From the IMG/VR virus record IMGVR_UViG_3300045107_000039, positions 1 to 64,000 of that record: a DNA stretch of 64,000 nt; one strand, 5' to 3'. Positions 1-64,000 of the stretch are shown piece after piece. The DNA is from a virus. Position 1 is the first letter of the stretch, and each line of letters begins with the position of its first letter. The notes below the pieces were generated by a model. The model was not told the DNA's origin and did not search any database. It saw nothing but the letters and a program-made list of their open reading frames with translations. Both the position numbers and the translations under genes were made by a program.

Positions 1-698
1 GACGTATAGGTCATCAGCGTCCAGGGGTCGTTCACCAAAGCACCTGGGACGTAGATAGAAGTCGTGGCAGATAAACGCACGCCATTAATGTAGACACGCA
101 AGGTACCCTCAACAAACGGCGTACCAGCTGTGTTTACCTTGTAGTTAATGTAGTCCGGTTCGTTGAGATCAACGGGAACTGGTTCCTGATCGTAGTAGTG
201 CCGGTGAGCGGCTTCGACCGGGAACGTCAGATTTGCACTGATCTTGTTCGGGGACTCGACACTCCACGTTACCGTGTTGCTCGGCACGAGTCTCGCCGGA
301 CCATTATCTAATGTTACGACATCAACCCCGTTCTCGTCAAGCTGAATTTCCAAAGAAGTGTTAGTTGCCTCATCAGCCACCAACGCCAGCTTATCCGACT
401 CGGACCGCAACATCCGAACATAATCTACAGTGTCTTCGTGTTCTTCAATACTGTGAAGTGCCTCGTCAACGGCAGCCTTTTTCAAACTGCCGTTGGCATT
501 GATCGACTGATTGAGCCGATTCGCTATGCTCCCTTGTGTGCCAATCGCGTCCCGAATCTGCTCGATTACATTATCTAACGACAGATTAATGAGATTCTGT
601 CGCCGCAAAATATTCTTTAACGGAATGTTGTCAAACTCAAAGTGGTACGGATCAGTCGGGTTATACAGCGGGACTGTGATTAGCTCAATACGAGGCAT
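1..698 (-). CDS. Virion structural protein, N-terminal part (runs off left edge)
   Basis: Open frame from an ATG at 698 through the left edge, so only the first 232 residues are seen. The protein begins MPRIELITVPLYNPTDPYHF. A helical stretch follows (about residues 25-90: LINLSLDNVIEQIRDAIG and a charged run resembling a coiled coil), then a beta-rich part with YINGVRL-like strands near the edge. I do not recognise a family. It is the most downstream member visible of the minus-strand tail block, next to baseplate genes, so a tail-fibre, baseplate-periphery or adhesin role is the reasonable inference. Confidence 0.6.
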   Translation of the reverse strand, partial: MPRIELITVPLYNPTDPYHFEFDNIPLKNILRRQNLINLSLDNVIEQIRDAIGTQGSIANRLNQSINANGSLKKAAVDEALHSIEEHEDTVDYVRMLRSESDKLALVADEATNTSLEIQLDENGVDVVTLDNGPARLVPSNTVTWSVESPNKISANLTFPVEAAHRHYYDQEPVPVDLNEPDYINYKVNTAGTPFVEGTLRVYINGVRLSATTSIYVPGALVNDPWTLMTYT

Positions 699-708
699 TC
701 TTCACCTT

Positions 709-957
709 TTACTCGATGGCGGGAGCCTTCACTACATGCACTTTGGCAACTTCTACCGGTCGGTAGGCTTCACCAAGTTTGGACAGCGGCTCTCCTTCTT
801 GGATATTTATTTCTCTCGGGGCATGTTCTGAAATCAAACGCATAATTAGGTGCCGCCCACTTTCGTGTTCCTTACAAGCCACGATGGTTGCGTAGCCCCG
901 CAGACCCAGGGCTTCCTCCAGCTTGTCGAAACCAATCATTACATGCGAAATGTCCAT
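709..957 (-). CDS. Small hypothetical protein
   Basis: 82 residues, ATG at 957, ending 10 bases before the next structural gene, so probably co-transcribed with it. It is mixed alpha/beta, without membrane segment, signal peptide or metal motif. The middle (YATIVACKEHESGRHLIMRL) looks like a compact alpha/beta fold, followed by an acidic, charged tail. No family recognised. It sits between the macro-domain gene and the left-edge structural gene. Confidence 0.55.
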   Translation of the reverse strand: MDISHVMIGFDKLEEALGLRGYATIVACKEHESGRHLIMRLISEHAPREINIQEGEPLSKLGEAYRPVEVAKVHVVKAPAIE

Positions 958-969
958 GTTCGTCCTTTC

Positions 970-1641
970 TTATTGTTCTAGTTCGTCTTCCCACCCGAGT
1001 TCCGGGTCTGGGTCGTTATCGGACATCTCCCAAGTGTTAGTTGCCCGAAGTCCAGTGTAGAGGTAGGTGTGGTGGTCGAGAACCTTCTTCCACTCCATCT
1101 CCGGGCGTTCGTTGTTGAACACCCAATCGTAAGCCGCACGCATCTGGAGTGCGCACTTCTCCGGGGATACCGCCCCGATGCCCGTCCCCAAGCCGGGGAA
1201 CGCCACGGAAGTCAGTAGCCCACGCTTTGCCATCTTGTCCGCCAGGAACAACGCCGCCCGAGTCGCCAGGAACACGTTCACCGTGTTGTCCGGCAGACGG
1301 GTCGGCACCCGCATCGTCGGGGCGGCGATCAAATACTTGAACACCGCATGGTCGGTCGGCACGATGGTCGCCTGCCCGATCAGCAACTCGCCGTTGAAAT
1401 CCTTGACGATGTGATCCTGCAAACGTTCCGAAACATGCCACCCGAGGGTTTCCGAGTACAACTCGTCGATCCCGCCGTCCATAAACCCGAAGCTGTTGGC
1501 CGGGCTGACCAGGGCGTCAACCTCCAGGTCGAGAATGGAGCCAATGCCCCGCTCGTACACCTGGACGTTCTCTACGCCCCTGAAGGCATTCTTCCAGGCG
1601 ATCCGCAGTTGCGGCTTGATGTCTGCTAAGTAAATCTTCAT
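970..1641 (-). CDS. Macro-domain protein (ADP-ribose binding or hydrolysing)
   Basis: 223 residues from the ATG at 1641; a longer in-frame extension to 1812 is rejected because it reads through the upstream gene in low-complexity Ser/Thr-rich translation. The macro fold is visible: VDALVSPANSFGFMDGGID (residues 41-59) matches the ADP-ribose-binding loop, usually NAAN-x-x-L-x-x-GGGVD, and GLGTGIG (150-156) matches the phosphate-binding loop. Macro domains bind or remove ADP-ribose from proteins, nucleic acids or metabolites. In a phage this could reverse host ADP-ribosylation defences or recycle NAD derivatives, but that role is inference. The gene lies inside the tail block, 7 bases after the preceding gene. 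Confidence 0.85.
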   Translation of the reverse strand: MKIYLADIKPQLRIAWKNAFRGVENVQVYERGIGSILDLEVDALVSPANSFGFMDGGIDELYSETLGWHVSERLQDHIVKDFNGELLIGQATIVPTDHAVFKYLIAAPTMRVPTRLPDNTVNVFLATRAALFLADKMAKRGLLTSVAFPGLGTGIGAVSPEKCALQMRAAYDWVFNNERPEMEWKKVLDHHTYLYTGLRATNTWEMSDNDPDPELGWEDELEQ

Positions 1642-1648
1642 CTTTCCT

Positions 1649-2092
1649 TCATTCAGTATAGAGGACGACGTTTGATCCGTTCCACCCGATCCCGAGCAGG
1701 ACGAATTCATCAACTTTCGAAGCCAACTCGTCGATGTACTCGGCGAGCTTGACACAGTATTCGGCGGTCCGCTGGGCCTCAAACTCAAGGTTGTATCCAC
1801 CATGACCGTCATACTGTAGTTCCGTAACGTTGAAAGGGTCTAGGTTGACGACGTGGCTCTTGGTCGGCGTCTCAACCAACTTGGATGTCACATTCTTAGC
1901 CTTCATCCCGCCGAACACCCGCCGCAGGATGGGGATGGACAACCGCTGGAACGCAGGCAGGAATTGACTCCGCTCGTTGTAGCCGATCTGGTTGGACAAC
2001 GCACAGGCCGTCGGCCTGACTTTCTCTTCCGGCAGGTTGGTCAACAGCCGAGTCTCATTCCACTTCGCAATCCATTCTTCAACAGTCTTCAT
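1649..2092 (-). CDS. Hypothetical protein in tail operon
   Basis: 147 residues, ATG at 2092. Predominantly helical at the N terminus (MKTVEEWIAKWNETRLL) with a mixed C-terminal part ending GIGWNGSNVVLYTE. No signal peptide, membrane span or known catalytic motif. Because it lies between a baseplate-associated gene and the macro-domain gene with spacings below 10 bases, it belongs to the same transcription unit. Function unknown. Confidence 0.6.
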   Translation of the reverse strand: MKTVEEWIAKWNETRLLTNLPEEKVRPTACALSNQIGYNERSQFLPAFQRLSIPILRRVFGGMKAKNVTSKLVETPTKSHVVNLDPFNVTELQYDGHGGYNLEFEAQRTAEYCVKLAEYIDELASKVDEFVLLGIGWNGSNVVLYTE

Positions 2093-2100
2093 GTTACCTT

Positions 2101-2577
2101 TTAGCTGTAAGAGATGTGCCAGTTCCAGGTGATCTGCATTTCCTCAGTCTTGCTCAAGTCCGGGAACGTCACCATGCTGTACAAGTCGCCGGTCGCCATC
2201 TGCAAGGCCATCTCGTTCAGGACGACGCCAACCGCCTCGTCGAACGTGATGACCGAGGTAAAGATGACCTGCGTCGGCACGTTGATGTCGATGTTTGCAA
2301 TCACCGGCTTCGACAGCCGGGTAACGCCGAACAACCCATTCCGGTCGGCGTTCACAAACTTCTTCACGCCGTTGAACGTCCCGCCGTCCCCGAACATCAT
2401 GCGGGTGACGTAGAACTCGAAGGCGTCCCCGACCTGATTGGCGAGGCCCAGGGCCAGGGCACGACGCCCACCACGAAGGATCGTGTTGGGGAAGTCGAAC
2501 CTCTCGCTCCGTCCGTCTTTGTAATCGATCACGCCAAAGACGTGACCGTATACATCTACTCTTGATTCAAGTTTCAT
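2101..2577 (-). CDS. Virion-associated protein of the baseplate cluster
   Basis: 158 residues, ATG at 2577 overlapping the stop of the upstream gene (ATGA). The sequence is almost all beta: KLESRVDVYGHVFGVIDYKD at the start, then alternating hydrophobic strands ending ITWNWHISYS. This pattern, and the position directly after the P2 gpI-like gene, fits a small baseplate or fibre-connector protein. It carries no enzymatic motif. Family assignment is by context only. Confidence 0.6.
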   Translation of the reverse strand: MKLESRVDVYGHVFGVIDYKDGRSERFDFPNTILRGGRRALALGLANQVGDAFEFYVTRMMFGDGGTFNGVKKFVNADRNGLFGVTRLSKPVIANIDINVPTQVIFTSVITFDEAVGVVLNEMALQMATGDLYSMVTFPDLSKTEEMQITWNWHISYS

Positions 2578-5500
2578 ACTTCTCCGGTGGACTTCTTGCC
2601 ACTCTTATACTCGATTGTGTAACTCACCTTCTCGCTCTGCTCGACCTTATCGAAGAAGCCGGTCGGCCGGGGTTCTTCCCCCGTGGCGAACGCCACCACT
2701 TCGGTATCCTCGGTGACGGTCGAGAAGGTTTCCCGCACCACCGTGTCACGCCCCCGCCGGTCGATCTGATCGAACACCATGAACGAGGTAGCGACGGGCG
2801 TCTCAACGAACTGGTGGATCGAGAAGTTGACGAGCGTCCCGCCCGCATCCAGCGTCATCCAGTCGTTCGACGGCCCGTCCAGCGTGATGTCCGTGGCGTT
2901 GATGGCGACGATCTTGTAGTAGTCGTCCCCGATCTTCACCAGAAAGTTCTCTTTGAACTGGCTGTTGTCAGTGATCTCGTCCTCGTCTTCCGGGCCGTTC
3001 TCGCCGTTCAGAATCCCCAACGAGTTCTCGTAGTCAACCGCCGTCTGGAGCTTCAACCCGGCGTAGCCGAAGAAGCCGATGTCATTCTCAACCAGCCGCC
3101 GCCGAATCTCGACGGTCGCCCCGCTGACATCACCATCAACATAGTCTTCGATGATGAATTCCTGATCGTCCAGCCCGCTCACCCGGTACTCGAAGTTGTT
3201 GTAGATGAACTTGTCGTTCACCTGCACGAACTCCCGGATGTCCACGATGGCCGTGTCGTTCAAGTCCACCCGACCGTACCGTTCGACTTCCAGACTGCCG
3301 TCCACGGCACTGCCCCGTGTCACGTCCGTGTCATCCAACAACTCGAACGTGATGCTCGAAGTGGCCGTCGTCGGCAGCGTCCGGTTCGGGTCGGCCAGGA
3401 TCAGCACGCCCTCGACGATTTCTTTAATCTCATACGGCGTGGCGTCATAGGCCGGGATCGACACCTTCCACGACCCGCCCGTGTAGTTCGGGGTGTTGTC
3501 CACGTCCCACAACGTCTTCACGCCGAGCGATACAAAGTCAACCGAGTCGGACGTGAAGCTGAACTTGTCGTCCTGGGTGATGATCGTCTGGCTGTTGTCG
3601 TAGGTGATGTTAGACAACTGGAAGGTGAACATGGCCTCGTTGATCGGCTCGCTCACCCCGCCGTCCACCGTCGCCGTCTCCATGATCGGATTGCTGATTG
3701 TGTACGACCCGGCGTTCGACGACGGGGACAGTACCTCGAAGACGTGTTTCGCTAGGTTCAACCCGATCTTCTGAAGGTTCACGTTCGGCGTGACGACCGC
3801 AATCCGTGGGTTGTAGCCAATACCGGAAGTTTCACTAACAACAAGCGTGTTCTCGGCCAGGGCGTCACGGGCCACGCCGAGAGTTTCCAGGTTCCAGCCG
3901 TCCGGCATGATGCGGGTGAAGAATGGGTTGGAGTTACCCGACAGAACGATGTCTGTGACACGGTAGGTCACGAGGCATTCGATGGTTTCCACCGGCGGCG
4001 GCACGAACTCGTTGACCGAGCCGTAGAAGTTGATGCGGTGAACCTGGGCGTGGAACGGCGTGTACTCCCGGATGATGTCCCGGACTTCGCTCAGCCGGTC
4101 GTCGCTCAGCGACTCCACCGACACGTCGATGTTAAACTTGCTGCCGATACACGCCCCGCACGGGTCGGTGAACGACTTGTCAATCAAACACGGGTCGCCC
4201 GTCTCACGGGTCGAACCGTTATATTCTTCCATGTTATAGACGTTTTCGGAGTACGGGAATTCCGTGCGAATCCACCCGAACACCAACGCCTCGTGGAACG
4301 GGTGGCGGACCGGGACGACCACGCTGAACAGCGGGTCATCTTCCTCAATCACTCTCACGTTCCAGTTCTTCGGCGGGAACTCCTGGTCTACCTCGTCCCG
4401 CTCGTCGGCCAACTCCAGAGAACGGATGTAGTTCTCGATGGACTGCTGCCCGGCCGGGACTTCCTTGTACTTGTACATCACTTTGATGATGTCGCCTTCG
4501 AACAGGCTGATCGGGTTCGACGACAGTTCGTCCCCAACCCAGGTCATCCGGGTGGCGAAGTTGCAATCGGTATCCTCGAAGATCACGCAGTCGCTCTGCA
4601 CTTCTTGGTAAACGCCGTCGCCCTCCCGCCGAATCCACAGGCCGAAGTTGTCCGGGTCAACCGGCAGTGCCCGCTTGCTCAGGGTGAACACCGGGCTGTC
4701 TTTAACACGGAACGACTCCACCCAGGTGTAAGGCGAAACCACCTGCCACAGTTGAGTCAGTTTTTCGAGCTTCATCCCCGCCTGGGCGAACGCATCCCGC
4801 AAGCCCTGGAGCGTCCCCTTCTTCTTGAACAGGGTGATCGCCTCCTTGATCTGACGCCGCCACAGGGTCGGGTCGTCGGACTTCAGCTTGAGGTTGAACA
4901 GGTTCGACAGGTAGATCAACAGGCTCTCATGGAGGGCGTTGGCGTCGTACAGGTCGATGATCTGGTTCGCCAAGTCTTCCAGGTACTTGAAGCCCTTCGC
5001 CACCGCCCGGTTGAGCTTGTCGGTCGTCTCGGGCGTGATGTCCTTGTCCGCCAGATAGTTCTTGTACATCTCCGGCAGGTAGCGTTCTAACAGAACCTCG
5101 TACTTCTCTTCCGGGGTGATGTGGGACGGGATGGTGATGACGGCCCGAGGGTCGCCCAACATACTGAATGATTCGTGTGCGGAAAGGCTGTCACCCGCTG
5201 GCAGTGGGGTCCACGTCCAACAGATGAAGTAGTCGCCTTCCCGCACGGAGCCGTTGGGCATCCACTTAAATCGGAACCGGCCGAACTGAGGGTTCCCATC
5301 CTCATCTTCAGTGACGTGTTCGATTTGGGCGTTGGCCTCGTCAGACGAGAGCCACGCCGGGTTAAGTGGAGTCCCAACGGTTTCTACCGGCACGGCATCC
5401 TTGAAGAAGAACTGGTTCCGTTGAGCTTTCGACTCCAATTCGTTTCTTAGCTGCTGGGCAGCGAAAATGTTCGCCGGGGTAGGTGCGGTACACGCCAACT

Positions 5501-5720
5501 GCTCGGCCGCAAGGGTCTGAGACAGGAGCGTGTCGTTGTATTTTACTTGTTCGTATTCGCCGAAGTTGTTGCCGAGGAAGTTCCGCTCGACGTAGTAGAC
5601 CACCAGCCGATCCACCTTGTACGGATCGGACGTGAGGCACCCTTCTGCGTCGGGAGTTGTAAAATCGAAGACAACCGTGTCGGTTACTCTTGGATTGTCA
5701 TTGTAGTTCTTCTCAGCCAT
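2574..5720 (-). CDS. Large baseplate protein with P2 gpI-like domain
   Basis: About 1048 residues. The ATG at 5720 follows GAG-containing sequence; an in-frame GTG at 5726 overlaps the upstream stop and is an alternative. Residues about 205-345 (YLPEMYKNYLADKDI, then helices including LWRRQIKEAITLFKKKGT and LRDAFAQAGMKLEKL) match the phage tail protein I / gp7-type wedge domain that links the baseplate wedge to fibres. The rest is beta-rich with repeated strand-turn units (about 560-1040), probably domains displayed on the baseplate. The gene directly follows the gpJ-like wedge gene, the usual J-I order in contractile tails. It is much longer than P2 gpI (about 175 residues), so the extra domains are an extension. 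Confidence 0.85.
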   Translation of the reverse strand: MAEKNYNDNPRVTDTVVFDFTTPDAEGCLTSDPYKVDRLVVYYVERNFLGNNFGEYEQVKYNDTLLSQTLAAEQLACTAPTPANIFAAQQLRNELESKAQRNQFFFKDAVPVETVGTPLNPAWLSSDEANAQIEHVTEDEDGNPQFGRFRFKWMPNGSVREGDYFICWTWTPLPAGDSLSAHESFSMLGDPRAVITIPSHITPEEKYEVLLERYLPEMYKNYLADKDITPETTDKLNRAVAKGFKYLEDLANQIIDLYDANALHESLLIYLSNLFNLKLKSDDPTLWRRQIKEAITLFKKKGTLQGLRDAFAQAGMKLEKLTQLWQVVSPYTWVESFRVKDSPVFTLSKRALPVDPDNFGLWIRREGDGVYQEVQSDCVIFEDTDCNFATRMTWVGDELSSNPISLFEGDIIKVMYKYKEVPAGQQSIENYIRSLELADERDEVDQEFPPKNWNVRVIEEDDPLFSVVVPVRHPFHEALVFGWIRTEFPYSENVYNMEEYNGSTRETGDPCLIDKSFTDPCGACIGSKFNIDVSVESLSDDRLSEVRDIIREYTPFHAQVHRINFYGSVNEFVPPPVETIECLVTYRVTDIVLSGNSNPFFTRIMPDGWNLETLGVARDALAENTLVVSETSGIGYNPRIAVVTPNVNLQKIGLNLAKHVFEVLSPSSNAGSYTISNPIMETATVDGGVSEPINEAMFTFQLSNITYDNSQTIITQDDKFSFTSDSVDFVSLGVKTLWDVDNTPNYTGGSWKVSIPAYDATPYEIKEIVEGVLILADPNRTLPTTATSSITFELLDDTDVTRGSAVDGSLEVERYGRVDLNDTAIVDIREFVQVNDKFIYNNFEYRVSGLDDQEFIIEDYVDGDVSGATVEIRRRLVENDIGFFGYAGLKLQTAVDYENSLGILNGENGPEDEDEITDNSQFKENFLVKIGDDYYKIVAINATDITLDGPSNDWMTLDAGGTLVNFSIHQFVETPVATSFMVFDQIDRRGRDTVVRETFSTVTEDTEVVAFATGEEPRPTGFFDKVEQSEKVSYTIEYKSGKKSTGEV

Positions 5721-5722
5721 TC

Positions 5723-7276
5723 TCACTCGTAGATGAAGTTAACTTCGACCACCTGGGGACGGATGATTTGGTAGAACTGAGCCACCACCAACTGCCCGGA
5801 GTTGTCCTCGTCGTCCGTCACGAGGTTCACGTCCACCGTCCTGATCTCTTTGATGTCGGACACTTCCTTCACAATGTCAATGGCCTTCAGCGATTGGCTG
5901 TAGTCCCAATTGTTCAGTGAGAAGAACGTCACCAGCCGGTTCGTCACCCGCTGCTTAAACTCGTCCTCGAACTTCTTATAGAACTTGTCCATCGTCAGGT
6001 CGATCTGCACGTCAACCTCGATGACCGACCCGTCCTTGATGCAGACGTAATCGGTGAACATCTTGACTTCACTGAGGGCATCGCTCAACGCCCGCTTCAG
6101 TTCGTTCCCGGCCTCGACCAACTGGTCTTCCTCGGATCGGGCCAGAACGTAGATGTCAACGATGTTCGCCGCACACCCGTAGTTTCTCAACACCGCCGTC
6201 GCCTTGCCGATCTGGCCGTTGTACGGCGTCACGAACTGGTTGGCGAACGTCTGGTAGTCGTCGCCCGTCACGCAGCGGTTCTGCGTTCTGAGGTACGGCG
6301 GCAGCTTTCTCTTAATGTCTTCGATGCCGTCGCCAGCGTACCCGAACTCACCCTTAGTATAGTTTCGGAACGTCACCGGGATACGCAAATCGAACCCAGG
6401 AAGGACGAAGTTTCTCTGCAATTCCACCGATCCGGTCACGATGTTACCGGCCACGCCACCGCCCGTCCGGTACAGAATCCGAATCTCGGAGTTGTTAGAC
6501 GGGATCATACCCGCCCGGTTGTTTCCAAACAAGATGAATGCGTTGTAATCCGGGTCATATTCCACCCGGAACTCCCGCCGGGGTTGCGAATCGGTGAAGT
6601 AATCCACCTGCTCCCACGGCACCCCGTCAACGTACACCCGGATCGAGTTCCAGATCACCGGGCCGAAGCCCAACTGGTAGAACTGGTTGATCGACCCGTC
6701 GCCCCGTTCGATCTGCTCACGGGTCTGCCCCTCGACGCCCACGATGGACGTGTTAATGAAGCTCCCGGCCGGGATGATGATCGGCTCGTTAAAGATCGGG
6801 TTGTTGTTGCTGTCGGCGGCGAAAAGCTCGATGGTCCGGGCACCGACTTCGGTCGTGATGTCGATGGCTACCGGCACGTCGATGGTCAGGTCCGTTTCGA
6901 GAACCTGGGTGGACGTGGCGCTCCACAAGCTCCGGGCCGCAATCGGCGGGGTCGGCTTGAACCCGACGAGTTGCGACAGGCGGAAGGCGTTGTCGGTTTC
7001 ACTGACGGTATCGATGAAGATTTCGTTTGCGATCTGGTCGATCTTGAACGAGAGCGTGTCTGCGATATACGCCCAATTCTCGATCAACATGATGGCGATG
7101 GACGACTCAACGAAGTCATTGAAATCGTCCGCAAACTTCTCCTTGATGTAGTCCACAAGGCGTGCCTTCATCGACCAGAAGTCCTGGTTGGTGTAGTTGA
7201 TGGACACCAAGTTCGGATTCTTGATTAACCTACTCTGGTCGTAAGGTACGACTACTACCGGACATCCTGCTTGCAT
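5723..7276 (-). CDS. Baseplate J-like (gp6-type) wedge protein
   Basis: 517 residues, ATG at 7276. The N terminus (NYTNQDFWSMKARLVDYIKE, then a helix FNDFVESSIAIMLIENWAYI and LSQLVGFKP) is the hallmark of J-like/gp6 wedge proteins. Later parts contain VYVDGVPWEQV, IRILYRTGGGVAGN and PPYLRTQNRCVTGDDYQTFA, also typical of the family. It forms the ring that triggers sheath contraction and interlocks with the gp25-like protein encoded immediately upstream (1-base overlap). Length fits the family. High confidence from fold-specific motifs and order. Confidence 0.92.
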   Translation of the reverse strand: MQAGCPVVVVPYDQSRLIKNPNLVSINYTNQDFWSMKARLVDYIKEKFADDFNDFVESSIAIMLIENWAYIADTLSFKIDQIANEIFIDTVSETDNAFRLSQLVGFKPTPPIAARSLWSATSTQVLETDLTIDVPVAIDITTEVGARTIELFAADSNNNPIFNEPIIIPAGSFINTSIVGVEGQTREQIERGDGSINQFYQLGFGPVIWNSIRVYVDGVPWEQVDYFTDSQPRREFRVEYDPDYNAFILFGNNRAGMIPSNNSEIRILYRTGGGVAGNIVTGSVELQRNFVLPGFDLRIPVTFRNYTKGEFGYAGDGIEDIKRKLPPYLRTQNRCVTGDDYQTFANQFVTPYNGQIGKATAVLRNYGCAANIVDIYVLARSEEDQLVEAGNELKRALSDALSEVKMFTDYVCIKDGSVIEVDVQIDLTMDKFYKKFEDEFKQRVTNRLVTFFSLNNWDYSQSLKAIDIVKEVSDIKEIRTVDVNLVTDDEDNSGQLVVAQFYQIIRPQVVEVNFIYE

Positions 7277-7707
7277 TAGACGCTCCCTAGTGGCACTTCG
7301 AGTTTCAATTCCTGCACTTCCGTAATGTTCTGCGGGTCGTAGAACAATATCTTGATCGACAAGACGTGCGGCGTGTCTTCACGGGGGTCGTCCGGGGCGA
7401 GGTCGCCGATATCGACGACCGAACTCACCTGAACCTGTTGCAGAACAACCCGTGGCTCCCATTTAGTAATAGCTTCGGCGATCATGTTCCGGGCCTGAAT
7501 CTCCAGCCCAACGTCGTTCGGCTCGAAGATCAGCTTCCGCAACGGCACACCGTAGTCAGCCAACATCACCCGCTCGCCGGGGTTGGTGAGCAGGAGTTGG
7601 AGCATGTCGGCCTTGATCTGGTCAACGCCGTTCTTCTGGGCCATGATGCCCCGAGGCGTCTTCATCAACGGGTACTGGCACCCGATGAACTTCGGTTTCG
7701 TTGTCAT
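7276..7707 (-). CDS. gp25/GPW-type baseplate wedge protein
   Basis: 143 residues, ATG at 7707 overlapping the upstream stop. The segment KADMLQLLLTNPGERVMLAD, followed by YGVPLRKLIFEP and helices ending in EAITKWEPRVVL, is diagnostic of the gp25/lysozyme-like wedge family, including the NPGER motif that forms the conserved core of the sheath initiator. It joins the gpJ-like wedge to the tail sheath. It lies between spike and wedge genes, the common order in contractile systems. Confidence 0.93.
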   Translation of the reverse strand: MTTKPKFIGCQYPLMKTPRGIMAQKNGVDQIKADMLQLLLTNPGERVMLADYGVPLRKLIFEPNDVGLEIQARNMIAEAITKWEPRVVLQQVQVSSVVDIGDLAPDDPREDTPHVLSIKILFYDPQNITEVQELKLEVPLGSV

Positions 7708-9914
7708 AAGGTCGGGCCTCCGGTGGCGTTAAAGTTCAAGCCGCCGCCGACAGTGACCGAGCCGTTGCCCGTGTCAATGTCCTGCGTCTGCTCGTCATCC
7801 TCCTTGCAGCCCTTCTTGGCTCCCGGACCCGAGCAACCAGGAGCAGGCGGACACGGCGGTGCCATGTAACCGGAGGCGAACACACGCTCGCTCATAGCCA
7901 TCTCGGTCCAGTGAACAATGCCGGTGAGAGGACAGATGACCGGGCACCGGCCGAGAATGACCGGGTAAAGGCAGGGACCACAACACTTCTTGCCAGCAGG
8001 CGGCGGGCAGTCCCGACCGGCCATCAGCAATATGTACTTCTCGGCAAAGAGAATATGTAGATCACCGGCATACCGGAAGTCAGTTTCCTCCGTCGCCCGA
8101 ATGTGCCGCTTAGAAACATATGTAAACTTGTCGGACGGGTTCTTATCTTTATCCCCGACCAAAACAATGTCCATGTCATACGTCTGTCGGATGGCGTGAC
8201 CACCGGCCCGTAGCATAACAACGCCCGGCTGGCCCTGCGGCCGACCCTGGAACCGCAGGAAGTGCGGCCCACGCTCCCGGTTACATTTCGGGTCGTTCTG
8301 CGGGTCCACGCACTGCGGGTGCGTGATCTGAATCCACTGGTTCTGCGTCTCCTCCTGGCTGTTGTCGTCGTTGTACCGCATCTCCAGCCCGTACCCGGAC
8401 CGAATCTGAATGTACGCCTTCGTCGCCTTCGCCTGCGGCGTGCCACCCTCGGTGCGGCACGGGCCGCACTGCTTGTTCATGTGGTCAACCATGTTGATCT
8501 GGTGGTTGCTCGTGGACTGAAGGTGAATACCACGGTTCTCACCAGCGTAGTTCGGCGGACACGGGATGCACCCCGGCGAGCCAATCGTCTCGTCGTTCAT
8601 CTCGATCTTGTTGCCCGTCGCCGTCTGCAAACGGATGTAGTTGTCCTTCCCACGCAGGCCCGTGTCCTCCTCCTTATCGTTCATGATGAAGGCGTGACCC
8701 GTGGCCGACTTGATGTACATCCGGCCCTCGAACTTGTCCGTGCAGCCGAAGTCGAACTGATCCATCGACCGCTCCCAGATCGGCTTGCCACGGGGTTCCT
8801 CAACCGAGTCGTCGAACACCATCGTGTGCCCGCCAATCGAGAGAATCTGCACACCCGACTGCGGCAGGTCGCACTTGTTGTTCTGCGGCGTACCCGGCCC
8901 ACGGTACGGGCGGCACTCGTTCTGGTGCTTGAAGTATTTGTTGGCACCCTTCTGCGACTTGTAATACTTCGAGTTCGGGTCGGGCGTACTCGGGTGCCCG
9001 CCCAGGATCGGGTCGTCGCAGTTGTCCTCTTTTTCAATCGGTTTGCCGTGCGGGTCGGTGAAGTACGGCAACGCCCCCTGGTTTTCCGAACACGGCCCCA
9101 GGTCGCTACCGCCGGGGGTCGGCGGACAACTCGGGTGGGACCACTGCCCGCCGTAGTGGATGTGATCGTCCTTGAAGATCATCCAGTTGCCGCAACCGGA
9201 CATGATCTCGATACGTTTCCAGCGGCGGTTACACTTGGCGTCACCGTCCACCATCTTCAGCATGTGTTTTTCAGGCGTCTTGAACCCGTAGATGTTCGGG
9301 TATGTGAGGCGGCGTTGCTCCTCGGAGTTGTTCACGAACTCACGCAGGGAGTTGAAGTCCTTGCCGTTGTACGACTCGGTGTTCCACGGCGGGAGAACCT
9401 GGGACTCGTCGTTCGGGCCGACGAGGTAGCCCTTCCGGTGGCCGCTGTAGACCTGATAGTATTCCTGAACCGGGAAGCCGAACTTGCTCCCGCCCGGCCC
9501 ACGGTCCCGGTGCCACATCGTCCCGATGTAGTACGGCTGCGACCGGACGCCGTTCTCAAACAACATGCAGATGGTCGATCCCGGCGGCGGCACCCAATTC
9601 AAGCCGCAGTCGTCGAACCCGCCCATCGTGCTGACGGGCTTGGCGAACGGCAGGGACTTGATCGGCGTGTCCGGGGAGTGTAAAACGGGGTGGTAGAAGC
9701 GGACCCGGTTCTCCTTCAGCGGGTCCAGGGTGGACACGCACAGGGCACGGGACATATTGTGCAACGACGGAGATTGGGTCTTCTTCGGGAACTTGGTGCG
9801 GCGGGCAGACTTCACGTCCACCGCCATCTCGTTAACCGTTGCCTCCAGTTGCGTAATCTTTGTATGCAGGGCGTCGATGTAACTGCCCAGGCTCACGTTC
9901 TGTTGTTGAGTCAT
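7704..9914 (-). CDS. Central spike / hub protein, gp5-VgrG-like, cysteine-rich
   Basis: 736 residues, ATG at 9914. A short coiled N terminus (SYIDALHTKITQLEATVNEM) precedes an OB-fold-like domain (about 58-135: RALCVSTLDPLKENRVRFYH, then WVPPPGSTICMLFENG and YYIGTMWHRDRGP) typical of gp5/VgrG spike proteins. A long beta-repeat region follows with periodic HTMVFDDS / HAFIMNDKE / NKIEMNDE / HQINMVD units, as expected for a trimeric beta-helix. The C-terminal 120 residues are rich in Cys and Pro (CPPPAGKKCCGPC, CPPAPGC), suggesting metal-bound or disulphide-rich tip segments instead of a separate PAAR protein. Neighbours are gp25-like and hub genes. Confidence 0.87.
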   Translation of the reverse strand: MTQQQNVSLGSYIDALHTKITQLEATVNEMAVDVKSARRTKFPKKTQSPSLHNMSRALCVSTLDPLKENRVRFYHPVLHSPDTPIKSLPFAKPVSTMGGFDDCGLNWVPPPGSTICMLFENGVRSQPYYIGTMWHRDRGPGGSKFGFPVQEYYQVYSGHRKGYLVGPNDESQVLPPWNTESYNGKDFNSLREFVNNSEEQRRLTYPNIYGFKTPEKHMLKMVDGDAKCNRRWKRIEIMSGCGNWMIFKDDHIHYGGQWSHPSCPPTPGGSDLGPCSENQGALPYFTDPHGKPIEKEDNCDDPILGGHPSTPDPNSKYYKSQKGANKYFKHQNECRPYRGPGTPQNNKCDLPQSGVQILSIGGHTMVFDDSVEEPRGKPIWERSMDQFDFGCTDKFEGRMYIKSATGHAFIMNDKEEDTGLRGKDNYIRLQTATGNKIEMNDETIGSPGCIPCPPNYAGENRGIHLQSTSNHQINMVDHMNKQCGPCRTEGGTPQAKATKAYIQIRSGYGLEMRYNDDNSQEETQNQWIQITHPQCVDPQNDPKCNRERGPHFLRFQGRPQGQPGVVMLRAGGHAIRQTYDMDIVLVGDKDKNPSDKFTYVSKRHIRATEETDFRYAGDLHILFAEKYILLMAGRDCPPPAGKKCCGPCLYPVILGRCPVICPLTGIVHWTEMAMSERVFASGYMAPPCPPAPGCSGPGAKKGCKEDDEQTQDIDTGNGSVTVGGGLNFNATGGPTL

Positions 9915-9923
9915 CTATCCTCA

Positions 9924-11441
9924 TTAGCAATTCGCAGGCGGCACCCAGCCGCCCGATCCCAATCCACCCACCGGCTCGCCCACGTTCGTGTCAACGCCTG
10001 GGCCTGTCAAGAAGACCTGGAAGTTGGTGGTGAACTTCCCGTCCCCGGTGATTCGGTGAACCACCTGCTTAATCAACCAAGCCTTGTTACTCAAGATGGG
10101 GTTACAGCCCGGCGGCGGGACCGACAACCAGTCCCCACACCTACCCTGCCCCCCTCCGTTAATAAAGAAAGGGTTGAAGAAGATAAGCCAGAGATTGCGG
10201 TAAAGACACAAACTCGGCCGCAGCAGCGTCGGCTCGCCTACCACCACAAGGTCCGCCTCGATGGGGTAGTGATCCAACTTAAAGGCTTTCTGCTGCTTAC
10301 TTTGCGCCCGCTCGGTTTCGATGTTGGCCCGCCCGCCTTCCCGGTTGACCATGTTCTCGTCGGCGGCGGAAGTTGTTTGCGAACCCGTGTCGCCGAGTCG
10401 TTCACGACGCAAAGATTCGCAGTCGTAGATGCCCTCGTTGCGACCGCCCGTGTCCGGGTTGCCGCTGGTCTGGGCTTCACCCATGCTACCACCGGCGTTC
10501 GTCAGTGAAGAGAAGTTCCACTTGATCTTCGGGTTGAACTCGACGACCTTGCTGTACTGCCCGCCGTTGATGACGTAGGCACCCAACATCCGGCCTTCCC
10601 AATCCAGCGTCTCGCCGCAGTTCGGCTTCGTGTCTTCCCAGAAGATCATCTCGCCGCCCTCGGCCTCGGAGTTGTAGGCGGGAATCCAGCCCTTCTTCCG
10701 GTCCGTGTTGTAGTCCTTCAGCCAGTTCAGTGCGGCCGTGATCTTGTCTACGTTGTTGGCCTCCCACTTGCCCTTCGGCCCCCTCATCCGGTCGCCGTTG
10801 TCGAACTTATCGAACCCGCACGGCTCGGGGCTGCCGCCGCACGACCCGCTACCCACCCGGAGGAACTTCACGTCCGCCACGATGGGTTCAGTCGGTCCCT
10901 CCTTGAACATCTTCTTGATAGCCTCAGTCAAGAACTCGGCCTGATCGCCCTCGCCGCCGTAAATCTTCGTGAACTTGGCGTCGGCAGCCACGGCGGTAAT
11001 GTCCTTGCCCGTAACCTCGAACATGAACTTACCACCGGCGAAGTTACACACGATGTCCATGCACATCATGTGATATTTCGGAGATTTCTCGACGATGCCG
11101 CCGCCCCCGCCGCACAGCGAGTTGATCCACCCGAAGTCAACCTCCATCGTCACGCCACCGGCGGGCGTGGCGCACTTGGCGTCCTTCAGAATGTCTTCCA
11201 TGAACTTCGTGAACGAGCCGCCGAAGTCATCGTGAATCGTAACACGGCACTCGAACCCGTTGCCGTGCCCGAACTCGAAGTCCTTGATGCAGGCACGGTT
11301 CTCGATGGACGGAGCGGAGTCGTTGCCCACGCTGATCTCGATGCCCGACACCTTGAACTTGATGCGGACGAACGGCGAAAGCGTGTGCCCCTCGGGCGGA
11401 CGCTTGATGCAATCGGTTGCTAAATTACAGGCTCCTGACAT
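9924..11441 (-). CDS. Baseplate hub protein, gpD/gp27-like
   Basis: 505 residues, ATG at 11441. The N-terminal half (FVRIKFKVSGIEISVGNDSA, CIKDFEFGHGNGFECRVTIHDD, then FMFEVTGKDITAV) has the strand order of gp27/gpD hub proteins that bind the spike. A Gly/Cys-rich loop (NSLCGGGGG) sits at about residue 110. The second half (NWLKDYNTDRKKGWIP, SLCLYRNLWLIFFNPFFING) continues the hub fold. It lies directly upstream of the spike gene with a 9-base gap, consistent with co-assembly. Several cysteines are shared with the spike's cysteine-rich character. Confidence 0.82.
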   Translation of the reverse strand: MSGACNLATDCIKRPPEGHTLSPFVRIKFKVSGIEISVGNDSAPSIENRACIKDFEFGHGNGFECRVTIHDDFGGSFTKFMEDILKDAKCATPAGGVTMEVDFGWINSLCGGGGGIVEKSPKYHMMCMDIVCNFAGGKFMFEVTGKDITAVAADAKFTKIYGGEGDQAEFLTEAIKKMFKEGPTEPIVADVKFLRVGSGSCGGSPEPCGFDKFDNGDRMRGPKGKWEANNVDKITAALNWLKDYNTDRKKGWIPAYNSEAEGGEMIFWEDTKPNCGETLDWEGRMLGAYVINGGQYSKVVEFNPKIKWNFSSLTNAGGSMGEAQTSGNPDTGGRNEGIYDCESLRRERLGDTGSQTTSAADENMVNREGGRANIETERAQSKQQKAFKLDHYPIEADLVVVGEPTLLRPSLCLYRNLWLIFFNPFFINGGGQGRCGDWLSVPPPGCNPILSNKAWLIKQVVHRITGDGKFTTNFQVFLTGPGVDTNVGEPVGGLGSGGWVPPANC

Positions 11442-11447
11442 AATCTC

Positions 11448-11768
11448 TTAGAACAAATGGGGAAGGAGGATGGTACGACCCGCTTTGAAGTCGTAGATGT
11501 CTTTGATGTTGTTGGCTTCCATGATCTTCCACCAGTAGTCAACGGACCCGTAGAAGTCGTAAGAAACCAAGTCCGGGCGGAACTCAACACCCTTGTTGAT
11601 GACCATGATCTTTTCTTTACCATCCGGCTCGTACTTGGTTCGGATGTAGGTGTCGAACGTGATGAACTTCTGTTCGCCGTAGTAGATCACCTTGCGTGTG
11701 GCATACCGACTCGACCCCGTGACGAGGGTTTCGGCACGGATGTCGGTCACTTGGATGGGGACTGTCAT
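11448..11768 (-). CDS. gp53-like / LysM-type baseplate protein
   Basis: 106 residues, ATG at 11768. The sequence MVINKGVEFRPDLVSYDFYG followed by DYWWKIMEANNIKDIYDFKA and GRTILLPH is the signature of T4 gp53-like wedge proteins, whose C-terminal part is a LysM-like fold ending in an I-x-[IL]-P strand. It is predicted to bridge hub and wedge. It lies between the tube-adaptor gene and the hub gene, 2 bases after the former. Confidence 0.88.
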   Translation of the reverse strand: MTVPIQVTDIRAETLVTGSSRYATRKVIYYGEQKFITFDTYIRTKYEPDGKEKIMVINKGVEFRPDLVSYDFYGSVDYWWKIMEANNIKDIYDFKAGRTILLPHLF

Positions 11769-11770
11769 GT

Positions 11771-12304
11771 TTACCTACCTGACTGGAAGATTCGGTTGTT
11801 ATAAGGTAGCTCGGAAGAGGAATATACAACCTGCCAAGTCGTATCAACGTCGAATTTGTAAGGCAGGTAGGTTTCCTCGTCCCAGGCCACGTCCGTCGGG
11901 AACTTCACGCTGTACTGCTGCAACGTGCAGCACAGGTCTTCCGTCGCCAACAGGTCGCCGCACCGGACTTTACAGATCACCGGCGGGAGGAACGGGGCAC
12001 CGCCCGTCCCCGGCCGGGGGTAGGCGGCACTCTGGATGGCCCGCAACGCCTGGAAGTTACGCTGGATGTCCTGTTCTTCCAGAACAAAGAAGTGCAACTG
12101 GATCGAGAGGCTGCGGGTGTCGGAGTGCGAGTAGGTGTGGAGCGGCGAGGACCGGCCGATGATGCCCTCGCCGTTGTACACGACCGACTTGGAATCACTC
12201 AAGTCGGGCAGGTTGGTGAACGTAATCTTGATCGCACCCGGAATGTCGATGTAGCACTTTTCAAGTTGCCGCATCTGCCCGAGTGGAGTTGTTGCCTTTG
12301 GCAT
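11771..12304 (-). CDS. CIS-tube-like tail tube/baseplate adaptor
   Basis: 177 residues, ATG at 12304. ITFTNLPDLSDSKSVVYNGE, then IIGRSSPLHTYSHSDTRSLS and IQLHFF resemble the N-terminal domain of contractile-injection-system tube adaptors (Afp7-like) and T4 gp48/gp54 tube initiators. In injection systems this domain is often fused to a LysM domain; here the LysM-like part appears to be the separate downstream 106-residue gene. Probable role: capping or initiating the tail tube on the hub. Confidence 0.7.
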   Translation of the reverse strand: MPKATTPLGQMRQLEKCYIDIPGAIKITFTNLPDLSDSKSVVYNGEGIIGRSSPLHTYSHSDTRSLSIQLHFFVLEEQDIQRNFQALRAIQSAAYPRPGTGGAPFLPPVICKVRCGDLLATEDLCCTLQQYSVKFPTDVAWDEETYLPYKFDVDTTWQVVYSSSELPYNNRIFQSGR

Positions 12305-12318
12305 ATTACTCCTTAGTC

Positions 12319-15300
12319 TTAACCACGGGACGTGCCGAGGATGTTAGCGTTGTCGCTGTAGGACATGTCGGCCAAGTGCGTCCAGTCGCCGTTCAGCCAC
12401 GACTTGTTGTAGCCGTCACGCAGGCCGGAGTTCTCGACGCTCGGGGCACCGCCGCCAGGACTGCTGCCACCGGCAGCAACCAGAACATTCGTGTCCTTGT
12501 CACGGATGGCCGTGAGCAGGTTGATGATCTCGTCTAGGCGACCGCTCTCAACGGCTTCGGCAATCCGTTCGAGGATCGGCAGAGCCATCCCGCCGCCGCT
12601 ACCGCCGCTCGGCTGGTCGAGCAACTGACGCTGGAGGATGTATTCCTCAACGTCCCCGGAGGAAGCCAGCAGGTTCGAGGAAACACGTCCCCGGACCGGC
12701 AGACCACGCACCCGGCGTGACTGGTTAATGTAGTTATTCGTCGTGCCGCTAGAAGCGTTGCCCTGCGTAGTCGCTTCCTGGTACTCGCTCTGATTGTTGT
12801 AATACAACCCGCTACCGGCCGACGCCGTGCTGTTGTTGTTAGTGGTGGCGTTGGTGCCCGTGCCGCCGGTCGGGCCGAAGCCGAACATGTCAGCCAACGC
12901 CCCAATCGGGCTGTTGCTGATCCCGTTTCGCATCGACTCGAAGAACGACTCCCGCACGTTCGACGCAGCGAACAAGCCGGTTTCCACCGGGTTCGAGGCT
13001 GCCCGCTCGGTACGGCCGGTCAGTTGGTCCCAGACCTGAGTCGCCCGGTCCCAGAACGTCGGCTGGTTGCCGTTGTTACGGGACGGGTCGGTTTCAGAAC
13101 TGTTCCACATCCGGTCGAACATGCTGACGGCGTTTTCCCACAACGACCCCTGTTGGATCGTCTCGCTGTTCACCGTGTCCAGGGCTTCCGTCACGGTGTT
13201 ACGGGCGAACAGACCCATGTCCTGCACGCTCGCCAAGATACCGTCCACGACTCCCGGCGGTTCGGGCATCTCGAATTCCATCTCCGGGAACTCGAAGTCG
13301 CCGAGGAGGACTTCTTGTGCTTCAATGATGACCGATTCGAGGGCGTCACTGTTGACTTCCCCGAACATGTTCGAGAACTCCTTGTTGGCCTGCTCGCTCG
13401 TCTCGTAGATCGCCTCCGACACCTGCGTGTTGTCGAACAAGCCGCTGTTCACGACGCTGGCCTGCTGTTGCAACAGACGGTTCGTTTCCGCCCCGTTCGA
13501 GGCGATCTCGCCGAGGAATTCTTCGACGGTCTTACGACGTGGCTCCGGCTGTACGGCAGCGGCAGGCTGCGGCGTTCTCACGCCGACCATGTTCAACATG
13601 CGATCCCACCACGAGCCGCCGGTAGCACCGCCAGTGCCACCGCCGCCCTGTGCCGGTTGTTCTTCACGGCGTCCGCCGCCGAACCCGAACATGCTGCCGA
13701 TGCCGTCCACGATGGACGAAACCGGAGCAGTTAGCGTTGTAATGAACGAGTCCAGGCCACTCGTCATGGCCTCGCCGCCCTGTTCGTTACCGAACAAACC
13801 TAAGCCGAGGCTGCGAGCGAAGCCGCCGAACACCCGACCGCCGTTGAAGGCACCACGGCTCGTGGCCTTGCCTTGCAATGCCTGTGCGTCCTCTTCCGGG
13901 ACGACCATTTCGCCACGGTGCAGGAACGCCAAACCGTCTTGCAGAATGCCCATCGACCCGATGTCGAACAACTCAAAGTCGATGCCCAGGGCACGAGTGA
14001 CAGCGTTGTTCGTGACGGTGTTCGCAGCGTCGGCTGCCAGCCCGGCTCCGGCACTCAGAATCTTCCGCCCGCCCGTGAGAACGTCTCCGTTCATGATGTC
14101 GCTTACGCCGCCCGCCGCTTCCGCAACTCGCTGTCCGCCCGGAATGAGGCTGAGGATGAAGTCCATGACCTTCTGGAACGTCTCCTGCAAGATTCTCGGC
14201 AGGTCCGTAGTGATCCAGTTGAAGCCCGCCCCGAGTGCGTCCCAAATTGCTTGAGGCACTTGGTCAATAGCCCACTGGAATGCTCCAGATACCAAATTGG
14301 GCAGGTCGGTAACGAGCCAGTTGAAGCCCTGCACCAACAACTCCCCGATACCCGTCACAAGCCACATGAAGCCCTGTGCGAGATACTTAGGCAACTCGAA
14401 GATCAGCCAGTTGAACGCCTGCTTCAAGCCGTTCACGATCCAGTTCACCACGAGCGGTATGCCCTGAATGAACAAGCTGAAGAACGCCTTGATGGCCTTG
14501 CCGAACAACTCGCCAGAGTTCTTGAAGATGTTTGTCAATCCCTCCCAAATCTTGCTGCCGTCCAGGGTGAAGATACCCGACAACACCTGCCACAGCCCCT
14601 TGAAGAAGACAAACACGCCCTTCAATGCAGGCACGAGGAAGCCTGCGATCCACTGAGCCGTTGTCTTGATGAACGGCATCAGGAAGCGGATCGCATCCCC
14701 CAGACCCTTACCGATCCAGCGTGCGAAGTCACCGAACTGTTTGCCGACCCACTTGAGGGCGTCGGAAATACCTTGCATAATGTCGAAGGTCGAAGCACCG
14801 GCACCGAACACTTCGTCGAACGCCCCGCTGATCGGCACGAGGACTTCCGTCTTGAACATCTGGAAGGCTTCGTTGATCGGCTCCCAGACAGCGTTGAAGC
14901 CGTCCCACAGACCCTTCCAGTATTCCCAAATGCCCAGACCGATACCCTTGATGACCGCCCACAACACTTCGAACGGCTTGAGCAACATGTCACCCAGCAG
15001 GGCGAGCGGCCAGAACTTGTCGAAGAACTTGGCGAGGGCCACGGTCCATGTGCCCGTCGGCCCGATGTACTCGGAGAAGATACCGAACGTGATGAAGTCC
15101 AGAATACCCGTCAAGAAGCCAGCCGACTTGGCAGCCGCCTTCTGCGTGTAGGTGAGTTCTTCCTGCCGAACGTTGAAGATTTCGGTAGCTTTGCTTGCCG
15201 CTTCCATAGCGTTGACGAAGCCGCCGCCCAACGCCGTAGCGAGGGTAACGACCCAGCCAATCGGGTTGCTTGCACCAAGAGCAAGACCTGCGACCTTAGC

Positions 15301-17844
15301 ACCGGCCCCGGCGAGTGCCTTAACACCCATCGCACCCAGCACACGGCTACCGACGCCGCCAGCAACACGAGCGACAGCACCACCGGCACGCATTGCAACG
15401 CCGCCGACTGCCCGGCCTGCACCCATAAGACCGGCACCGGCACGACCCGCCATACCTGCGAGGCCCGCACCAGCCCGTCCGAGTAGACCCGGAGCGGCTG
15501 CACCGGCAGCACGTCCAGCAACAGCACCACCGGCCCGACCTGCGGCTGCACCAGCGGCACGCCCGGCAACTTGACCGGCTGCGGCAGTCCCGGCTTCGGC
15601 AGCAACGGTGGCACCTGCACGTCCGCCGATACCCAACATGCGACCGGCACCACGACCCAAACCGCCAAGCATTCTTCCGCCACGGCCGAGCAGACCCGTC
15701 GGCAGGCTCAACAGGCCCATGCCCGCCTTAGCCGCCATCAGTGCAACAGCCGCACCCATGATGAGTTCGAAGGATGCAAACGCCGTATAAAGCCGTGTCA
15801 CGGCCTGGGTCAACATTTCGTTAACCTTCTTCAACTCCAGGTTGGCCTTCGCCACCGGGTCTTGGTTGGCCCGTTCCTGGGTCATTACCTCGTTCTCAAC
15901 CTCCTGCAAGATCGCACCGAATTCACGGGCCGACGCCGGGTCAAGCAACCCACGCTGCAACCCTTCCTGCGTCAAACCACGTCGGCGTAGTGCGGCGTTG
16001 AAATCGACACCGGACGCCCGGCTTCTGTTGGCAAGGTCGCCGACGCTTTGTTGAATAAGTCTCGCTGCCGCTTCCGGGCCTTGTAGCTGTGCGTCGGCAC
16101 GGCCTTCCCGCCGCATCCGCTGGTTGAACTGTTCCAACGCCTGCCCCAAGTTGCCACGACTGCTGAGCAGGTCGGTCAACTGAGACGCCTGCTGCCGACG
16201 GTCGGTCTGAACGAACGTGTCACGCTGCCGCTCGGCAAGCTGACGACCTTCTGGGGTTGTGGCCCGGTTGATGCGTTCCTCGAACCCTCTCATCCGGTCG
16301 CCGAACGACATGGAGGATTCTTGGTACGCCTTGTACAAGTTCTGAAGTTCACCGGCACCCATACCCGTGACGTTCCGAATCTGTTGTTCAAGAACGCCCG
16401 TGTCCTGACCGGCGTCACGCATCTGCTGGAGTCGGTCAAGCAACTGAGATGGGTCTACGCCGCCAAGACCGATGGAAGCCAAACGCCCTCGCAGGGTCCG
16501 CATGATCTCTTGCTGCATCCGCCGCTGCTGCTGTCCGCCCGTCAACATCGAGCCGGTCATGCTCTGACCCGCCCGCTGTGCCGACTCGGCGATGATGCTT
16601 GCGATGGCTGGCTCGGCCTGTGCGAGAGTACGAACACCCTGGGACATAGCTTGGTTGAACCGTGCCCCGATGTCTTCAGCACCGAACTTCTGCAACGAAG
16701 TCTGGGTCTGAATGATCTGGGCCATAGCCTGCTGGCTGATACCGGCGAAGTTTCGGACTTCCTTAACGAGAACGGACGCAGCCTTCGTGGCCTGCAACAG
16801 TTCGTCGCCGGTCACGCCGCTGTTCCGGGCAACCTGTTCCATTTCACGACCCACGAAGCTCAACTGCTCGTTGGTCAACCCCAGGTGCCGGTTCCACTCG
16901 CTGAACAACTCGGCCGTACCTTCGGCGGACGCACCGATCATGTTGGCGGTACGCAAGCTGTTCTTAGTCAATCTCATCGCATCTTGGGCGGTCCGTTGAT
17001 GCACCCGTCCGGCCACGACTTCCGTGGTCAAGCCACGCTGCATTTCCTTCCGGTACAGGGTTGCGGCCTTGCCCCACTCCTGGCCCGTTTCTCTTGCCAC
17101 GTTGGCGAGGTTGATGTACTCACGCTCCATGTTCGTCATCGCCACGCCCGCACCCTGCGTTTCGTAGGCGAACATACGCATGTCTTGAGTGAACTTTACC
17201 CCGTCCCCGATGCCTTTGAACGTGTTTTGCCAGTCGAGGCCGATCTTCTGGAGGCCACTGGAGAGCATCCCGAGAGCCTTGTTGACGACCATGTTCGTCG
17301 CCACCAACACGCCCGTGATCTTCGTCATCCGCTTCGCTTCTGCGTCCCCGGCGTCACCGAGAGCAGCAGGCAAGGAACCCCCGCCACCGCCCCCTCCTCC
17401 ACCACCAGTAGGACCGGCACCGCCGCCCCCTCCACCGCCGCCACCCCCGGCGAGGGCACGTTCGACGGCCTTCGACATGTTAATGTTGATGCCGCCGAGG
17501 AGTGTCTTGTTCAGGTTGTTGATGGCGTTGTAGGTCCGGCCCATGACCACAGCGAGGTTGCCCATATTGAGCGGCTTGGTCTTGGCGGCAGACGTAGAAG
17601 CACCCGGCACACGGTTCGCCAACTCCTTCAAGTTGCGTTCGACCGTATCGGACAGTTCCTTAAGTTCTTTGGTGAGGTTCTTGTCCCAATTTTCCAGAAT
17701 ACGCTTGATGTCGTCGAGCTTGGTGTGAGTGTCGTCGTCGGTAACACGAATCTCTGCGTCACGACGTACTTCGGCCATGAGGGCTTTCGCCAACTCCTCG
17801 CCGTTCATCACGTCAACGTAACTTCTGATGCTATCGGAGATCAC
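12319..17844 (-). CDS. Tail tape measure protein
   Basis: 1841 residues, by far the longest protein here, with a GTG start at 17844 (GTGA overlap with the upstream gene). Features are typical of a tape measure. There is a helical N terminus, and a Gly-rich linker (about 130-160). A long helical region has many QQ/ER repeats (about 240-690). An extreme Ala/Gly/Arg hydrophobic segment (about 715-880) and several amphipathic W/F-rich membrane-like segments (about 930-1240: LLGDMLLKPFEVLWAVIKGI) follow, then a disordered Ser/Asn/Gln/Gly-rich C-terminal third. It sets tail length and probably forms a channel during DNA injection. It sits between head-proximal genes and the baseplate genes, the usual position. 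Confidence 0.93.
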   Translation of the reverse strand: MISDSIRSYVDVMNGEELAKALMAEVRRDAEIRVTDDDTHTKLDDIKRILENWDKNLTKELKELSDTVERNLKELANRVPGASTSAAKTKPLNMGNLAVVMGRTYNAINNLNKTLLGGININMSKAVERALAGGGGGGGGGGAGPTGGGGGGGGGGSLPAALGDAGDAEAKRMTKITGVLVATNMVVNKALGMLSSGLQKIGLDWQNTFKGIGDGVKFTQDMRMFAYETQGAGVAMTNMEREYINLANVARETGQEWGKAATLYRKEMQRGLTTEVVAGRVHQRTAQDAMRLTKNSLRTANMIGASAEGTAELFSEWNRHLGLTNEQLSFVGREMEQVARNSGVTGDELLQATKAASVLVKEVRNFAGISQQAMAQIIQTQTSLQKFGAEDIGARFNQAMSQGVRTLAQAEPAIASIIAESAQRAGQSMTGSMLTGGQQQRRMQQEIMRTLRGRLASIGLGGVDPSQLLDRLQQMRDAGQDTGVLEQQIRNVTGMGAGELQNLYKAYQESSMSFGDRMRGFEERINRATTPEGRQLAERQRDTFVQTDRRQQASQLTDLLSSRGNLGQALEQFNQRMRREGRADAQLQGPEAAARLIQQSVGDLANRSRASGVDFNAALRRRGLTQEGLQRGLLDPASAREFGAILQEVENEVMTQERANQDPVAKANLELKKVNEMLTQAVTRLYTAFASFELIMGAAVALMAAKAGMGLLSLPTGLLGRGGRMLGGLGRGAGRMLGIGGRAGATVAAEAGTAAAGQVAGRAAGAAAGRAGGAVAGRAAGAAAPGLLGRAGAGLAGMAGRAGAGLMGAGRAVGGVAMRAGGAVARVAGGVGSRVLGAMGVKALAGAGAKVAGLALGASNPIGWVVTLATALGGGFVNAMEAASKATEIFNVRQEELTYTQKAAAKSAGFLTGILDFITFGIFSEYIGPTGTWTVALAKFFDKFWPLALLGDMLLKPFEVLWAVIKGIGLGIWEYWKGLWDGFNAVWEPINEAFQMFKTEVLVPISGAFDEVFGAGASTFDIMQGISDALKWVGKQFGDFARWIGKGLGDAIRFLMPFIKTTAQWIAGFLVPALKGVFVFFKGLWQVLSGIFTLDGSKIWEGLTNIFKNSGELFGKAIKAFFSLFIQGIPLVVNWIVNGLKQAFNWLIFELPKYLAQGFMWLVTGIGELLVQGFNWLVTDLPNLVSGAFQWAIDQVPQAIWDALGAGFNWITTDLPRILQETFQKVMDFILSLIPGGQRVAEAAGGVSDIMNGDVLTGGRKILSAGAGLAADAANTVTNNAVTRALGIDFELFDIGSMGILQDGLAFLHRGEMVVPEEDAQALQGKATSRGAFNGGRVFGGFARSLGLGLFGNEQGGEAMTSGLDSFITTLTAPVSSIVDGIGSMFGFGGGRREEQPAQGGGGTGGATGGSWWDRMLNMVGVRTPQPAAAVQPEPRRKTVEEFLGEIASNGAETNRLLQQQASVVNSGLFDNTQVSEAIYETSEQANKEFSNMFGEVNSDALESVIIEAQEVLLGDFEFPEMEFEMPEPPGVVDGILASVQDMGLFARNTVTEALDTVNSETIQQGSLWENAVSMFDRMWNSSETDPSRNNGNQPTFWDRATQVWDQLTGRTERAASNPVETGLFAASNVRESFFESMRNGISNSPIGALADMFGFGPTGGTGTNATTNNNSTASAGSGLYYNNQSEYQEATTQGNASSGTTNNYINQSRRVRGLPVRGRVSSNLLASSGDVEEYILQRQLLDQPSGGSGGGMALPILERIAEAVESGRLDEIINLLTAIRDKDTNVLVAAGGSSPGGGAPSVENSGLRDGYNKSWLNGDWTHLADMSYSDNANILGTSRG

Positions 17845-18515
17845 TCAGTACCTTCGGGTAAATTCGGGGTCATGTCGCCCGTCTCGAACGGGCCTGCGTC
17901 TGTGTTGAAGTTCGCCGGGTTCCTTGCTGACGGCAGGGTGGTTAGGTTGTCCAACGCACCGGACTGCACGGCCTGCTGAATGTCTGCGGCCTTCCTCCGC
18001 ATCTGCTCGTACTGGCTCTTGTTGAGGTTCGCCAGTTCGTCCGCCTTAGCCTGTAGCCGCTGGCGAATCTGCTGGCGGATTTCCAGCCGGACCCTTTCGA
18101 TCTCCGACTCGGACCAGGACCGGATTCCGTTCAGTAGTTGAACAAGGAACTGGCAATCCATCACCCGAATCCGACTCATGCCGGTCCGGTAGTACATGCG
18201 AAATGCACTCGCCAAGTATTTATCCGGCCGGACGTTGTAATAAGAGAATGTTCTGTTGTTACAATTGGAAGTCAGAACACGTTTTATGTAGGGAAACGTC
18301 AGGTAGTGTAAGTTCACTCCCCGGACGTACTGCGGCCAGATGTCGGTGACGATGAGCAGCGGGTAGGGGTCGTGGATGGTGTTCGGGCGTCTGGCGTGGC
18401 TGATCGGGTATTGGAACGCAATCAAACTGCCCCGCCCGAGGGTATTGGCCTGGAAGCCGAACTGATTACTGGCAACCCGCTCGAACGGGTTCCAGTCCTG
18501 AAATAGCCCGGCCAT
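17841..18515 (-). CDS. Conserved virion-associated protein upstream of tape measure
   Basis: 224 residues, ATG at 18515. The first half is a compact alpha/beta part (GRGSLIAFQYPISHAR, PYPLLIVTDIWPQYVRGVNL then HYLTFPYIKRVL). The GxNLHYL pattern occurs in a conserved small myovirus protein family of uncertain role, so I call it virion-associated. The second half is a long charged helix or coiled coil (SESEIERVRLEIRQQIRQRL) of about 60 residues with a disordered tail. Position next to the tape-measure gene suggests tail assembly (chaperone or initiator), not proven. Confidence 0.6.
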   Translation of the reverse strand: MAGLFQDWNPFERVASNQFGFQANTLGRGSLIAFQYPISHARRPNTIHDPYPLLIVTDIWPQYVRGVNLHYLTFPYIKRVLTSNCNNRTFSYYNVRPDKYLASAFRMYYRTGMSRIRVMDCQFLVQLLNGIRSWSESEIERVRLEIRQQIRQRLQAKADELANLNKSQYEQMRRKAADIQQAVQSGALDNLTTLPSARNPANFNTDAGPFETGDMTPNLPEGTE

Positions 18516-18518
18516 ATC

Positions 18519-18764
18519 TCACCATTTGACTAAGACCTTCAATTGATTAGTCGTGAAAATGAAGTCGTCGTTCGGCGGACGCATACATTCGTCGCCCGCA
18601 AACAACTCGTCGATGTCGCTCGTTGCAAAACGAACTTCGATGTAGCCTGAGCGGTGGTGATCCACCACCACCCCGACGTAACCGAACAAGGACAATCTTT
18701 CACCAACTACTTCGACCGTCGTTCCCACGGGGAACTGGTGCTTCAATACCCAGGTGTTTCTCAT
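18519..18764 (-). CDS. Small SH3/KOW-like hypothetical protein
   Basis: 81 residues, ATG at 18764 overlapping the upstream stop. FPVGTTVEVVGERLSLFGYV followed by GVVVDHHRSGYIEVRF has the strand pattern of a KOW/SH3-like barrel; the tail (TTNQLKVLVKW) supplies the last strand. Possible RNA- or protein-binding adaptor. No closer assignment is possible. Confidence 0.5.
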   Translation of the reverse strand: MRNTWVLKHQFPVGTTVEVVGERLSLFGYVGVVVDHHRSGYIEVRFATSDIDELFAGDECMRPPNDDFIFTTNQLKVLVKW

Positions 18765-19270
18765 GACTTATTATAGATCATGGCCGAGTAATCCGTACCA
18801 GTTGACTTGATGCCGATGTCGCCATCGCCGTTGTCCCGGTCGAACACTTGGGCTTTGTAGGCGTCCCGCTCTGCCGCCTCACTCTTCTCGAAGAACATTC
18901 GGAGTTCCTTGCTGACGGCCTCGATGCACTTCTCGGCTGCCTGCCGCTGGGTTACACCGTCGTCCGAAAGAAAGTCCTGAAACATCTCTTCGATGTTGAG
19001 CGGGTAAGCCTTGCCGTAGGGGTGAGTTTCTGCCTCCTGCTGGATGCGGAAGGCGAGTGAGTTGCCAATCTTATATATCCGCACGCCGTCGAAACTGGCG
19101 TGCCGACGTGGATTGTAGCAAAAAATGTACGGTTCCGTCTCGGCGTCCTCTGCCAAGAACCCTTCAACCTTGAACCCGCCCTTCTGCAACAACTTCTCGA
19201 CGAGCTTCAGTTGCTTCATGGCGTCACGCTTTTTCTTATCTACGAAATCACCGAAGCTCTTGTGCAGCAT
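18761..19270 (-). CDS. Hypothetical protein, helical
   Basis: 169 residues, ATG at 19270. Helical N terminus (VDKKKRDAMKQLKLVEKLLQ), a central beta segment (YIFCYNPRRHASFDGVRIYK), then a long C-terminal helix rich in Glu/Lys. No known motif. It overlaps the upstream small gene by 23 bases, so the two are translationally close. Confidence 0.5.
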   Translation of the reverse strand: MLHKSFGDFVDKKKRDAMKQLKLVEKLLQKGGFKVEGFLAEDAETEPYIFCYNPRRHASFDGVRIYKIGNSLAFRIQQEAETHPYGKAYPLNIEEMFQDFLSDDGVTQRQAAEKCIEAVSKELRMFFEKSEAAERDAYKAQVFDRDNGDGDIGIKSTGTDYSAMIYNKS

Positions 19271-19475
19271 ACCACTCCTTGAACGTAATCAAGCTACGGA
19301 ACAACCCGACCGAACGGGACGGGTTGTCTACCAATCTATGTATCTCTTCCTTCCCCTTTGCACTGAAGATTCGGTCAAACGCCGTCTGACGTGTCCCCTT
19401 CGTGTACCGAGAGAACACATCCTTAAAGCCCTTCACTAAATCTTCCGTCGCCTTGCGGCTGTCACTACTTGCCAT
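19248..19475 (-). CDS. Small hypothetical protein
   Basis: 75 residues, ATG at 19475, 3 bases after the upstream stop. Basic, helical (ATEDLVKGFKDVFSRYTKG), without membrane segment. The C-terminal 8 residues overlap the next gene. Possibly a small assembly or scaffold-type component because of its place in the structural operon; no family recognised. Confidence 0.45.
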   Translation of the reverse strand: MASSDSRKATEDLVKGFKDVFSRYTKGTRQTAFDRIFSAKGKEEIHRLVDNPSRSVGLFRSLITFKEWYAAQELR

Positions 19476-19478
19476 AGG

Positions 19479-20765
19479 TTAGCACTGCTTCATGAGGACT
19501 TCTGCTGCCGACGGCACGCACCGGCTGATCCGAACCAGATCGGTCGGGTTGCCCTGGAACGGCGTCTCTTTGTACACCAACCCCTGCAAGGTGCTGGCGG
19601 CTTCCTTCAACACGTCCGGCTGGGCGGTCAGGTACAGGTTCCCGTCCCGGTAGGCGATGAACTCGATCTCTTCCGTGTCCTGCTGGCCCTTCTCGTCCAT
19701 GTCTTCGGCCTGCTTGACGTAGTAGATGTTCATGTCCGGGATCGGCACGACCTGACCCTCTTCGTCAATGAACGCACTCCGGGCGTCACTGTCCTTCGTC
19801 CGCACCACGAGCTTGCCGTCGGTGTAGGCGGCACGCAGGCAGTTCCCCAGGTCGAGTCCCAGGTGGCCGATGGTGCCGTCGTCCGACACGGCGTTAATCA
19901 AATACGCCCGCAGCTTGAACGTCTCGGAGATGGATTCCATCACGACACGCCGACGCAGAACGTCACGCTCCTCCGGGCTGCCGCCTTCGAGGCGTTGCAG
20001 TTCGGCGGGCTTCAAGTACCGCTGAGCGTCGTCTTCCTTCATCGACCAGCGGCCCAGGTTCACGTCACCCCAGCGGGTGTTGAACCGGGTGCTGACCAGG
20101 ATGCTGTAATCCTTCTCGTTGTAAACCAAGTCTTCGTTGCCAGCACCGCTACCGACCTGAACGGCCCCGAGCATCGCCGCCAGGAACTTCCGGTGGTAGT
20201 CACCCTTGCCGCCGCCCGTGTTCGGGAGCTTCAGGAGGATTTGTGCGACCAGCGGGGACTCGTCGAGTACCTGTGTCAAGTATTGAATCAGTGAAGTACC
20301 AGGGGCCGTCCGGTCGAGTTGATCCTTGACCATCGTGCGGAGCTTCTTCGACGGGATGAGGAAGTCTTGGTGCTGACGGAGGAAACAGACCTGGAGGTTG
20401 TCTTCCACGAACTTACGGGGGTTCGGGTCGAGTTCCTTGTCACGCACCTGACCAATCATGTCGAGCAGCACGTTCGGGTCGCCCTTGACGGACGCCTTCA
20501 TGTACTCCTTCTTCCATGTCTCGAAGTTCACGTCTTCGCCCATGTCCGGCATGTCCGGGGCGTCCGGTTCTTCCATCGGCTCTTGCTGTGGGACGGGCGA
20601 GCCGCCACCTTGCGGCGGCAACTGGCCTGGGTTCTGAGCCATCGGGTCGCCCGGCCCGCCCGGCATCGACGTGGGCGGACCACCGGCACCGGGGTCGGGC
20701 TGACCACCTGCGGCCGGAATGTCCATTTCGGCGAGCCAGTACATCTCATTGATTCTGTTTGTCAT
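19479..20765 (-). CDS. Virion-associated protein with Pro/Gly-rich N-terminal linker
   Basis: 428 residues, ATG at 20765 overlapping the upstream stop (ATGA). Residues 18-75 are a disordered Gly/Pro/Gln/Met-rich linker (GGQPDPGAGGPPTSMPGGPG and similar). The rest is folded: helices at 85-180, a strand-rich segment around KDYSILVSTRFNTRWGDVNL and a C-terminal part with NIYYVKQAEDMD. Cysteines at the extreme C terminus (RCVPSAAEVLMKQC). No enzyme motif is seen. By position it is a head-tail or tail-associated protein. Confidence 0.55.
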   Translation of the reverse strand: MTNRINEMYWLAEMDIPAAGGQPDPGAGGPPTSMPGGPGDPMAQNPGQLPPQGGGSPVPQQEPMEEPDAPDMPDMGEDVNFETWKKEYMKASVKGDPNVLLDMIGQVRDKELDPNPRKFVEDNLQVCFLRQHQDFLIPSKKLRTMVKDQLDRTAPGTSLIQYLTQVLDESPLVAQILLKLPNTGGGKGDYHRKFLAAMLGAVQVGSGAGNEDLVYNEKDYSILVSTRFNTRWGDVNLGRWSMKEDDAQRYLKPAELQRLEGGSPEERDVLRRRVVMESISETFKLRAYLINAVSDDGTIGHLGLDLGNCLRAAYTDGKLVVRTKDSDARSAFIDEEGQVVPIPDMNIYYVKQAEDMDEKGQQDTEEIEFIAYRDGNLYLTAQPDVLKEAASTLQGLVYKETPFQGNPTDLVRISRCVPSAAEVLMKQC

Positions 20766-21271
20766 TTGCCACCCTTTTTCTTTGCGGTCTGAAGTGCCTT
20801 GAGGATGTCACGCTTCGTGTTGTTACTCTCAATCGTCACGTTGTTGTGCTGGTGAGCGGCGAGGTAGCGTGGGAACGTGTCCTTGTCCTTGAGCTTAATA
20901 CGAGTCATCAGATCGGCGACCTTCGCCATCTTGTCACTCACGTCGGTCTTCGCCTTGAGGACGTTGACCATCGCCTCCTTCGTCGCACTGGAGGCGTCAC
21001 CGTCGTTCAGCACCATGTTGATTAACTGAACGAGGATTTCGTCACATTGCTTTCGGTCGTCTCGACAGTTGACCAGAATCTCGTCGTAGAGGCCCAGAAT
21101 CTTCTCGTCTTCTACGATGCACTTCTCTTCTTGCTGCGGGGCGGGGAGGGACGGGTTGACGTTCATGGTCGGCATGATCTCGCCCATGTCTTCCATAACT
21201 TCGGCCGTCGGGATGGCGAACACGTCCTCATCCACTTCCTCAACCTTAACTTCTTGCTTGGTTTCTGCCAT
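20762..21271 (-). CDS. Hypothetical acidic helical protein
   Basis: 169 residues from the ATG at 21271, which has a good ribosome site (GGAGCAAAG). An upstream in-frame extension to 21310 is rejected for lack of one. The N terminus is acidic and disordered (KQEVKVEEVDEDVFAIP), the middle a helical bundle (two long helices around LYDEILVNCRDDRKQCDEIL) and the C terminus basic (KRDILKALQTAKKKGGK). This polarity resembles small scaffold or chaperone proteins. It is the first gene of the minus-strand structural block, divergent from 21325. Confidence 0.5.
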   Translation of the reverse strand: MAETKQEVKVEEVDEDVFAIPTAEVMEDMGEIMPTMNVNPSLPAPQQEEKCIVEDEKILGLYDEILVNCRDDRKQCDEILVQLINMVLNDGDASSATKEAMVNVLKAKTDVSDKMAKVADLMTRIKLKDKDTFPRYLAAHQHNNVTIESNNTKRDILKALQTAKKKGGK

Positions 21272-21324
21272 CTTTGCTCCTGTTAATGGTATATAGCTGC
21301 GAAGCCACATATTAGGGGAATACC

Positions 21325-21726
21325 ATGCGTGAAGACCTACAAATGCAGATATTGACCCAAGCGTCGGAGAACATCCAAAAGCTGTTTGAACTCAGCACTC
21401 GGATCGACGAGCGGGTCAAGTCTATCCAGACTAAGCAGGTCGAGCAGGACACCCGCTTGGAAACCCTTAACAAGCTCTACAACGAAACAGTCCAGCGGAT
21501 CGTGGTGCTGGAGTCGAGGAACACGAACGCCGTGTTCACCGAAGTCGCTGCGCACGCAGACAAGTTGAACGAGATTGATAAGCGGCTCATGGCCCTCGAA
21601 CACACTTCCAAAGGCAACGAAGGCCGGTGGGCGTCGATCTGGGGCTTCGTAATCCAACTCTGCTGGATCGTCATCGCCGCTTTCGTACTATACAAACTCG
21701 GTCTGAACCCGCCTTCGGTTCCCTAA
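21325..21726 (+). CDS. Coiled-coil protein with C-terminal membrane anchor (XhlA/holin-like)
   Basis: 133 residues, ATG at 21325. A long heptad coiled coil (residues about 5-95) is followed by one transmembrane helix (SIWGFVIQLCWIVIAAFVLY, about 104-125) and a short tail. This layout matches XhlA-type haemolysin/holin-accessory proteins, which insert in the cytoplasmic membrane during lysis. There is no enzymatic motif. It is the first plus-strand gene after the tail block, upstream of the CCA-enzyme gene. Alternative: a membrane tether unrelated to lysis. Confidence 0.6.
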   Translation: MREDLQMQILTQASENIQKLFELSTRIDERVKSIQTKQVEQDTRLETLNKLYNETVQRIVVLESRNTNAVFTEVAAHADKLNEIDKRLMALEHTSKGNEGRWASIWGFVIQLCWIVIAAFVLYKLGLNPPSVP

Positions 21727-21776
21727 GATTGAGTGCGTGGCTCATAACTAGAATAAAGGAAGGTGGAGTCATAGTT

Positions 21777-23297
21777 ATGCTAAAGAAGAGAACATTCCGG
21801 GAATTCGTCGAAGAACAGAAGGCGAGAAACGGCCTCGGCAGTGCCGGTGGTGCTGGCGAGGAGCCGTTGACTTCACGAATCTCCCTGGGCGACGGCAACG
21901 ACCTGCCGCCTTTTACCGTTTCCGACGACACGAACTCCGAACACTTCGGGAAGAACAAGAATCTCGCACCGCTCGTGCGAGCTTTCAAGAAGAGTGCGAA
22001 TTGGGGCTGGAGCAAAGACCCGAAGACGGGCGAGGACAAGCCGGTCAAGGTGGGCAGCAAGAAACTGTACCTGACCGGCGGTGCGCTCCGTGACCACCTG
22101 ACGGGCCGCAAGCCCCGTCACATCGAACTGGTGACGGACGCCAGCCCCGACGAAGTGTACCACATCCTCACCCAGAACAAGTTCAAGTTCATCGGCGAGA
22201 ACGGCCAGCCGGACAACGGCCCGAACTCGTCCATGCAGGCGGGCGGACTCGGCGGCGAACAACCGGCCGCTCAGCAGGTGTTCTGGGTGAAGAAGAAGGA
22301 CTCCGGCGGTCGTCCGTACAGCTTCGGTGTTAAGGTTCGCAACGACGAGTTCGACCTGAGCGTGTTCACCCGGAGCAAAGAGGGCGACATCATGAACGGC
22401 ACGCACGCAGACGATGCGGCTGGCCGTGACTTCACCATCAACTCGATGTACCTGTTGCTCGGCAACGACAACGGCCCGAACAAGGAACTGAGCGACTTCT
22501 TCGGCGGACTCCACCACCTGAAGGCCGGTCGTATCTCGCCCATCGGCGGGTTCGACGCCAAGTTCAGTGAAGACCCGATGCGTATCCTCCGGTTCGCCCG
22601 GATGATGGCCCGCTACGGCGATCCGGCGTCCATCAGCGACGAAGAAACCGAGATGATCCGCAAGGCTGCCCCGCTGCTCGCTAAGGTGGACCGAAAGGCC
22701 GCTATGGACGAGTTCATGAAGGGCATGGGCTACGAGGACATCGACCCCCGGAAGTTCCTGAAGCTCCTGAGCGTTCTCGGTGTTACGGATCACCTGTTCC
22801 CACCAGAAGTGGGCGGCGACCTGAACATGGAGATGCCGAGCGGCCTGCGGGAGATCGGCGACCGCCACGCCCCGATTGCGTGGATGATGCAGAAGTTGCC
22901 GGAAGGCGTGATCGTCCGACAACTCGAAGGCGTCCGCCCGGAAGACGTGAAGAAGATCGTTGTTTTGGTGAAGACCCTGGGCCTGTCCCCGGAAGTGGAC
23001 GCTAACTCGCTCGCCGAAATGACGGACGCCATCATGACTTCGGGCGTTCCGACCCGAAAGATTCGGGCGTGGTTGACGAAGGTCGGCGGCAAACCCGACA
23101 GCTTGGCCGACGCATTCGTGGCCTACCTCAACTCCCCAAGAGTCGAGCCGATCAACGGTAACGGTGAAGTGACCGACGCCTTTGCGTCCCTCAAAGACCC
23201 GTTCTCCGGTCAACTCCGCACTGAAGACGCAACTCAGAAGAAGCGGGAGATGGAACTGCAAATGTTCCGGTCGCTCCTGCGGAAGTCTTTACAATAA
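21777..23297 (+). CDS. CCA-adding enzyme / poly(A) polymerase family nucleotidyltransferase with altered active site
   Basis: 506 residues from the ATG at 21777, preceded by AAGGAAGGTGGAG. Class II tRNA nucleotidyltransferase motifs are in order: YLTGGALRDHLTG (98-110), EFDLSVF (191-197), GRDFTINSM (216-224), EDPMRILRFAR (265-275), and a helical C-terminal body. The family normally has DxD in the first motif (…DFDLVT/DIDLAT); here the aligned residues are H115-I-E117 (RHIELVTD). Loss of the first Asp may impair metal-dependent catalysis or signal a changed activity. A 50-residue insertion with Gly/Gln sits at 140-170. The family adds CCA to tRNA 3' ends, and the permuted tRNA genes at 43 kb lack CCA. 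It is followed 51 bases later by an RNA-repair-type HAD protein. Confidence 0.87.
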   Translation: MLKKRTFREFVEEQKARNGLGSAGGAGEEPLTSRISLGDGNDLPPFTVSDDTNSEHFGKNKNLAPLVRAFKKSANWGWSKDPKTGEDKPVKVGSKKLYLTGGALRDHLTGRKPRHIELVTDASPDEVYHILTQNKFKFIGENGQPDNGPNSSMQAGGLGGEQPAAQQVFWVKKKDSGGRPYSFGVKVRNDEFDLSVFTRSKEGDIMNGTHADDAAGRDFTINSMYLLLGNDNGPNKELSDFFGGLHHLKAGRISPIGGFDAKFSEDPMRILRFARMMARYGDPASISDEETEMIRKAAPLLAKVDRKAAMDEFMKGMGYEDIDPRKFLKLLSVLGVTDHLFPPEVGGDLNMEMPSGLREIGDRHAPIAWMMQKLPEGVIVRQLEGVRPEDVKKIVVLVKTLGLSPEVDANSLAEMTDAIMTSGVPTRKIRAWLTKVGGKPDSLADAFVAYLNSPRVEPINGNGEVTDAFASLKDPFSGQLRTEDATQKKREMELQMFRSLLRKSLQ

Positions 23298-23348
23298 CCG
23301 ACGCCCGTGGTATATTGAGCTAAAACCTCGATGACCACGGGTGCCGTC

Positions 23349-23999
23349 ATGAAATACTTAGACATCTTCGATCTCGACGGGACTCTGTGGAAGAACCCCG
23401 TCGATACCCCCGAAACTCGTAAGCAATACGAGAAGGCTACCGGCATCCCCTGGGCAATCTCCAAGAGCTTGTCGAAGGAACTGTCGGCAAAGCACGGGAA
23501 GTTCATTCCGATGCGGCAGGGCTGGTACGGGCGTGCGGAGACGATGCAACCGCCGCTCTGCCCGGACCCGCTGACGCCGGAGTGGTTCATCACGGAAACC
23601 GTGGAGGCATTGAGGAAGTCCGCCGCCGACCCCGAACGGGCGACCGTCATCATGACCGGCCGACACGCTGGGCTTGCCCAGCAAGTCTACCGGGTCATCC
23701 ACGACGGGAAGCTCGCCCAGGTCGAGAAGGTCGGTAACGGTACTTTCCGGTGGGTCGATCCGAAGGTACAGTTGTTCCTCCTCGGGAACGACGGTCCGGC
23801 TATTAAGCTGGCAAAAGGTCCGAAGCCACAGGAAACCTTCCCGTGGAAGAAGTGGATTATCGACCAGTTCGTTGCCCTCTGGACGGACCTGGAAGAGATT
23901 CACATCTGGGAAGACCGGGACGAACACGTCGTCTCGTTCGGTGAACTCCAAGCCGAACTGGACCCGTTATTAGTCAAGGTCTACCACGTTAAGCTGTAA
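23349..23999 (+). CDS. HAD phosphatase of the SAK (RNA-repair) type
   Basis: 216 residues from the ATG at 23349; an in-frame ATG at 23331 is possible, neither has a strong ribosome site. HAD motifs: DLDGT with nucleophile D8 and acid D10, motif II TVIMTGRH (99-106, T103), motif III around K167, and motif IV EDRDEH (188-193). The long cap after motif I and the C-terminal IHIWEDRDEHVVSF resemble the Swiss-Army-Knife HAD family, associated with RNA-repair ligases and 3'-end healing. Encoded next to the CCA-enzyme homologue, it probably removes phosphates from RNA (tRNA) ends. Substrate is inference; phosphatase family is well supported. Confidence 0.8.
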   Translation: MKYLDIFDLDGTLWKNPVDTPETRKQYEKATGIPWAISKSLSKELSAKHGKFIPMRQGWYGRAETMQPPLCPDPLTPEWFITETVEALRKSAADPERATVIMTGRHAGLAQQVYRVIHDGKLAQVEKVGNGTFRWVDPKVQLFLLGNDGPAIKLAKGPKPQETFPWKKWIIDQFVALWTDLEEIHIWEDRDEHVVSFGELQAELDPLLVKVYHVKL

Positions 24000-24064
24000 C
24001 TTCTGATTTCCCATCACGACCTTCCTAAATACCTCTCATGGGGCAATTTAGGAAGGTCGTAAAC

Positions 24065-24352
24065 ATGTACCGGCGGTGTTTGCCCGAGTATACATTCTCG
24101 GTCAGACGGGTGCGTGTTCCCCAAGACTGCCACGGCGACTGCCTGAAGCTCGAAGACGGCACATTTCGCATCCGCATCAGTAAAGACCTTTCCGAAGAAC
24201 TTGCCCTAGAGACGCTAATTCACGAGATGGCACACGTCCTGGCCTGGGACAAGCCGGGGAACTACACCCACGGTGCCGCCTGGGGGCAGGCGTACAGCAA
24301 GTGTTACCGAATCTTCCTGAGAGAAATGATATATGAGCCAAAGAATTCCTAG
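24065..24352 (+). CDS. SprT-like zinc metalloprotease
   Basis: 95 residues from the ATG at 24065 (site GGAAGGTCG); an ATG at 24038 is less well placed. Zincin core: LIHEMAHVLAWD (HExxH 53-57) and THGAAWG (third ligand H69), the SprT/SprT-like arrangement. Cellular SprT relatives cleave DNA-protein crosslinks, which is a possible phage use, but the protein is only a minimal catalytic domain and lacks the zinc-ribbon part. Its end overlaps the next gene by 20 bases. Confidence 0.8.
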   Translation: MYRRCLPEYTFSVRRVRVPQDCHGDCLKLEDGTFRIRISKDLSEELALETLIHEMAHVLAWDKPGNYTHGAAWGQAYSKCYRIFLREMIYEPKNS

Positions 24353-25256
24353 TCTTCCCATCGACCAGAACAACAAGAAGGAACTCGACTTCCTGTACAA
24401 CGAGATGCTGGTCCGGGAACTCATCATGAAGACCGAACTCTTCGGCGTCAACTGGTCGCTCGTTGCGCCAGGGGAATACTACGCCTACGAGCGTGACCTG
24501 ACCATCTGCACCGACCCGTACCGCCCACAAGTCCTCTGGGAATACCGGCTCAGCCAGACGGTCATGAACAACGATAACGTCTACAACCTACAGATTTATC
24601 GTAACAGCGTCCCGTACCTCGCCATGAACACGAGTGCCACATGGCTCAACGTCAACGCTGTGGACGAACTCTACGACATCGCCGAGCGGATGACCCTCAA
24701 TCCGGGCCGTCACTCCCGCACCGCCCTGCGGGCCATCCAGAACATCACGGATGTCCGGGACTTCCTCCTCGGCCCGCCGTTCACCCTGCGGCCCAACGAC
24801 GACCTGGGGGCGAACATCATCACCGCCCCCGGCACCGGCTGGAAGCGTGTCCCGGCGATGGGCCACAAGTGGGAGAAGATTCGCACGCCCGTGGACGCCA
24901 ACGACGGCGACGGCAGCTACATCTACGACGACACGAACACCACCCAGGAGTTCGCCTTCGACGTTCTCCCGGACGGCACGCCGCAATCTTACAGTTCGGT
25001 CACGCTCCGTATCTGCGTGAAGAACACGTCGGCCCCGGCCCTCATCGGGGCCAGCCTCGTCGTGGAAGCTCCGGGCTTCACGCCACGCAGCCAATCGTTC
25101 TCGTCGGCCACGACAGGTTCGTACTCGGTGGTGGAGTGGACATGGACTCCGGTCACGGCGTTCGACCGGCTGGAGATTAACTTCATGCGAGTACGGTTCG
25201 AGTCCGCAACCGGCATCAACCGGATCACGTCCGTGGAACTCGTGGCAAACGCTTGA
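24333..25256 (+). CDS. Probable virion or fibre-associated protein, beta-rich C terminus
   Basis: 307 residues, ATG at 24333 (overlapping the preceding stop). The N-terminal half is alpha/beta (KKELDFLYNEMLVRELIMKT, TWLNVNAVDELYDIAERMTL); the C-terminal half (about 165-307) is strand after strand (SYSSVTLRICVKNTSAPALI, FDRLEINFMRVRFESA), like a jelly-roll or carbohydrate-binding beta sandwich. No signal peptide or catalytic motif. It could be a fibre or decorating protein. Unrecognised family. Confidence 0.5.
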   Translation: MSQRIPSLPIDQNNKKELDFLYNEMLVRELIMKTELFGVNWSLVAPGEYYAYERDLTICTDPYRPQVLWEYRLSQTVMNNDNVYNLQIYRNSVPYLAMNTSATWLNVNAVDELYDIAERMTLNPGRHSRTALRAIQNITDVRDFLLGPPFTLRPNDDLGANIITAPGTGWKRVPAMGHKWEKIRTPVDANDGDGSYIYDDTNTTQEFAFDVLPDGTPQSYSSVTLRICVKNTSAPALIGASLVVEAPGFTPRSQSFSSATTGSYSVVEWTWTPVTAFDRLEINFMRVRFESATGINRITSVELVANA

Positions 25257-26045
25257 TTACTTCTTCTGCGGGGACGGGATGTAGTCGTTCGGGTACTTGC
25301 CCTGAACGCCATTCCGGTCCTTGATGGGGATTTGATTCGGCAGGGTGGTCTTGTTCATCTTCTGCGGGATGATGTCGTTGTCTGCGTAAACCACGCAAAT
25401 CCAACTGTCCCACCGCCGCTCGAACTGCTGGATGGTTCCGGTCTGTACCTTCAGTGAACGGTCGGAGTTGTCCACCCACTTGAATACGTTCTTAGCCTCG
25501 TCCCAATGGACGATGACCATTGCGTGACCGGGCACGCCCCACAGGCAGCCACGGCCCTCGGCCATTGCCTTTCGGATCAGGGCACGGCCCTCGTCACGCT
25601 TACCGTAACTCTGTTCGTATTTGACTTTGAGACTGTTGAGAACTTGCGCCAGTCGGGAAGGCGAAGAGTAGCTTTTACATTCAGGTCTACTGGTGAGAGG
25701 CGGGTTCATGAGCTTCGGTTCCTCGGCCCATCTCCCGATCATCTCAGTTGAAGCATACACACATTGAATACCAGTCTTATTGAAGACCCGATCCTTCATG
25801 GGGATCGGGCACTGAATGTCTTTTACTTCCTCTTCGCCGTCCTGACTGGTGTACGCTGCGGTGTACTCGGTCAACCGCTCGTTAGCGTATAGAACCTGGA
25901 ACGGCTCTAAATTGAGTGCAGGGAATGTGCGAATCGGCTCCGGCTCAGCCACCTGCTGCTGTACATCAGCAAGACGACTAAGAAGCAGTACGCCGGAGGC
26001 CGTAGCCGCCAGCACCAGTGCTAACGCACAGAGCCACTTCTTCAT
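25257..26045 (-). CDS. Exported papain-like cysteine protease
   Basis: 262 residues from the ATG at 26045 (site AAGGTG). Signal peptide: KKW then a hydrophobic run LCALALVLAATASGVLLL. Catalytic layout of papain/C39-like enzymes: TGIQCVYASTEM (C95), PGHAMVIVHW (H174) and KWVDNSD (192-193). Probably secreted or exposed in the periplasm. Phage uses could include attacking cell-surface proteins or superinfection exclusion, both inference. Its neighbour on the same strand is an 83-residue unknown. A second protein of this type is at 43360. Confidence 0.75.
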   Translation of the reverse strand: MKKWLCALALVLAATASGVLLLSRLADVQQQVAEPEPIRTFPALNLEPFQVLYANERLTEYTAAYTSQDGEEEVKDIQCPIPMKDRVFNKTGIQCVYASTEMIGRWAEEPKLMNPPLTSRPECKSYSSPSRLAQVLNSLKVKYEQSYGKRDEGRALIRKAMAEGRGCLWGVPGHAMVIVHWDEAKNVFKWVDNSDRSLKVQTGTIQQFERRWDSWICVVYADNDIIPQKMNKTTLPNQIPIKDRNGVQGKYPNDYIPSPQKK

Positions 26046-26055
26046 CAATCACACC

Positions 26056-26307
26056 TTAGCCAGCAACCGGAGCAACGGCCTTACCGCCCTTGCCCTTAGC
26101 AACGACCTTGTACGGCTCGACGGTGCCGTTCATGGCAACGTGGCCCTTGTAGTCGGCGGACAGGTCGTCACGCTGGTCACGAGGACCGTTGAACTTGTCC
26201 TTGTTCGGTGCCTTCTTCATGCCACGAACCGGCTCCTTGTGAGTGGCTTCGAGGCTCAGGTCAAGGTTGTTTTCCTTGCACCATTCGTAGAAATCTTTTA
26301 CGGCCAT
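26056..26307 (-). CDS. Small basic hypothetical protein
   Basis: 83 residues, ATG at 26307. A helical start (MAVKDFYEWCKENNLDLSLE) precedes a Lys/Gly-rich, probably disordered remainder ending KGKGGKAVAPVAG. May bind nucleic acid non-specifically. Sits 10 bases from the end of the exported protease gene. Function unknown. Confidence 0.5.
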   Translation of the reverse strand: MAVKDFYEWCKENNLDLSLEATHKEPVRGMKKAPNKDKFNGPRDQRDDLSADYKGHVAMNGTVEPYKVVAKGKGGKAVAPVAG

Positions 26308-26356
26308 ATCGCTCTCCTATAGTGAGTATCTTATCTATGCGGCAAAACAGGAAATT

Positions 26357-27982
26357 ATGAAAGACAACCTGCTACGGCTCAATTCCCCGAAGATGGTCAA
26401 CTACCACTACCTGTACTGCAACAGCATCAGGTGGAACGGCGACCGGCCGCTCAAAGGTAAGAGAGTGATCCTCTACGGGGAACAGGGCTGTGGCGATGTC
26501 ATTCAATTTCTGCGGTACATCCCTTACCTGCTCAAGCAGGAGTGTGAGCTATATATCCACGCCCACGCCGCCCTTCGTCCGCTCGTCGAGTACAACTTCA
26601 AAATCGCCGGGTGGATCGACAAGGAAGGCGACGAGAGCCTGCCGCCGCACGACTACCACATCCTCTCCCTGAGCCTGCCCTTCATCCTCGGCTTCATCCC
26701 CACCGCCAACTACCTGACGGCCCCGGATCGGCCGCTGGCGGGGTTCGAGAACAAGCTGAAAATCGGCATCGCCTGGGAGGGCAACCCGAGCCACACCAAC
26801 AACTTCGAACGGTCCTGCCCGCTCAAGTGGTTCAAGACTTTACTGAGGCCGAACGCCGAATTCTTCATGATCCAACAGCAGCCGAACCTGAACTGGTTTC
26901 TGCGGGACGCCGAAGACTTCCCGCTCAACGGCGTGGAACAGAACAACTTCCTCGACACGGCGGCGTTGATTAAGCAGATGGACTTGGTGGTCACGGTGGA
27001 TACCGCCGCCCTGCACATCGCAGGGGCGATGGGCGTCCCTACGCTGGGGTTGATGTCCCGCTACCACGACCCCCGCTGGAAGGTCGGCAACTGGTATCCG
27101 TCGCTCACGCTGTTACGACAATCCCGCTGCGACGACTGGCAGGAACTCCTCACCCGCACCCGTGCCGTTATCGACAACAAGACGACCATCTACCACGTCC
27201 CGCCCACGGAGAAGATCGTGGTAACAGGCGGCATCGGCGACTGGTTGGCTCTCAAGTCGCACATGCTGAGCAAGTTCGAGTCTTCACTGAAGAAAATCTA
27301 CCTCGCCACCCGTGCCCACAAGGAACTGACTCAACTCATCGGCGAGCGTCACCCGAACGTGGAAATCGAAACCATCTGGAGCGACTTCCACAACCTCGAC
27401 GCCTTCGACCGGAAGGGGCAGATCACCGAGGCGTTCGCCCACCACTTCGAGCAGACCGGCGTGGACTTGTGCCCGAAAGACTGGCACGAGGTTGAGGACT
27501 ACAGCATCCAGGTTCAGTTCCAGAACATCTTGGAGAACGGTAAGGAGTTGAGCTTCGTCAAGAAGGACGAGTTCCTGACACAACTGCGGGGCAGCGGGTA
27601 TGTGTTGATCTGCCCGGCCAGCGGCAACACTTACTCCCGTGGCCGAAACTTCGACAAGCAGGATTGGGAGAACACGATTGCTTGGCTGGAGAGATGGAAG
27701 ATGACGGGCGTGGTGATCGGGCCGGATAGCGTCGAGATACCCGACCACCGCCTGTTAAGGAACAAGACGGACGTGGGCATCTGTGAGGCCCGGCGGCTGG
27801 CCGAGGAGTGCGGCGGCTACATCGGCATCGACTCGTGGGCCAGCGTGGTCGCCACGAAGCACCTACAGAGCCGTATCTGGGTCAAGTCTATTAGTGAACA
27901 CTTGCGTGAGTTTGTAAACGTCTACTACGCACCGCACAAAGACCCAGACTTCGTTCTTGAAAAAATCCCAGGAGTAGTGTAA
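26357..27982 (+). CDS. Double GT-B (heptosyltransferase-like, GT9) glycosyltransferase
   Basis: 541 residues, ATG at 26357. Two consecutive domains each show GT9-like elements. Domain 1 (about 30-280) has LYGEQGCGDVIQFLRYIPYL at the N terminus and VTVDTAALHIAGAMGVPTLG (donor-site loop). Domain 2 (about 285-541) has VVTGGIGDWLALKSHMLSKF and, before the end, CGGYIGIDSWASVVATKHLQ, where the GxD-S-x-x-x-H pattern is degenerate. Single heptosyltransferases are about 350 residues, so this is a two-domain fusion. Likely transfers sugars to phage virion, DNA or host surface. Confidence 0.75.
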   Translation: MKDNLLRLNSPKMVNYHYLYCNSIRWNGDRPLKGKRVILYGEQGCGDVIQFLRYIPYLLKQECELYIHAHAALRPLVEYNFKIAGWIDKEGDESLPPHDYHILSLSLPFILGFIPTANYLTAPDRPLAGFENKLKIGIAWEGNPSHTNNFERSCPLKWFKTLLRPNAEFFMIQQQPNLNWFLRDAEDFPLNGVEQNNFLDTAALIKQMDLVVTVDTAALHIAGAMGVPTLGLMSRYHDPRWKVGNWYPSLTLLRQSRCDDWQELLTRTRAVIDNKTTIYHVPPTEKIVVTGGIGDWLALKSHMLSKFESSLKKIYLATRAHKELTQLIGERHPNVEIETIWSDFHNLDAFDRKGQITEAFAHHFEQTGVDLCPKDWHEVEDYSIQVQFQNILENGKELSFVKKDEFLTQLRGSGYVLICPASGNTYSRGRNFDKQDWENTIAWLERWKMTGVVIGPDSVEIPDHRLLRNKTDVGICEARRLAEECGGYIGIDSWASVVATKHLQSRIWVKSISEHLREFVNVYYAPHKDPDFVLEKIPGVV

Positions 27983-27984
27983 CA

Positions 27985-28227
27985 ATGGAAATCTACGGAA
28001 GACGTGGACTCAGCGAAGAATTGAGGAAGAAGATCGATCTCTTCCTAGCCGACCTGAACGAATTGATGGAAAACGGAAAAACTGAAGGCGACTTCAGTGA
28101 ACTGTACGCCCACCACCCCGACGTGCGAATCGGCATTCGGCGTGCGATGTTGTACCTCCAAAAGCAGAAGCAGAAGGCCAAACTAAATGAACACCATCTT
28201 CAATCTCGATCCACTCCTGACTGTTGA
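27985..28227 (+). CDS. Small helical hypothetical protein
   Basis: 80 residues, ATG at 27985 with GGAG 11 bases upstream. Entirely helical (LSEELRKKIDLFLADLNELM, then IGIRRAMLYLQKQKQKAKLN). The C-terminal 14 codons overlap the start of the ClpP gene, implying coupled translation. May regulate ClpP, but no evidence beyond adjacency. Confidence 0.5.
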   Translation: MEIYGRRGLSEELRKKIDLFLADLNELMENGKTEGDFSELYAHHPDVRIGIRRAMLYLQKQKQKAKLNEHHLQSRSTPDC

Positions 28228-28798
28228 GGACCGGGAAGACATCCTGCAAGAGCCGGTCGTCGTTCGGGTCACAAAGTTCGACTCGGAGGCGGTCGAGGAT
28301 TTTGAGGAAGACATGAGCGAGGCCCACAACACGGGCCAGCCGGTAATCCCTGTCATCATCGACTCTTACGGCGGCAGCGTCTACGGCTGCCGAGGGATGG
28401 TGGACGTGATCGAACAGGCACGTTTACCAGTCGCAACCATCGTCCGCACGAAGGCAATGAGTGCGGGTGCGATCCTGTTCTCGTTTGGGACCGAAGGCTA
28501 CCGCTTCATGGCCCCGGACGCTACCATCATGATCCACGACATCGCTGACATCATGGACGGCAAGATCGAGGACATCAAAGAGGATGTTAAGCATCTTGAA
28601 TTCCTTAACCAGACGATGTATAAAAAGATGGCAAAGCACCTGGGGCACCCCGAGGATTACATCCTCGATTTGCTCCGAAAAAACCGCCACCTAGACCTTT
28701 ACCTCACGGCAAAGGATGCTAAGAAGCACAAGCTGGCGAACCATCTGCACACGCCCACGCTCGAAGTCAACGTCTCGGTAACTTACAAGTTCGGCTGA
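28187..28798 (+). CDS. clpP: ClpP-like serine protease
   Basis: 203 residues, ATG at 28187. The Ser-His-Asp triad is in ClpP order: MSAGAILFSFG (S92), ATIMIHDIAD (H117) and LTAKDAKKHKL (D177); the IIDSYGGSVYG loop (58-67) forms the oxyanion hole. The family makes barrel-shaped peptidases. In phages such enzymes can serve as prohead proteases, but this gene is not next to capsid genes, so another role (degrading host proteins with a Clp ATPase) is possible. Confidence 0.88.
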   Translation: MNTIFNLDPLLTVEDREDILQEPVVVRVTKFDSEAVEDFEEDMSEAHNTGQPVIPVIIDSYGGSVYGCRGMVDVIEQARLPVATIVRTKAMSAGAILFSFGTEGYRFMAPDATIMIHDIADIMDGKIEDIKEDVKHLEFLNQTMYKKMAKHLGHPEDYILDLLRKNRHLDLYLTAKDAKKHKLANHLHTPTLEVNVSVTYKFG

Positions 28799-28827
28799 GC
28801 CGAACCCAACATGGCAGGGAGCCACCA

Positions 28828-29058
28828 ATGCTAGAGCTTGCCACGACCGAAGAACTGATCGAAGAACTCCACAAGCGGCAGACTTTCGTGGGCGTCGTGA
28901 TTCGGTCCAAAACCGAACACAAATACGTCGGCCAAAAGATCACCCACAACCAGTTCGACGTGTTCGACGGGACCGGCGGGAACCTGGAACTGGTTCTCCG
29001 GCACGTTCTCAGTGAACTCGAAGAGAACAACTACCAAGAGAGGACAGATCAAGGATGA
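28828..29058 (+). CDS. Small hypothetical protein
   Basis: 76 residues, ATG at 28828 with GGGAG upstream. N-terminal helix (ATTEELIEELHKRQTF), a beta hairpin (FVGVVIRSKTEHKYVG), then a helix (NLELVLRHVLSELEENN). Ends overlapping the RNase H start by 4 bases. Family not recognised; possibly an accessory factor of the RNase H operon. Confidence 0.5.
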   Translation: MLELATTEELIEELHKRQTFVGVVIRSKTEHKYVGQKITHNQFDVFDGTGGNLELVLRHVLSELEENNYQERTDQG

Positions 29059-29582
29059 TCGAGCTTTACACGGACGGTTCTTCACTGACGAACCCCGGTC
29101 AAGGTGGGTGGGCGACCATCGTCATCGAGAACGGGCAGGAGAAGGTGCTTCAGGGGTCCGCACCCCACACGACGAACAACCGCATGGAACTCCAGGCGGT
29201 CATCTCGGGTCTTGACCACTACAAAGACCCGAGCGAGTTCACGATCTACTGTGATTCCGCCTACATCGTGAACTGCTTCAAGCAGGGCTGGTACATCAAG
29301 TGGCGGAAGAACGGCTGGACTTCCTCGATGGGGAAGCCGGTCGAGAATCAAGACCTGTGGGTCAAACTTCTCTCGTTGGTAGAGAAACACAAGGTCACAT
29401 GGCAGAAAGTAAAGGGACACGCCGACAACGAAATCCACAACCGATGTGACGTGCTGGCAAGGGATGCCGCCAAAAAACAACTACAAGGAGGTAGCGATGG
29501 AAACCACGACAATCACAAGTCAGGAAACCCTGAATGCGGTTTGGCCGGAACTCAAGCGAATCCTCCCCAGGATTGCAAGTGA
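29055..29582 (+). CDS. rnhA: RNase HI
   Basis: 175 residues, ATG at 29055. All catalytic carboxylates of RNase HI are visible: YTDGSS (D7), NNRMELQAV (E45), IYCDSAYIV (D67) and KVKGHADNEIHNRCDVLARD (H122, D132). It removes RNA from RNA:DNA hybrids, for example primers in phage replication. The C-terminal extra 25 residues overlap the next gene in another frame. It lies upstream of an AAA ATPase gene. Confidence 0.93.
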   Translation: MIELYTDGSSLTNPGQGGWATIVIENGQEKVLQGSAPHTTNNRMELQAVISGLDHYKDPSEFTIYCDSAYIVNCFKQGWYIKWRKNGWTSSMGKPVENQDLWVKLLSLVEKHKVTWQKVKGHADNEIHNRCDVLARDAAKKQLQGGSDGNHDNHKSGNPECGLAGTQANPPQDCK

Positions 29583-30642
29583 GTTCTTCAACGTCTCGGT
29601 CGAGCAACTGAAAGTATTCGACAGCCGAGTCTACCCATCCGAACACATGGAGGGGCGGCACCGGGACATCCCCGTTAAGACCATCGGCCCCATCGCCGAC
29701 CTGCCTTTCATCAGTGCATCCGCCCTCCACGGCACCAAGAAGCCCGGCTACGGAGCCATCTTCTACAAGTGCCGCAACGCCCCGCTCCACTACGCCGTCG
29801 TCCACATCCGGGGGCAGTGGGGCGACGAGCGGTTCCTGGTCTGCAAGCAGGCCGAGTCCGCCCGTGTCATCCTCGCCTGCCAGCGGCAGTGCGAGCAGGC
29901 GTTCGAGGACAACCAGCCGCCGATCCTGGCCGACGGGATTCTGGAAGATATCGTCGCCAACACCGTCGGGTTCCTGATGAACTCGAAGGAGATCGAGAAG
30001 TATGGGGTCCGCATCAAGCGTGGCCTCATCCTCGACGGCGATCCGGGCAACGGCAAGAGCATGGTCTGCCGCTACCTGCAACGGCTGTGCGTCAAGCACG
30101 GGATCGAGTTCGGGATCGTCACCGCCGCCCACATTGACAAGGCGTACCAGGAACAGCAGTTGACCGACCTGTTCCATCAGTACACGGTGACGTTCTTCGA
30201 CGACATCGACATCACCTACATGAACCGCAGGAGCGGCGACGGTAAGATGGCTACGTCGCTCCTGACGGCGATGGACGGGATGTTCAACGACTCGCACTTG
30301 GTCCGTATCTTCACGACCAACGAGCGGGTCGGCGACCTGGACCCTGCTTTCACCCGGCCGGGTCGGATCGACAAGTGCATCTCGCTGCCGAGGCCGGATG
30401 AGAACCTGCGGCGGCGGCTCGTCAACATCTGGCCGAAGGAGATTCAGGAGAACATCGACGTGGAGAAACTGATCTCCCGGTCTACGAACTTCAGCTTCGC
30501 CGAGATGGAGTCGATCCGCACGCTGCTCGTCACGAACAAGGTTTTGGGCGACGGCAAGTGGAATCTGGAGAAAGCGTTCAAGGAACACTACGAACGAAGC
30601 CGGAATGATGACCGGAAAGTCGGGTTCGGGGCTGGCCGGTAG
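29497..30642 (+). CDS. AAA+ ATPase (BCS1/FtsH-like core)
   Basis: 381 residues from the ATG at 29497, behind a strong ribosome site (AAGGAGG), overlapping the RNase H end by 86 bases. The N-terminal half (1-165) is a specific domain with a Cys/His-containing sheet (YKCRNAPLHYAVVHIRG). The AAA core follows: GLILDGDPGNGKS Walker A (181-188), VTFFDDID Walker B (231-238), a sensor segment RIFTTNERVGD, and arginine finger RPGR (287-290). It resembles small AAA ATPases that remodel protein complexes. Its target is unknown. Confidence 0.85.
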   Translation: METTTITSQETLNAVWPELKRILPRIASEFFNVSVEQLKVFDSRVYPSEHMEGRHRDIPVKTIGPIADLPFISASALHGTKKPGYGAIFYKCRNAPLHYAVVHIRGQWGDERFLVCKQAESARVILACQRQCEQAFEDNQPPILADGILEDIVANTVGFLMNSKEIEKYGVRIKRGLILDGDPGNGKSMVCRYLQRLCVKHGIEFGIVTAAHIDKAYQEQQLTDLFHQYTVTFFDDIDITYMNRRSGDGKMATSLLTAMDGMFNDSHLVRIFTTNERVGDLDPAFTRPGRIDKCISLPRPDENLRRRLVNIWPKEIQENIDVEKLISRSTNFSFAEMESIRTLLVTNKVLGDGKWNLEKAFKEHYERSRNDDRKVGFGAGR

Positions 30643-30672
30643 GTTTACGTCCGAAAAGTCGGCAATAGAATG

Positions 30673-30707
30673 GCGGCGTGGCTCATCCCCACGCCGCTTT
30701 CCTTTTT
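30673..30707 (+). terminator. Intrinsic terminator after the AAA ATPase gene
   Basis: A perfect 9-bp stem, GCGGCGTGG / CCACGCCGC, with a 7-base loop (CTCATCC), followed by TTTCCTTTTT, starts 30 bases after the ATPase stop. The next gene's GTG start lies just downstream, after GAGGA. Confidence 0.85.
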
Positions 30708-30719
30708 CGAGGACAAACC

Positions 30720-30932
30720 GTGGTAAGCATCGACCGGACGGACGTGCTGGACGTGTTCCCGGAACCGGGCGGCGTGTTGCTCATCATGGAGGAAAAGCAC
30801 TTGCAGACTTTTCGGGCCGAAGATACAACAGAGCCAGTTCAAGTGACCTATCTCTCAACCCCGATGCTGCTGGAAGACATCCAGATCGGGCGACGTGGCC
30901 GGATCGGCATCAAACTCAAGATCGCAGGGTAA
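30720..30932 (+). CDS. Small hypothetical protein, GTG start
   Basis: 70 residues. The GTG at 30720 is chosen because it is preceded by GAGGA at a proper distance; an upstream in-frame GTG (30678) lies inside the terminator hairpin and is rejected. The protein is a compact beta fold (VLDVFPEPGGVLLIMEEKHL) ending in RIGIKLKIAG. No family recognised. It precedes the RecA-fold ATPase by 3 bases. Confidence 0.6.
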   Translation: MVSIDRTDVLDVFPEPGGVLLIMEEKHLQTFRAEDTTEPVQVTYLSTPMLLEDIQIGRRGRIGIKLKIAG

Positions 30933-30935
30933 AAC

Positions 30936-31628
30936 ATGTTCCGTCGCACCTTCCTCAAGGTTCTCGGTCTGTCCGGTGCCGCCCTCGCCCTGAACGGCCG
31001 GGCCATCGCTCACCCCGGTGCCCAACACTATCAGACGGACCGCATCCCAACCGGGTTCCCGGAATTCGACGACAACCTGGGCGGCGGACTTCACACCGGC
31101 TCATTCATCCTCGTCACCGGCCGACTGGCGAGCGGCAAGACGGCGTTCGTCAACCGCATTCAGTACGAGAACGTCCTTCAACAACTGGCCCTCGGCGTGC
31201 GTGCGCCCAAGCTCGAAATCCACGACGACATGCAGGACGAGATCGCCTACGGCTACGAGAACGCCGAAGGGGAGTCCATCTTTCCGCCCCGTGCGAAGGT
31301 GATGGCCCGACTGACGCACCGGCTGGTGCAGAAGTCCTGGCGTGAGCAGTCGGTCATCATCGGCGTCGTCCAGACCCGTGAGCCGGTCATCATGCACATG
31401 TGGGGCGAACCCTACATCATGACGAACGAGATGGCCCCGTTCGGCTACGGCCCGATGTTCTTCGCCAGCAACGCCTTCAAGATCAAAAAAGACGAAGACG
31501 GCAAGCACACCGTCTTCATGCACAAGAACCGTTGGGGCAAGCCGTACATCACCAACGAGTTCGATGTCAAGTTACGAAACGGCCCGCTGGCCGTCCCCGT
31601 CATCCGTCAGGCCGAGGAGACTATCTGA
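30936..31628 (+). CDS. RecA-fold ATPase (KaiC/DnaB-like) with a Tat-like signal
   Basis: 230 residues, ATG at 30936. Walker A is GRLASGKT (62-69) after DNLGGGLHTGSFILVTGRL, the RecA/KaiC/DnaB-type sequence; the remaining half supplies the sheet (VIIGVVQTREP, VIRQAEE). The first 26 residues are unusual: FRRTFLKVLGLSGAALALN with a terminal AIAHP, a classic twin-arginine pattern (RRxFLK, hydrophobic segment, A-x-A) found on exported folded proteins. ATP-driven RecA-fold proteins act in the cytoplasm, so an export signal is odd. Possibly a coincidence or membrane anchor. Confidence 0.75.
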   Translation: MFRRTFLKVLGLSGAALALNGRAIAHPGAQHYQTDRIPTGFPEFDDNLGGGLHTGSFILVTGRLASGKTAFVNRIQYENVLQQLALGVRAPKLEIHDDMQDEIAYGYENAEGESIFPPRAKVMARLTHRLVQKSWREQSVIIGVVQTREPVIMHMWGEPYIMTNEMAPFGYGPMFFASNAFKIKKDEDGKHTVFMHKNRWGKPYITNEFDVKLRNGPLAVPVIRQAEETI

Positions 31629-31689
31629 AGGTGACTCGTTCAGGGTCACGCTCCGAGGCCGCTATCCCGTCCTACTTCAATTCCCCTCC

Positions 31690-31715
31690 GTCCCCGTCCT
31701 TCCTAAGACGGGGAC
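31690..31715 (+). terminator. Terminator between convergent genes
   Basis: A perfect 9-bp inverted repeat GTCCCCGTC / GACGGGGAC with an 8-base loop lies between the plus-strand ATPase gene end (31628) and the minus-strand carboxypeptidase end (31724). It is followed by GCCTTCGTTT, so the U-run is weak; it may work in both directions. Confidence 0.6.
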
Positions 31716-31723
31716 GCCTTCGT

Positions 31724-32701
31724 TTACCGCATGGCGACCGGAGCCTTGTTGATGAAGATCATGAACGCTTTGTAGTTCTTCTCGACTTCGGTCCTGATCT
31801 CCGGGCCGGTGGCCTCGAACCGGGTGCCGATCTCGTTCACGAATGCGAGCGCCCCGTTCTTGTAGTACCAGTCGGCCTCGTACCCGTAGTAGGGCGGTGC
31901 GGATTGACGAAGAAGCTGCTCGTACTTGTACCCGGTCACGCTCGCCATCTCGCCCAGGATCGAGCGGTAGGCGGCGTCGTGCGGGGTTTTTTGCTGGACG
32001 TAGCCCCACGGGTAGAGGTAGACCTTGCCGTAGTTGTGACACGACATCACGGCCTTGAACTGGTTCGCCTTGAAGAAGTCCTTCATCGACTGCACCGAGG
32101 GAATGGACGGCACGTCGTTGTTCCGGGCGTCACTCCAGTTTCGGTTCGGGTCTTTGCCCATGTCGTGACGGCTGTTCCGCTGGAAACTCTCGACCGAAAA
32201 CACGGGCACAAAATAGATGTCCCGCTCGCTGAACAGTTTCGTAACCTCGGGATCGACCATGTAGGCGTCGAGCATCTTACCGAACACGCCCATCGCCACC
32301 ATTGCGGACAGGTGTTCGTTCCCGTGGATGCAGGCGTGGATCAACACCTTCGGCCCGGTCTTCTTGCCGACCCGGATGTACGGATGCTCGGTGCCGTTCT
32401 GTGACTTACCGTAAGTTCCGTATTCCACAATGCTTGGAGCCTCCTTCGCCCAGGTCTGGAGTTGCGTGCGAATGGCCTGGAAGGACATGTCCCCGTTTGG
32501 TATAGTAAACGAAATCTTGGGTTTGACTTCCGGCGGCGGCGTGGGCTGTACCGGCTGGGGGTTGACCGGCGGCTGTACCTGAACAACAGGTGGCCGTTCA
32601 GCGTGCCGACGGCTGTGCTTGTCCTTGAGGTAGAAGAACGCACCAACGTTTCCTACGATCAGGGCGAGGTTTACAACCAAAAGTGCGATGCGTTTGTCCA
32701 T
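31724..32701 (-). CDS. Membrane-anchored M14 zinc carboxypeptidase
   Basis: 325 residues, ATG at 32701. Residues 5-25 are a membrane anchor, 30-62 a Pro/Gln-rich linker, and the rest an M14 carboxypeptidase fold: HGNEH (zinc ligands H126, E129), DPNRNW (substrate-binding N/R), SCHNYG (third ligand H222) and FVNEIGTRF (catalytic E290). M14 enzymes cleave C-terminal residues; some phage and bacterial homologues act on murein peptides. Exposed outside the cytoplasm after membrane insertion. Its neighbour on the plus strand is another zincin (32731). Confidence 0.85.
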   Translation of the reverse strand: MDKRIALLVVNLALIVGNVGAFFYLKDKHSRRHAERPPVVQVQPPVNPQPVQPTPPPEVKPKISFTIPNGDMSFQAIRTQLQTWAKEAPSIVEYGTYGKSQNGTEHPYIRVGKKTGPKVLIHACIHGNEHLSAMVAMGVFGKMLDAYMVDPEVTKLFSERDIYFVPVFSVESFQRNSRHDMGKDPNRNWSDARNNDVPSIPSVQSMKDFFKANQFKAVMSCHNYGKVYLYPWGYVQQKTPHDAAYRSILGEMASVTGYKYEQLLRQSAPPYYGYEADWYYKNGALAFVNEIGTRFEATGPEIRTEVEKNYKAFMIFINKAPVAMR

Positions 32702-32730
32702 GACCTTATATACGCCACGGAGGGCGAAAG

Positions 32731-33204
32731 ATGGCTGGCAAGAAGTTCACCCCTGCACCCGATGTTCAAAAAATCGCTCAAGAACTCATCCCCGAGTACC
32801 ACCCGCATCTTGTCGATGTGCGGATCGAGTACGTTTTCATTGACAAAATCCCGAACAAGGGTAACAAGCAGGTATGGGGCACCATGCGGAAGATCGGGGC
32901 GTTGCCCGCCTACCTCGCCGCCCCTGCCGAGGATCAGGCTGACGGTTTTACGTCCGACTTCTTCTGCATGACGATCACCCTGCCCGTGTGGGAGCAACTG
33001 TCCCACGAGGACAAGGTGGCCCTGGTCGATCACGAACTGTGTCACGCCGGGGTCGAGGAAGACGAGGACGGCGTGAAGAAGCTGAAGATCATCCCGCACG
33101 ACCTGGAGGAGTTCAACGCCATCGTGGAGCGGCACGGTCTGTGGCGGAAGGATGTCGAGTTGTTCGCAGACGGTGTGAGCAAGGCCAAGAAGAAGGCCAA
33201 GTAA
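32731..33204 (+). CDS. Putative phage zincin metallopeptidase
   Basis: 157 residues, ATG at 32731 with a GGAGGG site upstream. ALVDHELCHAGVEE (HExxH with H101, E102, H105) and IIPHDLEEFNAIV (H123-E127) form the pattern of the small phage metallopeptidase family I associate with this motif spacing. The N-terminal part is alpha/beta (YHPHLVDVRIEYVFIDKIPN). Possibly cleaves a host or phage protein. No signal peptide, so cytoplasmic or virion-borne. Confidence 0.75.
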   Translation: MAGKKFTPAPDVQKIAQELIPEYHPHLVDVRIEYVFIDKIPNKGNKQVWGTMRKIGALPAYLAAPAEDQADGFTSDFFCMTITLPVWEQLSHEDKVALVDHELCHAGVEEDEDGVKKLKIIPHDLEEFNAIVERHGLWRKDVELFADGVSKAKKKAK

Positions 33205-33223
33205 CCTTCACTAAGGAGTAGAC

Positions 33224-33625
33224 ATGAAGTGGGTCCACGTCGGTTTGTTTGCACTCGGGCTGACTTTCGCTTTCGGGCAGGAGAAGCCGGGATTCGAGAA
33301 CCCGATCCCACCCGAGAAACTGAAGGAACTTCAGGAGAAGGGCGTTCCACAGAAGATGCCCGAGAAGCCCGTCGCCAACTACGACGGATTCTTCACCGTG
33401 ATGTACTACGGGAACGACATCACGCCTGCCCAGAAGGAGGCGTCGAAGCGGCTGGAGGAATACTACAAAGTCACCGGCCGACAGATCGACAGGGTAATCG
33501 TCTACCCCGAAGGGTACATGCCGGTCCTGATTCCCGCCGACGAGTACCACAACGTCAAGAAGCAGTTGGGACCGAGCCGGATCGTCCCGCTCGTACCGGA
33601 CATCTTGACCGAACCGAAGAAGTAA
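33224..33625 (+). CDS. Exported hypothetical protein
   Basis: 133 residues, ATG at 33224 behind AAGGAG. A short signal peptide (KWVHVGLFALGLTFAFGQ) is followed by about 115 residues without cysteines. The sequence looks like a small alpha/beta protein with basic patches (LEEYYKVTGRQIDRVIVYPE). Function unknown. A strong terminator follows. Confidence 0.6.
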   Translation: MKWVHVGLFALGLTFAFGQEKPGFENPIPPEKLKELQEKGVPQKMPEKPVANYDGFFTVMYYGNDITPAQKEASKRLEEYYKVTGRQIDRVIVYPEGYMPVLIPADEYHNVKKQLGPSRIVPLVPDILTEPKK

Positions 33626-33628
33626 ACA

Positions 33629-33662
33629 AACGGCCCGGCTGGAACTCCAGCCGGGCCGTTCT
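33629..33662 (+). terminator. Strong intrinsic terminator
   Basis: A perfect 14-bp stem begins AACGGCCCGGCTGG and closes with its complement after a 4-base loop (AACT). It starts within 4 bases of the preceding stop codon. It lies between convergent genes (33224 plus, 33682 minus) and could serve both. Confidence 0.85.
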
Positions 33663-33681
33663 CGGTGTGGGCGGACACCGA

Positions 33682-33951
33682 TTAGAAGTCGTGGGCGATC
33701 ATCGTCGCCCGAACCTGGGTCATCAGCCGCTTGAACGGCTCCGTGCCGGGGAAGTATTGGGGCGGAATCCCGGTCGTAATGAACATGTCCATCACCAGTT
33801 GAACGACCGTCGCCACCACACGATCACGGCGGTTCTTCTGTAACAACGCCATCGCCTTCTCGTCCACCACCGTCACTTCGCCGGGTTCAAACAACACCGT
33901 GTCGGCGAACAGGTCAACGTCGTCGTCCCTGGCCGCAACATCCTGTGCCAT
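33682..33951 (-). CDS. Small hypothetical protein
   Basis: 89 residues, ATG at 33951. Acidic N-terminal half (AQDVAARDDDVDLFADTVLF) and a helical C terminus with a basic end. Transcribed from a convincing promoter about 90 bases upstream (34037-34065). Unrecognised. Confidence 0.55.
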   Translation of the reverse strand: MAQDVAARDDDVDLFADTVLFEPGEVTVVDEKAMALLQKNRRDRVVATVVQLVMDMFITTGIPPQYFPGTEPFKRLMTQVRATMIAHDF

Positions 33952-34036
33952 CCGTACTCCTCCAACTAGAGATACGACGGCTCCCGCTCCATACGGGAGT
34001 CGTTAGGGCCGAGTACAAAAGTTGTAGAGTGGCCCA

Positions 34037-34065
34037 ACTATCTCAGAGGCCGGAGATGCTGTCAA
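34037..34065 (-). promoter_or_regulatory. Candidate sigma70-type promoter
   Basis: On the minus strand, TTGACA (34060-34065) and GATAGT (34037-34042) are separated by 17 bases. The untranslated leader then carries a hairpin with stem CTCCCG/CGGGAG (around 33977-33997) before the 33951 start. It serves the small gene at 33682-33951. Confidence 0.6.
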
Positions 34066-34097
34066 GCAGGATTTTCTGAAAAGCCATAACCGTCGGA

Positions 34098-34751
34098 TCA
34101 GTAGGTGCTTCCGGCTGGCTTGAATGTGTTACGGCGGCGGTAAACATTCACCGGCTCGTAGCCCGCCCGCTTCAACACCTTCCCGTACACCGGCACCCGG
34201 CGTGACGTGTCGCCCTCGTCCGAGGCGTTGAAGATGAACCGGATGCCGTACTTCTGGCAGGCCGCAGCGTACCGCTCCAGGGTACGCATGAAAGTCATGG
34301 ACCCCGGCTGAACGCTCTTAGCGGCTACGTTGGCGTCCCCGCCGCTCACGTTGTCAGCGTCCTTCTGGCTCAACTCTGCGGGCATCTCGTCCCAGCCGAA
34401 GTCCACCGTGGCGTACAGGTTCTTGCCGTACTTGTCTTCGTGAAGAGAGAAGATGACGCCCCGTGGCCCCATCTTGATGCTGTAGTTCATCACGTTGCCC
34501 GGACCCGTGTCCAGGTTGCCGGTGAACTCACCGCCGGGGAATAGGGTCTTGACGATGTGGTTCCAGGCTTTGATGACTTCGGCTCGGCGGACCTTGTAGT
34601 CCGTCGGGGCGGAACCGGCGGTGAACCAGTCCTCGCCCTTCTCCTTCATCCTCTGCTGAATGGAGGCTTCCCGACCGGCGAAATCAGTCGGGTCGAAATC
34701 GTCGAGTTCTTTCGGGTAGTTGACTTCAAACCATGCACGGAAGCTTAACAT
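34098..34751 (-). CDS. Hypothetical protein
   Basis: 217 residues, ATG at 34751. Two-part architecture: a helical N-terminal half (LSFRAWFEVNYPKELDDFDP and RRAEVIKAWNHIVKTL) and a C-terminal alpha/beta half with RTLERYAAACQKYGIRFIFN and YGKVLKRAGYEPVNVY. The latter resembles the last segment of phage GNAT-like proteins (xYxKxLKxAGFE), but the acetyl-CoA loop is not evident. Call kept as unknown. Confidence 0.5.
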   Translation of the reverse strand: MLSFRAWFEVNYPKELDDFDPTDFAGREASIQQRMKEKGEDWFTAGSAPTDYKVRRAEVIKAWNHIVKTLFPGGEFTGNLDTGPGNVMNYSIKMGPRGVIFSLHEDKYGKNLYATVDFGWDEMPAELSQKDADNVSGGDANVAAKSVQPGSMTFMRTLERYAAACQKYGIRFIFNASDEGDTSRRVPVYGKVLKRAGYEPVNVYRRRNTFKPAGSTY

Positions 34752-34769
34752 GCTTCTATGTAGGCGAAA

Positions 34770-34970
34770 TCAGAACATCCCTGCGCACCGATTGCAAATC
34801 TTCCGGTAGTCCTCGTTCTGCTTCTCGTAGAAGATCGCCGCCCCGCACTCGGCACACGTCCCAGGCGTTTGCTCCCCCAGGCCGACGGGCCAGTGGAACG
34901 TCTGGGACTGTCGAATGCAGACGAGCGTCTTCTGCTTCTTCTTGAAGAGGCCGAGGAACCAGCGGATCAT
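34770..34970 (-). CDS. Small zinc-ribbon protein
   Basis: 66 residues, ATG at 34970 overlapping the upstream HNH gene stop (ATGA). CAECGAAIFY (CxxC) and KICNRCAGMF (CxxC) separated by about 17 residues make a zinc ribbon. The N terminus is hydrophobic and basic (MIRWFLGLFKKKQK). Possible nucleic-acid binding adaptor encoded with the HNH nuclease. Confidence 0.65.
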   Translation of the reverse strand: MIRWFLGLFKKKQKTLVCIRQSQTFHWPVGLGEQTPGTCAECGAAIFYEKQNEDYRKICNRCAGMF

Positions 34971-35392
34971 GACTGTCCCTTGTAGAACGGATGGTGCAGC
35001 ATCCTCTTACGGAACTTCTCGGGATCGCCCGACCGCCGCCAGTTGCAGCTTCCGCAGGACGGAACGAGATTGCTGCTCTCGTTGCCGCCGCCCTGACTGA
35101 TCTCCTTCAGGTGATCGACCGTCGCCATCTTACAGGAGACGATCTCGCCCGTTTCGATCCGCCAGTACAACACCGTCGGACTACGCCGCACCACAACCTC
35201 GTGGGGTATGGTGTCGGCGTTGACCAGCTTGGCATTGCACCAATAGCAACTGTAGCTGTGGTCAGCCAGCAGCCGGTTCAGTTCCCGGCGTGCCTTTGAC
35301 CTTACCCGGTCCTTTCGGTTCTTTTTGGACCGGGGCGACAGAACGAGGAAAGAGCGGCTGGATGGGTTCGACTTGAACCTCACCCAGCCCAT
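34967..35392 (-). CDS. HNH endonuclease
   Basis: 141 residues, ATG at 35392. HNH core: SCYWCNAKLV (CxxC), ATVDHLKEISQGG (catalytic DH) and SSNLVPSCGSCNWRR (N and CxxC). The N terminus (35262-35392) overlaps the 3' end of the methionyl-tRNA synthetase gene in another frame, a 131-base overlap; a shorter start inside metG is possible. HNH proteins cut DNA and may be homing endonucleases or packaging nucleases; context favours a mobile, selfish gene inserted after metG. Confidence 0.75.
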   Translation of the reverse strand: MGWVRFKSNPSSRSFLVLSPRSKKNRKDRVRSKARRELNRLLADHSYSCYWCNAKLVNADTIPHEVVVRRSPTVLYWRIETGEIVSCKMATVDHLKEISQGGGNESSNLVPSCGSCNWRRSGDPEKFRKRMLHHPFYKGQS

Positions 35393-36911
35393 CTCCGTTG
35401 TAGTGAGCGATCCGGGCCAAGTCTCCGAAGGTCATGTTCGGCCAGTCCTTCAGACCGAGAGCCACGGCGATCTTGGCCGCAGTCCCCGGCATGAACGGCT
35501 TGAGCATCAGGGACACGATCCGCAGGGCGGCGACGAGTTCCCTCAGCACGTCCAGGCACTTGCCCTGGTCGGTCTTTGTCAACTCCCAGGGCTTGTTCGC
35601 CTCGATGTACTCGTTCGCCCGGTGCAGGATGTTCCAGATGGTCGTCAGGGCGGCTCGGTAGTTGAACAACGCCATGTCGGTGCGGAAGTCGGTCATCGTC
35701 TTCGGGTCGAGCCAGACCTTCTCCGTCTTGCCGAACGGCAACTTCCCGCCGCCGTACTTCACGATCATCTGGATGGAGCGGTTGACCAAGTTCCCCAGGT
35801 TGTTCGCCAAGTCGGCGTTGTACACTTCCCGAATGTGGTCCCTGCTGTACTCGCCGTCCGCACCGAACGGGCACTTCGCCATGAAGTAGTAGCGGTACGC
35901 CTCGGCCCCGAACTCCTCGACGAGCGGCCCCAGGTTCGACTCGGCGTCCGTCTTCGACTCCCGGACGAGTTCGTGCCCCTTCTTCCGGTAGATGAAGCCG
36001 TGGGAAAACACCTGCTTCGGCAGGTCGATCACGGGCAGTTCTTCGGCGAGGCCGATGGAGTGCTGGTTCTGCACTACCTCGTTGTAGGCCATAATCATCG
36101 CAGGCCAGAGGGTGCAGTGGAACCGGGTGATGTCCTTCCCGATCACATGCACGTCGGCGGGCCAGAGGTTCTTGAACATCCCCCAATCCCAGCCGAACCC
36201 GACGCCGGTCAGGTAGCTCAGGAGGGCGTCGAACCAGACGTAGATCGTCTGCGTCGTGTCGAACGGCACCGGGATGCCCCAGCCCCGGCTCGAACGGCTG
36301 ATGCTCATGTCGTGCAGTTCGGTCTGCACTAAGTCAAGCATCTCGTTGCGGCGGGCCTCCGGGAAGATTTCCGCCTTCTTGTAGTAGTCGAGCAGCCGGT
36401 CCTTGAAGGCCGACAACTTGAAGAAGTAGTTCTCCTCGGTCACTTCCACGACCGGGGTGTTCTGGTGGTGCGGGCACCGCTTGGCGTAGTCGAGCGACTT
36501 CGGGGTCTTGAATTCCTCGCACCCCTCGCAGTACAGGGCGGTGTACGGCCGCTTCTCGATGTAGCCGCTGGCCCAGACGGCGTTGATGAACTTCTCGACG
36601 CCCTGCCGGTGCCGGTCCTTGCTGGTCTGGAGGAAGGCCGAGTAGTCGATGCCGAGCTTCTGCCACTCGTGCATGAAGGCGACGGCCATGTTATCGACGT
36701 ACTCTTGCGTCGTCAGCCCTTCGGGCGTGGCCTTGACCACCTTAACGGTGTTCTCGTCGTTCCCCATCAGGAGGAACGGGTGGAAGCCGCAGAACCGGCG
36801 GAACCGGGCCTGCACGTCGGCACCGATCTTCTCGAACGCCGTGCCGTTGTGCGGGAGGGCGTTCGGGTAGTCAATGGCGGTGGTGATGTAGAACTTGTTC
36901 CAACGGTTCAC
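35262..36911 (-). CDS. metG: Methionyl-tRNA synthetase, divergent signature motifs
   Basis: 549 residues, GTG at 36911 behind AAGGAGG. The overall fold is MetRS. It has YPNALPHNGTAFEKIGAD (15-32), one zinc knuckle (C128, C131, C146, H149), WGIPVPFDTTQTIYVWFDAL (211-230), and the anticodon helix ADLANNLGNLVNR (366-378) with the conserved Asn and Arg. But the HIGH motif is HNGT (21-24), and where KMSKS is expected the aligned residues are RESKT (317-321), keeping only the Ser and the second Lys. A disordered Pro/Lys tail ends the protein. Phage synthetases are known in jumbo phages; altered motifs may change activity or evade inhibitors. Confidence 0.9.
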   Translation of the reverse strand: MNRWNKFYITTAIDYPNALPHNGTAFEKIGADVQARFRRFCGFHPFLLMGNDENTVKVVKATPEGLTTQEYVDNMAVAFMHEWQKLGIDYSAFLQTSKDRHRQGVEKFINAVWASGYIEKRPYTALYCEGCEEFKTPKSLDYAKRCPHHQNTPVVEVTEENYFFKLSAFKDRLLDYYKKAEIFPEARRNEMLDLVQTELHDMSISRSSRGWGIPVPFDTTQTIYVWFDALLSYLTGVGFGWDWGMFKNLWPADVHVIGKDITRFHCTLWPAMIMAYNEVVQNQHSIGLAEELPVIDLPKQVFSHGFIYRKKGHELVRESKTDAESNLGPLVEEFGAEAYRYYFMAKCPFGADGEYSRDHIREVYNADLANNLGNLVNRSIQMIVKYGGGKLPFGKTEKVWLDPKTMTDFRTDMALFNYRAALTTIWNILHRANEYIEANKPWELTKTDQGKCLDVLRELVAALRIVSLMLKPFMPGTAAKIAVALGLKDWPNMTFGDLARIAHYNGDGLGEVQVEPIQPLFPRSVAPVQKEPKGPGKVKGTPGTEPAAG

Positions 36912-37162
36912 GGCAGCCTCCTTTGTACGAAAGTGGACCCCGGCCAGTTGCCCAACCGGGGTCCGAGAGTAGAGATCAGCTACGAGCAGGTGACTTACAG
37001 TAGGCGACCCCTGGCGTCCTTTGCAATCACCCGACTGTGCCGTGGGATGCGGCTGACGGGTATTTAGCTACGAGACGGACGGCAGCCCTATCAGTAGTCC
37101 ACCACCTTCGTTACGAGGGTAATTGTGTAATCGTCTCTACTCTTCACGCCGGGTTCCCTGGA
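36912..37162. other. Intergenic leader upstream of metG with strong hairpin
   Basis: 251 bases without a credible gene. On the minus strand it is the leader of metG. A 9-bp stem GGACCCCGG / CCGGGGTCC (36935-36964, 12-base loop) sits about 12 bases before the ribosome site, placed to affect translation or transcription. A weak promoter-like pair (TTGCAA and TACTGT, 18-base gap) lies further upstream near 37000. No tRNA is seen. Confidence 0.5.
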
Positions 37163-37717
37163 TTAGCTCAGGAGCTTTTCCAGTTCCTCCGGGGTGATCG
37201 GGCACCCCTTGCCGGTCGTCACTTCGACCTGGGTTGTGTTGGCACGGGCGATGGCTTGACGCAGGGTCATGGCGTACTTGCTGGCGTGGTCGGCCATCTT
37301 CATCGCCTCGGCGATGGGAATGGCCCGCTTGGCGTAGGTCTTGGACGGGTCACGCTCCCGCTCCTGACGGTAGCAGCCGTAGCGATCCTGCTTCTCGGAA
37401 CAGGCGTCACGCCACATCTTCTCGATCCGGCCCGCCCCGCCGACGGCCTTCACGGCGAAGGCGAGCGTGGACGTGACCGGCTTGCCGTCCAGCCCCTTGT
37501 AGTTGACCTGGACGAGCGAGTTGTACCACTGCTGCACTTCTTGCAGCTTGGAGTAGGCGTTGTCGGCCTCGACGAACCGCTTGATGACATCGCCGAGGGA
37601 CGGGTTCTCGTCGCCCTCGAAGACGAAGATCGAGTCCTTGTGTTGGGCGGCGGCGATGTTGCGGAGCGTGTTCCACCGCTTCATCGCCTCCCGGAGTTCG
37701 TATCCGTTGACCTGCAT
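37163..37717 (-). CDS. Hypothetical coiled-coil protein
   Basis: 184 residues, ATG at 37717. Long helices (ELREAMKRWNTLRNIAAAQH, then EADNAYSKLQEVQQWYNSLV), a small Cys-containing middle (DACSEKQDRYGCYRQERERD) and a helical C terminus ending in TPEELEKLLS. No family recognised. Possibly a nucleoid or structural protein. It lies 39 bases after the pyrE end. Confidence 0.5.
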   Translation of the reverse strand: MQVNGYELREAMKRWNTLRNIAAAQHKDSIFVFEGDENPSLGDVIKRFVEADNAYSKLQEVQQWYNSLVQVNYKGLDGKPVTSTLAFAVKAVGGAGRIEKMWRDACSEKQDRYGCYRQERERDPSKTYAKRAIPIAEAMKMADHASKYAMTLRQAIARANTTQVEVTTGKGCPITPEELEKLLS

Positions 37718-37756
37718 GTTTTGCCTCCGTGGGGTTGGGCCACTTGCATGACAGCA

Positions 37757-38347
37757 CTATACCCCACGGGGTTCGGGTGTAAAGTCAGTTTCTAGCAACT
37801 CGCCCATCGTCAGCAAGGGGATCAACGTGATTCCCTGGGAGGCCAGCATCTCCACAGCCCCCTCGCCCCGGTCCACTACCGTGAAGGCGAACTTCGGCCG
37901 CTCCCCGGTGACTTCCGCCGTCTTGATGGCCGCACTCAGGACGCTCCCGCCGGTGGTGGTTACGTCTTCGAGCAGCCCGCAGCGAGTCCCCGGACTGATG
38001 TCCCCTTCGACCATCTTCTGCGTCCCGTACTCCTTTTGTCCTTTTCGGACCAAGAAGCCGGTCGTCATCGGGCAGTTGAAGAGGAACGAACCGACGAGCG
38101 GTGCCGCCCCGTAACCCATGCCCCCAATCGCCTGAAGCTCGGGGTAGTGCTGGCCGACTTTGAGGCGGAACAACTCGGCGATCAGACCACAACCGGCCCC
38201 GTCGAGAATCGCCTTCCGCATGTCCAAGTACACGTCAGTTGTTCGGCCCGAGGCCAGCGTAATCTCCCCACGTCTCACGACGCTCACTCGGCGGCACACG
38301 TCGAGCAGTTCCTTCTTCAGTGAAGTCTCGTACTCCGTCTGGTTCAA
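37757..38347 (-). CDS. pyrE: Orotate phosphoribosyltransferase
   Basis: 196 residues. The TTG at 38347 is the start because AAGGAG lies 7 bases upstream. The PRPP-binding motif LLEDVTTTGGS (125-135), the flexible catalytic loop RKGQKEYGT (101-109) and FTVVDRGEGA (a conserved OPRTase segment) are present. It makes OMP from orotate and PRPP, boosting pyrimidine supply for phage DNA. Its 5' end overlaps the upstream small Cys-rich ORF. Confidence 0.9.
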   Translation of the reverse strand: MNQTEYETSLKKELLDVCRRVSVVRRGEITLASGRTTDVYLDMRKAILDGAGCGLIAELFRLKVGQHYPELQAIGGMGYGAAPLVGSFLFNCPMTTGFLVRKGQKEYGTQKMVEGDISPGTRCGLLEDVTTTGGSVLSAAIKTAEVTGERPKFAFTVVDRGEGAVEMLASQGITLIPLLTMGELLETDFTPEPRGV

Positions 38348-38492
38348 CGCAACACTCCTTGTCGTGAATGCAGATTCCGTTCAGTTCCCTGATCCTGCCG
38401 CAGCAGGCGCAGTACCCGGCGATGATGCGACCGTGTTTCGCCATCATCCAGGCTTCGTTGTTCTTACGGATCGCCGACTCCTTGATCCGCAA
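38235..38492 (-). CDS. Small Cys-rich protein overlapping pyrE start (start uncertain)
   Basis: An open frame between the glycine-rich gene and pyrE. A TTG at 38492 gives 85 residues; an ATG at 38447 is also possible and neither has a clear ribosome site. The sequence contains GYCACCGR and CIHDKECCVEP, a cysteine pattern of a zinc-binding knuckle, which argues for coding. Its last 113 bases overlap the pyrE 5' end in another frame. Confidence 0.4.
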   Translation of the reverse strand: MRIKESAIRKNNEAWMMAKHGRIIAGYCACCGRIRELNGICIHDKECCVEPDGVRDFTEEGTARRVPPSERRETWGDYAGLGPNN

Positions 38493-38508
38493 GAACTTGG
38501 CCCGAAGG

Positions 38509-39138
38509 TCAGCTTCCGCCGCACCCTCCACCACCGCAACCGCCCCCGCCGCCACACCCACCGCCGCCTCCACCACAACCCCCGCCACCGCCGCCTGCGT
38601 CTCCTCCACCGCCACCACAGGAAGCAGCGTGTCCGCCGGTGCCGCAAGCGGCTGCGTGGTCGCCGGAGGAGTGGGTTGTTGAGTGACTGGCACAGCCGCC
38701 TCCACAGAACACGACGGGCATGAACACGACATCACCACCCGAGGAAGTCGTCGTATCCCCGGCGTAGGCCGTGCCCTTTTTCCGGTCGAAAGCGGCCCGG
38801 TACATGTCCTTCGTTTCGTTGAACGCTTTCTTTTGCTCGTAGCTCCCGACGGGTAGGTGCGGGTTGTGGTGGATCGTCCGGCCGAAAATCTTCTTGCAGT
38901 CCTCCTCGTACTTGCGGGTATCGAGGATGTGGGCGTGCCAGAAGTCGTCGAGTTGCTGCGTCCACGGCACGACGGTCTTGCTGGGGTTGGTGGCGATCAA
39001 GTACAAGAACTGCTTGTACTCACCCTCCAGTTTGTCGATGCTGTTTCGCCACTTCCACCACCAGCTTTTCTGCGACTTCAGCTTCTCCTTCACCGAAGTG
39101 AAGTCCAGGGCGTCGATTTCGTCCCATTTCGCATCCAT
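38509..39138 (-). CDS. GRDP-like protein with Gly/Cys-rich tail
   Basis: 209 residues, ATG at 39138. The N-terminal 110 residues carry WTQQLDDFWHAHILDTRKYE and the segment IHHNPHLPVG, the pattern of the GRDP-like domain known from plants, fungi and bacteria (WH-x-HILDT, HH). The C-terminal 60 residues are an almost pure Gly repeat with interspersed Cys and Ser (GGGGGGCGGGGGGCGGGGGC). Function of the family is unclear (stress- or wall-related in plants). Unusual in a phage; may be a structural or adhesive protein. Confidence 0.75.
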   Translation of the reverse strand: MDAKWDEIDALDFTSVKEKLKSQKSWWWKWRNSIDKLEGEYKQFLYLIATNPSKTVVPWTQQLDDFWHAHILDTRKYEEDCKKIFGRTIHHNPHLPVGSYEQKKAFNETKDMYRAAFDRKKGTAYAGDTTTSSGGDVVFMPVVFCGGGCASHSTTHSSGDHAAACGTGGHAASCGGGGGDAGGGGGGCGGGGGGCGGGGGCGGGGCGGS

Positions 39139-39170
39139 GCTAGTCTCCGTTTATGAGTTACAGAACTCCG

Positions 39171-39356
39171 TTACTTTCCCCTAGATATCAATCGTAGGAG
39201 TTGAGGGGTGTGGCAGGGACACGAGGTTACGTCGTCCCAGGGACCGTAGTGGATGATGTACATGCCGTCTTTCACGGCTTGGATGTGACCCCTGGTCGGC
39301 CCGACAACCGTATCCCACTCTACGAGATCGCCGACGTAGAACATCTGAGGATTCAT
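39171..39356 (-). CDS. Small hypothetical protein
   Basis: 61 residues, ATG at 39356 (a 9-codon upstream extension is possible). Beta-rich: FYVGDLVEWDTVVGPTRGHI and GMYIIHYGPWDD, then CPCHTPQLLRL. It looks like a small barrel, with a CPC motif. Its start codon overlaps, on the opposite strand, that of the divergent zincin gene (39355). Confidence 0.5.
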   Translation of the reverse strand: MNPQMFYVGDLVEWDTVVGPTRGHIQAVKDGMYIIHYGPWDDVTSCPCHTPQLLRLISRGK

Positions 39357-40035
39357 GACATTCACCCGGTTTTTGGCTCGCAAACTGAACGAGGACTACC
39401 AGTCCCTCTCGGGGCAGGTCGCCAGCTTCTTAAGCAACATGATACGACAGGCTTACTCCCAACTCAAGAGGGATCAAGCCCGCCGTCCGTTTATTGTCTA
39501 TCTCAAAGCCGTCTGGCCGAAAGACGCACAGCGGGGCAACACCCTCCTGTTTCCGAAAGAACTCGGGCACGGGATCATGGGGAAGCCGGTGCAGTTTGCC
39601 CAGATTAACGACCCGCACGTCACCGCCAGCACCCAACACAACAACGGCGAGTTCTCCGGCATGACGTTCAACGCCCGGCTTGTGGACAAAAACCCGGACG
39701 AGGGCGTGAAGAAGTTGCTCAGTGCCGTCGAGCATGAAGTGGAACACATCTTCTTCCCCGGCCAGAGCCACGAAGACCCGGTGGACTACCTGTCCGATCC
39801 GGGCGAGATGCGGGCCTACGCACGGGAGATCGCCGAGGCGTACAAAAAGAAGTATCCGGGGATGCGGTTCCTACCCCGGCTGGCCGAGATGATGGTAAAA
39901 GAAGAACCCTTCAACCAGTCGCACAGGAACTACCTGACGGGGCTGAAGGGTTCGGAAATCGGCAAGCAGATGCTAGACCTTATTTCTGCTCACTTTTCGG
40001 GACAAACATCCGGGGCGCACGGCCCTGAATCTTAA
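39355..40035 (+). CDS. Zincin-like metalloprotease
   Basis: 226 residues, ATG at 39355 (divergent overlap with the minus-strand gene). The zinc motif AVEHEVEHIFFPG (HExxH, H127-H131) is followed by YLSDPGEMRAYAREIAEAYK, a downstream acidic helix typical of small phage zincins. The N terminus (TRFLARKLNEDYQSLSG) is helical. Probable peptidase with unknown target; third of four short zincins in the window. Confidence 0.7.
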   Translation: MTFTRFLARKLNEDYQSLSGQVASFLSNMIRQAYSQLKRDQARRPFIVYLKAVWPKDAQRGNTLLFPKELGHGIMGKPVQFAQINDPHVTASTQHNNGEFSGMTFNARLVDKNPDEGVKKLLSAVEHEVEHIFFPGQSHEDPVDYLSDPGEMRAYAREIAEAYKKKYPGMRFLPRLAEMMVKEEPFNQSHRNYLTGLKGSEIGKQMLDLISAHFSGQTSGAHGPES

Positions 40036-40291
40036 CGAACTGCTGAATCTTTACTTGGCGGTAGATCACGCAGCAGATCACGCCGCCGATGATACCCATG
40101 ATGAGGCCCGACGACGAGATCGGGCTGCCGCCGTAGCCGAGCATCCAGTTCAAGAACCCACCGACGTAAGAGCCAGCCACGCCGATGCCCAGGGTCGGTA
40201 GGAACCCTACCGGGTCTTCACCTGGGTGAAGCTTCTTTGCAATCCAGCCCACGATCAGGCCGTAAATCAACCAACCAAACAGGTGCAACAT
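39980..40291 (-). CDS. GlsB/YeaQ/YmgE-type membrane protein
   Basis: 103 residues, ATG at 40291. Several membrane helices (MLHLFGWLIYGLIVGWIAKK, LGIGVAGSYVGGFLNWMLG, SSGLIMGIIGGVICCVIYRQ) with the HPGEDP motif after the first one, characteristic of the GlsB/YeaQ transglycosylase-associated small-membrane-protein family. A stress or envelope role is plausible; adding a host-like membrane protein from a phage is uncommon. Confidence 0.75.
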   Translation of the reverse strand: MLHLFGWLIYGLIVGWIAKKLHPGEDPVGFLPTLGIGVAGSYVGGFLNWMLGYGGSPISSSGLIMGIIGGVICCVIYRQVKIQQFVKIQGRAPRMFVPKSEQK

Positions 40292-40309
40292 AAGTACCTC
40301 CTCCTCTAT

Positions 40310-40969
40310 TTATGCCGCCGGAAGTCTTCCGGCGAAAAACGCCTTACACTGATTACAAATAGTAACCCTCTCCTCGAAGTGCGTCGGCCGGTCCGACAGA
40401 GCGTGCCCAGCCGGTAACTCGACCACCGGCAGCCTGTAAGCGAACGGCCGCTTCCAGTGCCAGGACCGCACGGCATACGACATGAAGATGTCCTCGCCGT
40501 TCTTGTGCGGTATCTCGTACCCGGCGTCCCGGTAGTCGTTGGCACATTGAATAATAACCGGCAACGCCGACCGATGGAACATCGACACACGGTTCAGCAC
40601 GATGTCGCACGCTCCGTAAGCGTTCCTCCGGTCGTACCCGACACCGATCCGTCGGCCGAAGACCCCGTGGATGCGGTGCGGGTCACGCACGGTCATGGCC
40701 TCCAGAATCCGTATGGTCATCTCGGGCAGGATCAGGTCGTCGTCTTGGAGTAAGATGATGGGGGACGTGGCGAAACAGGCCGGTGCCCACCTGCACTTAA
40801 GGCCGAAGTCGTGGGTGGAGTTCAAGACCTGAGCCTTGTCGTGGAAGAAGGGGACGGGAGAATTGTTGAAGACTATAAACTCAGACACGCAGCCGTAAGC
40901 CGACTGCGTGTCTATGATCTGCGTCAGGTTCTCCGGGCGTTTCCAGTTAAAGAAAACGATGGAAACCAT
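40310..40969 (-). CDS. GT2/GT64-like glycosyltransferase
   Basis: 219 residues, ATG at 40969. Starts VSIVFFNWKRPENLTQIIDT and has SPIILLQDDDLILPEM (DDD 76-78) typical of GT-A enzymes that bind a metal-UDP-sugar. C-terminal part contains cysteines and HKNGEDIFMSY. It likely transfers a sugar to a phage or host molecule; with the other glycosyltransferase at 26357 it points to glycan modification. Acceptor unknown. Confidence 0.7.
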   Translation of the reverse strand: MVSIVFFNWKRPENLTQIIDTQSAYGCVSEFIVFNNSPVPFFHDKAQVLNSTHDFGLKCRWAPACFATSPIILLQDDDLILPEMTIRILEAMTVRDPHRIHGVFGRRIGVGYDRRNAYGACDIVLNRVSMFHRSALPVIIQCANDYRDAGYEIPHKNGEDIFMSYAVRSWHWKRPFAYRLPVVELPAGHALSDRPTHFEERVTICNQCKAFFAGRLPAA

Positions 40970-42051
40970 TACTCACCAACGCCCGGCCCGAGGGCGACCG
41001 GCATCGACGGCTTTGCCGGAGTCGGGAACATCTTCTTCCGTGGCTGGCGAGCCGCCTTCAGCGGGTCGTTCGGCTGAGCCGCCACCTTGTTCGCCGCCGC
41101 CAGTTGTTGCCCGCCCATCTCCATCGCCTCCTGAGCGGCGGAAATGATGTCGGCCATCTGCTGCTTGTTCGAGATGTCCACCGTCTCGACCCGATCACCG
41201 ACCTTGATCTTGACGGCCCGTGGGTTACGCAACTTGCCCATCGCCGCCTGGATCGAGTCACGGTCGGACGGGTTGAAGTTCAGGACGTGCCCGCCGCCGA
41301 GGATGATCTGCACCGGGCTGGTGGACTTCGGCAGCCGCTCGCCGAACTTCAGCTTCGGAGCGGCCGACATCGCAATCGTGTTACCCAACTGTTGTAGGTT
41401 GTGGTAGGCGTCGATCTTCTCCGTGGCGTTCAACGGCGACTGGCCGCTGACGATGCCCTGGACGGTGGACACGCTCTTGTGGATGTCGTTCATCATCTTC
41501 ATCACGGCGTCGTTCTGCAACGCCCGCAGCGTGTTGTCCACCTGCTGCATGATCTCGGCCTTCACTTTTTGCAGGTACGACTTCACCGACTGAATCTTCA
41601 TGCCGTGGTTGTCCTCGACGTACAACTCGGCCTCGATCAGCAACCCGTTGACCGCCCGGATGCCTTCTGCGGCGACCGGCGGGACACGGGTCGGCACTTG
41701 TTCCGCTGCCGGGGCGGCGTACTGAACGTCCTGGTCGCTGTCGCCCCAACTGTTAATCTTGTCGGCGATCTTACCTAACACCTGAACGATCTTCGCCCGG
41801 TCCACGGAGTTGATCTTCTGCTGCGAGCCGAACGACCGCTGGAGTTGGCCTTCGAGTTCGGCGAACTTGGCGTCCACCATCTTCGAGAGTTCTTCCCGTG
41901 CCTGGGCGAACCCCGCCTGCACGTTCTTGACCTTTTGCTTCTTCTCGGCCACCGTGTCCTCGCCAGGAGCGGGGGCTTCCGTAGCGGCACCCACGTCCTC
42001 CACTTCACTGAGGAGTCGCCGATAAACATAATCAGTAAATGACTTGGACAT
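40969..42051 (-). CDS. Hypothetical protein, helical, virion-associated?
   Basis: 360 residues from the ATG at 42051, behind AAAGGA; an extension to 42090 is rejected. Mostly helical, acidic N terminus (SEVEDVGAATEAPAPGEDTV), long coiled coil with Gln/Lys/Asp (80-200: RSFGSQQKINSVDRAKIVQV), then a beta segment (VQIILGGGHVLNFNPSD) and a Pro/Arg-rich tail. Could be a structural or head-tail protein. No motif found. Confidence 0.5.
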   Translation of the reverse strand: MSKSFTDYVYRRLLSEVEDVGAATEAPAPGEDTVAEKKQKVKNVQAGFAQAREELSKMVDAKFAELEGQLQRSFGSQQKINSVDRAKIVQVLGKIADKINSWGDSDQDVQYAAPAAEQVPTRVPPVAAEGIRAVNGLLIEAELYVEDNHGMKIQSVKSYLQKVKAEIMQQVDNTLRALQNDAVMKMMNDIHKSVSTVQGIVSGQSPLNATEKIDAYHNLQQLGNTIAMSAAPKLKFGERLPKSTSPVQIILGGGHVLNFNPSDRDSIQAAMGKLRNPRAVKIKVGDRVETVDISNKQQMADIISAAQEAMEMGGQQLAAANKVAAQPNDPLKAARQPRKKMFPTPAKPSMPVALGPGVGE

Positions 42052-42072
42052 ATTGACTTTTTCCTTTATACT
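42044..42072 (+). promoter_or_regulatory. Candidate promoter for the 42089 gene
   Basis: TTGGAC (42044-42049) and TATACT (42067-42072) are spaced by exactly 17 bases, followed by GGAGGGAGCC and the ATG at 42089. The -35 lies inside the divergent gene start. It has the same -10 as the tRNA promoter at 43273. Confidence 0.6.
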
Positions 42073-42088
42073 ATCTATGGAGGGAGCC

Positions 42089-42589
42089 ATGAAAAAGGAA
42101 GAAGTCGATCAGATCGCAAACTTGCTTTACATCGAACACGAGTACGTCGAACAACAGCACAGCGGTTCCTTCGAACTCTACCGCAGTTCCGTAATGGAAC
42201 ACATGTTCCCCGTCGGGGTGACGGTCGATTACCTGGGCAGCGGCACGGTGAAGGGGCTGCACCGGCTCAACAGCCAGCGGCTCGTCCACGTCGTCCGGGG
42301 CGGGGTGTTCCTGGCCGTCGTCGATCTCCGGGACGACTCGGACACGTTTAATAACACCTACACGGTTGACCTGGACACGAACAACTCCGTCCTGGTGCCG
42401 GAATACTGTGCGATGGGCCTGTTGGCCCACGAAGAAAGTATCGTACTTACGCTGCTCGACGACGAGTGGAACCCGGAGCGGATCGAGTACATTCACTGGA
42501 AGTCGTTCAAGATCAAGTGGCCGAAGCGGAAGAGGTATCTCCTGAACGACGCTGATCGTTCCGCTCCGCAATGGTCAGCACGGCCGTGA
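42089..42589 (+). CDS. Hypothetical protein
   Basis: 166 residues from the ATG at 42089 behind GGAGGGAGCC; an ATG at 42044 lies in the promoter and is rejected. Helical N terminus (KKEEVDQIANLLYIEHEYVE), then a beta-rich core (FPVGVTVDYLGSGTVKGLHR, HVVRGGVFLAVVDLRDDSDT). The latter part has a barrel-like character. No motif recognised. Its end overlaps the next minus gene. Confidence 0.5.
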   Translation: MKKEEVDQIANLLYIEHEYVEQQHSGSFELYRSSVMEHMFPVGVTVDYLGSGTVKGLHRLNSQRLVHVVRGGVFLAVVDLRDDSDTFNNTYTVDLDTNNSVLVPEYCAMGLLAHEESIVLTLLDDEWNPERIEYIHWKSFKIKWPKRKRYLLNDADRSAPQWSARP

Positions 42590-42836
42590 TTGCCGCCTCC
42601 CACGCCTCTTCCTCGGTATCAAACCCGATGGCGTAGGGAGGATTCCCCTCCGCATCCGTCGCATCCAGTTCTTCCTGTTCACGAATCAAATCGAACACTT
42701 CCACCGGCAGCAGGTTCGGCCTGAACCCCGGCGGGTGGTTGTCGTACATCCTGAACCAAGTGAAGTATTGGTTCTTCCCGTCCGGGCAGTACACGGCGGG
42801 CTTCTTGGTGGCGAGCAGTTCTTCTTCAGCGAACAT
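42513..42836 (-). CDS. Small hypothetical protein
   Basis: 107 residues from the ATG at 42836 (a TTG at 42848 extends into the preceding terminator). Sequence (FAEEELLATKKPAVYCPDGK) is followed by an acidic helix ending EEAWEAAITAVLTIAE. It lies directly downstream of the tRNA-unit terminator, so it is transcribed separately. Unknown family. Confidence 0.45.
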   Translation of the reverse strand: MFAEEELLATKKPAVYCPDGKNQYFTWFRMYDNHPPGFRPNLLPVEVFDLIREQEELDATDAEGNPPYAIGFDTEEEAWEAAITAVLTIAERNDQRRSGDTSSASAT

Positions 42837-42846
42837 AAGTGCTTTC

Positions 42847-42884
42847 AAAAAAAGAGGCCAGGAGGCATAGCCCGCCCCCTGGCC
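42847..42884 (-). terminator. Intrinsic terminator of the permuted tRNA unit
   Basis: On the minus strand, a stem built on GGCCAGG / CCTGGCC (with GGGGG and CTC extending it) is followed by TCTTTTTTT. It ends the RNA that starts near 43266 and contains both tRNA genes. No protein gene is needed to explain it. Confidence 0.85.
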
Positions 42885-42974
42885 CGAGAATTTTCATTAG
42901 TAGTGAAAACGGCATGGTACAATTACTGCGAGTCCCCTTACTGTATCCGTTTAAGCCAGTTATTCAATCTATCT

Positions 42975-43068
42975 ACCCTGTACCATTTCCATTATGACCA
43001 CTCCCTCGTAAGTAGTTTGGGCGAGAGCGAGGGAGGCGTGATTCGAACACGCATCTCAGGGTTGTAAA
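42975..43068 (-). tRNA. Permuted tRNA gene A, anticodon UAC (Val-like)
   Basis: Read along the minus strand, the 3' half comes first: anticodon loop TTTACAA (43062-43068), 3' stem CCCTG (43057-43061), variable AGAT, T arm GCGTG-TTCGAAT-CACGC, 3' acceptor CTCCCTC (43029-43035) and base G73 (43028). After 20 nt comes the 5' half: acceptor GAGGGAG (43001-43007), TG, a D arm with GG (weak stem), and the 5' anticodon stem CAGGG (42976-42980). GAGGGAG pairs perfectly with CTCCCTC, and CAGGG with CCCTG. No CCA is encoded. The anticodon loop has U33 and A37 and is close to bacterial tRNA-Val(UAC). Normal gene order is impossible here because no matching acceptor lies upstream. Confidence 0.8.
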
Positions 43069-43141
43069 CACTGGCACTCGATTAAGGGAACACCTGCCAA
43101 TCTTTTAGCTTAGAGTGATAGTCTGTGGCTGAGATAGCCCG

Positions 43142-43237
43142 GCTTACCCTCTGCCATTGGGGTATCCCGCTATGTACTCGTTTGGGCGAAGTAGCGGGAG
43201 TTGGATTCGAACCAACACTGATTGCCAAGCAGGTTAG
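43142..43237 (-). tRNA. Permuted tRNA-like gene B, identity unresolved
   Basis: Same layout on the minus strand. The 3' half has loop CTAACCT, stem GCTTG (43226-43230), a 9-base variable segment, T arm GTTGG-TTCGAAT-CCAAC, acceptor TCCCGCT (43193-43199) and A73. After 20 nt comes the 5' half with acceptor AGCGGGA (43165-43171), TA, D arm CCCCAATGGCAGAGG and anticodon stem TAAGC (43142-43146). Acceptor pairing is a perfect 7 bp, and TAAGC pairs with GCTTG including one G-U. The D-loop carries GG at positions 18-19 and A14, as in a normal tRNA. The loop lacks A37 and the variable region is odd, so decoding identity is uncertain and it might be a non-decoding tRNA-like RNA. No CCA. Confidence 0.65.
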
Positions 43238-43272
43238 CTTGAGATTCACCTTTAGCTTGCACTCTGCCCCTC

Positions 43273-43300
43273 AGTATAGCCGCTTCTTACAGAATGTCAA
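43273..43300 (-). promoter_or_regulatory. Consensus promoter of the permuted tRNA unit
   Basis: On the minus strand TTGACA (43295-43300), 16 bases, TATACT (43273-43278). Transcription would begin near 43266, giving a short leader before tRNA B. This assigns the unit its own promoter and shows that the sequence AGCGGCTATACTG is promoter, not an upstream acceptor stem. Confidence 0.85.
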
Positions 43301-43359
43301 CACCGGAAAGGAGGAAAATAAGAATAACTACAGAAAACGTTCTTCATGAGGAGGAGAAC

Positions 43360-44013
43360 ATGATTACCATCAAAAAGAAATGGCTCGGCCTGTTCGGGGC
43401 CGTGCTGTTCGTCATGGCTGTAATCGTCGGTTCTATACCGGAACACTTCGACTACCCGCCCGCCCACGCCATCCCGAACTTCCCGACCGCACAACAGCCC
43501 GACAGCATCACCTGCGGCCCGACCAGCACGGCGATGGTGTTACGCCACTACGGGCAGGACGTGACCATCGAGCAGGTCAAGCAGATGACCAAGACCCACT
43601 GGTTCGGCACCGGCGGCGACGAAGTGGGCATGACCGCCCCGGACTACATCGTCCGGGTGCTGAAGCAGCACGGCATCCGGGCCACGTTAAAGAACGACAA
43701 CTTCGACGAGTTGAAATACGAGGTATCCCAGGACCGGCCGGTGATCGTACTCGTCCGGTCCGGGAAGAAAACTTGGCACTACATGGTCGCCATCGGCTAC
43801 ACCGAGAAGCAGATGATCTTCTCGGACCCGGCCGACGGCCAATACTACAACGTGGATAACGAACACTTCCTGCTGGCCTGGGGCCACGACGGGAACTGCT
43901 CGGGCGAGGACTACCGGGTGGACTCGATGTTCGGCAAGTCCTCGGACTACATGAAGGTTCTTCTACGGGCGACCGAAATCCTCCCGAAGACCTACATTAC
44001 CGTTGCACCCTGA
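43360..44013 (+). CDS. Exported C39-like cysteine protease
   Basis: 217 residues from the ATG at 43360 (site GAGGAGGAG); an extension to 43294 runs through the tRNA promoter and is rejected. A hydrophobic N terminus (LGLFGAVLFVMAVIVGS) forms a signal or anchor. Catalytic pattern of C39_2/papain-like proteases: ITCGPTSTAMVL (C52), TWHYMVAIGY (H140) and FSDPADGQYY (D156). Such enzymes process or degrade exported peptides; in a phage they could act on the host envelope. It is divergent from the tRNA unit. Confidence 0.8.
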   Translation: MITIKKKWLGLFGAVLFVMAVIVGSIPEHFDYPPAHAIPNFPTAQQPDSITCGPTSTAMVLRHYGQDVTIEQVKQMTKTHWFGTGGDEVGMTAPDYIVRVLKQHGIRATLKNDNFDELKYEVSQDRPVIVLVRSGKKTWHYMVAIGYTEKQMIFSDPADGQYYNVDNEHFLLAWGHDGNCSGEDYRVDSMFGKSSDYMKVLLRATEILPKTYITVAP

Positions 44014-44341
44014 GATTGGGTATGCCCATACCGGCCGGTGGCCCTTGCGGGTTAGCCATGACCGCTTGTGCGAGGCGGTTCCGCTCCACCATCTCCCGCT
44101 CCATCTGCTTCTGCCCGATGAACCGGGCCATCAGCCAGCGGCGGTGATCGTCCTTCAGGGCATAGGCTTCGGACGGGGCCATGCCCATGTGGTACATGAG
44201 GAAGAAACACTCTTCGTCCCGCTCGGTGGCCGGGTAGTTGATCTCGACTTCCTTGACGTTCTCCTCGTCCTGGGTCTGTTCCTGATCTTCGACCTTATCT
44301 TCTACGCCTTCGGGCAACAGAATCTTGGATTGTTTCGCCAT
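43997..44341 (-). CDS. Hypothetical protein
   Basis: 114 residues, ATG at 44341. Acidic N terminus (EGVEDKVEDQEQTQDEENV), a middle with cysteine and histidine (RDEECFFLMYHMGMAPSEAY), then RRWLMARFIGQKQMEREMV, a helix that recurs in phage small proteins near structural genes. No motif clear. Its 3' end overlaps the protease end (convergent). Confidence 0.5.
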   Translation of the reverse strand: MAKQSKILLPEGVEDKVEDQEQTQDEENVKEVEINYPATERDEECFFLMYHMGMAPSEAYALKDDHRRWLMARFIGQKQMEREMVERNRLAQAVMANPQGPPAGMGIPNLRVQR

Positions 44342-44409
44342 GTGGTGTTTTCCTTTCGAAAGGGTTCAGAAATAGAATAGCGTTTTCGCCCCGCTTCCGC
44401 CAGGGGGAT

Positions 44410-44428
44410 TTAGTAATTCATTTACTAA
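44410..44428. repeat. Short perfect palindrome
   Basis: TTAGTAA-TTCAT-TTACTAA, 7-bp arms with a 5-base spacer, just after the end of the first fibre gene. It could be an operator-like site or a weak terminator without U-run. No repeats of it were seen elsewhere. Confidence 0.4.
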
Positions 44429-44431
44429 CGC

Positions 44432-45406
44432 TTAGGCCGACTCTTCCTTGAAACTGAAGACGGTGACGCTCCCCTGCCCCTCGGACAGCATCACCCCGTA
44501 CTTGTCGGCGTTGATGAAGCTCGTCCGGGCACGGCTGTACTGCGTGTACCAGCCGATCCCGTCGTAGCTGAAGTTGTAGTTCACGTTCGCCCCGTCGTCG
44601 TGAATCTGCATGAACCGCAGGTACGTCGGCTCGTCGTAGGGTGCCCACCCGTAGATCGTCCCGGCGAACGAAGTGCCGTTGTTCCAGGTGTGAACCCCGA
44701 TGTTGATGAAGTTGAACGTGCCCTGCTCCCAGGTGATGAACTTCCCGGACGACGACTCGTACTCCATGATCCCGCCCGAAAAGAAGCTCTCGGCCATCAC
44801 CCGCTTGTTAATGGTGTAGCAGATCGTCAGCTTGAACGGGGGCGTGAGGGCCGTCTTCACCAAACCCCCTCGGTTCGAACTGCCGTTCGGCAACGTGCTG
44901 TTTATGTTGAACACCGTGCCAAGCTGGGTAGCCGTTCTCGACGCCCCCTGGTTGACCCAGGTTAAGTCCGACAGCACCGGCGGGTAGAACCGGGTGAACG
45001 GGCCATAAGGCAACCAGTTCGACCCGTCACTGAACAACATCACCCGGTCGTCGCTAGTGAAGGCAACCCGTCCCGCCCTCCCGGCAGACGGCAAGGCAGA
45101 GTAGCTGCTGACGACAACGGACTCGTCCAACGCCTTATTCAATCCTCCGGCCGTGAAGATGTGCTTGACGGTCGATCCGTTCTCGTGAGCGACGATCTGC
45201 GTCCCCTCCTGGGCACGGCTGGCGGTGAACGTGTTCCCGGAGACGGATGTCACCAGGAGGATTTCACTGTCGATCTGGATGCGAAAGTTCCCACTCCTCG
45301 GGAACACCGAACCGTTGTGAACGGAGATCGGTGCCGGGTCGGTCGAGCTATCCAGGGCAGCCGTCAGGTACGAGACTGCGTTGTTACCAAACACTTCAAC
45401 GGCCAT
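44432..45406 (-). CDS. Tail fibre/receptor protein, tandem copy 1
   Basis: 324 residues, ATG at 45406 overlapping the next gene's stop. N-terminal 90 residues are a conserved module (SGNFRIQIDSEILLVTSVSG followed by NTFTASRAQEGTQI), shared with the next two proteins. The rest is a beta-rich, variable domain with a concanavalin-like look (FNFINIGVHTWNNGTSF, SYDGIGWYTQYSR). Typical adhesin design: conserved attachment module plus variable receptor-binding domain. Confidence 0.75.
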   Translation of the reverse strand: MAVEVFGNNAVSYLTAALDSSTDPAPISVHNGSVFPRSGNFRIQIDSEILLVTSVSGNTFTASRAQEGTQIVAHENGSTVKHIFTAGGLNKALDESVVVSSYSALPSAGRAGRVAFTSDDRVMLFSDGSNWLPYGPFTRFYPPVLSDLTWVNQGASRTATQLGTVFNINSTLPNGSSNRGGLVKTALTPPFKLTICYTINKRVMAESFFSGGIMEYESSSGKFITWEQGTFNFINIGVHTWNNGTSFAGTIYGWAPYDEPTYLRFMQIHDDGANVNYNFSYDGIGWYTQYSRARTSFINADKYGVMLSEGQGSVTVFSFKEESA

Positions 45407-46371
45407 TACGCACTCTCCTCCTTAAAGCTCAGGACGTTCGTCGTCGCCGACCCCTCGCCCACAATGAACCCGTACTGGTCGGGGGTTGCCAGCCACGCCG
45501 TCTTGCTCTGGGTGTAAAGCGTGTCCCAATAAATACCGTCCGCCGAGAAGTTGAACCTGTGGTTCGTCCCGTCGTCGTGAATCTGGAGGAACTTGATCCA
45601 CCCCGCCGTGTACTCAATCGAACCCCAGCCCAGCGGTGAGTTGTTGAACGACGTGGGCGAGTTCCACTGGTGAACGCCGCAAGCCCCGAACGCCATCGCT
45701 ATCTCGAACGTGACCAACTTCCCGGTCGCCGAATCCCGGATAGCCAAACCCGCCGTCCGGGTATCCCCCGGCAGCGAACCCGTCTGACTGTAAATCATGG
45801 TGATCTTGTACGGGGCGGTGATCGTACTCTTGAACACCCCACGCCTCGTACCTCCAGCCCCGCCCACCTGGACAATCTGGGCACCGAACGCCGTCTGGCT
45901 GTACGTCGTGCCCGAGAAGTTAACCTGAGTCGCCCCGGAGAAGTTCGGCCGTGTCACCGGATAGATGGGGCCGTACCGAAGCCAGTTCGACCCGTCGCTC
46001 ACCATAACCACATATTCGTCGGTCGGAACGTACATCCGGCCCGCTCGCCCCGCAGAGGACGGCAGACTCGCATACGGCCCGGTGGTGATGTTGTCGGCGA
46101 GGACTTGTGTCAACACCCCCGCAGTGAAGACGTGCCGCACCCCGGCCCCGACCGCATGGGCCTGGATCGGGCTGCCTTCCGCACCCCTCGTCGCAGTGAA
46201 GTTGTTCCCCGAGACGGAAGTCACCAGGAGGATTTCACTATCAACCACAATGCGGAAGTTGCCTGCCGTGGGAAATGCGGACGCACTGGCGACGGCGAAG
46301 GTGACGGGGGTCGTACTCTCGTCGATGGCACCGGCCAGGGTCGTGAACGCATTATTAGTGAATCTTTCCAT
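45406..46371 (-). CDS. Tail fibre/receptor protein, tandem copy 2
   Basis: 321 residues, ATG at 46371. Same N-terminal module as its neighbours (SGNFRI-like segment, ILLVTSVSGNNFTATRGAEG) and a different C-terminal domain (FAMAFGACGVHQWNSPTSF-like strands, NFSADGIYWDTLYTQ). Paralogue by tandem duplication; the 1-base overlaps suggest one transcript. Confidence 0.75.
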   Translation of the reverse strand: MERFTNNAFTTLAGAIDESTTPVTFAVASASAFPTAGNFRIVVDSEILLVTSVSGNNFTATRGAEGSPIQAHAVGAGVRHVFTAGVLTQVLADNITTGPYASLPSSAGRAGRMYVPTDEYVVMVSDGSNWLRYGPIYPVTRPNFSGATQVNFSGTTYSQTAFGAQIVQVGGAGGTRRGVFKSTITAPYKITMIYSQTGSLPGDTRTAGLAIRDSATGKLVTFEIAMAFGACGVHQWNSPTSFNNSPLGWGSIEYTAGWIKFLQIHDDGTNHRFNFSADGIYWDTLYTQSKTAWLATPDQYGFIVGEGSATTNVLSFKEESA

Positions 46372-47345
46372 TAGCCCTCTTCGATACTCCAGACGATCAT
46401 CTTGTTCAGGCCGTCCACCGTTTCCCCGAGTTCAAAGCCGATCTGGTCGGCCGTAATCAGGGTCGTCCGCCCCCGGCTGTAGATGGTTTCGTAGAAGATG
46501 CCGTCGTAGGACAGGTTGTAGTTCACGTTCGTCCCGTCGTCGTGAACCTGGAGGAACCGCATGAACTTCGGGTGCGGGTAATCCGTCCACCCGTAGAGCA
46601 TGCTGTTAAAGCTCGTGACGGTGTTGAAATACAACACGCCGAACCGCAGGAAGTTCACCCCGTAGGACTGCTCGATGGTAATACACTTCCCGGTACTGGA
46701 CTCCCGCTGGATAATCCCACAGGCCGAGTTCCGGGTGAAGATGTTCTCGACGTTGGCGGTGAAGATCAGCGTGTACCGGAACGGCGGCGTCAGGGCCGTC
46801 TTCATCCGGGCGTACCGGGTGCCGAACGTGTGGTTATCCCCGGTCATGATGATGTGGTGCCCGTTCTGCGTGATCGTCGTACTGCCCTGGTTCACCCAGG
46901 AGTACAGGCTGTTGTCCGGGTACGTCATCTTAATCATCGGCCCGACCGGCATCCACCCCGACGCCTGACCCACCTGCCAGTCCTGGTCGTTGTTCGGGAC
47001 GTACAGTCGCCCCCGCTCGGGGCTGGCCGGGAGTTGGGCGTACTGCCCGCTCTGGACGGTATCCGAGCAAGCCGCCGTCAACGCCCCCGCAGTGAACAGG
47101 TGGTAGACCGGGGCGGTGTGGTCGTGCTTGGCGATCACCGTCCCCTCCTGGGCACGGGTGGCGGTGAAGTTGTTGCCGGAGACGGAAGTCACCAGCATGA
47201 TCTCGCTGTCGATGATGATTCGGAAGTTGCCGGACGACGGGAACCCGGTAGCATCGGCCACGGTGAAAGTCACCGGGTTCGAGCTATTGTTGATGCCGCC
47301 GATCTGATTGACGGTAGTTCTGAGATTGTTCGCAAACCGCTCCAT
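46371..47345 (-). CDS. Tail fibre/receptor protein, tandem copy 3
   Basis: 324 residues, ATG at 47345. Shares the module (SGNFRIIIDSEIMLVTSVSG) and the terminal pattern (NYNLSYDGIFYETIYSR) with the other two copies. It carries the least similar central part. All three could be a fibre-tip repertoire, perhaps alternative receptor-binding proteins or components of one complex. Confidence 0.75.
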   Translation of the reverse strand: MERFANNLRTTVNQIGGINNSSNPVTFTVADATGFPSSGNFRIIIDSEIMLVTSVSGNNFTATRAQEGTVIAKHDHTAPVYHLFTAGALTAACSDTVQSGQYAQLPASPERGRLYVPNNDQDWQVGQASGWMPVGPMIKMTYPDNSLYSWVNQGSTTITQNGHHIIMTGDNHTFGTRYARMKTALTPPFRYTLIFTANVENIFTRNSACGIIQRESSTGKCITIEQSYGVNFLRFGVLYFNTVTSFNSMLYGWTDYPHPKFMRFLQVHDDGTNVNYNLSYDGIFYETIYSRGRTTLITADQIGFELGETVDGLNKMIVWSIEEG

Positions 47346-47354
47346 CCTGTTATA

Positions 47355-48182
47355 TTAGTCCTCTTCCAGCACTTCCTTGACCATCTTGATCTCCTGCTGG
47401 TGGTTGAAGTACCCGGCCAGCATGCTCGTCCGGCTGAACAGGCGGTCCACATACACAATCGCCGCCATCACCGTGCCCACGCTCTCCCCGCCGTCCAGCA
47501 ACCAGTACACCGTGAACACTTCACAGACCACCCAGAAGAGATCGTTCAACCCCCAGGACAGTGCCTCCATATCGCTCCGACGGACCCACTCCTTCCGCAT
47601 CCCATCGAACTCCGGCTCCACGCTCTCCCCGGATTCAAGGATTTTTTCATCGGTTTTTTCCTTAAGTTTTTGCAGGGTCCGGTCGATAACCAGAATACGC
47701 TTCGCTACGAGATAGTACACCACCATCGCCACCAGGGCCGTCAGGAAGGGCACCAGCCCGCCCCACTCCAGGGCGGCGAACAGCATGAAGAAGGCCACAC
47801 CAATGTCAACGACCGCCCCAACGGCAGTCGGGACGGTCGTCTCGAAGAAGTCTGCGAATGTGCCCACCAGCCGGTAGCGGCTAATAATTCTCGCCCCCTC
47901 TACCTCCCGCTTCTGCATCCCGTCAATCGTTTCGACGGCCTGCCTCTTCCAAATCCCCATGAACACTCGGGTGTCCATCTGGCGGCGTAGGATGCCGACC
48001 ACGAGGCCCACCACGCTCAACCCGCCGTACAGGTAGAAGTTGTTGTGGTTCTTTTCGAGCAGCCCGTCCACCGCCATCCCCAACAGCCAGGGCATCATGG
48101 CGAACAGGGCGAACTCGGCGAGCATTACCGTGTAGGTGAAGAGAATCCACTTGCGGTTGGCTTTGAAGGTTTCACGAAGCAT
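47355..48182 (-). CDS. Orphan ABC-exporter transmembrane domain
   Basis: 275 residues, ATG at 48182. Six membrane helices in the order of an ABC type I exporter (ILFTYTVMLAEFALFAMMPW, FYLYGGLSVVGLVVGILRRQ, VDIGVAFFMLFAALEWGGLV, VPFLTALVAMVVYYLVAKRI, then two more near the end), with cytoplasmic charged loops. No ATP-binding domain follows here or next door, so it is a membrane part only. Known bacterial homologues of this kind exist without NBD. Possible uses: toxin or antibiotic import-export, membrane disruption or superinfection exclusion. Confidence 0.75.
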   Translation of the reverse strand: MLRETFKANRKWILFTYTVMLAEFALFAMMPWLLGMAVDGLLEKNHNNFYLYGGLSVVGLVVGILRRQMDTRVFMGIWKRQAVETIDGMQKREVEGARIISRYRLVGTFADFFETTVPTAVGAVVDIGVAFFMLFAALEWGGLVPFLTALVAMVVYYLVAKRILVIDRTLQKLKEKTDEKILESGESVEPEFDGMRKEWVRRSDMEALSWGLNDLFWVVCEVFTVYWLLDGGESVGTVMAAIVYVDRLFSRTSMLAGYFNHQQEIKMVKEVLEED

Positions 48183-48216
48183 ACTCCTCTCACTGGTTGG
48201 TGGCCTACCAGTATGT

Positions 48217-48251
48217 AGAAAAAAGACGGCCGGGCTACCCTGGCCCGGCCG
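48217..48251 (-). terminator. Terminator after the dCMP deaminase gene
   Basis: On the minus strand, a 9-bp stem CGGCCGGGC / GCCCGGCCG with a 7-base loop followed by TCTTTTTTCT. It stands downstream of the dCMP deaminase gene end (48282) and upstream of the ABC gene start. Confidence 0.85.
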
Positions 48252-48281
48252 AGATTTCTTTCCTGCGTTATTAACCGATTA

Positions 48282-48779
48282 TTAAGGCACCCACAGTTCG
48301 CCGTTGAACTTGATGGGTTCGATGTTCAGCTTCTCCTCGATCAAGTCCATCTCGATGCCCGCCTCTTTCAGCATGGTCATGGCGTGGGCGATGGACTCTT
48401 TCCAGTGGGGCGGGGTGGCGTCGAGCATCCGCTTGTGGCCGCACACCCGCTTGATTCCCGAACAGATGATCCCACGGGCACAGTCCGAGCAGGCGAACCA
48501 CGGGACGTACATCGTCTTCCCGGCCAGGGCGATGCCGTACTTGGCTCCGAGGTAGATCACGTTCCGCTCGGCGTGTTCGATGAAGTTGTACTTCAGGGGG
48601 CGGACCAGCCTTTCCTCAGTCAACTCCACGTTCTCCGGGAACTCGTTGCATGCACTGAGGGCATTGATCTGGCCGCACGCCTCGTAGGGGATCACGGCCC
48701 CGTTCTGGGTGGAGGGGTCGGGGCTGCGGCGTGCCGCTTCGTAGGCCATCTTCAAGTAGTCAACGTCCGTCGGGTTCAT
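48282..48779 (-). CDS. dCMP/CMP deaminase
   Basis: 165 residues, ATG at 48779. Zinc site of the cytidine-deaminase superfamily: EHAERNVI (H69, E71) and PWFACSDCARG (C97, C100). The C-terminal half has a helix typical of deoxycytidylate deaminases. It converts dCMP to dUMP, feeding thymidylate synthesis for phage DNA. No allosteric motif is evident. Confidence 0.88.
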   Translation of the reverse strand: MNPTDVDYLKMAYEAARRSPDPSTQNGAVIPYEACGQINALSACNEFPENVELTEERLVRPLKYNFIEHAERNVIYLGAKYGIALAGKTMYVPWFACSDCARGIICSGIKRVCGHKRMLDATPPHWKESIAHAMTMLKEAGIEMDLIEEKLNIEPIKFNGELWVP

Positions 48780-48996
48780 TGGCGTCCCTGCCTTTGTGGT
48801 GTAAGAGGACCGACGTGTAGATTAACAAAACGGGGTTTGTTTTGGAATAGAAATTCCCGTCCCCAAAGTGGGAAGTTCGCTGCTCATTTTGACGGAGAGG
48901 CGGATTTTACTTCTCGGGAACAAATGGTGTACTGGCACGGTAGCTGCAACACCTTTTCCTCGTCGCCCGCCCAGCAAACCTCTCTAGGAGCAAGGC

Positions 48997-49944
48997 ATGG
49001 CAACTCGCAGCAAGGGCAAGTCGGGCATCTCCCCCATCGAACTCCAACGCTACCTCCGGGGTGCCAAGTACCCCTGTGGCACGGAAGACCTGTTCGAGAT
49101 CGCCCAGGACAACCGTGCCCCGGACGAAATCCTCGACATCCTCGACAACTTCCCGGACGTGGACTTCGAGGGCGTCACCGAAGTGCAGGAGTGCTTCGAG
49201 GACACCTACGAGATGATGGAGGAGATGGAGCGGGACCACCAGCGGCGGGGCACCAGCCGCAACCAGGGCGGCAACCAGTCCCGCAGCCGCCAGCAGGACG
49301 AAGGGCAACAGCAGCGTCGGGCGGCGTCCTCCAACCGTGGGCAGTCCCGTTCCCAGGATCGGGAAGAAGATGACCAGTGGGACCACCGGCTCAAGGGCCA
49401 CGAGACGCAGGCCATCAAGGACGCCCGTGAGATGCGCAACGGCTACGACGGCCGGGGCCGGGTCCGGGACGAGGAGAACGACCGCCGCCTGAAGGAGAAC
49501 GAGACGGAAGCCCTGTCCGACGCCCGCCACATGCGGCACGGCTACGACGGGCGGGGGAGGGTTCGCAAGTTCGGCAACGAGATCGACGAGACGATCTCGG
49601 ACGACGAACAGCGGTACGAGCAGCGGCGGCAGCAGCAGCAAGAGGAACAAGAGGCCGACCCGGAGACGGGTGCCCACAGCCGCCGCCGCAAGGACGACGA
49701 CGGGAACTTCGTCCGGGGCGGGCGGGAGACGTGGCAGCAGCGGTACGGCCGCAGCGAGAACGGCCAGCAGCAGGGCCGTCGCCGCCAGCAGGACGACGAG
49801 CAGGACAACCGCCGCTCCCGCCGCAACGAGGACGACGAGGAGAACGACAACAACGGCCGTCGCTCCAGCAACCGCAGCCGAGGCGGTGACGACGAGCAGG
49901 AGCAGCAACCCCGCCGCCGTCGCTACCAGGGCAGCAGGCGGTAA
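48997..49944 (+). CDS. DUF2795-domain protein with disordered charged tail
   Basis: 315 residues, ATG at 48997. The N-terminal 60 residues (GISPIELQRYLRGAKYPCG, then LFEIAQDNRAPDEILDILDN and FPDVDFEGVTEVQE) match DUF2795. The rest is a low-complexity Gln/Arg/Asp/Glu/Gly/Asn-rich tail with at least two repeat units: RLKGHETQAIKDAREMRNGY + DGRGRVRDEEND and RLKENETEALSDARHMRHGY + DGRGRV. Such tails often bind nucleic acids or phase-separate. Its 200-base upstream region has no convincing promoter, and a strong terminator follows. Confidence 0.75.
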   Translation: MATRSKGKSGISPIELQRYLRGAKYPCGTEDLFEIAQDNRAPDEILDILDNFPDVDFEGVTEVQECFEDTYEMMEEMERDHQRRGTSRNQGGNQSRSRQQDEGQQQRRAASSNRGQSRSQDREEDDQWDHRLKGHETQAIKDAREMRNGYDGRGRVRDEENDRRLKENETEALSDARHMRHGYDGRGRVRKFGNEIDETISDDEQRYEQRRQQQQEEQEADPETGAHSRRRKDDDGNFVRGGRETWQQRYGRSENGQQQGRRRQQDDEQDNRRSRRNEDDEENDNNGRRSSNRSRGGDDEQEQQPRRRRYQGSRR

Positions 49945-49963
49945 GCGGAGTTCCCAAAAGGAA

Positions 49964-49994
49964 GAACCCCCGGCATCACCGGGGGTTCTTTCGT
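49964..49994 (+). terminator. Terminator after the DUF2795 gene
   Basis: A perfect 10-bp stem GAACCCCCGG / CCGGGGGTTC with loop CATCA followed by TTTCGTTT, 20 bases after the stop codon. Convergent with the response-regulator gene. Confidence 0.85.
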
Positions 49995-50336
49995 TTAGTT
50001 CGTGACGGCCGGGAAGAGACGGGTGTAATCGACGGGTTTCTTGAACGCCTGATCGAAGCCGATCTCCTTCGCCTCGTTGCTGATGTCGTAGCCGCTCACC
50101 GCCACCATCAGCGTTTTGTAATGAGCGGGCTGGCAGCGGATTCGCTTACAAACCTCGGTGCCGGGGATGTCGGGAAGGCCAATGTCCACGATGAAGCAGT
50201 CAGGCACCACCGACTTCGCCAACTCCACAGCTTCCAGGCCCGTCTTCACCCTCGTGACTTGATGCCCGAGCATATCGAGAAGCATCATGCTGGAGTCGGC
50301 GATGTCGTCGTGGTCTTCTACAAGGACGATGTTCAT
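49995..50336 (-). CDS. Response regulator receiver protein
   Basis: 113 residues, ATG at 50336 overlapping the kinase stop. Canonical receiver: acidic pair ED (7-8), phosphoacceptor D51 (FIVDIGLPD), S81 switch and the conserved lysine K100 (FKKPVDY). No output domain is attached. It receives phosphate from the histidine kinase encoded just upstream and probably acts by direct protein contact. Confidence 0.9.
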   Translation of the reverse strand: MNIVLVEDHDDIADSSMMLLDMLGHQVTRVKTGLEAVELAKSVVPDCFIVDIGLPDIPGTEVCKRIRCQPAHYKTLMVAVSGYDISNEAKEIGFDQAFKKPVDYTRLFPAVTN

Positions 50337-51466
50337 GCTACCTCCGTGATTGGTATCGTGACCAGGAACTCAGCCCCTTGCTCGACGCCGTTGCTCTTAG
50401 CACTGACATGACCGCCATGAAGCTCGACAATCGCCCGGACCATCGCCAGTCCGACGCCCATACCGTCCGCCTTCTTGGCAGCACGTTCCGTTCGGACACA
50501 GAGTCCGAAGATGGTGTCCAGCTTCTCCGGCCCGATGCCGATGCCGTAATCTCGAACTGATAGGTGGAGTATACCACCCTCGCAGGTAACAGTAACTTCG
50601 ATTTTGCCGCCTTCGTGCCCATACTTCGCAGCATTGGTAAGCAGGTTGCTCACAACCTGAGCCATGCGCATCTCATCGGCAACAAAGCACAGGTCTTCCG
50701 GCGGTTGTTCGACACTCACCACGCACTTGTGCTTCTTGATGGTGGCTGCGGCGAGTTCCATCGCCCGCTCGATGATCTGACGGGCACACGTTTTGTCCTG
50801 CCTCAACTCCAGCCGACCCTGGACGGCACGAGCGACGTTGATGATGTCGTCCACCAGCCGGTTCAGGTGGTCGATCTGGTTCTCCAGTATCTTCATCCCG
50901 AGTTCCCGGCTCTTGGCCGAGTCCCGTTCCAGAAGTTGTTTTGCGTTGAAAACGGCGGCGAGTGGGTTGCGGAGTTCGTGGCCGAGGATCGCCAGGAAGT
51001 CGTCCTTCGCTTTTTGTTCGAAGACAAGATGCCCGTTCTGCTTCTCCAGGGCGTCGTTCTTCTGGGATAGCGTCTCGGTCCTCTCCCGTATCTCCCTCGG
51101 CGTCTGGATCATCTTGACGGCGAGTGGGTACATTCTGAACAGCAGGATGACTGTACTGAAGGAAACAACCCCGCAGACCAGCTTGATGATCCCGGCCAGC
51201 CTGTAGTTGGGCCAGTAGAAGAGGGCCACATCCATGAAGTGTGTCAGGCCGCACGACACGATGAAGTCACAGAAGGCGTAGAAGATCAGGGAGAACTTCA
51301 TCCCCGGTTTCGCCCGGACGAATTTCCAGATGAACAGGGGGATGAGGAGATATGAAACCCCGATCAGAATGTCAGAGACGTTATGCAGTGCGATCAACTC
51401 GTTCGTCCAGGCACCGCAGACTCGGCGAGGAACGAACCCAGAGACATCCGTGAAAACATCCCACAT
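50333..51466 (-). CDS. Ethylene-receptor-like sensor histidine kinase
   Basis: 377 residues, ATG at 51466. The N terminus has three membrane helices. The first two (VSDILIGVSYLLIPLFIWKF, AFCDFIVSCGLTHFMDVALF) match the ethylene-binding domain of plant ETR1-type and cyanobacterial receptors, with the equivalents of D25, Y32 and the copper ligands C65 and H69 (here D32, Y39, C72, H76). A coiled linker leads to a histidine kinase: LGHELRNPL (H163), N278, DYGIGIG (306-312) and GMGVGL (335-340). It would sense ethylene or another copper-bound ligand and phosphorylate the adjacent receiver. Phage-borne two-component systems are rare. Confidence 0.88.
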   Translation of the reverse strand: MWDVFTDVSGFVPRRVCGAWTNELIALHNVSDILIGVSYLLIPLFIWKFVRAKPGMKFSLIFYAFCDFIVSCGLTHFMDVALFYWPNYRLAGIIKLVCGVVSFSTVILLFRMYPLAVKMIQTPREIRERTETLSQKNDALEKQNGHLVFEQKAKDDFLAILGHELRNPLAAVFNAKQLLERDSAKSRELGMKILENQIDHLNRLVDDIINVARAVQGRLELRQDKTCARQIIERAMELAAATIKKHKCVVSVEQPPEDLCFVADEMRMAQVVSNLLTNAAKYGHEGGKIEVTVTCEGGILHLSVRDYGIGIGPEKLDTIFGLCVRTERAAKKADGMGVGLAMVRAIVELHGGHVSAKSNGVEQGAEFLVTIPITEVA

Positions 51467-51528
51467 CTTCGGAACCCAAAGTGCGTTATGGCGGGGGCGA
51501 GATAGTCATCGAGTGTTCTCATAACGAT

Positions 51529-51568
51529 ACACCCCAGCCGGACAAGGGTCAACGGCTGGGGTGTTTTT
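51529..51568 (+). terminator. Long-stem hairpin with U-run (plus-oriented)
   Basis: A perfect 12-bp stem ACACCCCAGCCG / CGGCTGGGGTGT with a 12-base loop, followed by TTTTT on the plus strand. It lies between two minus-strand genes, and no plus-strand gene ends there, so its real orientation or function is unclear. Confidence 0.55.
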
Positions 51569-51591
51569 GGGTCACAAATTTTGTTCTGGCC

Positions 51592-52326
51592 TTACTTGCC
51601 GAACACGAAGTCCAGCACCGGGGCGGCGACGGACTGGTTTTCGACCTCAAGGTTGTTCGCCTCTTCACGGGCGAACTTGACCGCCTCTTGGAGCTTGGCG
51701 ACCCGCTCCAGCATCTCGTTCTTCTTCTTGACCTGGATCGCACCCGAGAACTTGATCGTGGCCCACTCGCCCACCTTCACGTCCTCAGTATAGACATCGA
51801 CCTGGGCCGGGTGCTTGTCCGTGGCCGCAGCCTTGACGTGGTTCCGCATGACCTTCTTGGTCTTGTTCGTGCGGGACTCCTCGGACTGGAAGGCGTCGGC
51901 CTCCTGGGAGAAGTTCCACTTTTCGGCCGAGTCGAGCGTCGGCAGCTTGGACACGAACGTGTGCAGGTCGGTCAACTGCTTCTCAAGGAACAGCAGGTGA
52001 GTCACCGGCACCTTGAGCAACAGAACCTTCCCGTCCACCTTCACGTCGGCGACGGCCTTGCAGTTCGCCCAATCCTGGGTTGCGGTCACGTCCCAGAGTT
52101 CCGTAAGAGCCTCACGGACTTCCCGAACGGCGTCCTGCACCTTGTACTGAACGAGCTTCTTTTCCGGCGGGAACGTCTCGCCGTCCTCGTCGGACGGGCG
52201 GTAGGTCCGGGAGATGCCCTCGAACAAGGTCGGCTTCTGGAGGTTGTGGTAAACGTCCGTGACCTGCTTCTGGGTCTTGGTCTTCTTGCCGTTGACGACG
52301 GCGATGATCTGGTTCAGCTTTGCCAT
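51592..52326 (-). CDS. Hypothetical protein
   Basis: 244 residues, ATG at 52326. Helical-rich: KLNQIIAVVNGKKTKTQKQV, VQDAVREVREALTELWDVTA, then EWATIKFSGAIQVKKKNEML and a long terminal coiled helix (RVAKLQEAVKFAREEANNLE). No known catalytic pattern. Could be a scaffold or nucleoid-like protein. Confidence 0.55.
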   Translation of the reverse strand: MAKLNQIIAVVNGKKTKTQKQVTDVYHNLQKPTLFEGISRTYRPSDEDGETFPPEKKLVQYKVQDAVREVREALTELWDVTATQDWANCKAVADVKVDGKVLLLKVPVTHLLFLEKQLTDLHTFVSKLPTLDSAEKWNFSQEADAFQSEESRTNKTKKVMRNHVKAAATDKHPAQVDVYTEDVKVGEWATIKFSGAIQVKKKNEMLERVAKLQEAVKFAREEANNLEVENQSVAAPVLDFVFGK

Positions 52327-52394
52327 GTTACACTTCCTTGTGTTTCGTTACTTTCAACTTGAGTTGTGTAATAAACCAGAAGCGTAACAAGAAG

Positions 52395-52874
52395 TCAAGA
52401 GAGAAACTTCAAAATTAGCCACGCCTCTTCCGGGCCGTAGTTCACCCGCTCGACCGGCTCCCAGCCCCATCTCTTCCACAACACCCAAGTCCCACGCACG
52501 GCAGTACCTACGCCGACCCGCAGGCCGAGTTCCCTCGCCTGGGTTTCGTAACTTGACAAAAGCTCTTGCGCAATTCCTTTTCCACGGTATGATGGAAGTA
52601 TGCAGATGTCGTGGCTGTACATGACCGTCGGCTGCTGGTTGTTGAGCCAGCAGTCCTCCCGGTCGAGCGGGTAGGAGCGGACCTTGTTCCACGGCCAGAA
52701 CAGGTAGTAAGCGACGAGCTTGCCGTCCTCCTCCCACCCGATGCAGCCCGGCGAGTAGTTGTGCAGCTTAGTCATGACGTTGGTGCGAGTCTCCCAATAC
52801 TCGGGGTTGGGGTAGCACTGCTGGCAGATGCCCAGAACGGCGTCAACGTGGTTTTCGGTGAGTTGGGTCAGCAT
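52395..52874 (-). CDS. GNAT family N-acetyltransferase
   Basis: 159 residues, ATG at 52874. The GNAT acetyl-CoA-binding motif is CILPSYRGKGIAQELLSSYE (R97-G98-K99-G100), with the beta bulge segment VAYYLFWPW before and the C-terminal strand WGWEPVERVNY after. Substrate could be a host protein, tRNA or antibiotic; nothing in the sequence decides. It lies upstream of the structured RNA on the opposite strand. Confidence 0.85.
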   Translation of the reverse strand: MLTQLTENHVDAVLGICQQCYPNPEYWETRTNVMTKLHNYSPGCIGWEEDGKLVAYYLFWPWNKVRSYPLDREDCWLNNQQPTVMYSHDICILPSYRGKGIAQELLSSYETQARELGLRVGVGTAVRGTWVLWKRWGWEPVERVNYGPEEAWLILKFLS

Positions 52875-52889
52875 ATTTTGAAAGTAGTG

Positions 52890-52917
52890 TTGACGGGGCC
52901 GATTTGTTGTTTAAGAT
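52890..52917 (+). promoter_or_regulatory. Promoter of the structured RNA locus
   Basis: TTGACG (52890-52895), 16 bases, TAAGAT (52912-52917). The same -10 and spacing occurs at 63329 (TTGACA-N16-TAAGAT). Transcription would start near 52923. Confidence 0.7.
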
Positions 52918-53240
52918 GTCTGGGAACTGTGCGCCCGAAGCCCCGGCCGAGTAGCCGCCAGGGGGTGGGCGAAGAAAAACCTTAGCGACCCTTCGGGGAC
53001 CAGGGTAGTTGTAACCAGACGACTCAGACCCAATCGCCGGGTGGAGGTATTCCGACTCCGCACCCCTTAATGCCGTAAATGCACGCCTAGTCAATCGGGG
53101 TAGCGTGCAGCGGAGAAGGTTTGGAAACCCAAACACAACAGCTACTTAAAACCACTTGACTGTGGAAGTACGACGCCATGCGCACTTTACTGAGTGCATG
53201 GGTCATAGTCGAGGCTGCGCCCTACCGGGCGCTCTCTATT
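52918..53240 (+). ncRNA. Structured noncoding RNA of unrecognised family
   Basis: About 320 bases with no plausible protein gene and a promoter in front. Consecutive stems: nested GCCC/GGGC with CCCC/GGGG and GGC/GCC (52933-52970), CCC-TTCG-GGG with a UUCG loop (52989-52998), GGGTGGAG / CTCC..ACCC (53039-53065), a 7-bp TGCACGC / GCGTGCA stem (53080-53109), GTTTGG-AAAC-CCAAAC (53119-53134), CCAT..GCAC / GTGCATGG (53176-53201) and GCGCCC-TACC-GGGCGC (53217-53232), the last followed by a U/A-rich run. It does not show conserved elements of RNase P RNA, tmRNA, SRP RNA or group I introns. Function unknown. Confidence 0.65.
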
Positions 53241-53301
53241 ATAACAGATAGAGATTTAGTCTTTACTATGATCTGTTGTCTTTCACCTTACGGCCCCTGG
53301 T

Positions 53302-53640
53302 ATGCGCACAGCGATCCACCCCGACTTTTCCTGCGACCTGACCACCCCCGAACAACTACTCGTTCGGTCGATCTGGGGCGGCGTCGAAGACCCCATCCAG
53401 CACGACAGCCCGATCTGGGCGAATGACTTTGGTGAATACGAACCCGTCACCCCCGGCGTCCTGATCTGCTACCTGCGGAACGAGGAGATTTGCCAGGAGT
53501 GGCCCTGCACCCTCATCAACCACATCCGCTTCCTGCTCGAAGAACTGCCGGAAAACATACAAGCCCTCGCCCGGACGTGTTGGTACTTCTGGGAGAGGAC
53601 TTGTAGGCCAAAGGTGAATTGGAAGAGAGACGGGTTTTAG
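53302..53640 (+). CDS. Hypothetical protein
   Basis: 112 residues, ATG at 53302, no clear ribosome site. Sequence of mixed fold with several Trp/Cys (VLICYLRNEEICQEWPCTLI, LARTCWYFWERTC). The last codons overlap a convergent gene. Possibly a small alpha/beta enzyme, not assignable. Confidence 0.5.
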   Translation: MRTAIHPDFSCDLTTPEQLLVRSIWGGVEDPIQHDSPIWANDFGEYEPVTPGVLICYLRNEEICQEWPCTLINHIRFLLEELPENIQALARTCWYFWERTCRPKVNWKRDGF

Positions 53641-54059
53641 CGAAGGCTCTTGACGTTCGCCGTGGCGTGGTTGTCGTGAGCCGAAACGTTCCGGTTGCCG
53701 AGCCAGCCAGCATTGCCGGACTGCTTGATCGCCAAGTCGGTCGGGTCGTAGATTCCCAGCTTCTTAATCAACCCGTCTACGTTCACACCCATCCCTTCCA
53801 GGTTGTTCCGGTGCTTCTGGAGGAAGCGGAACACGTCGTTCTGATTCTGCTTGACCCACATGTAATCCTTCGGGTCCACGCCTTTAGTGAACATCTTGAG
53901 CATCTGCTGGGCGACCGGACCCTCCGGGGTGGCCGACAGCTTCTTCAGGTAGCCGACCCACTCCGGCCCGCCCATCCCCAGGGCACCGGCGATCTTGCCG
54001 AAAATCTCGTTGAACACCCGCTGGTCGTTCTCGATAAGGAACTCATTGAAATCCCGCAT
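53637..54059 (-). CDS. Hypothetical helical protein
   Basis: 140 residues from the ATG at 54059 (site GGAG). Helical: MRDFNEFLIENDQRVFNEIF, GPEWVGYLKKLSATPEGPVA and DVFRFLQKHRNNLEGMGVNV. The C-terminal tail is Asn/Ala/His-rich. No family recognised; slightly reminiscent of small phage proteins with a DNA-binding role. Confidence 0.5.
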   Translation of the reverse strand: MRDFNEFLIENDQRVFNEIFGKIAGALGMGGPEWVGYLKKLSATPEGPVAQQMLKMFTKGVDPKDYMWVKQNQNDVFRFLQKHRNNLEGMGVNVDGLIKKLGIYDPTDLAIKQSGNAGWLGNRNVSAHDNHATANVKSLR

Positions 54060-54154
54060 TTGTTTCTCCAATACGAACTCCTAATATCTAGCCTCAGCGG
54101 GTGTTGTTTGTGACGAAAACCCATTCAGGTCAGCCCTGAACCGGGCGGTTTGAT

Positions 54155-54183
54155 TTGACACCAGCGGGAGTGGGCTGTATCTT
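54155..54183 (+). promoter_or_regulatory. Candidate promoter for the 54222 operon
   Basis: TTGACA (54155-54160), 17 bases, TATCTT (54178-54183). It precedes the ATG at 54222 by about 40 bases, with GAGGAGAG in between. Likely drives the plus-strand run of genes to about 57.5 kb. Confidence 0.7.
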
Positions 54184-54221
54184 AACCCTGCCTAGACGGC
54201 ACTAACCACACGAGGAGAGAA

Positions 54222-54560
54222 ATGGCAACCAAGCTCACCAAGCCCGTTGTGCGGGAACTGACGGTCGAAGACATCAACGGGTGCAAGGGTGACGTGTGCG
54301 TCACCGTGTCCGAGGCCGGTGTCGCCTTCCACAAGGGCAAGCGGAAGCTCCCGGTCATCCCGTGGAGCGAGATCACCAAGCTCGCCACCCTGCCGACCAA
54401 CATTCCGGCCAAGTTCAGCGGCAACAAGATCGGTTGGTTGGTAGAATTGTCCTCGGGCAAAGAGGACAAGCCCGCCGCCACCCCCACGCCCACAACCGCT
54501 CCCCCGGACGCCACTGTGGAGGAGAAGACCGATGCCGTCGAACCCGCTGCCGCTGAGTGA
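54222..54560 (+). CDS. Hypothetical protein with Pro/Thr-rich tail
   Basis: 112 residues, ATG at 54222. The N-terminal 80 residues form a compact beta fold (CVTVSEAGVAFHKGKRKLPV, TLPTNIPAKFSGNKIGWLVE); the last 35 are Pro/Thr/Ala/Glu-rich and disordered. Its last nine codons overlap the next gene. No family recognised. Confidence 0.5.
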   Translation: MATKLTKPVVRELTVEDINGCKGDVCVTVSEAGVAFHKGKRKLPVIPWSEITKLATLPTNIPAKFSGNKIGWLVELSSGKEDKPAATPTPTTAPPDATVEEKTDAVEPAAAE

Positions 54561-54978
54561 GATTCTGCCTGCCGTCATACCCTGGGCCGAGGCCAACCGA
54601 GCCAACGTCCTCGCCCACGGCAGAGAACTCACCCCGGACGAGACTGCGTTTGCGTCCAAAATCGGAATCCTACGCCCCGATCTCGTTCGTGTGCTAACTG
54701 TAGCACAGATGCCCCCACCGCCGGAAGGGCTGGAGCTACTGAGTAAAGACCTGCTCGACATCGAGATGGCTGCCGGACTTACCCTCGGGTACGGCATCCT
54801 GATTACTGAAGGACACGAAACGCCCCGGCTCATTCGCCACGAACTCGGGCACGTCCTTCAGGTCGAAAGGGTGGGCGACATGATGACGTTCCTGGCCCTC
54901 TACCTGGAACAAGTTCTGCACTACGGCTACCACCAAGCCCCGTTCGAGGTTGAAGCCGTGAACTACGAAAGCGAGTGA
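54532..54978 (+). CDS. Zincin metalloprotease
   Basis: 148 residues, ATG at 54532. PRLIRHELGHVLQVERVG carries HExxH (H103, E104, H107), with conserved downstream acidic and aromatic helix (LYLEQVLHYGYHQAPFE). A short, minimal metallopeptidase; fourth zincin of the window. Overlaps the preceding gene by 29 bases. Target unknown. Confidence 0.75.
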   Translation: MPSNPLPLSEILPAVIPWAEANRANVLAHGRELTPDETAFASKIGILRPDLVRVLTVAQMPPPPEGLELLSKDLLDIEMAAGLTLGYGILITEGHETPRLIRHELGHVLQVERVGDMMTFLALYLEQVLHYGYHQAPFEVEAVNYESE

Positions 54979-54981
54979 GTC

Positions 54982-55218
54982 ATGAAGATCGTGGAAGGAC
55001 CGAACCTGAACGGCTGGCTCGTCATCGGCTTCGTGCTGATGTTGTCCATCGTCAAGCTCAGCTTCCTCCCGATCCTCTACTTCCTCGCCGTCGTCGCACT
55101 CCTCACCCCGGCCTGCTTCCTGTTACACCGCTTGGACAGGCGGGCCGGGCTGAGGATGCTCGAAGAGTTCCCGCACGACCCCTACATCCAGAAGAAGTAC
55201 GCCAAGTACCGCACATGA
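54982..55218 (+). CDS. Small membrane protein
   Basis: 78 residues, ATG at 54982, 3 bases after the zincin stop. Two hydrophobic helices (WLVIGFVLMLSIVKLSFLPI, YFLAVVALLTPACFLLHRL) followed by a basic C terminus ending KKYAKYRT. Orientation not determinable. Could be a holin-like or anti-defence membrane protein; no further evidence. Confidence 0.55.
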   Translation: MKIVEGPNLNGWLVIGFVLMLSIVKLSFLPILYFLAVVALLTPACFLLHRLDRRAGLRMLEEFPHDPYIQKKYAKYRT

Positions 55219-55277
55219 CTCACTACTCATACGCTGCGGCTCGTGCCCTCTGGCTCAACGCTCACCGGGAGACATAC

Positions 55278-57161
55278 ATGAACGACGACCCCAAGAAAAC
55301 AACCAGCATCCCCATGTCCGACATCAAGCGGGCCTACGGCGAAGCCGTCGAGGCTGCCGATGCCGTCGCCGAACCCACTGTCATTGGTGAAGACGGCAAG
55401 GTCGTTGACAAGAAGATGTTCGACATCAACAACCTGAAGGGGCAGACCATCCGCTTCCTCCCGCCCATCGCAGGCCGGGAAACCCTGCGGCACCGCCTCG
55501 GCGTCATGGACAAGGTGATGGAGCGGACGAAGGAAGTCGCCGAAGCCAACCAGATGCTCGTCGAAGTCGGCTTCCTCGAAGAACAATGTGACGCCATCCG
55601 CAAGGCGATCTGCAAGAAGCAAGAGAAGAAGATCGAGGCGTACAAGCGGCAGTTCACCGCCCTCTCCATTCACAGCGGCAAGGACGCATGGCCGTTCCGC
55701 ATCGAAGAGGCGTGGCTGACCATCTGCAATCTCTTCACCAAGCCGAACCCCCTGGAACCGCAGGAATACTTCGTCTTCCACGAAGGCGACAGCATCTATA
55801 TGAAGAAGGCCACGGAGGCACGCAAGGAGGCGATGCAGAAGGCGTGTGCCGACATGGCCGACCTTCTGGACATCCCGGAAGCCAAGACCGTCACCTGCGT
55901 CAAGCCGTCCCCGGAAAGCCAGCAGTTCCGGGTCATGCACGGCGTCAGTGAAGGCATCCATCCGGTGATGAAGAAGGAGTACATGCGAACCGTCAAGCTG
56001 ATGCAGGAGCCGCTTCCCGCCAGCCTGGAGTACATGGAGAAGCTGCGAGGCGGGGAGATCAGGGAACGTAACCTCTACGCCGTCGGGGATTACGTCGAAA
56101 TCCTCAACGGCGAACACAAGGGCGAACACGGCCAGATCGCCGCCATCGACGACGGCAAGACGTGGCCCGCCTTCGGCCCGAAGCGGTTCGCCATCAACCT
56201 CTGCAACTACATGATGAAGTCCGTAACTTGTCACGAATGTCAAGTTACGAAACTCCCTGTAGCGACGGAGTTCCAGCGATACGACCGGGTGATCCTGCGG
56301 CACGGGTCGAGCAAGGGGCAGGAGGGCACCGTCGTCAGCGTCGGCAAGAAGAAGGACGATTGGGTGTTCGTGATGCTCGACAACCAAGCCGCTCACGAAG
56401 AACCGTGCGGGTTTGACGCCTTCAAGCTGGCGATCACCAACCGGCCGAACATGCCGAAGCTGAACGACGAAGTAACGTACTTCGCCGACGGCATGGAGTA
56501 CAAGGACCGGAAGGGTAAGATCACAAAGGAATTCCTGGGCGGCGACATCCTCGTGGAGTTCACCGACGGGCCGGGCCACGCCCGAGTCGTCATGGGCGAC
56601 ATCACCCGACTCATGACCTGGAAGGGCAAGGATGATGGCGTCATCGAGAGGAAGTCGCACACCGGCTTCCCGGTCTTCGACGAGTTCCTGAAGAACAAGC
56701 CGGAAGCCGCCGGGTCGATGTACGACATCCTGGCCGAGCCGGTCGTGAAGTGGCACGATGTCAAGTTCGGCGAACTGACGAACCTGCCGCCCGGCGTGCA
56801 GCCCATCGTCATGCCGGAACACTACCCGGCGAACAGCCCGACGAAGGTGGTCCCGGCCGAAGCCCTGAAGACGAAGATTCCGCTGGAGAAGGGGTTGAAC
56901 ATCATCGACGGCAAGCACGTCGAACCGACCCAGGCCGATATCGCACAGATGGTCGGCCGGGCGGACCGCAGCAAGTCGCCGACGGTCATCATCGACTACT
57001 GCGAGGGCTACAAGGGGAAGGACGTGGAAGTCCTCGGCGAAGTGACCATCGACACTCGTGGCATCGCCGCCATCGAGCAGATCGCCGACGCCACGGACGA
57101 GTGCAAGTGCCCGAACCTGTTCTTGCAGGGCCACCTGCCGGGCTGCAAACACAAGAAATAA
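55278..57161 (+). CDS. Large multi-KOW protein
   Basis: 627 residues from the ATG at 55278 (GGGAG 6 bases upstream); an ATG at 55215 that overlaps the preceding stop is an alternative (648 residues). The N-terminal half is helical (VMDKVMERTKEVAEANQMLV, EEQCDAIRKAICKKQEKKIE). Three SH3/KOW-like segments follow: GDYVEILNGEHKGEHGQIAA, YDRVILRHGSSKGQEGTVVS and LNDEVTYFADGMEYKDRKGK. A CHEC and a CKCP-type Cys pair and a C-terminal CKHKK are present. KOW domains bind RNA, DNA or polymerases (NusG/Spt5), so a transcription-linked role is possible, not proven. Confidence 0.6.
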   Translation: MNDDPKKTTSIPMSDIKRAYGEAVEAADAVAEPTVIGEDGKVVDKKMFDINNLKGQTIRFLPPIAGRETLRHRLGVMDKVMERTKEVAEANQMLVEVGFLEEQCDAIRKAICKKQEKKIEAYKRQFTALSIHSGKDAWPFRIEEAWLTICNLFTKPNPLEPQEYFVFHEGDSIYMKKATEARKEAMQKACADMADLLDIPEAKTVTCVKPSPESQQFRVMHGVSEGIHPVMKKEYMRTVKLMQEPLPASLEYMEKLRGGEIRERNLYAVGDYVEILNGEHKGEHGQIAAIDDGKTWPAFGPKRFAINLCNYMMKSVTCHECQVTKLPVATEFQRYDRVILRHGSSKGQEGTVVSVGKKKDDWVFVMLDNQAAHEEPCGFDAFKLAITNRPNMPKLNDEVTYFADGMEYKDRKGKITKEFLGGDILVEFTDGPGHARVVMGDITRLMTWKGKDDGVIERKSHTGFPVFDEFLKNKPEAAGSMYDILAEPVVKWHDVKFGELTNLPPGVQPIVMPEHYPANSPTKVVPAEALKTKIPLEKGLNIIDGKHVEPTQADIAQMVGRADRSKSPTVIIDYCEGYKGKDVEVLGEVTIDTRGIAAIEQIADATDECKCPNLFLQGHLPGCKHKK

Positions 57162-57218
57162 CTTGCCCCAGACGGCAGCCGGTGGTAGAACAAGTTTCGC
57201 CCTTTCAGGAGAGCGAAC

Positions 57219-57389
57219 ATGGACTTCAACGACTGGCTGCTCGTCTGGCCGATCCTCTGCATCGTGATGTTCGTGTGGACGTTCATCATTGTCGCAAAGT
57301 CCTGGCTCGGTGCCAACCAGACCGAGCCGCTACGCATGAGGAACTACAGTGGCTCAAGCACACAAGATTATTATCAACTACGACGATGA
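57219..57389 (+). CDS. Tiny membrane protein
   Basis: 56 residues, ATG at 57219 behind AGGAGAG. One long hydrophobic helix (LLVWPILCIVMFVWTFIIVA) then a polar tail. Overlaps the next gene by 41 bases. Small phage membrane proteins of this type often affect lysis or superinfection; function unknown. Confidence 0.5.
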   Translation: MDFNDWLLVWPILCIVMFVWTFIIVAKSWLGANQTEPLRMRNYSGSSTQDYYQLRR

Positions 57390-57537
57390 CGCCCTCGCCA
57401 TCATCGACAAGTTCAACGCCGTCCTCCGCTCGTTCGGCCTGAACGTGGTGGACACGACGAAGGACGATGACGTGAACCTCAGCGTCATCGTGACCGACGG
57501 CTTTGTCCACCAAGACACGAAGCTCTGGGGCCAGTGA
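57349..57537 (+). CDS. Small hypothetical protein, GTG start
   Basis: 62 residues, GTG at 57349 with GAGGA 6 bases upstream. Alpha/beta pattern (KIIINYDDDALAIIDKFNAV, LRSFGLNVVDTTKDDDVNLS). Ends in an ATG overlap with the next gene. Unknown. Confidence 0.5.
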   Translation: MAQAHKIIINYDDDALAIIDKFNAVLRSFGLNVVDTTKDDDVNLSVIVTDGFVHQDTKLWGQ

Positions 57538-57704
57538 TGCCGTTCCCCTGGTCCGCTTGGCTCGCCTCCCTCGACGGCAATCTGCTGCCGCTCCTCGTTA
57601 CAATCGGCTTCCAGGCGGTATACTACTTCTACGGCCTCTACCGCTTACTCAGCGGTAAGGGGCCGTTGCCCACATTAGACAACCCCGACGTGCCCGATAT
57701 ATAA
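57537..57704 (+). CDS. Tiny membrane protein
   Basis: 55 residues, ATG at 57537 sharing one base with the previous stop. N-terminal hydrophobic helix (WLASLDGNLLPLLVTIGFQA, then VYYFYGLYRLL) and a Pro/Asp-rich tail. No recognised family. Confidence 0.5.
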   Translation: MPFPWSAWLASLDGNLLPLLVTIGFQAVYYFYGLYRLLSGKGPLPTLDNPDVPDI

Positions 57705-57708
57705 GGGC

Positions 57709-57882
57709 ATGAGCAAGACCCAACCCAAGACCCGCCAAGACTGCGTGGCCCTCTGTAAACAGTACGGCTTTGGCCTCGACGCCTTCCTCAAAGAGAACAC
57801 CCGCCCCGACTGGACGAAGGTCTACCGGGAAATCCTACTCCGAGTCGGTGCCTCAAATTACGGCCGACGAGTCAGCGGGTAA
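57709..57882 (+). CDS. Small hypothetical protein
   Basis: 57 residues, ATG at 57709. Basic N terminus (MSKTQPKTRQDCVALCKQYG) and a helical C terminus (DWTKVYREILLRVGASNYG). Two Cys. Unrecognised; too short for standard ORF-length cut-offs but well spaced and with consistent codon use. Confidence 0.45.
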   Translation: MSKTQPKTRQDCVALCKQYGFGLDAFLKENTRPDWTKVYREILLRVGASNYGRRVSG

Positions 57883-57913
57883 AATGTAACTTGACGTAAC
57901 TTGACACGAGGTA

Positions 57914-58606
57914 ATGATGCTGCACCACCTACTGTTCCCTCAGTACAAAGACCGCAAGTGGAAGCACCTGAACCTCGACGAAGAGTCGCAGCAGAACACC
58001 AACCTGTTCACCAACCCACTCCTCGATCCCAAGACCTGTGAAACCTGGGTCAAGGGACTCCACGCCCGTGACGGGATCGACTTCTCCTACGGCGGCTGGA
58101 TGGAAGACCGGATGTGGCTCTGGCGGGGTCACTACCAAAAGCCCGGCCACACGATCCACGTCGGCGTGGACTACAACGTCCCGCCCGACACGCCCGTCTA
58201 CCTACCCGGTCCGGGACGCCTCATCTTAATGGAAGAAGACCCGGACCGCACCGGCGGCTGGGGCACCCGCATGATCTTCCAGATGGGCACCTTCGAGACG
58301 GGCACCCTGTTCGTCACCTTCGCCCACCTGTGGAACGCCTACGGCTTCGTCGGTCGCAGCTACGAGAAGGGGCACATGCTCGGCGAAGTCGGCAGCTACC
58401 CGCACAACGGCAACTGGTTCCCACACCTACACGTCCAGGTGCAGCGGAAGTACGACCCGACTGCGGACGGCTACCAGCGGTACACCGAGCAACTGGAGTC
58501 CGAGTTCCCCAACCCGGAGCAAGTGCTGTGTCTGAACGAGCCATGTGTAAGACCTGCCCCTTCAACCGAGAGTCCCCGTTGTACGACGGCAGCGGCGAAT
58601 GGGTAG
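57914..58606 (+). CDS. M23-family metallopeptidase (lysin-type)
   Basis: 230 residues, ATG at 57914; a second ATG at 57917 is better spaced from GAGG. LytM/lysostaphin fold: GHTIHVGVDYNVPPDTPVYL (H82, D86), TFAHLWNAYG (H138) and WFPHLHVQVQRK (H171, H173). M23 enzymes cut peptidoglycan cross-bridges. It could be part of the lysis system or a virion lysin. The last 35 residues overlap the next gene. No signal peptide. Confidence 0.82.
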   Translation: MMLHHLLFPQYKDRKWKHLNLDEESQQNTNLFTNPLLDPKTCETWVKGLHARDGIDFSYGGWMEDRMWLWRGHYQKPGHTIHVGVDYNVPPDTPVYLPGPGRLILMEEDPDRTGGWGTRMIFQMGTFETGTLFVTFAHLWNAYGFVGRSYEKGHMLGEVGSYPHNGNWFPHLHVQVQRKYDPTADGYQRYTEQLESEFPNPEQVLCLNEPCVRPAPSTESPRCTTAAANG

Positions 58607-58785
58607 AGACAATCGAGAACGGCGGCGGAAGCAAGGACATCCCCATCGGGTGTCACTCAATCCCTGGCGGGCAGGTCGGGATGCAGTGGGAGCAGCCCGA
58701 TCCTGAGAAGCAGTGCGTTGGTCATCGTGAGTACCTTCACCTGGAGATGCTATGTCGTACACTCCCCGCATCCTGCAAACCATGA
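58543..58785 (+). CDS. Small Cys-rich protein
   Basis: 80 residues, ATG at 58543 within the end of the M23 gene. MCKTCPFNRE (CxxC), IPIGCHSIPGG and KQCVGHREYLHLEMLC make a zinc-binding knuckle of CxxC-C-C/H type. Could bind DNA/RNA or be a small metal chaperone. No family recognised. Confidence 0.5.
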   Translation: MCKTCPFNRESPLYDGSGEWVETIENGGGSKDIPIGCHSIPGGQVGMQWEQPDPEKQCVGHREYLHLEMLCRTLPASCKP

Positions 58786-58982
58786 ACGAGATCGAGCTTC
58801 TGTTCGGCATCAAGCTGGAGGAAGCGGCACGCAAAGGCGAACTCGCCAACATCCTCTGCAACCTCGTCCTCGACGCCCAACACGACACGAAGGTGGCCGA
58901 GAGCATCCGGCACACCGCCTGCCTACTCGACGGCATGGGCTGGTTGAGCAAGCCCGAACGGTCAGGACTCAGGGTTAAGTAA
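58752..58982 (+). CDS. Small helical protein
   Basis: 76 residues, ATG at 58752. Helical (ILQTMNEIELLFGIKLEEAA, then ANILCNLVLDAQHDTKVAES). It overlaps its upstream neighbour by 34 bases. The last 8 bases overlap a minus-strand gene. Unknown. Confidence 0.45.
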   Translation: MSYTPRILQTMNEIELLFGIKLEEAARKGELANILCNLVLDAQHDTKVAESIRHTACLLDGMGWLSKPERSGLRVK

Positions 58983-60024
58983 CGGTGATGGTCTGGCCGT
59001 TACGGAAGCTGCTGGTTGTTACGCCGTCAGTGAACTCGGCCTCGAACCGCAACGTCGTGCCGACCAAGAAAGGCGCACCGGCATCATAGTCAATCGGCTT
59101 GGTGCCGGGCACCGAAAGGATTTGATTGAACCCACCCCCGTTAACTTCCAGGTAGATGTTGATCGTCAGGTTCGGTTGAGCCGTCGTCCAGTCCAACCGG
59201 AATATCTGCTGGGTAGTCTGGTTCGTCACACCGAAGCCACGAACGAAGTCCGGGACGGTGTTGCAAACAAAGCTGTAGTCCACCCACGGGCTGAACTGAG
59301 TCGGCGACGGCGGACTGTAAGACGTGTCCTGGTTGCGGGCACGGAAGTAATAGGTATTTCCATACACGAAGTCCCCAGGGCCAAAGTTCCCAGGCGAGAT
59401 TTCCTCTCCCCAACTGTCAGAGACGGGCGGCACCGTCGTGTCGTCCCAAATCGCATACTCATCAAAGAAGTCCACGCCGTTGAGTTTCGGCTGGAAGTGC
59501 ATGTACCAGCCGGGCACCACGTCCCAGGTGTACTCGAACCCGCTACCGTCCTGCGGCAACTGAGATACACTGAAGCCAGTCAACGCCGGAGCCGAACTTG
59601 CCGAATCCACGGAGTTCGGAGCCTGACCCGCCACCAACCCGCCGCCCGTCGGAGTGATTCGATAGTTAACAGTTCTTAACGCCTGCCCAGCCGCCAACTC
59701 ACCACCCGTCGGAGTGAGGCGGTAGTTAACAGTTCTTAACGCCTGTCCTGAAACCTCCCCACCGCCGAGTGCCACTTCCGAGATTACATCCCCCGCATCT
59801 CCTGGTACAATGGAGACATTAGCCGACCCCGCAAGGACCGCACCGCCTCGGCCAGTACGATACGAGCCGCCAACGCCACGAACCGGACTTGGCGTGAACA
59901 GTTGGCAGACCGTTACGGCGGCAAGATACGCACGGCGGTCCGAGGGTGCCGTGCGTATCTTGCCCTCGACGCAATAGATGTAGCCGCTCTTTTTGCAGCG
60001 GAAAAATTGGCATGGCAGAGTCAT
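58975..60024 (-). CDS. Fibre-type protein with repeats (start uncertain)
   Basis: 349 residues from an ATG at 60024 that has no ribosome site; the first 45 residues overlap a 17-bp inverted repeat, so the true start may be internal. The sequence from about 46 has three near-identical 23-residue units (GQALRTVNYRLTPTGGELAA, GQALRTVNYRITPTGGGLVA preceded by a Gly/Val variant). The remaining 200 residues form a beta-sandwich-like domain (FNQILSVPGTKPIDYDAGAP). Typical of repetitive adhesins or virion decorations. It is the only minus-strand gene in this part. Confidence 0.55.
   Translation of the reverse strand: MTLPCQFFRCKKSGYIYCVEGKIRTAPSDRRAYLAAVTVCQLFTPSPVRGVGGSYRTGRGGAVLAGSANVSIVPGDAGDVISEVALGGGEVSGQALRTVNYRLTPTGGELAAGQALRTVNYRITPTGGGLVAGQAPNSVDSASSAPALTGFSVSQLPQDGSGFEYTWDVVPGWYMHFQPKLNGVDFFDEYAIWDDTTVPPVSDSWGEEISPGNFGPGDFVYGNTYYFRARNQDTSYSPPSPTQFSPWVDYSFVCNTVPDFVRGFGVTNQTTQQIFRLDWTTAQPNLTINIYLEVNGGGFNQILSVPGTKPIDYDAGAPFLVGTTLRFEAEFTDGVTTSSFRNGQTITVT
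59920..59964. repeat. 17-bp perfect inverted repeat
   Basis: GGCAAGATACGCACGGC and its complement GCCGTGCGTATCTTGCC are separated by 11 bases. It lies in the first codons of the 58975-60024 frame and is likely to be a transcribed hairpin (either strand) rather than a protein-coding pattern. Confidence 0.75.
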
Positions 60025-60056
60025 ACCAGTATGTAGACTAATAGCGAGGACAATCG

Positions 60057-60299
60057 GTGGACATCCAGGCTTTACGAAAGCAAGGCTTCTACATCGTCAT
60101 CAAGACCTGGAACCACGGGCCGGACATCTACGTCGCTCACTTCCCGACCCAAGACGAGGCAGAAGAGTTCGGCCGGGCCGAAGGGGCGAAGCTGCCGAAC
60201 CGCTTGCTCGACAAGAGCGTTGAGCGGCAGGAGTGGATCGAAGTCATTCACCCGGACACGAACCGCCGCTCCCTGTGCGGCCCGGCGATGGAGTTCTGA
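60057..60299 (+). CDS. Small hypothetical protein, GTG start
   Basis: 80 residues, GTG at 60057 after GAGGA. Compact alpha/beta (GFYIVIKTWNHGPDIYVAHF), helix EEFGRAEGAKLPNRLLDKSV and a beta end. Family not recognised. Confidence 0.5.
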   Translation: MDIQALRKQGFYIVIKTWNHGPDIYVAHFPTQDEAEEFGRAEGAKLPNRLLDKSVERQEWIEVIHPDTNRRSLCGPAMEF

Positions 60300-60300
60300 A

Positions 60301-60633
60301 ATGTTCCGCTGGCTCTACAAGAAGACCCCCTGCGACGACAGCGTTCGCACCGTGCTGCTCAGCGGCCTCCGTACCAAGACGGTCTACCGTGGCGGCGAAC
60401 ACGTCCAAGTCAACTGGTTCTGGGGATTGATGAAGGCCACGATGTCCACCCTATTCAATCCGGGAACGTGGTTCTACTATTACGGACACTCGCTCCGGGT
60501 CACGGTCAGCCGGGAGTCCACCGGCCTCTGCATCAAGAAGCGGCCGGGGCGGTTCTACTACCACATCCTCTGGTGGCACGGCGAGATTGGCTGGTCGTTC
60601 CCCTGGAGGGCTTACGCCGTAGGGAAGCCATGA
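60301..60633 (+). CDS. Small hypothetical protein
   Basis: 110 residues, ATG at 60301 next to the previous stop. Beta-rich with many aromatics (VNWFWGLMKATMSTLFNPGT, WFYYYGHSLRVTVS, FYYHILWWHGEIGWSF), suggesting a compact barrel. No motif recognised. It lacks a signal peptide. Confidence 0.5.
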   Translation: MFRWLYKKTPCDDSVRTVLLSGLRTKTVYRGGEHVQVNWFWGLMKATMSTLFNPGTWFYYYGHSLRVTVSRESTGLCIKKRPGRFYYHILWWHGEIGWSFPWRAYAVGKP

Positions 60634-60971
60634 AGTACAAGTACAACGCCGACCTGGAAATCCAGCACATCGGCCTCGGCGACCGGCTCGCCAACTTCTT
60701 CCACGGGGCGGAAGCCCTGATCCTGGTCCGGGAGGAAGACTACAAGAAGTTCCCCGGCGGCGAGGGCTACGTCATCGCCAGCTTCGACAAGAACGGCTTC
60801 TGTAACAACGCCTCGTCTGAACACCGGCAGGACAAGGCGTGGGACGAGTTCTACCGGATCATGTGCGAAATGCGAAAGGAGACTCCCGATGGACATGTTC
60901 GTGACGATGCCGACGATTACGACCCCGACGACTCCATCAGCAACTTCATCCGTGAACTCAACGGCGGTTAA
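60630..60971 (+). CDS. Small acidic protein
   Basis: 113 residues, ATG at 60630 overlapping the upstream gene by 4 bases. Mixed alpha/beta core (IQHIGLGDRLANFFHGAEAL) and an acidic tail (DDADDYDPDDS). It overlaps the next gene by 83 bases in another frame. Unknown. Confidence 0.5.
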   Translation: MKYKYNADLEIQHIGLGDRLANFFHGAEALILVREEDYKKFPGGEGYVIASFDKNGFCNNASSEHRQDKAWDEFYRIMCEMRKETPDGHVRDDADDYDPDDSISNFIRELNGG

Positions 60972-61152
60972 GGTCGCCCTGGGCCACACCAAGACCACCG
61001 CCTTTTCGCTCCCAAACAGCAAGATCGTGTGGAGCGAGGCCCACATGGACACCACGAAGGACCGCAAGCGGGTCCGGCTGCGGCGGACGGTTGACGGCAA
61101 GACATACACGAGGTATGTTACTCCTCACACCCCCGTCATCGCTCAAGTGTAA
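60889..61152 (+). CDS. Small Thr-rich/basic protein
   Basis: 87 residues, ATG at 60889 with AAGGAG 7 bases before it. Ser/Thr/Pro-rich N terminus and a basic C-terminal half (HMDTTKDRKRVRLRRTVDGK). It overlaps the previous gene, so one of the two frames may be minor; the ribosome site supports this one. Confidence 0.5.
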   Translation: MDMFVTMPTITTPTTPSATSSVNSTAVKVALGHTKTTAFSLPNSKIVWSEAHMDTTKDRKRVRLRRTVDGKTYTRYVTPHTPVIAQV

Positions 61153-61197
61153 GACGCACACGAGAAAGACACGGGGCTGACACGGAGAGTTGCACTA

Positions 61198-61488
61198 ATG
61201 CAAGACGAACAAGTGGACTGGCTGAAGTCGATGCACAAGTCTGGCATGCACGTCCTCTGGAAAGCTCCCGAAGGCGACTTCCAGGCCGTCATCGGCTTCA
61301 GCAGCCAACGCCCGCACATCATGTTCGTGGCGACCGAGACGAGCTTGAACCAGGAGAACACCCCGCCACAAAAGAAGGACTCGATTGTGGAAATGGACGT
61401 GAGGAAGTTGTTCATCAAAGACTTCACCGTTCTCCACAAGGTCGAAATCCCCGTCGAACTCCGTGATCCGGTTTTCATGAACCTCTAA
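61198..61488 (+). CDS. Small hypothetical protein
   Basis: 96 residues, ATG at 61198 behind GGAGAG. Alpha/beta with an acidic middle (WLKSMHKSGMHVLWKAPEGD, PHIMFVATETSLNQEN, VEMDVRKLFIKDFTVLHK). No family recognised; it precedes the ssDNA-binding gene by about 110 bases. Confidence 0.5.
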   Translation: MQDEQVDWLKSMHKSGMHVLWKAPEGDFQAVIGFSSQRPHIMFVATETSLNQENTPPQKKDSIVEMDVRKLFIKDFTVLHKVEIPVELRDPVFMNL

Positions 61489-61600
61489 CTGATGGAGGGA
61501 CACCAGACCAATAACCTACTAACAAAACCGCCCGCAGCCGACCCTTAACGTAACAACGGAATCACCCCAATCGCCCCAGGGGCGAATAAGGACTCCATAC

Positions 61601-62263
61601 ATGATCTTCACCATCGACAACAACAGTCCCGCCGTCGTCCGCTTCATCCCGGTCCAGCCCGTCTCCCACTCCATCCACACCCTCAAAAACAAACAATACT
61701 CCTGCACCGCCTTCAAGAACAAAATCCCCTGCCCCATCTGCGACCTGCGGAACGTCTTCTACAAGGACGCCGAGAACGCCGCCACCGAGAAGTCCCGGCG
61801 GGACTACAACGAGTTCGCCCGTGCCCTCCGGCCCATCGAGAAGCACTTCATCGCCATGATCGACCGGGCACACCCGGAACAGGGAGTCCGCATCCTCGCC
61901 GCCTCCAAGTGGCTCTACCAGACCATCCTTGAGGGGTGGGTCACGCACCCCTGCCCTCCCCCCGAGCCGAAGTGGTGGCACTTCCTCGCTCGCCTCAAGC
62001 GGTGGTGGACCCGCTACAAGCGGCCGACATCCGCCCTCGACGAGCTTCAGGGCGTGGACTTCATCATCCGACGGAAGATGAAGAACGCCGGGGCACACGC
62101 CTTCGCCACCTACGAAGACTCCACCTACGCCAAAGTCTGCTCGCCCATCAGTAAAGACCCCGCCCAGATCGAAGCCTGGAAGCGGGAGGCGGAAGAGAAG
62201 CTGAACGCCCTCGTCATTCCGCCGCCCTCCACGGAGTTCTCGGCCTCACACAACCCAATCTGA
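61601..62263 (+). CDS. gp32-like ssDNA-binding protein
   Basis: 220 residues, ATG at 61601. N-terminal half has a zinc-type Cys cluster (SCTAFKNKIPCPICDLRNVF with C35, C44, C47) and RPIEKHFIAMIDRAHPEQGV then RILAASKWLYQTIL, a pattern of T4 gp32-type DNA-binding folds with basic and aromatic residues. C-terminal half is Lys/Arg/Trp-rich with a Pro-rich tail. It would coat ssDNA in replication, recombination and repair. The call rests on partial similarity, so some doubt remains. Confidence 0.6.
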   Translation: MIFTIDNNSPAVVRFIPVQPVSHSIHTLKNKQYSCTAFKNKIPCPICDLRNVFYKDAENAATEKSRRDYNEFARALRPIEKHFIAMIDRAHPEQGVRILAASKWLYQTILEGWVTHPCPPPEPKWWHFLARLKRWWTRYKRPTSALDELQGVDFIIRRKMKNAGAHAFATYEDSTYAKVCSPISKDPAQIEAWKREAEEKLNALVIPPPSTEFSASHNPI

Positions 62264-62280
62264 AGGAAGGACGGCCACGG

Positions 62281-62862
62281 ATGGCTGAATTCACCGCCGA
62301 CAAAGACATAGAAGAACGCATCGCCGACGGGGCCGAGCGGCGGGAGCGGGTGGTCCGCTCGGCCCTGGGCATTGAGAAAGCCTCCCAGGAGGAAGACATC
62401 CTCCTGGGAATCGACGGCTGGAGGGATCGGGCGTCGTGGCAAATGAAGGCCCGTGACCCGAACCAAAAGAGCGGCAAGGGCGACCTGCTGCAAGACCTGT
62501 ACGAGAACCGGGACGGCACCGAATGGAAGAAGGGCCGTGACCACCCGGAAACCTGCAAGGCCGACTTCATCTCTTTACTGAACGACGAGGAAGACGAGAT
62601 CGCCGTCTTCCGGGGCAAGCGGGTGCGGGAGATCACGACAGCGGTCCACCAGGAGTGGGTCGCCGCCGGGAAGCCCAGCCTCTTCACCAGCACCGTGTTC
62701 GACGGCTGCCAAATCCGCAAGTTCAACGACCCCCGAAGCGGCACCCCCAAGTACGCCGCCTTCCTTCCTCGTAAATACTGCCTCTTCCGGGTGCGGCGGG
62801 TCGAGGGCCGGTGGGAGATGGGGAATTGGGTGAACGGGAAGTGGGTTAAGAAGGATGGCTGA
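62281..62862 (+). CDS. Hypothetical protein
   Basis: 193 residues, ATG at 62281 behind GGAAGGAC. Helical acidic N terminus (DIEERIADGAERRERVVRSA) and a second part with DGWRDRASWQMKARDPNQKS and a terminal Arg/Gly-rich strand region. May be nucleic-acid related; no known motif. Confidence 0.5.
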   Translation: MAEFTADKDIEERIADGAERRERVVRSALGIEKASQEEDILLGIDGWRDRASWQMKARDPNQKSGKGDLLQDLYENRDGTEWKKGRDHPETCKADFISLLNDEEDEIAVFRGKRVREITTAVHQEWVAAGKPSLFTSTVFDGCQIRKFNDPRSGTPKYAAFLPRKYCLFRVRRVEGRWEMGNWVNGKWVKKDG

Positions 62863-63073
62863 GTTCGTCTTCTCCATCGCCCTGCTCATGGCGATGCCCG
62901 CCGCACTCGTCATGACGGGGCTGTTCTTCATCTTCATGGGCTTGATGGCCCTCTGGGTTGTCGGTATGATAATCCACTGCGTCGTCGCCATTCACGACAC
63001 GCTTTTCGTCACAAACAGGAGACACGGATGTCCACGCAATCCAGTCCCGCCTTGCAACAAGCCGAAGACGTAA
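62855..63073 (+). CDS. Small membrane protein
   Basis: 72 residues, ATG at 62855 overlapping the end of its neighbour. Two consecutive hydrophobic helices (FVFSIALLMAMPAALVMTGL, FFIFMGLMALWVVGMIIHCV) and a basic Cys/Pro-containing tail. Inner-membrane location likely. Holin-like candidate without further evidence. Confidence 0.55.
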   Translation: MAEFVFSIALLMAMPAALVMTGLFFIFMGLMALWVVGMIIHCVVAIHDTLFVTNRRHGCPRNPVPPCNKPKT

Positions 63074-63327
63074 AGGTCTTCATCCGCCTCTACTCCACGG
63101 GGGTGAAGCACAACGGCCGGACCGTCCTCGAAGTCCCGATCAAGACCAACACCTTCCTGGGTTCCCCCGACAGCCCGCTCTCGTCCCTCGGCTGGGCCGT
63201 CATTCAGGAACTCGTCCAGATGACCCGGTACTCTAGCACGGAAGCAGGTGCGGCCGACGTTGACCGGCTCATCAAATTTCTTACGGAGCTTAAGGCCAAA
63301 GAAATGAACATCTCGGCCTCGAAGTGA
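63028..63327 (+). CDS. Small hypothetical protein
   Basis: 99 residues, ATG at 63028 behind GGAG. Overlaps the membrane protein gene by 46 bases. Alpha/beta (VKVFIRLYSTGVKHNGRTVL, WAVIQELVQMTRYSSTEAGA) with a Lys-rich helical end. Unknown. Confidence 0.5.
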   Translation: MSTQSSPALQQAEDVKVFIRLYSTGVKHNGRTVLEVPIKTNTFLGSPDSPLSSLGWAVIQELVQMTRYSSTEAGAADVDRLIKFLTELKAKEMNISASK

Positions 63328-63328
63328 C

Positions 63329-63356
63329 TTGACACCGGCCGAGTTCGTAATAAGAT
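63329..63356 (+). promoter_or_regulatory. Promoter of the small RNA
   Basis: TTGACA (63329-63334), 16 bases, TAAGAT (63351-63356), right after the stop of the preceding gene. The same -10 and spacing as the promoter at 52890. Transcription would start near 63362. Confidence 0.8.
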
Positions 63357-63361
63357 GCGTG

Positions 63362-63459
63362 TGCAGTCCCAATGCTGTCTCATTGGGTGGTGGATCGGCG
63401 ACGGGAAACCGTCTTGCCCCCGCAAACAGCCCAGGAGAAATCCTGGGCTGTTTTGTTTT
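63362..63459 (+). ncRNA. Small structured RNA with own promoter and terminator
   Basis: About 98 nt. Three hairpins in order: CCCAATG-CTGTCT-CATTGGG (63368-63387), GACGG-GAAA-CCGTC with a GNRA loop (63400-63413), and the terminator stem. Between them are single-stranded stretches with TGGTGGATCGG and CTTGCCCCCGC, which could pair with other RNAs. No ORF of useful length. Family not recognised. It converges with the LamG gene, so partial antisense action on that gene is a further possibility. Confidence 0.75.
63427..63459 (+). terminator. Terminator of the small RNA
   Basis: A perfect 9-bp stem CAGCCCAGG / CCTGGGCTG with loop AGAAAT followed by TTTTGTTTT. It also lies just beyond the minus-strand gene end. 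Confidence 0.9.
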
Positions 63460-64000
63460 AGCTCGGCGGACTGTAGTTGACGGAGTGGTCGATGATCTGA
63501 TTCGCCCCGTCCTGGTCGCCCTCGAACGTGTACACCACCCGCTCCTCGTTCCCCGGCACGAACGACCCGTTGTAGATGTCCGTCACCTGCGCCCCGTAGA
63601 ACGTGTTCATCGAGTAGATGACCTGATCGATGTTCCCCTGGAAGACGCTCAGCCCGCCGCTCGCCGCCCCGATCACCGGGAAGTTGTTCTCAAGCTCAAC
63701 CTCGCCGATCACCTGCCCGTCGCTGACCACCTGCACCCCGTCGATGAACAGGTTGTAGGTGTTGAAATTCGTCCCCTCGACGTTGAACTGATCCCACGTC
63801 AGGACGACGTGGTGCCAGTTGGACAACAAGTCCAACCCGTCGTAGTCGTAAGTCACCATCAACTCGCCCACCGCCTGTCCGTACACGATGTCGCCGCTGC
63901 TCGTCAGCCCCAGGTTGATACCGCCGCTCGCATTGTACGCCGTGCTGAACAACCCGTACCCGAAGATGTCGCCCATCGTGGCGGCGTTGAACCACAACGC
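63458..64000 (-). CDS. LamG/concanavalin-like domain protein (partial at right edge)
   Basis: The frame is open to the right edge; about 180 residues of the C-terminal part are seen. Strand pattern of a LamG-type sandwich: NWHHVVLTWDQFNVEGTNFN, TYNLFIDGVQVVSDGQVIG and NIDQVIYSMNTFYGAQVTDI. Such domains bind glycans in phage adhesins and bacterial surface proteins. The apparent Met at the beginning is just an internal codon; the protein continues past the window. Confidence 0.75.
   Translation of the reverse strand, partial: ALWFNAATMGDIFGYGLFSTAYNASGGINLGLTSSGDIVYGQAVGELMVTYDYDGLDLLSNWHHVVLTWDQFNVEGTNFNTYNLFIDGVQVVSDGQVIGEVELENNFPVIGAASGGLSVFQGNIDQVIYSMNTFYGAQVTDIYNGSFVPGNEERVVYTFEGDQDGANQIIDHSVNYSPPS

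Follow-up and report, generated by a model that had tools for sequence, protein, structure and literature searches.

Two tRNA-like elements in permuted order in a phage transcription unit, and their possible maturation through halves of a small intron

Organization of the locus

The stretch of viral DNA analysed here (64 kb, referred to as the window) contains a minus-strand unit, 43300-42847, in which a sigma-70-like promoter is followed by two tRNA-like elements and a terminator. Its neighbours are, on the plus strand, a C39-peptidase-like gene (43294-44013) and, on the minus strand, a small ORF without a Pfam match (42513-42848). In both elements the canonical T arm comes first, followed by the 3' acceptor strand, 21 nt formed by the discriminator and a spacer, the 5' acceptor strand, fully complementary to the 3' one, and the D arm. 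The features of the unit are as follows:

43273-43300, minus strand: sigma-70-like promoter TTGACA-N16-TATACT, with 11 of 12 consensus bases
43260-43265, minus strand: AGAGTG, upstream arm of a putative 6-bp outer helix around element 1 (sequence reading)
43193-43230, minus strand: element 1, 3' half, with GCTTG (possibly positions 39-43), a 9-nt variable region, T arm (43216-43200) and 3' acceptor TCCCGCT (43199-43193)
43172-43192, minus strand: element 1 discriminator (A, 43192) and spacer with TCGCCCAAAC, between the acceptor strands
43142-43171, minus strand: element 1, 5' half, with acceptor AGCGGGA (43171-43165), TA, D arm (one C-A mismatch in the stem), G26 and TAAGC
43070-43093, minus strand: upstream flank of element 2, resembling an intron 3' half, with Pb strand GTGTTCC (43093-43087, or GTTCCCTTA, 43091-43083), linker and Pa strand GCCAGT (43075-43070)
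43062-43068, minus strand: TTTACAA, which is either the UAC anticodon loop formed when element 2 is rejoined or partly the intron-end motif TTACA
43029-43061, minus strand: element 2, 3' half, with CCCTG (positions 39-43), variable region AGAT, T arm (43052-43036) and 3' acceptor CTCCCTC (43035-43029)
43008-43028, minus strand: element 2 discriminator (G, 43028) and spacer, between the acceptor strands
42976-43007, minus strand: element 2, 5' half, with acceptor GAGGGAG (43007-43001), TG, D arm GTCA-TAATGGAAA-TGGT with wobble pairs, A26 and CAGGG (positions 27-31)
42932-42960, minus strand: downstream flank of element 2, resembling an intron 5' half, with Pa strand ACTGGC (42960-42955), TTAAAC and Pb strand GGATAC (42948-42943, or TAAGGGGAC, 42940-42932)
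42855-42885, minus strand: intrinsic terminator from the terminator scan, a stem of 13 pairs followed by seven T

The original prediction had described this promoter, this terminator, the order of the two elements (3' half first), 7-bp acceptor stems formed with a 5' segment lying downstream and canonical T-loops, and all of them were recovered; the two acceptor stems are Watson-Crick at 7/7 pairs in permuted order. Neither the promoter nor the terminator is significant alone, because the same scan of shuffled sequence averages 0.6 promoters and 1.3 terminators. The full-length transcript folds more stably than any of 100 shuffles (z -2.79). The sequence TCGCCCAAAC is common to both spacers (43192-43172 and 43028-43008) despite the differing tRNA parts around them, and is possibly a processing signal.

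Ordinary tRNA searches and the tmRNA model detected neither an ordinary tRNA nor a tmRNA in the 64-kb window, and there is no Rfam match in it to a group I or group II catalytic core or to a known ribozyme. A segment of 5,080 bases (window 38552-43631) is present unchanged in the IMG/VR contig IMGVR_UViG_3300045256_000050 (244,986 bases), which carries two ordinary tRNAs elsewhere.

Search in permuted order and chance background

A covariance search in permuted order, which had been proposed as a check, was carried out with a model (R1) made from 30 natural tRNAs, most of them taken from related phages, recast in permuted order. Bases 32-36 were omitted from R1 because the junction should not be presumed. 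In the window R1 finds just the two elements, element 2 with 39.8 bits (E 5.6e-16) and element 1 with 37.6 bits (E 5.6e-15), the third-best match being of 8.4 bits.

R1 also matches tandem ordinary tRNAs in related phages, a property that favours reading the locus as three decayed ordinary tRNA genes in an array, with adjoining halves that mimic permutation. In such an array the middle acceptor would pair in normal order (AGCGGGA with CTCCCTC), and this pairing is incomplete, whereas the permuted stems are both 7/7; moreover, the window has no detectable ordinary tRNA, and only the permuted order gives element 2 a perfect anticodon stem. Upstream of element 1 there is a region resembling its 5' half (11/1000 shuffles as good, in one of 11 comparisons); the decayed array is nevertheless an unlikely explanation. 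An origin by tandem duplication was also considered and rejected, one of the four outer-half comparisons standing at 1.1% and three at 81-97%. Among the R1 matches in related phages, those with a neighbourhood checked by ARAGORN proved mostly to be tandem ordinary tRNAs and were likewise rejected. For the match at 290746-290815 of LR756511, the assignment to tandem ordinary tRNAs was itself dropped after a permuted, split-intron arrangement was read there.

The chance background was estimated from T arms. The loci scanned contain 274 distinct T arms, 205 inside ordinary tRNAs and 69 orphan; a permuted acceptor partner accompanies 3/205 of the former and 5/69 of the latter, elements 1 and 2 included. 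A survey of 300,698 bases (16 stretches of related phages, the window and four stretches of its 245-kb contig) gave 59 T arms that belong to no ARAGORN tRNA. Apart from the two in the window, many of these have their acceptor partner upstream at an abnormal distance, as ordinary tRNAs with short introns.

The metagenomic source of the DNA and the three ordinary T arms that have a permuted partner by chance speak for an assembly artefact or a coincidence, a very improbable explanation. Against it stand the presence of the same sequence in two virus records, possibly not independent, the position of both elements within one promoter-terminator unit and the identical gene order found in other phages. 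The permuted order of the window genes is very probably real.

Rejoining of the two elements

Rejoined in permuted order, element 2 gives CAGGG-TTTACAA-CCCTG with the variable region AGAT, and ARAGORN reads it as tRNA-Val(UAC). Among 784 joins of this element three are canonical, all of one sequence, and 15/5000 flank shuffles have any canonical join. A discriminator G73 is unusual for tRNA-Val. The heptamer TTTACAA cannot be both wholly intron end and wholly anticodon loop.

Of the two elements for which joining at the anticodon loop had been proposed, element 2, with its canonical tRNA-Val(UAC), has a convincing anticodon arm; for element 1 the join test gave no canonical join and no canonical anticodon arm. 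Its anticodon stem is at best TAAGC/GCTTG, with the 9-nt variable region. AGAGTG, upstream of element 1, has a putative partner in CACTCT (43117-43112), and the helix is present in a constrained fold; the stability of the element 1 piece alone is not unusual, being matched by 16/200 shuffles.

The unconstrained minimum-energy fold holds the permuted cloverleaf of element 2 and pairs its flanks through the outer helices GCCAGU/ACUGGC and GUUCCCUUA/UAAGGGGAC. Taken by itself, the element 2 piece has no unusual stability (z -0.94, 38/200 shuffles as good). Its junction, read from sequence and fold, is an internal loop of 7 x 14 nt and not a bulge-helix-bulge (BHB).

Related phages

Large-phage relatives were found through methionyl-tRNA synthetase and baseplate searches. 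One is LR756511.1 (595 kb), with a baseplate protein 44.5% identical; others are IMG/VR contigs of up to 533 kb. Four of the five synthetase relatives have 41-69 tRNA model matches each (E up to 10), and the fifth, a 17.6-kb contig, has none. A phage DNA search, two locus patterns and the neighbouring proteins revealed no near relative of the exact locus, just the same contig and a further one (L012) that stops short of the tRNA region. The sole extra locus-pattern match (L002) was rejected as chance, lying inside apparent coding sequence. A genome-contig pattern matched at least 116 stretches, and no permuted tRNA was seen in the loci fetched from among the matches listed. Six tRNA-rich loci gave 111 Rfam matches at gathering scores, all of them to tRNA and none to a group I or II intron.

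Several tRNA loci of these phages are peculiar in other respects. Inserts of ~180-200 nt, with the motifs GCAAAAG.., TAAAAA.CGTGA and GACAGGCTTG, interrupt tRNAs at L276 5169 (record G003) and L286 2117 (G005), and besides tRNA they have no Rfam match at gathering scores. A further tRNA-like gene, whose acceptor partner, with wobbles, is 309 nt upstream, may be split into halves around a complete tRNA-Val at L286 5118-5443 (G005). Two tandem tRNA-like units X and Y in G005 (L181 1472-1632, L285 2640-2790) have their acceptor strands paired crosswise (X 3' with Y 5' over 7 bp, X 5' with Y 3' over 5 bp) and contiguous odd anticodon hairpins; the pair (L181) was set apart from the permuted tRNAs, its anticodon stem not closing in permuted order.

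Small introns in normal and swapped order

Huge phages contain families of ~50-nt introns that occur both inside tRNAs of normal order and split around permuted tRNAs, with the intron 3' half upstream and the 5' half downstream of the permuted tRNA. Family W lies in one 4-kb region of LR756511. Seven chosen normal-order copies have two helices in common, Pa and Pb, with compensatory changes (on both sides) at 6/11 pairs; 97.4% of the Pa/Pb cells are paired, vs 84.0% in shuffles, and the covariation score is 0.524 vs 0.242, with 0/500 shuffles as high. This alignment, whose first row was trimmed, omits the copies 7562, 8528, 6522 and 5998, of longer or doubtful 5' parts, as well as the split copies. 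With E up to 0.5 allowed, the family W model (R2) matches LR756511 12 times, in 11 cases with E below 0.002; 31 other records, the window's contig included, give three weak matches only (E 0.31-0.42).

In the same region of LR756511 two whole tRNAs and one permuted tRNA-Lys are enclosed by family W halves in swapped order. The tRNA-Lys has the T arm GCGGG-TTCGAAT-CCCGT, the acceptor CATCACA with TGTGGTG and the anticodon arm ACTGC-CTTTTAA-GCAGT. Over ~3.5 kb (L290 9440-5990, minus strand) 14 sites have (A/T)TACAAAC at their end and a further one has CTACAAAC. Normal and swapped order are both represented, and the sites include some that surround whole tRNAs as well as others with short exons that are not tRNAs. 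Directly after one intron 3' half (L290 ~8510-8280, minus strand) lies a segment that we take to resemble 23S rRNA (GGTCATAAGGTAGCGAG ... GGTAATGACGGCC).

Family A occurs in normal order inside tRNAs of G004 and G002, with boundaries read by eye, and in swapped order around permuted tRNAs of G003, L306, L313 and L316. Its 3'-half pattern matched 17 viral contigs, 11 of them with ARAGORN tRNAs nearby; L307, L308, L311, L315, L317 and L320 have no tRNA and were set aside as apparent chance pattern matches. An anchored 7-bp Pb partner lies at most 250 nt downstream of 32/54 intron 3' halves, against 3.33 expected from shuffles, in a set whose 3'-half motif was widened after reading L306. Before widening, 19/42 sites had an anchored partner at most 150 nt downstream (1.23 expected) and 3/42 had one upstream; L317, one of the 19, is probably a chance case without a tRNA. 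A looser test, accepting any downstream helix of at least 7 (31/42 sites), was near chance and was replaced by the anchored tests.

A strictly defined permuted tRNA is enclosed at 4/32 partnered sites, vs 1/640 random regions of the same loci. Three of them stand in a row in L306 (acceptors CTCGCCC/GGGCGAG, TGCTGCC/GGTAGTA and CAGCCCG/CGGGCTG) and the fourth is in L313 (ACCTGCA/TGCAGGT). Three further cases depart from the strict definition in one point each: the one in G003 (acceptor GGGCGGC/GCCGCCC) has a long D loop, that in L316 pairs at 6/7 acceptor positions, and that in L305 has two wobbles in the acceptor, its D arm not being clear. An earlier script tally of five includes the normal-order site L279 14841 and misses L305. 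L306 has five intron 3' halves in tandem (2260-1600, minus strand); permuted tRNAs follow three of these, each having a Pb pair of its own.

The L313 element rejoins to tRNA-Ile(UAU) and that of L316 to tRNA-Gln(UUG), at 28/29 (in L316 also at 29/30), with a canonical join in 11/5000 and 12/5000 shuffles, respectively. In our own reading, the normal-order introns of G004 tRNAs are located at 28/29 or 29/30. The G003 element is a tRNA-Arg(CCG) by eye, yet ARAGORN accepts no join; the join test found no canonical join for L305, and in L306, for the element at -1851 (one of three), the canonical joins carry an odd anticodon.

Flanks of the window elements

The flanks of element 2 follow a Pa/Pb/TTACAA rule that 16/20,000 shuffles and 20/42,400 window placements also satisfy; the rule was devised after seeing element 2, and only 2/3 of the LR756511 cases with swapped halves pass it. 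It does not hold for the flanks of element 1. The window flanks are absent from the 15 best window matches of the family A half profiles, which comprise 18 halves with L317, L321 and all normal-order copies omitted. Pairwise local similarity is non-significant (386, 43, 181 and 499 of 500 shuffles at least as good), and R2 has no copy in the window or in G001. The window genes are thus tied to the small introns by architecture, not by sequence.

RNA-processing genes

Three ORFs of the window have products related to RNA processing:

21627-23297, plus strand: ORF with a PolyA_pol/CCA-transferase-like nucleotidyltransferase domain, above the Pfam and below the curated NCBIfam cut-offs
23331-23999, plus strand: HAD_SAK_1 family protein (HAD domain of RNA-repair proteins)
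35262-36911, minus strand: methionyl-tRNA synthetase

RNA_ligase is matched twice in the phage contig, one match lying near the DRB0094 family and just below its cut-off (143.7 vs 151.15 bits), and RNA_ligase is present in 7/10 records searched, among them G001-G005 and LR756511. RtcB was not found in the phage contig, nor the archaeal/eukaryal (EndA-type) splicing endonuclease family in any of the 10 records searched. The RNA ligase and nucleotidyltransferase set would be compatible with a cut-and-ligate route.

Proposed maturation and its alternatives

The unit transcript would be the precursor of two circularly permuted tRNAs, element 2 being tRNA-Val(UAC). Its layout suggests a permuted intron-exon (PIE) arrangement in which the upstream flank would act as the intron 3' half and the downstream flank as the 5' half. 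By pairing across the tRNA (Pa, Pb), the intron halves would bring the 5' half's end and the 3' half's start together at the anticodon arm, where cutting and joining would close a circle; for element 2, CAGGG is predicted to be joined to (T)TTACAACCC, i.e. (T)TTACAACCCTG. RNase P and a 3' endonuclease would then excise the acceptor spacer and CCA would be added, with a predicted mature tRNA of 73 nt. That the window flanks are such an intron (lacking support around element 1), as well as the cutting, joining, circle, trimming and function, we infer from the gene arrangement. The joined circle is the best reading because other phages have permuted tRNAs between intron halves of normal-order families, and we assign a probability of about 65% to maturation by way of such a circle with the aid of intron halves. 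Of the circular intermediate originally proposed on the model of algae and archaea, the permuted order and, as the best reading, the circle itself are retained; the algal/archaeal route is not supported, the element 2 junction having no BHB and the endonuclease family occurring in none of the 10 records searched.

The two elements might instead yield two-piece RNAs without joining, as permuted tmRNA does, the spacer being excised and the halves staying paired as a nicked tRNA-like decoy or regulator. Two-piece tmRNA carries a reading frame for the tag and lacks a normal anticodon arm; element 1, too, is without a canonical one. Rejoining of element 2, L313, L316 and the LR756511 tRNA-Lys produces a complete canonical anticodon stem-loop in each case, which speaks against halves that remain separate, as do the absence of a detected tmRNA in the window and the intron halves that flank permuted tRNAs of other phages. 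The gene order and the (here inferred) removal of a spacer are shared with two-piece tmRNA, the halves of which, according to passages of PMC3978253, are not ligated, unlike those of the proposed joined tRNA. We consider this alternative improbable, if slightly less so than the decayed array.

Extending the joined-circle reading, huge phages may have at least two families of ~50-nt introns, belonging neither to groups I and II nor to the BHB type, that would splice tRNAs in normal order and, in permuted order, make circles releasing tRNAs and short non-tRNA exons, the chemistry being performed by the RNA itself or by a phage nuclease-ligase pair; the window genes would be divergent members. 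For this wider proposal the prospects are evenly balanced.

Comparison with known systems

Passages of Soma's review (PMC3978253) count 34 permuted tRNA genes to 2014, in six algae and one archaeon, and tie them to BHB motifs. The phage elements share with these genes the leading 3' half, the spacer between the acceptor strands, a rejoined cloverleaf (element 2) and a circle, here proposed. They differ in residing in a phage genome, in a junction without BHB, in that no EndA-type endonuclease was found, and in flanks resembling the halves of a different small intron. In the open-licence PMC literature searched, no title or opening of an abstract was found to report a permuted tRNA gene in a phage.

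The existence of tRNA introns in megaphages is already published. Introns in the tRNAs of Lak megaphages are called enigmatic in passages of PMC6784885, and a passage of PMC13037316 mentions tRNA intronic sequences of recoded jumbo phages that could encode another tRNA. Both cases resemble the present one as introns within tRNA genes of very large phages; in those passages, unlike here, the introns described are in normal order, some of them possibly encoding tRNAs, and the word "permuted" is absent from the main texts of both papers.

Swapped intron halves around an exon, giving a circle (here proposed), also recall circularly permuted group II introns, which occur naturally, and PIE constructs engineered from group I introns. 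The phage introns differ from these in having halves of ~25 nt and no Rfam group I/II match. Group II introns are named as permuted in passages of PMC10085705.

For bacteria and their viruses, a route that splices tRNAs with tiny introns in both normal and permuted order would be novel. If it occurs, it would provide a natural small tool for circular RNA and a cause for the enigmatic megaphage tRNA introns. Because ordinary finders overlook permuted tRNAs, calling none here, counts of the tRNAs in huge phages may be too low.

Other features of the window

Three adjoining similar ORFs of ~320 aa occupy 44432-47345 on the minus strand, the first of which matches tail-fibre families. Also on the minus strand, at 49995-51466, a response regulator is encoded beside a histidine kinase whose sensor domain is ethylene-receptor-like, a combination that is unusual in a phage.
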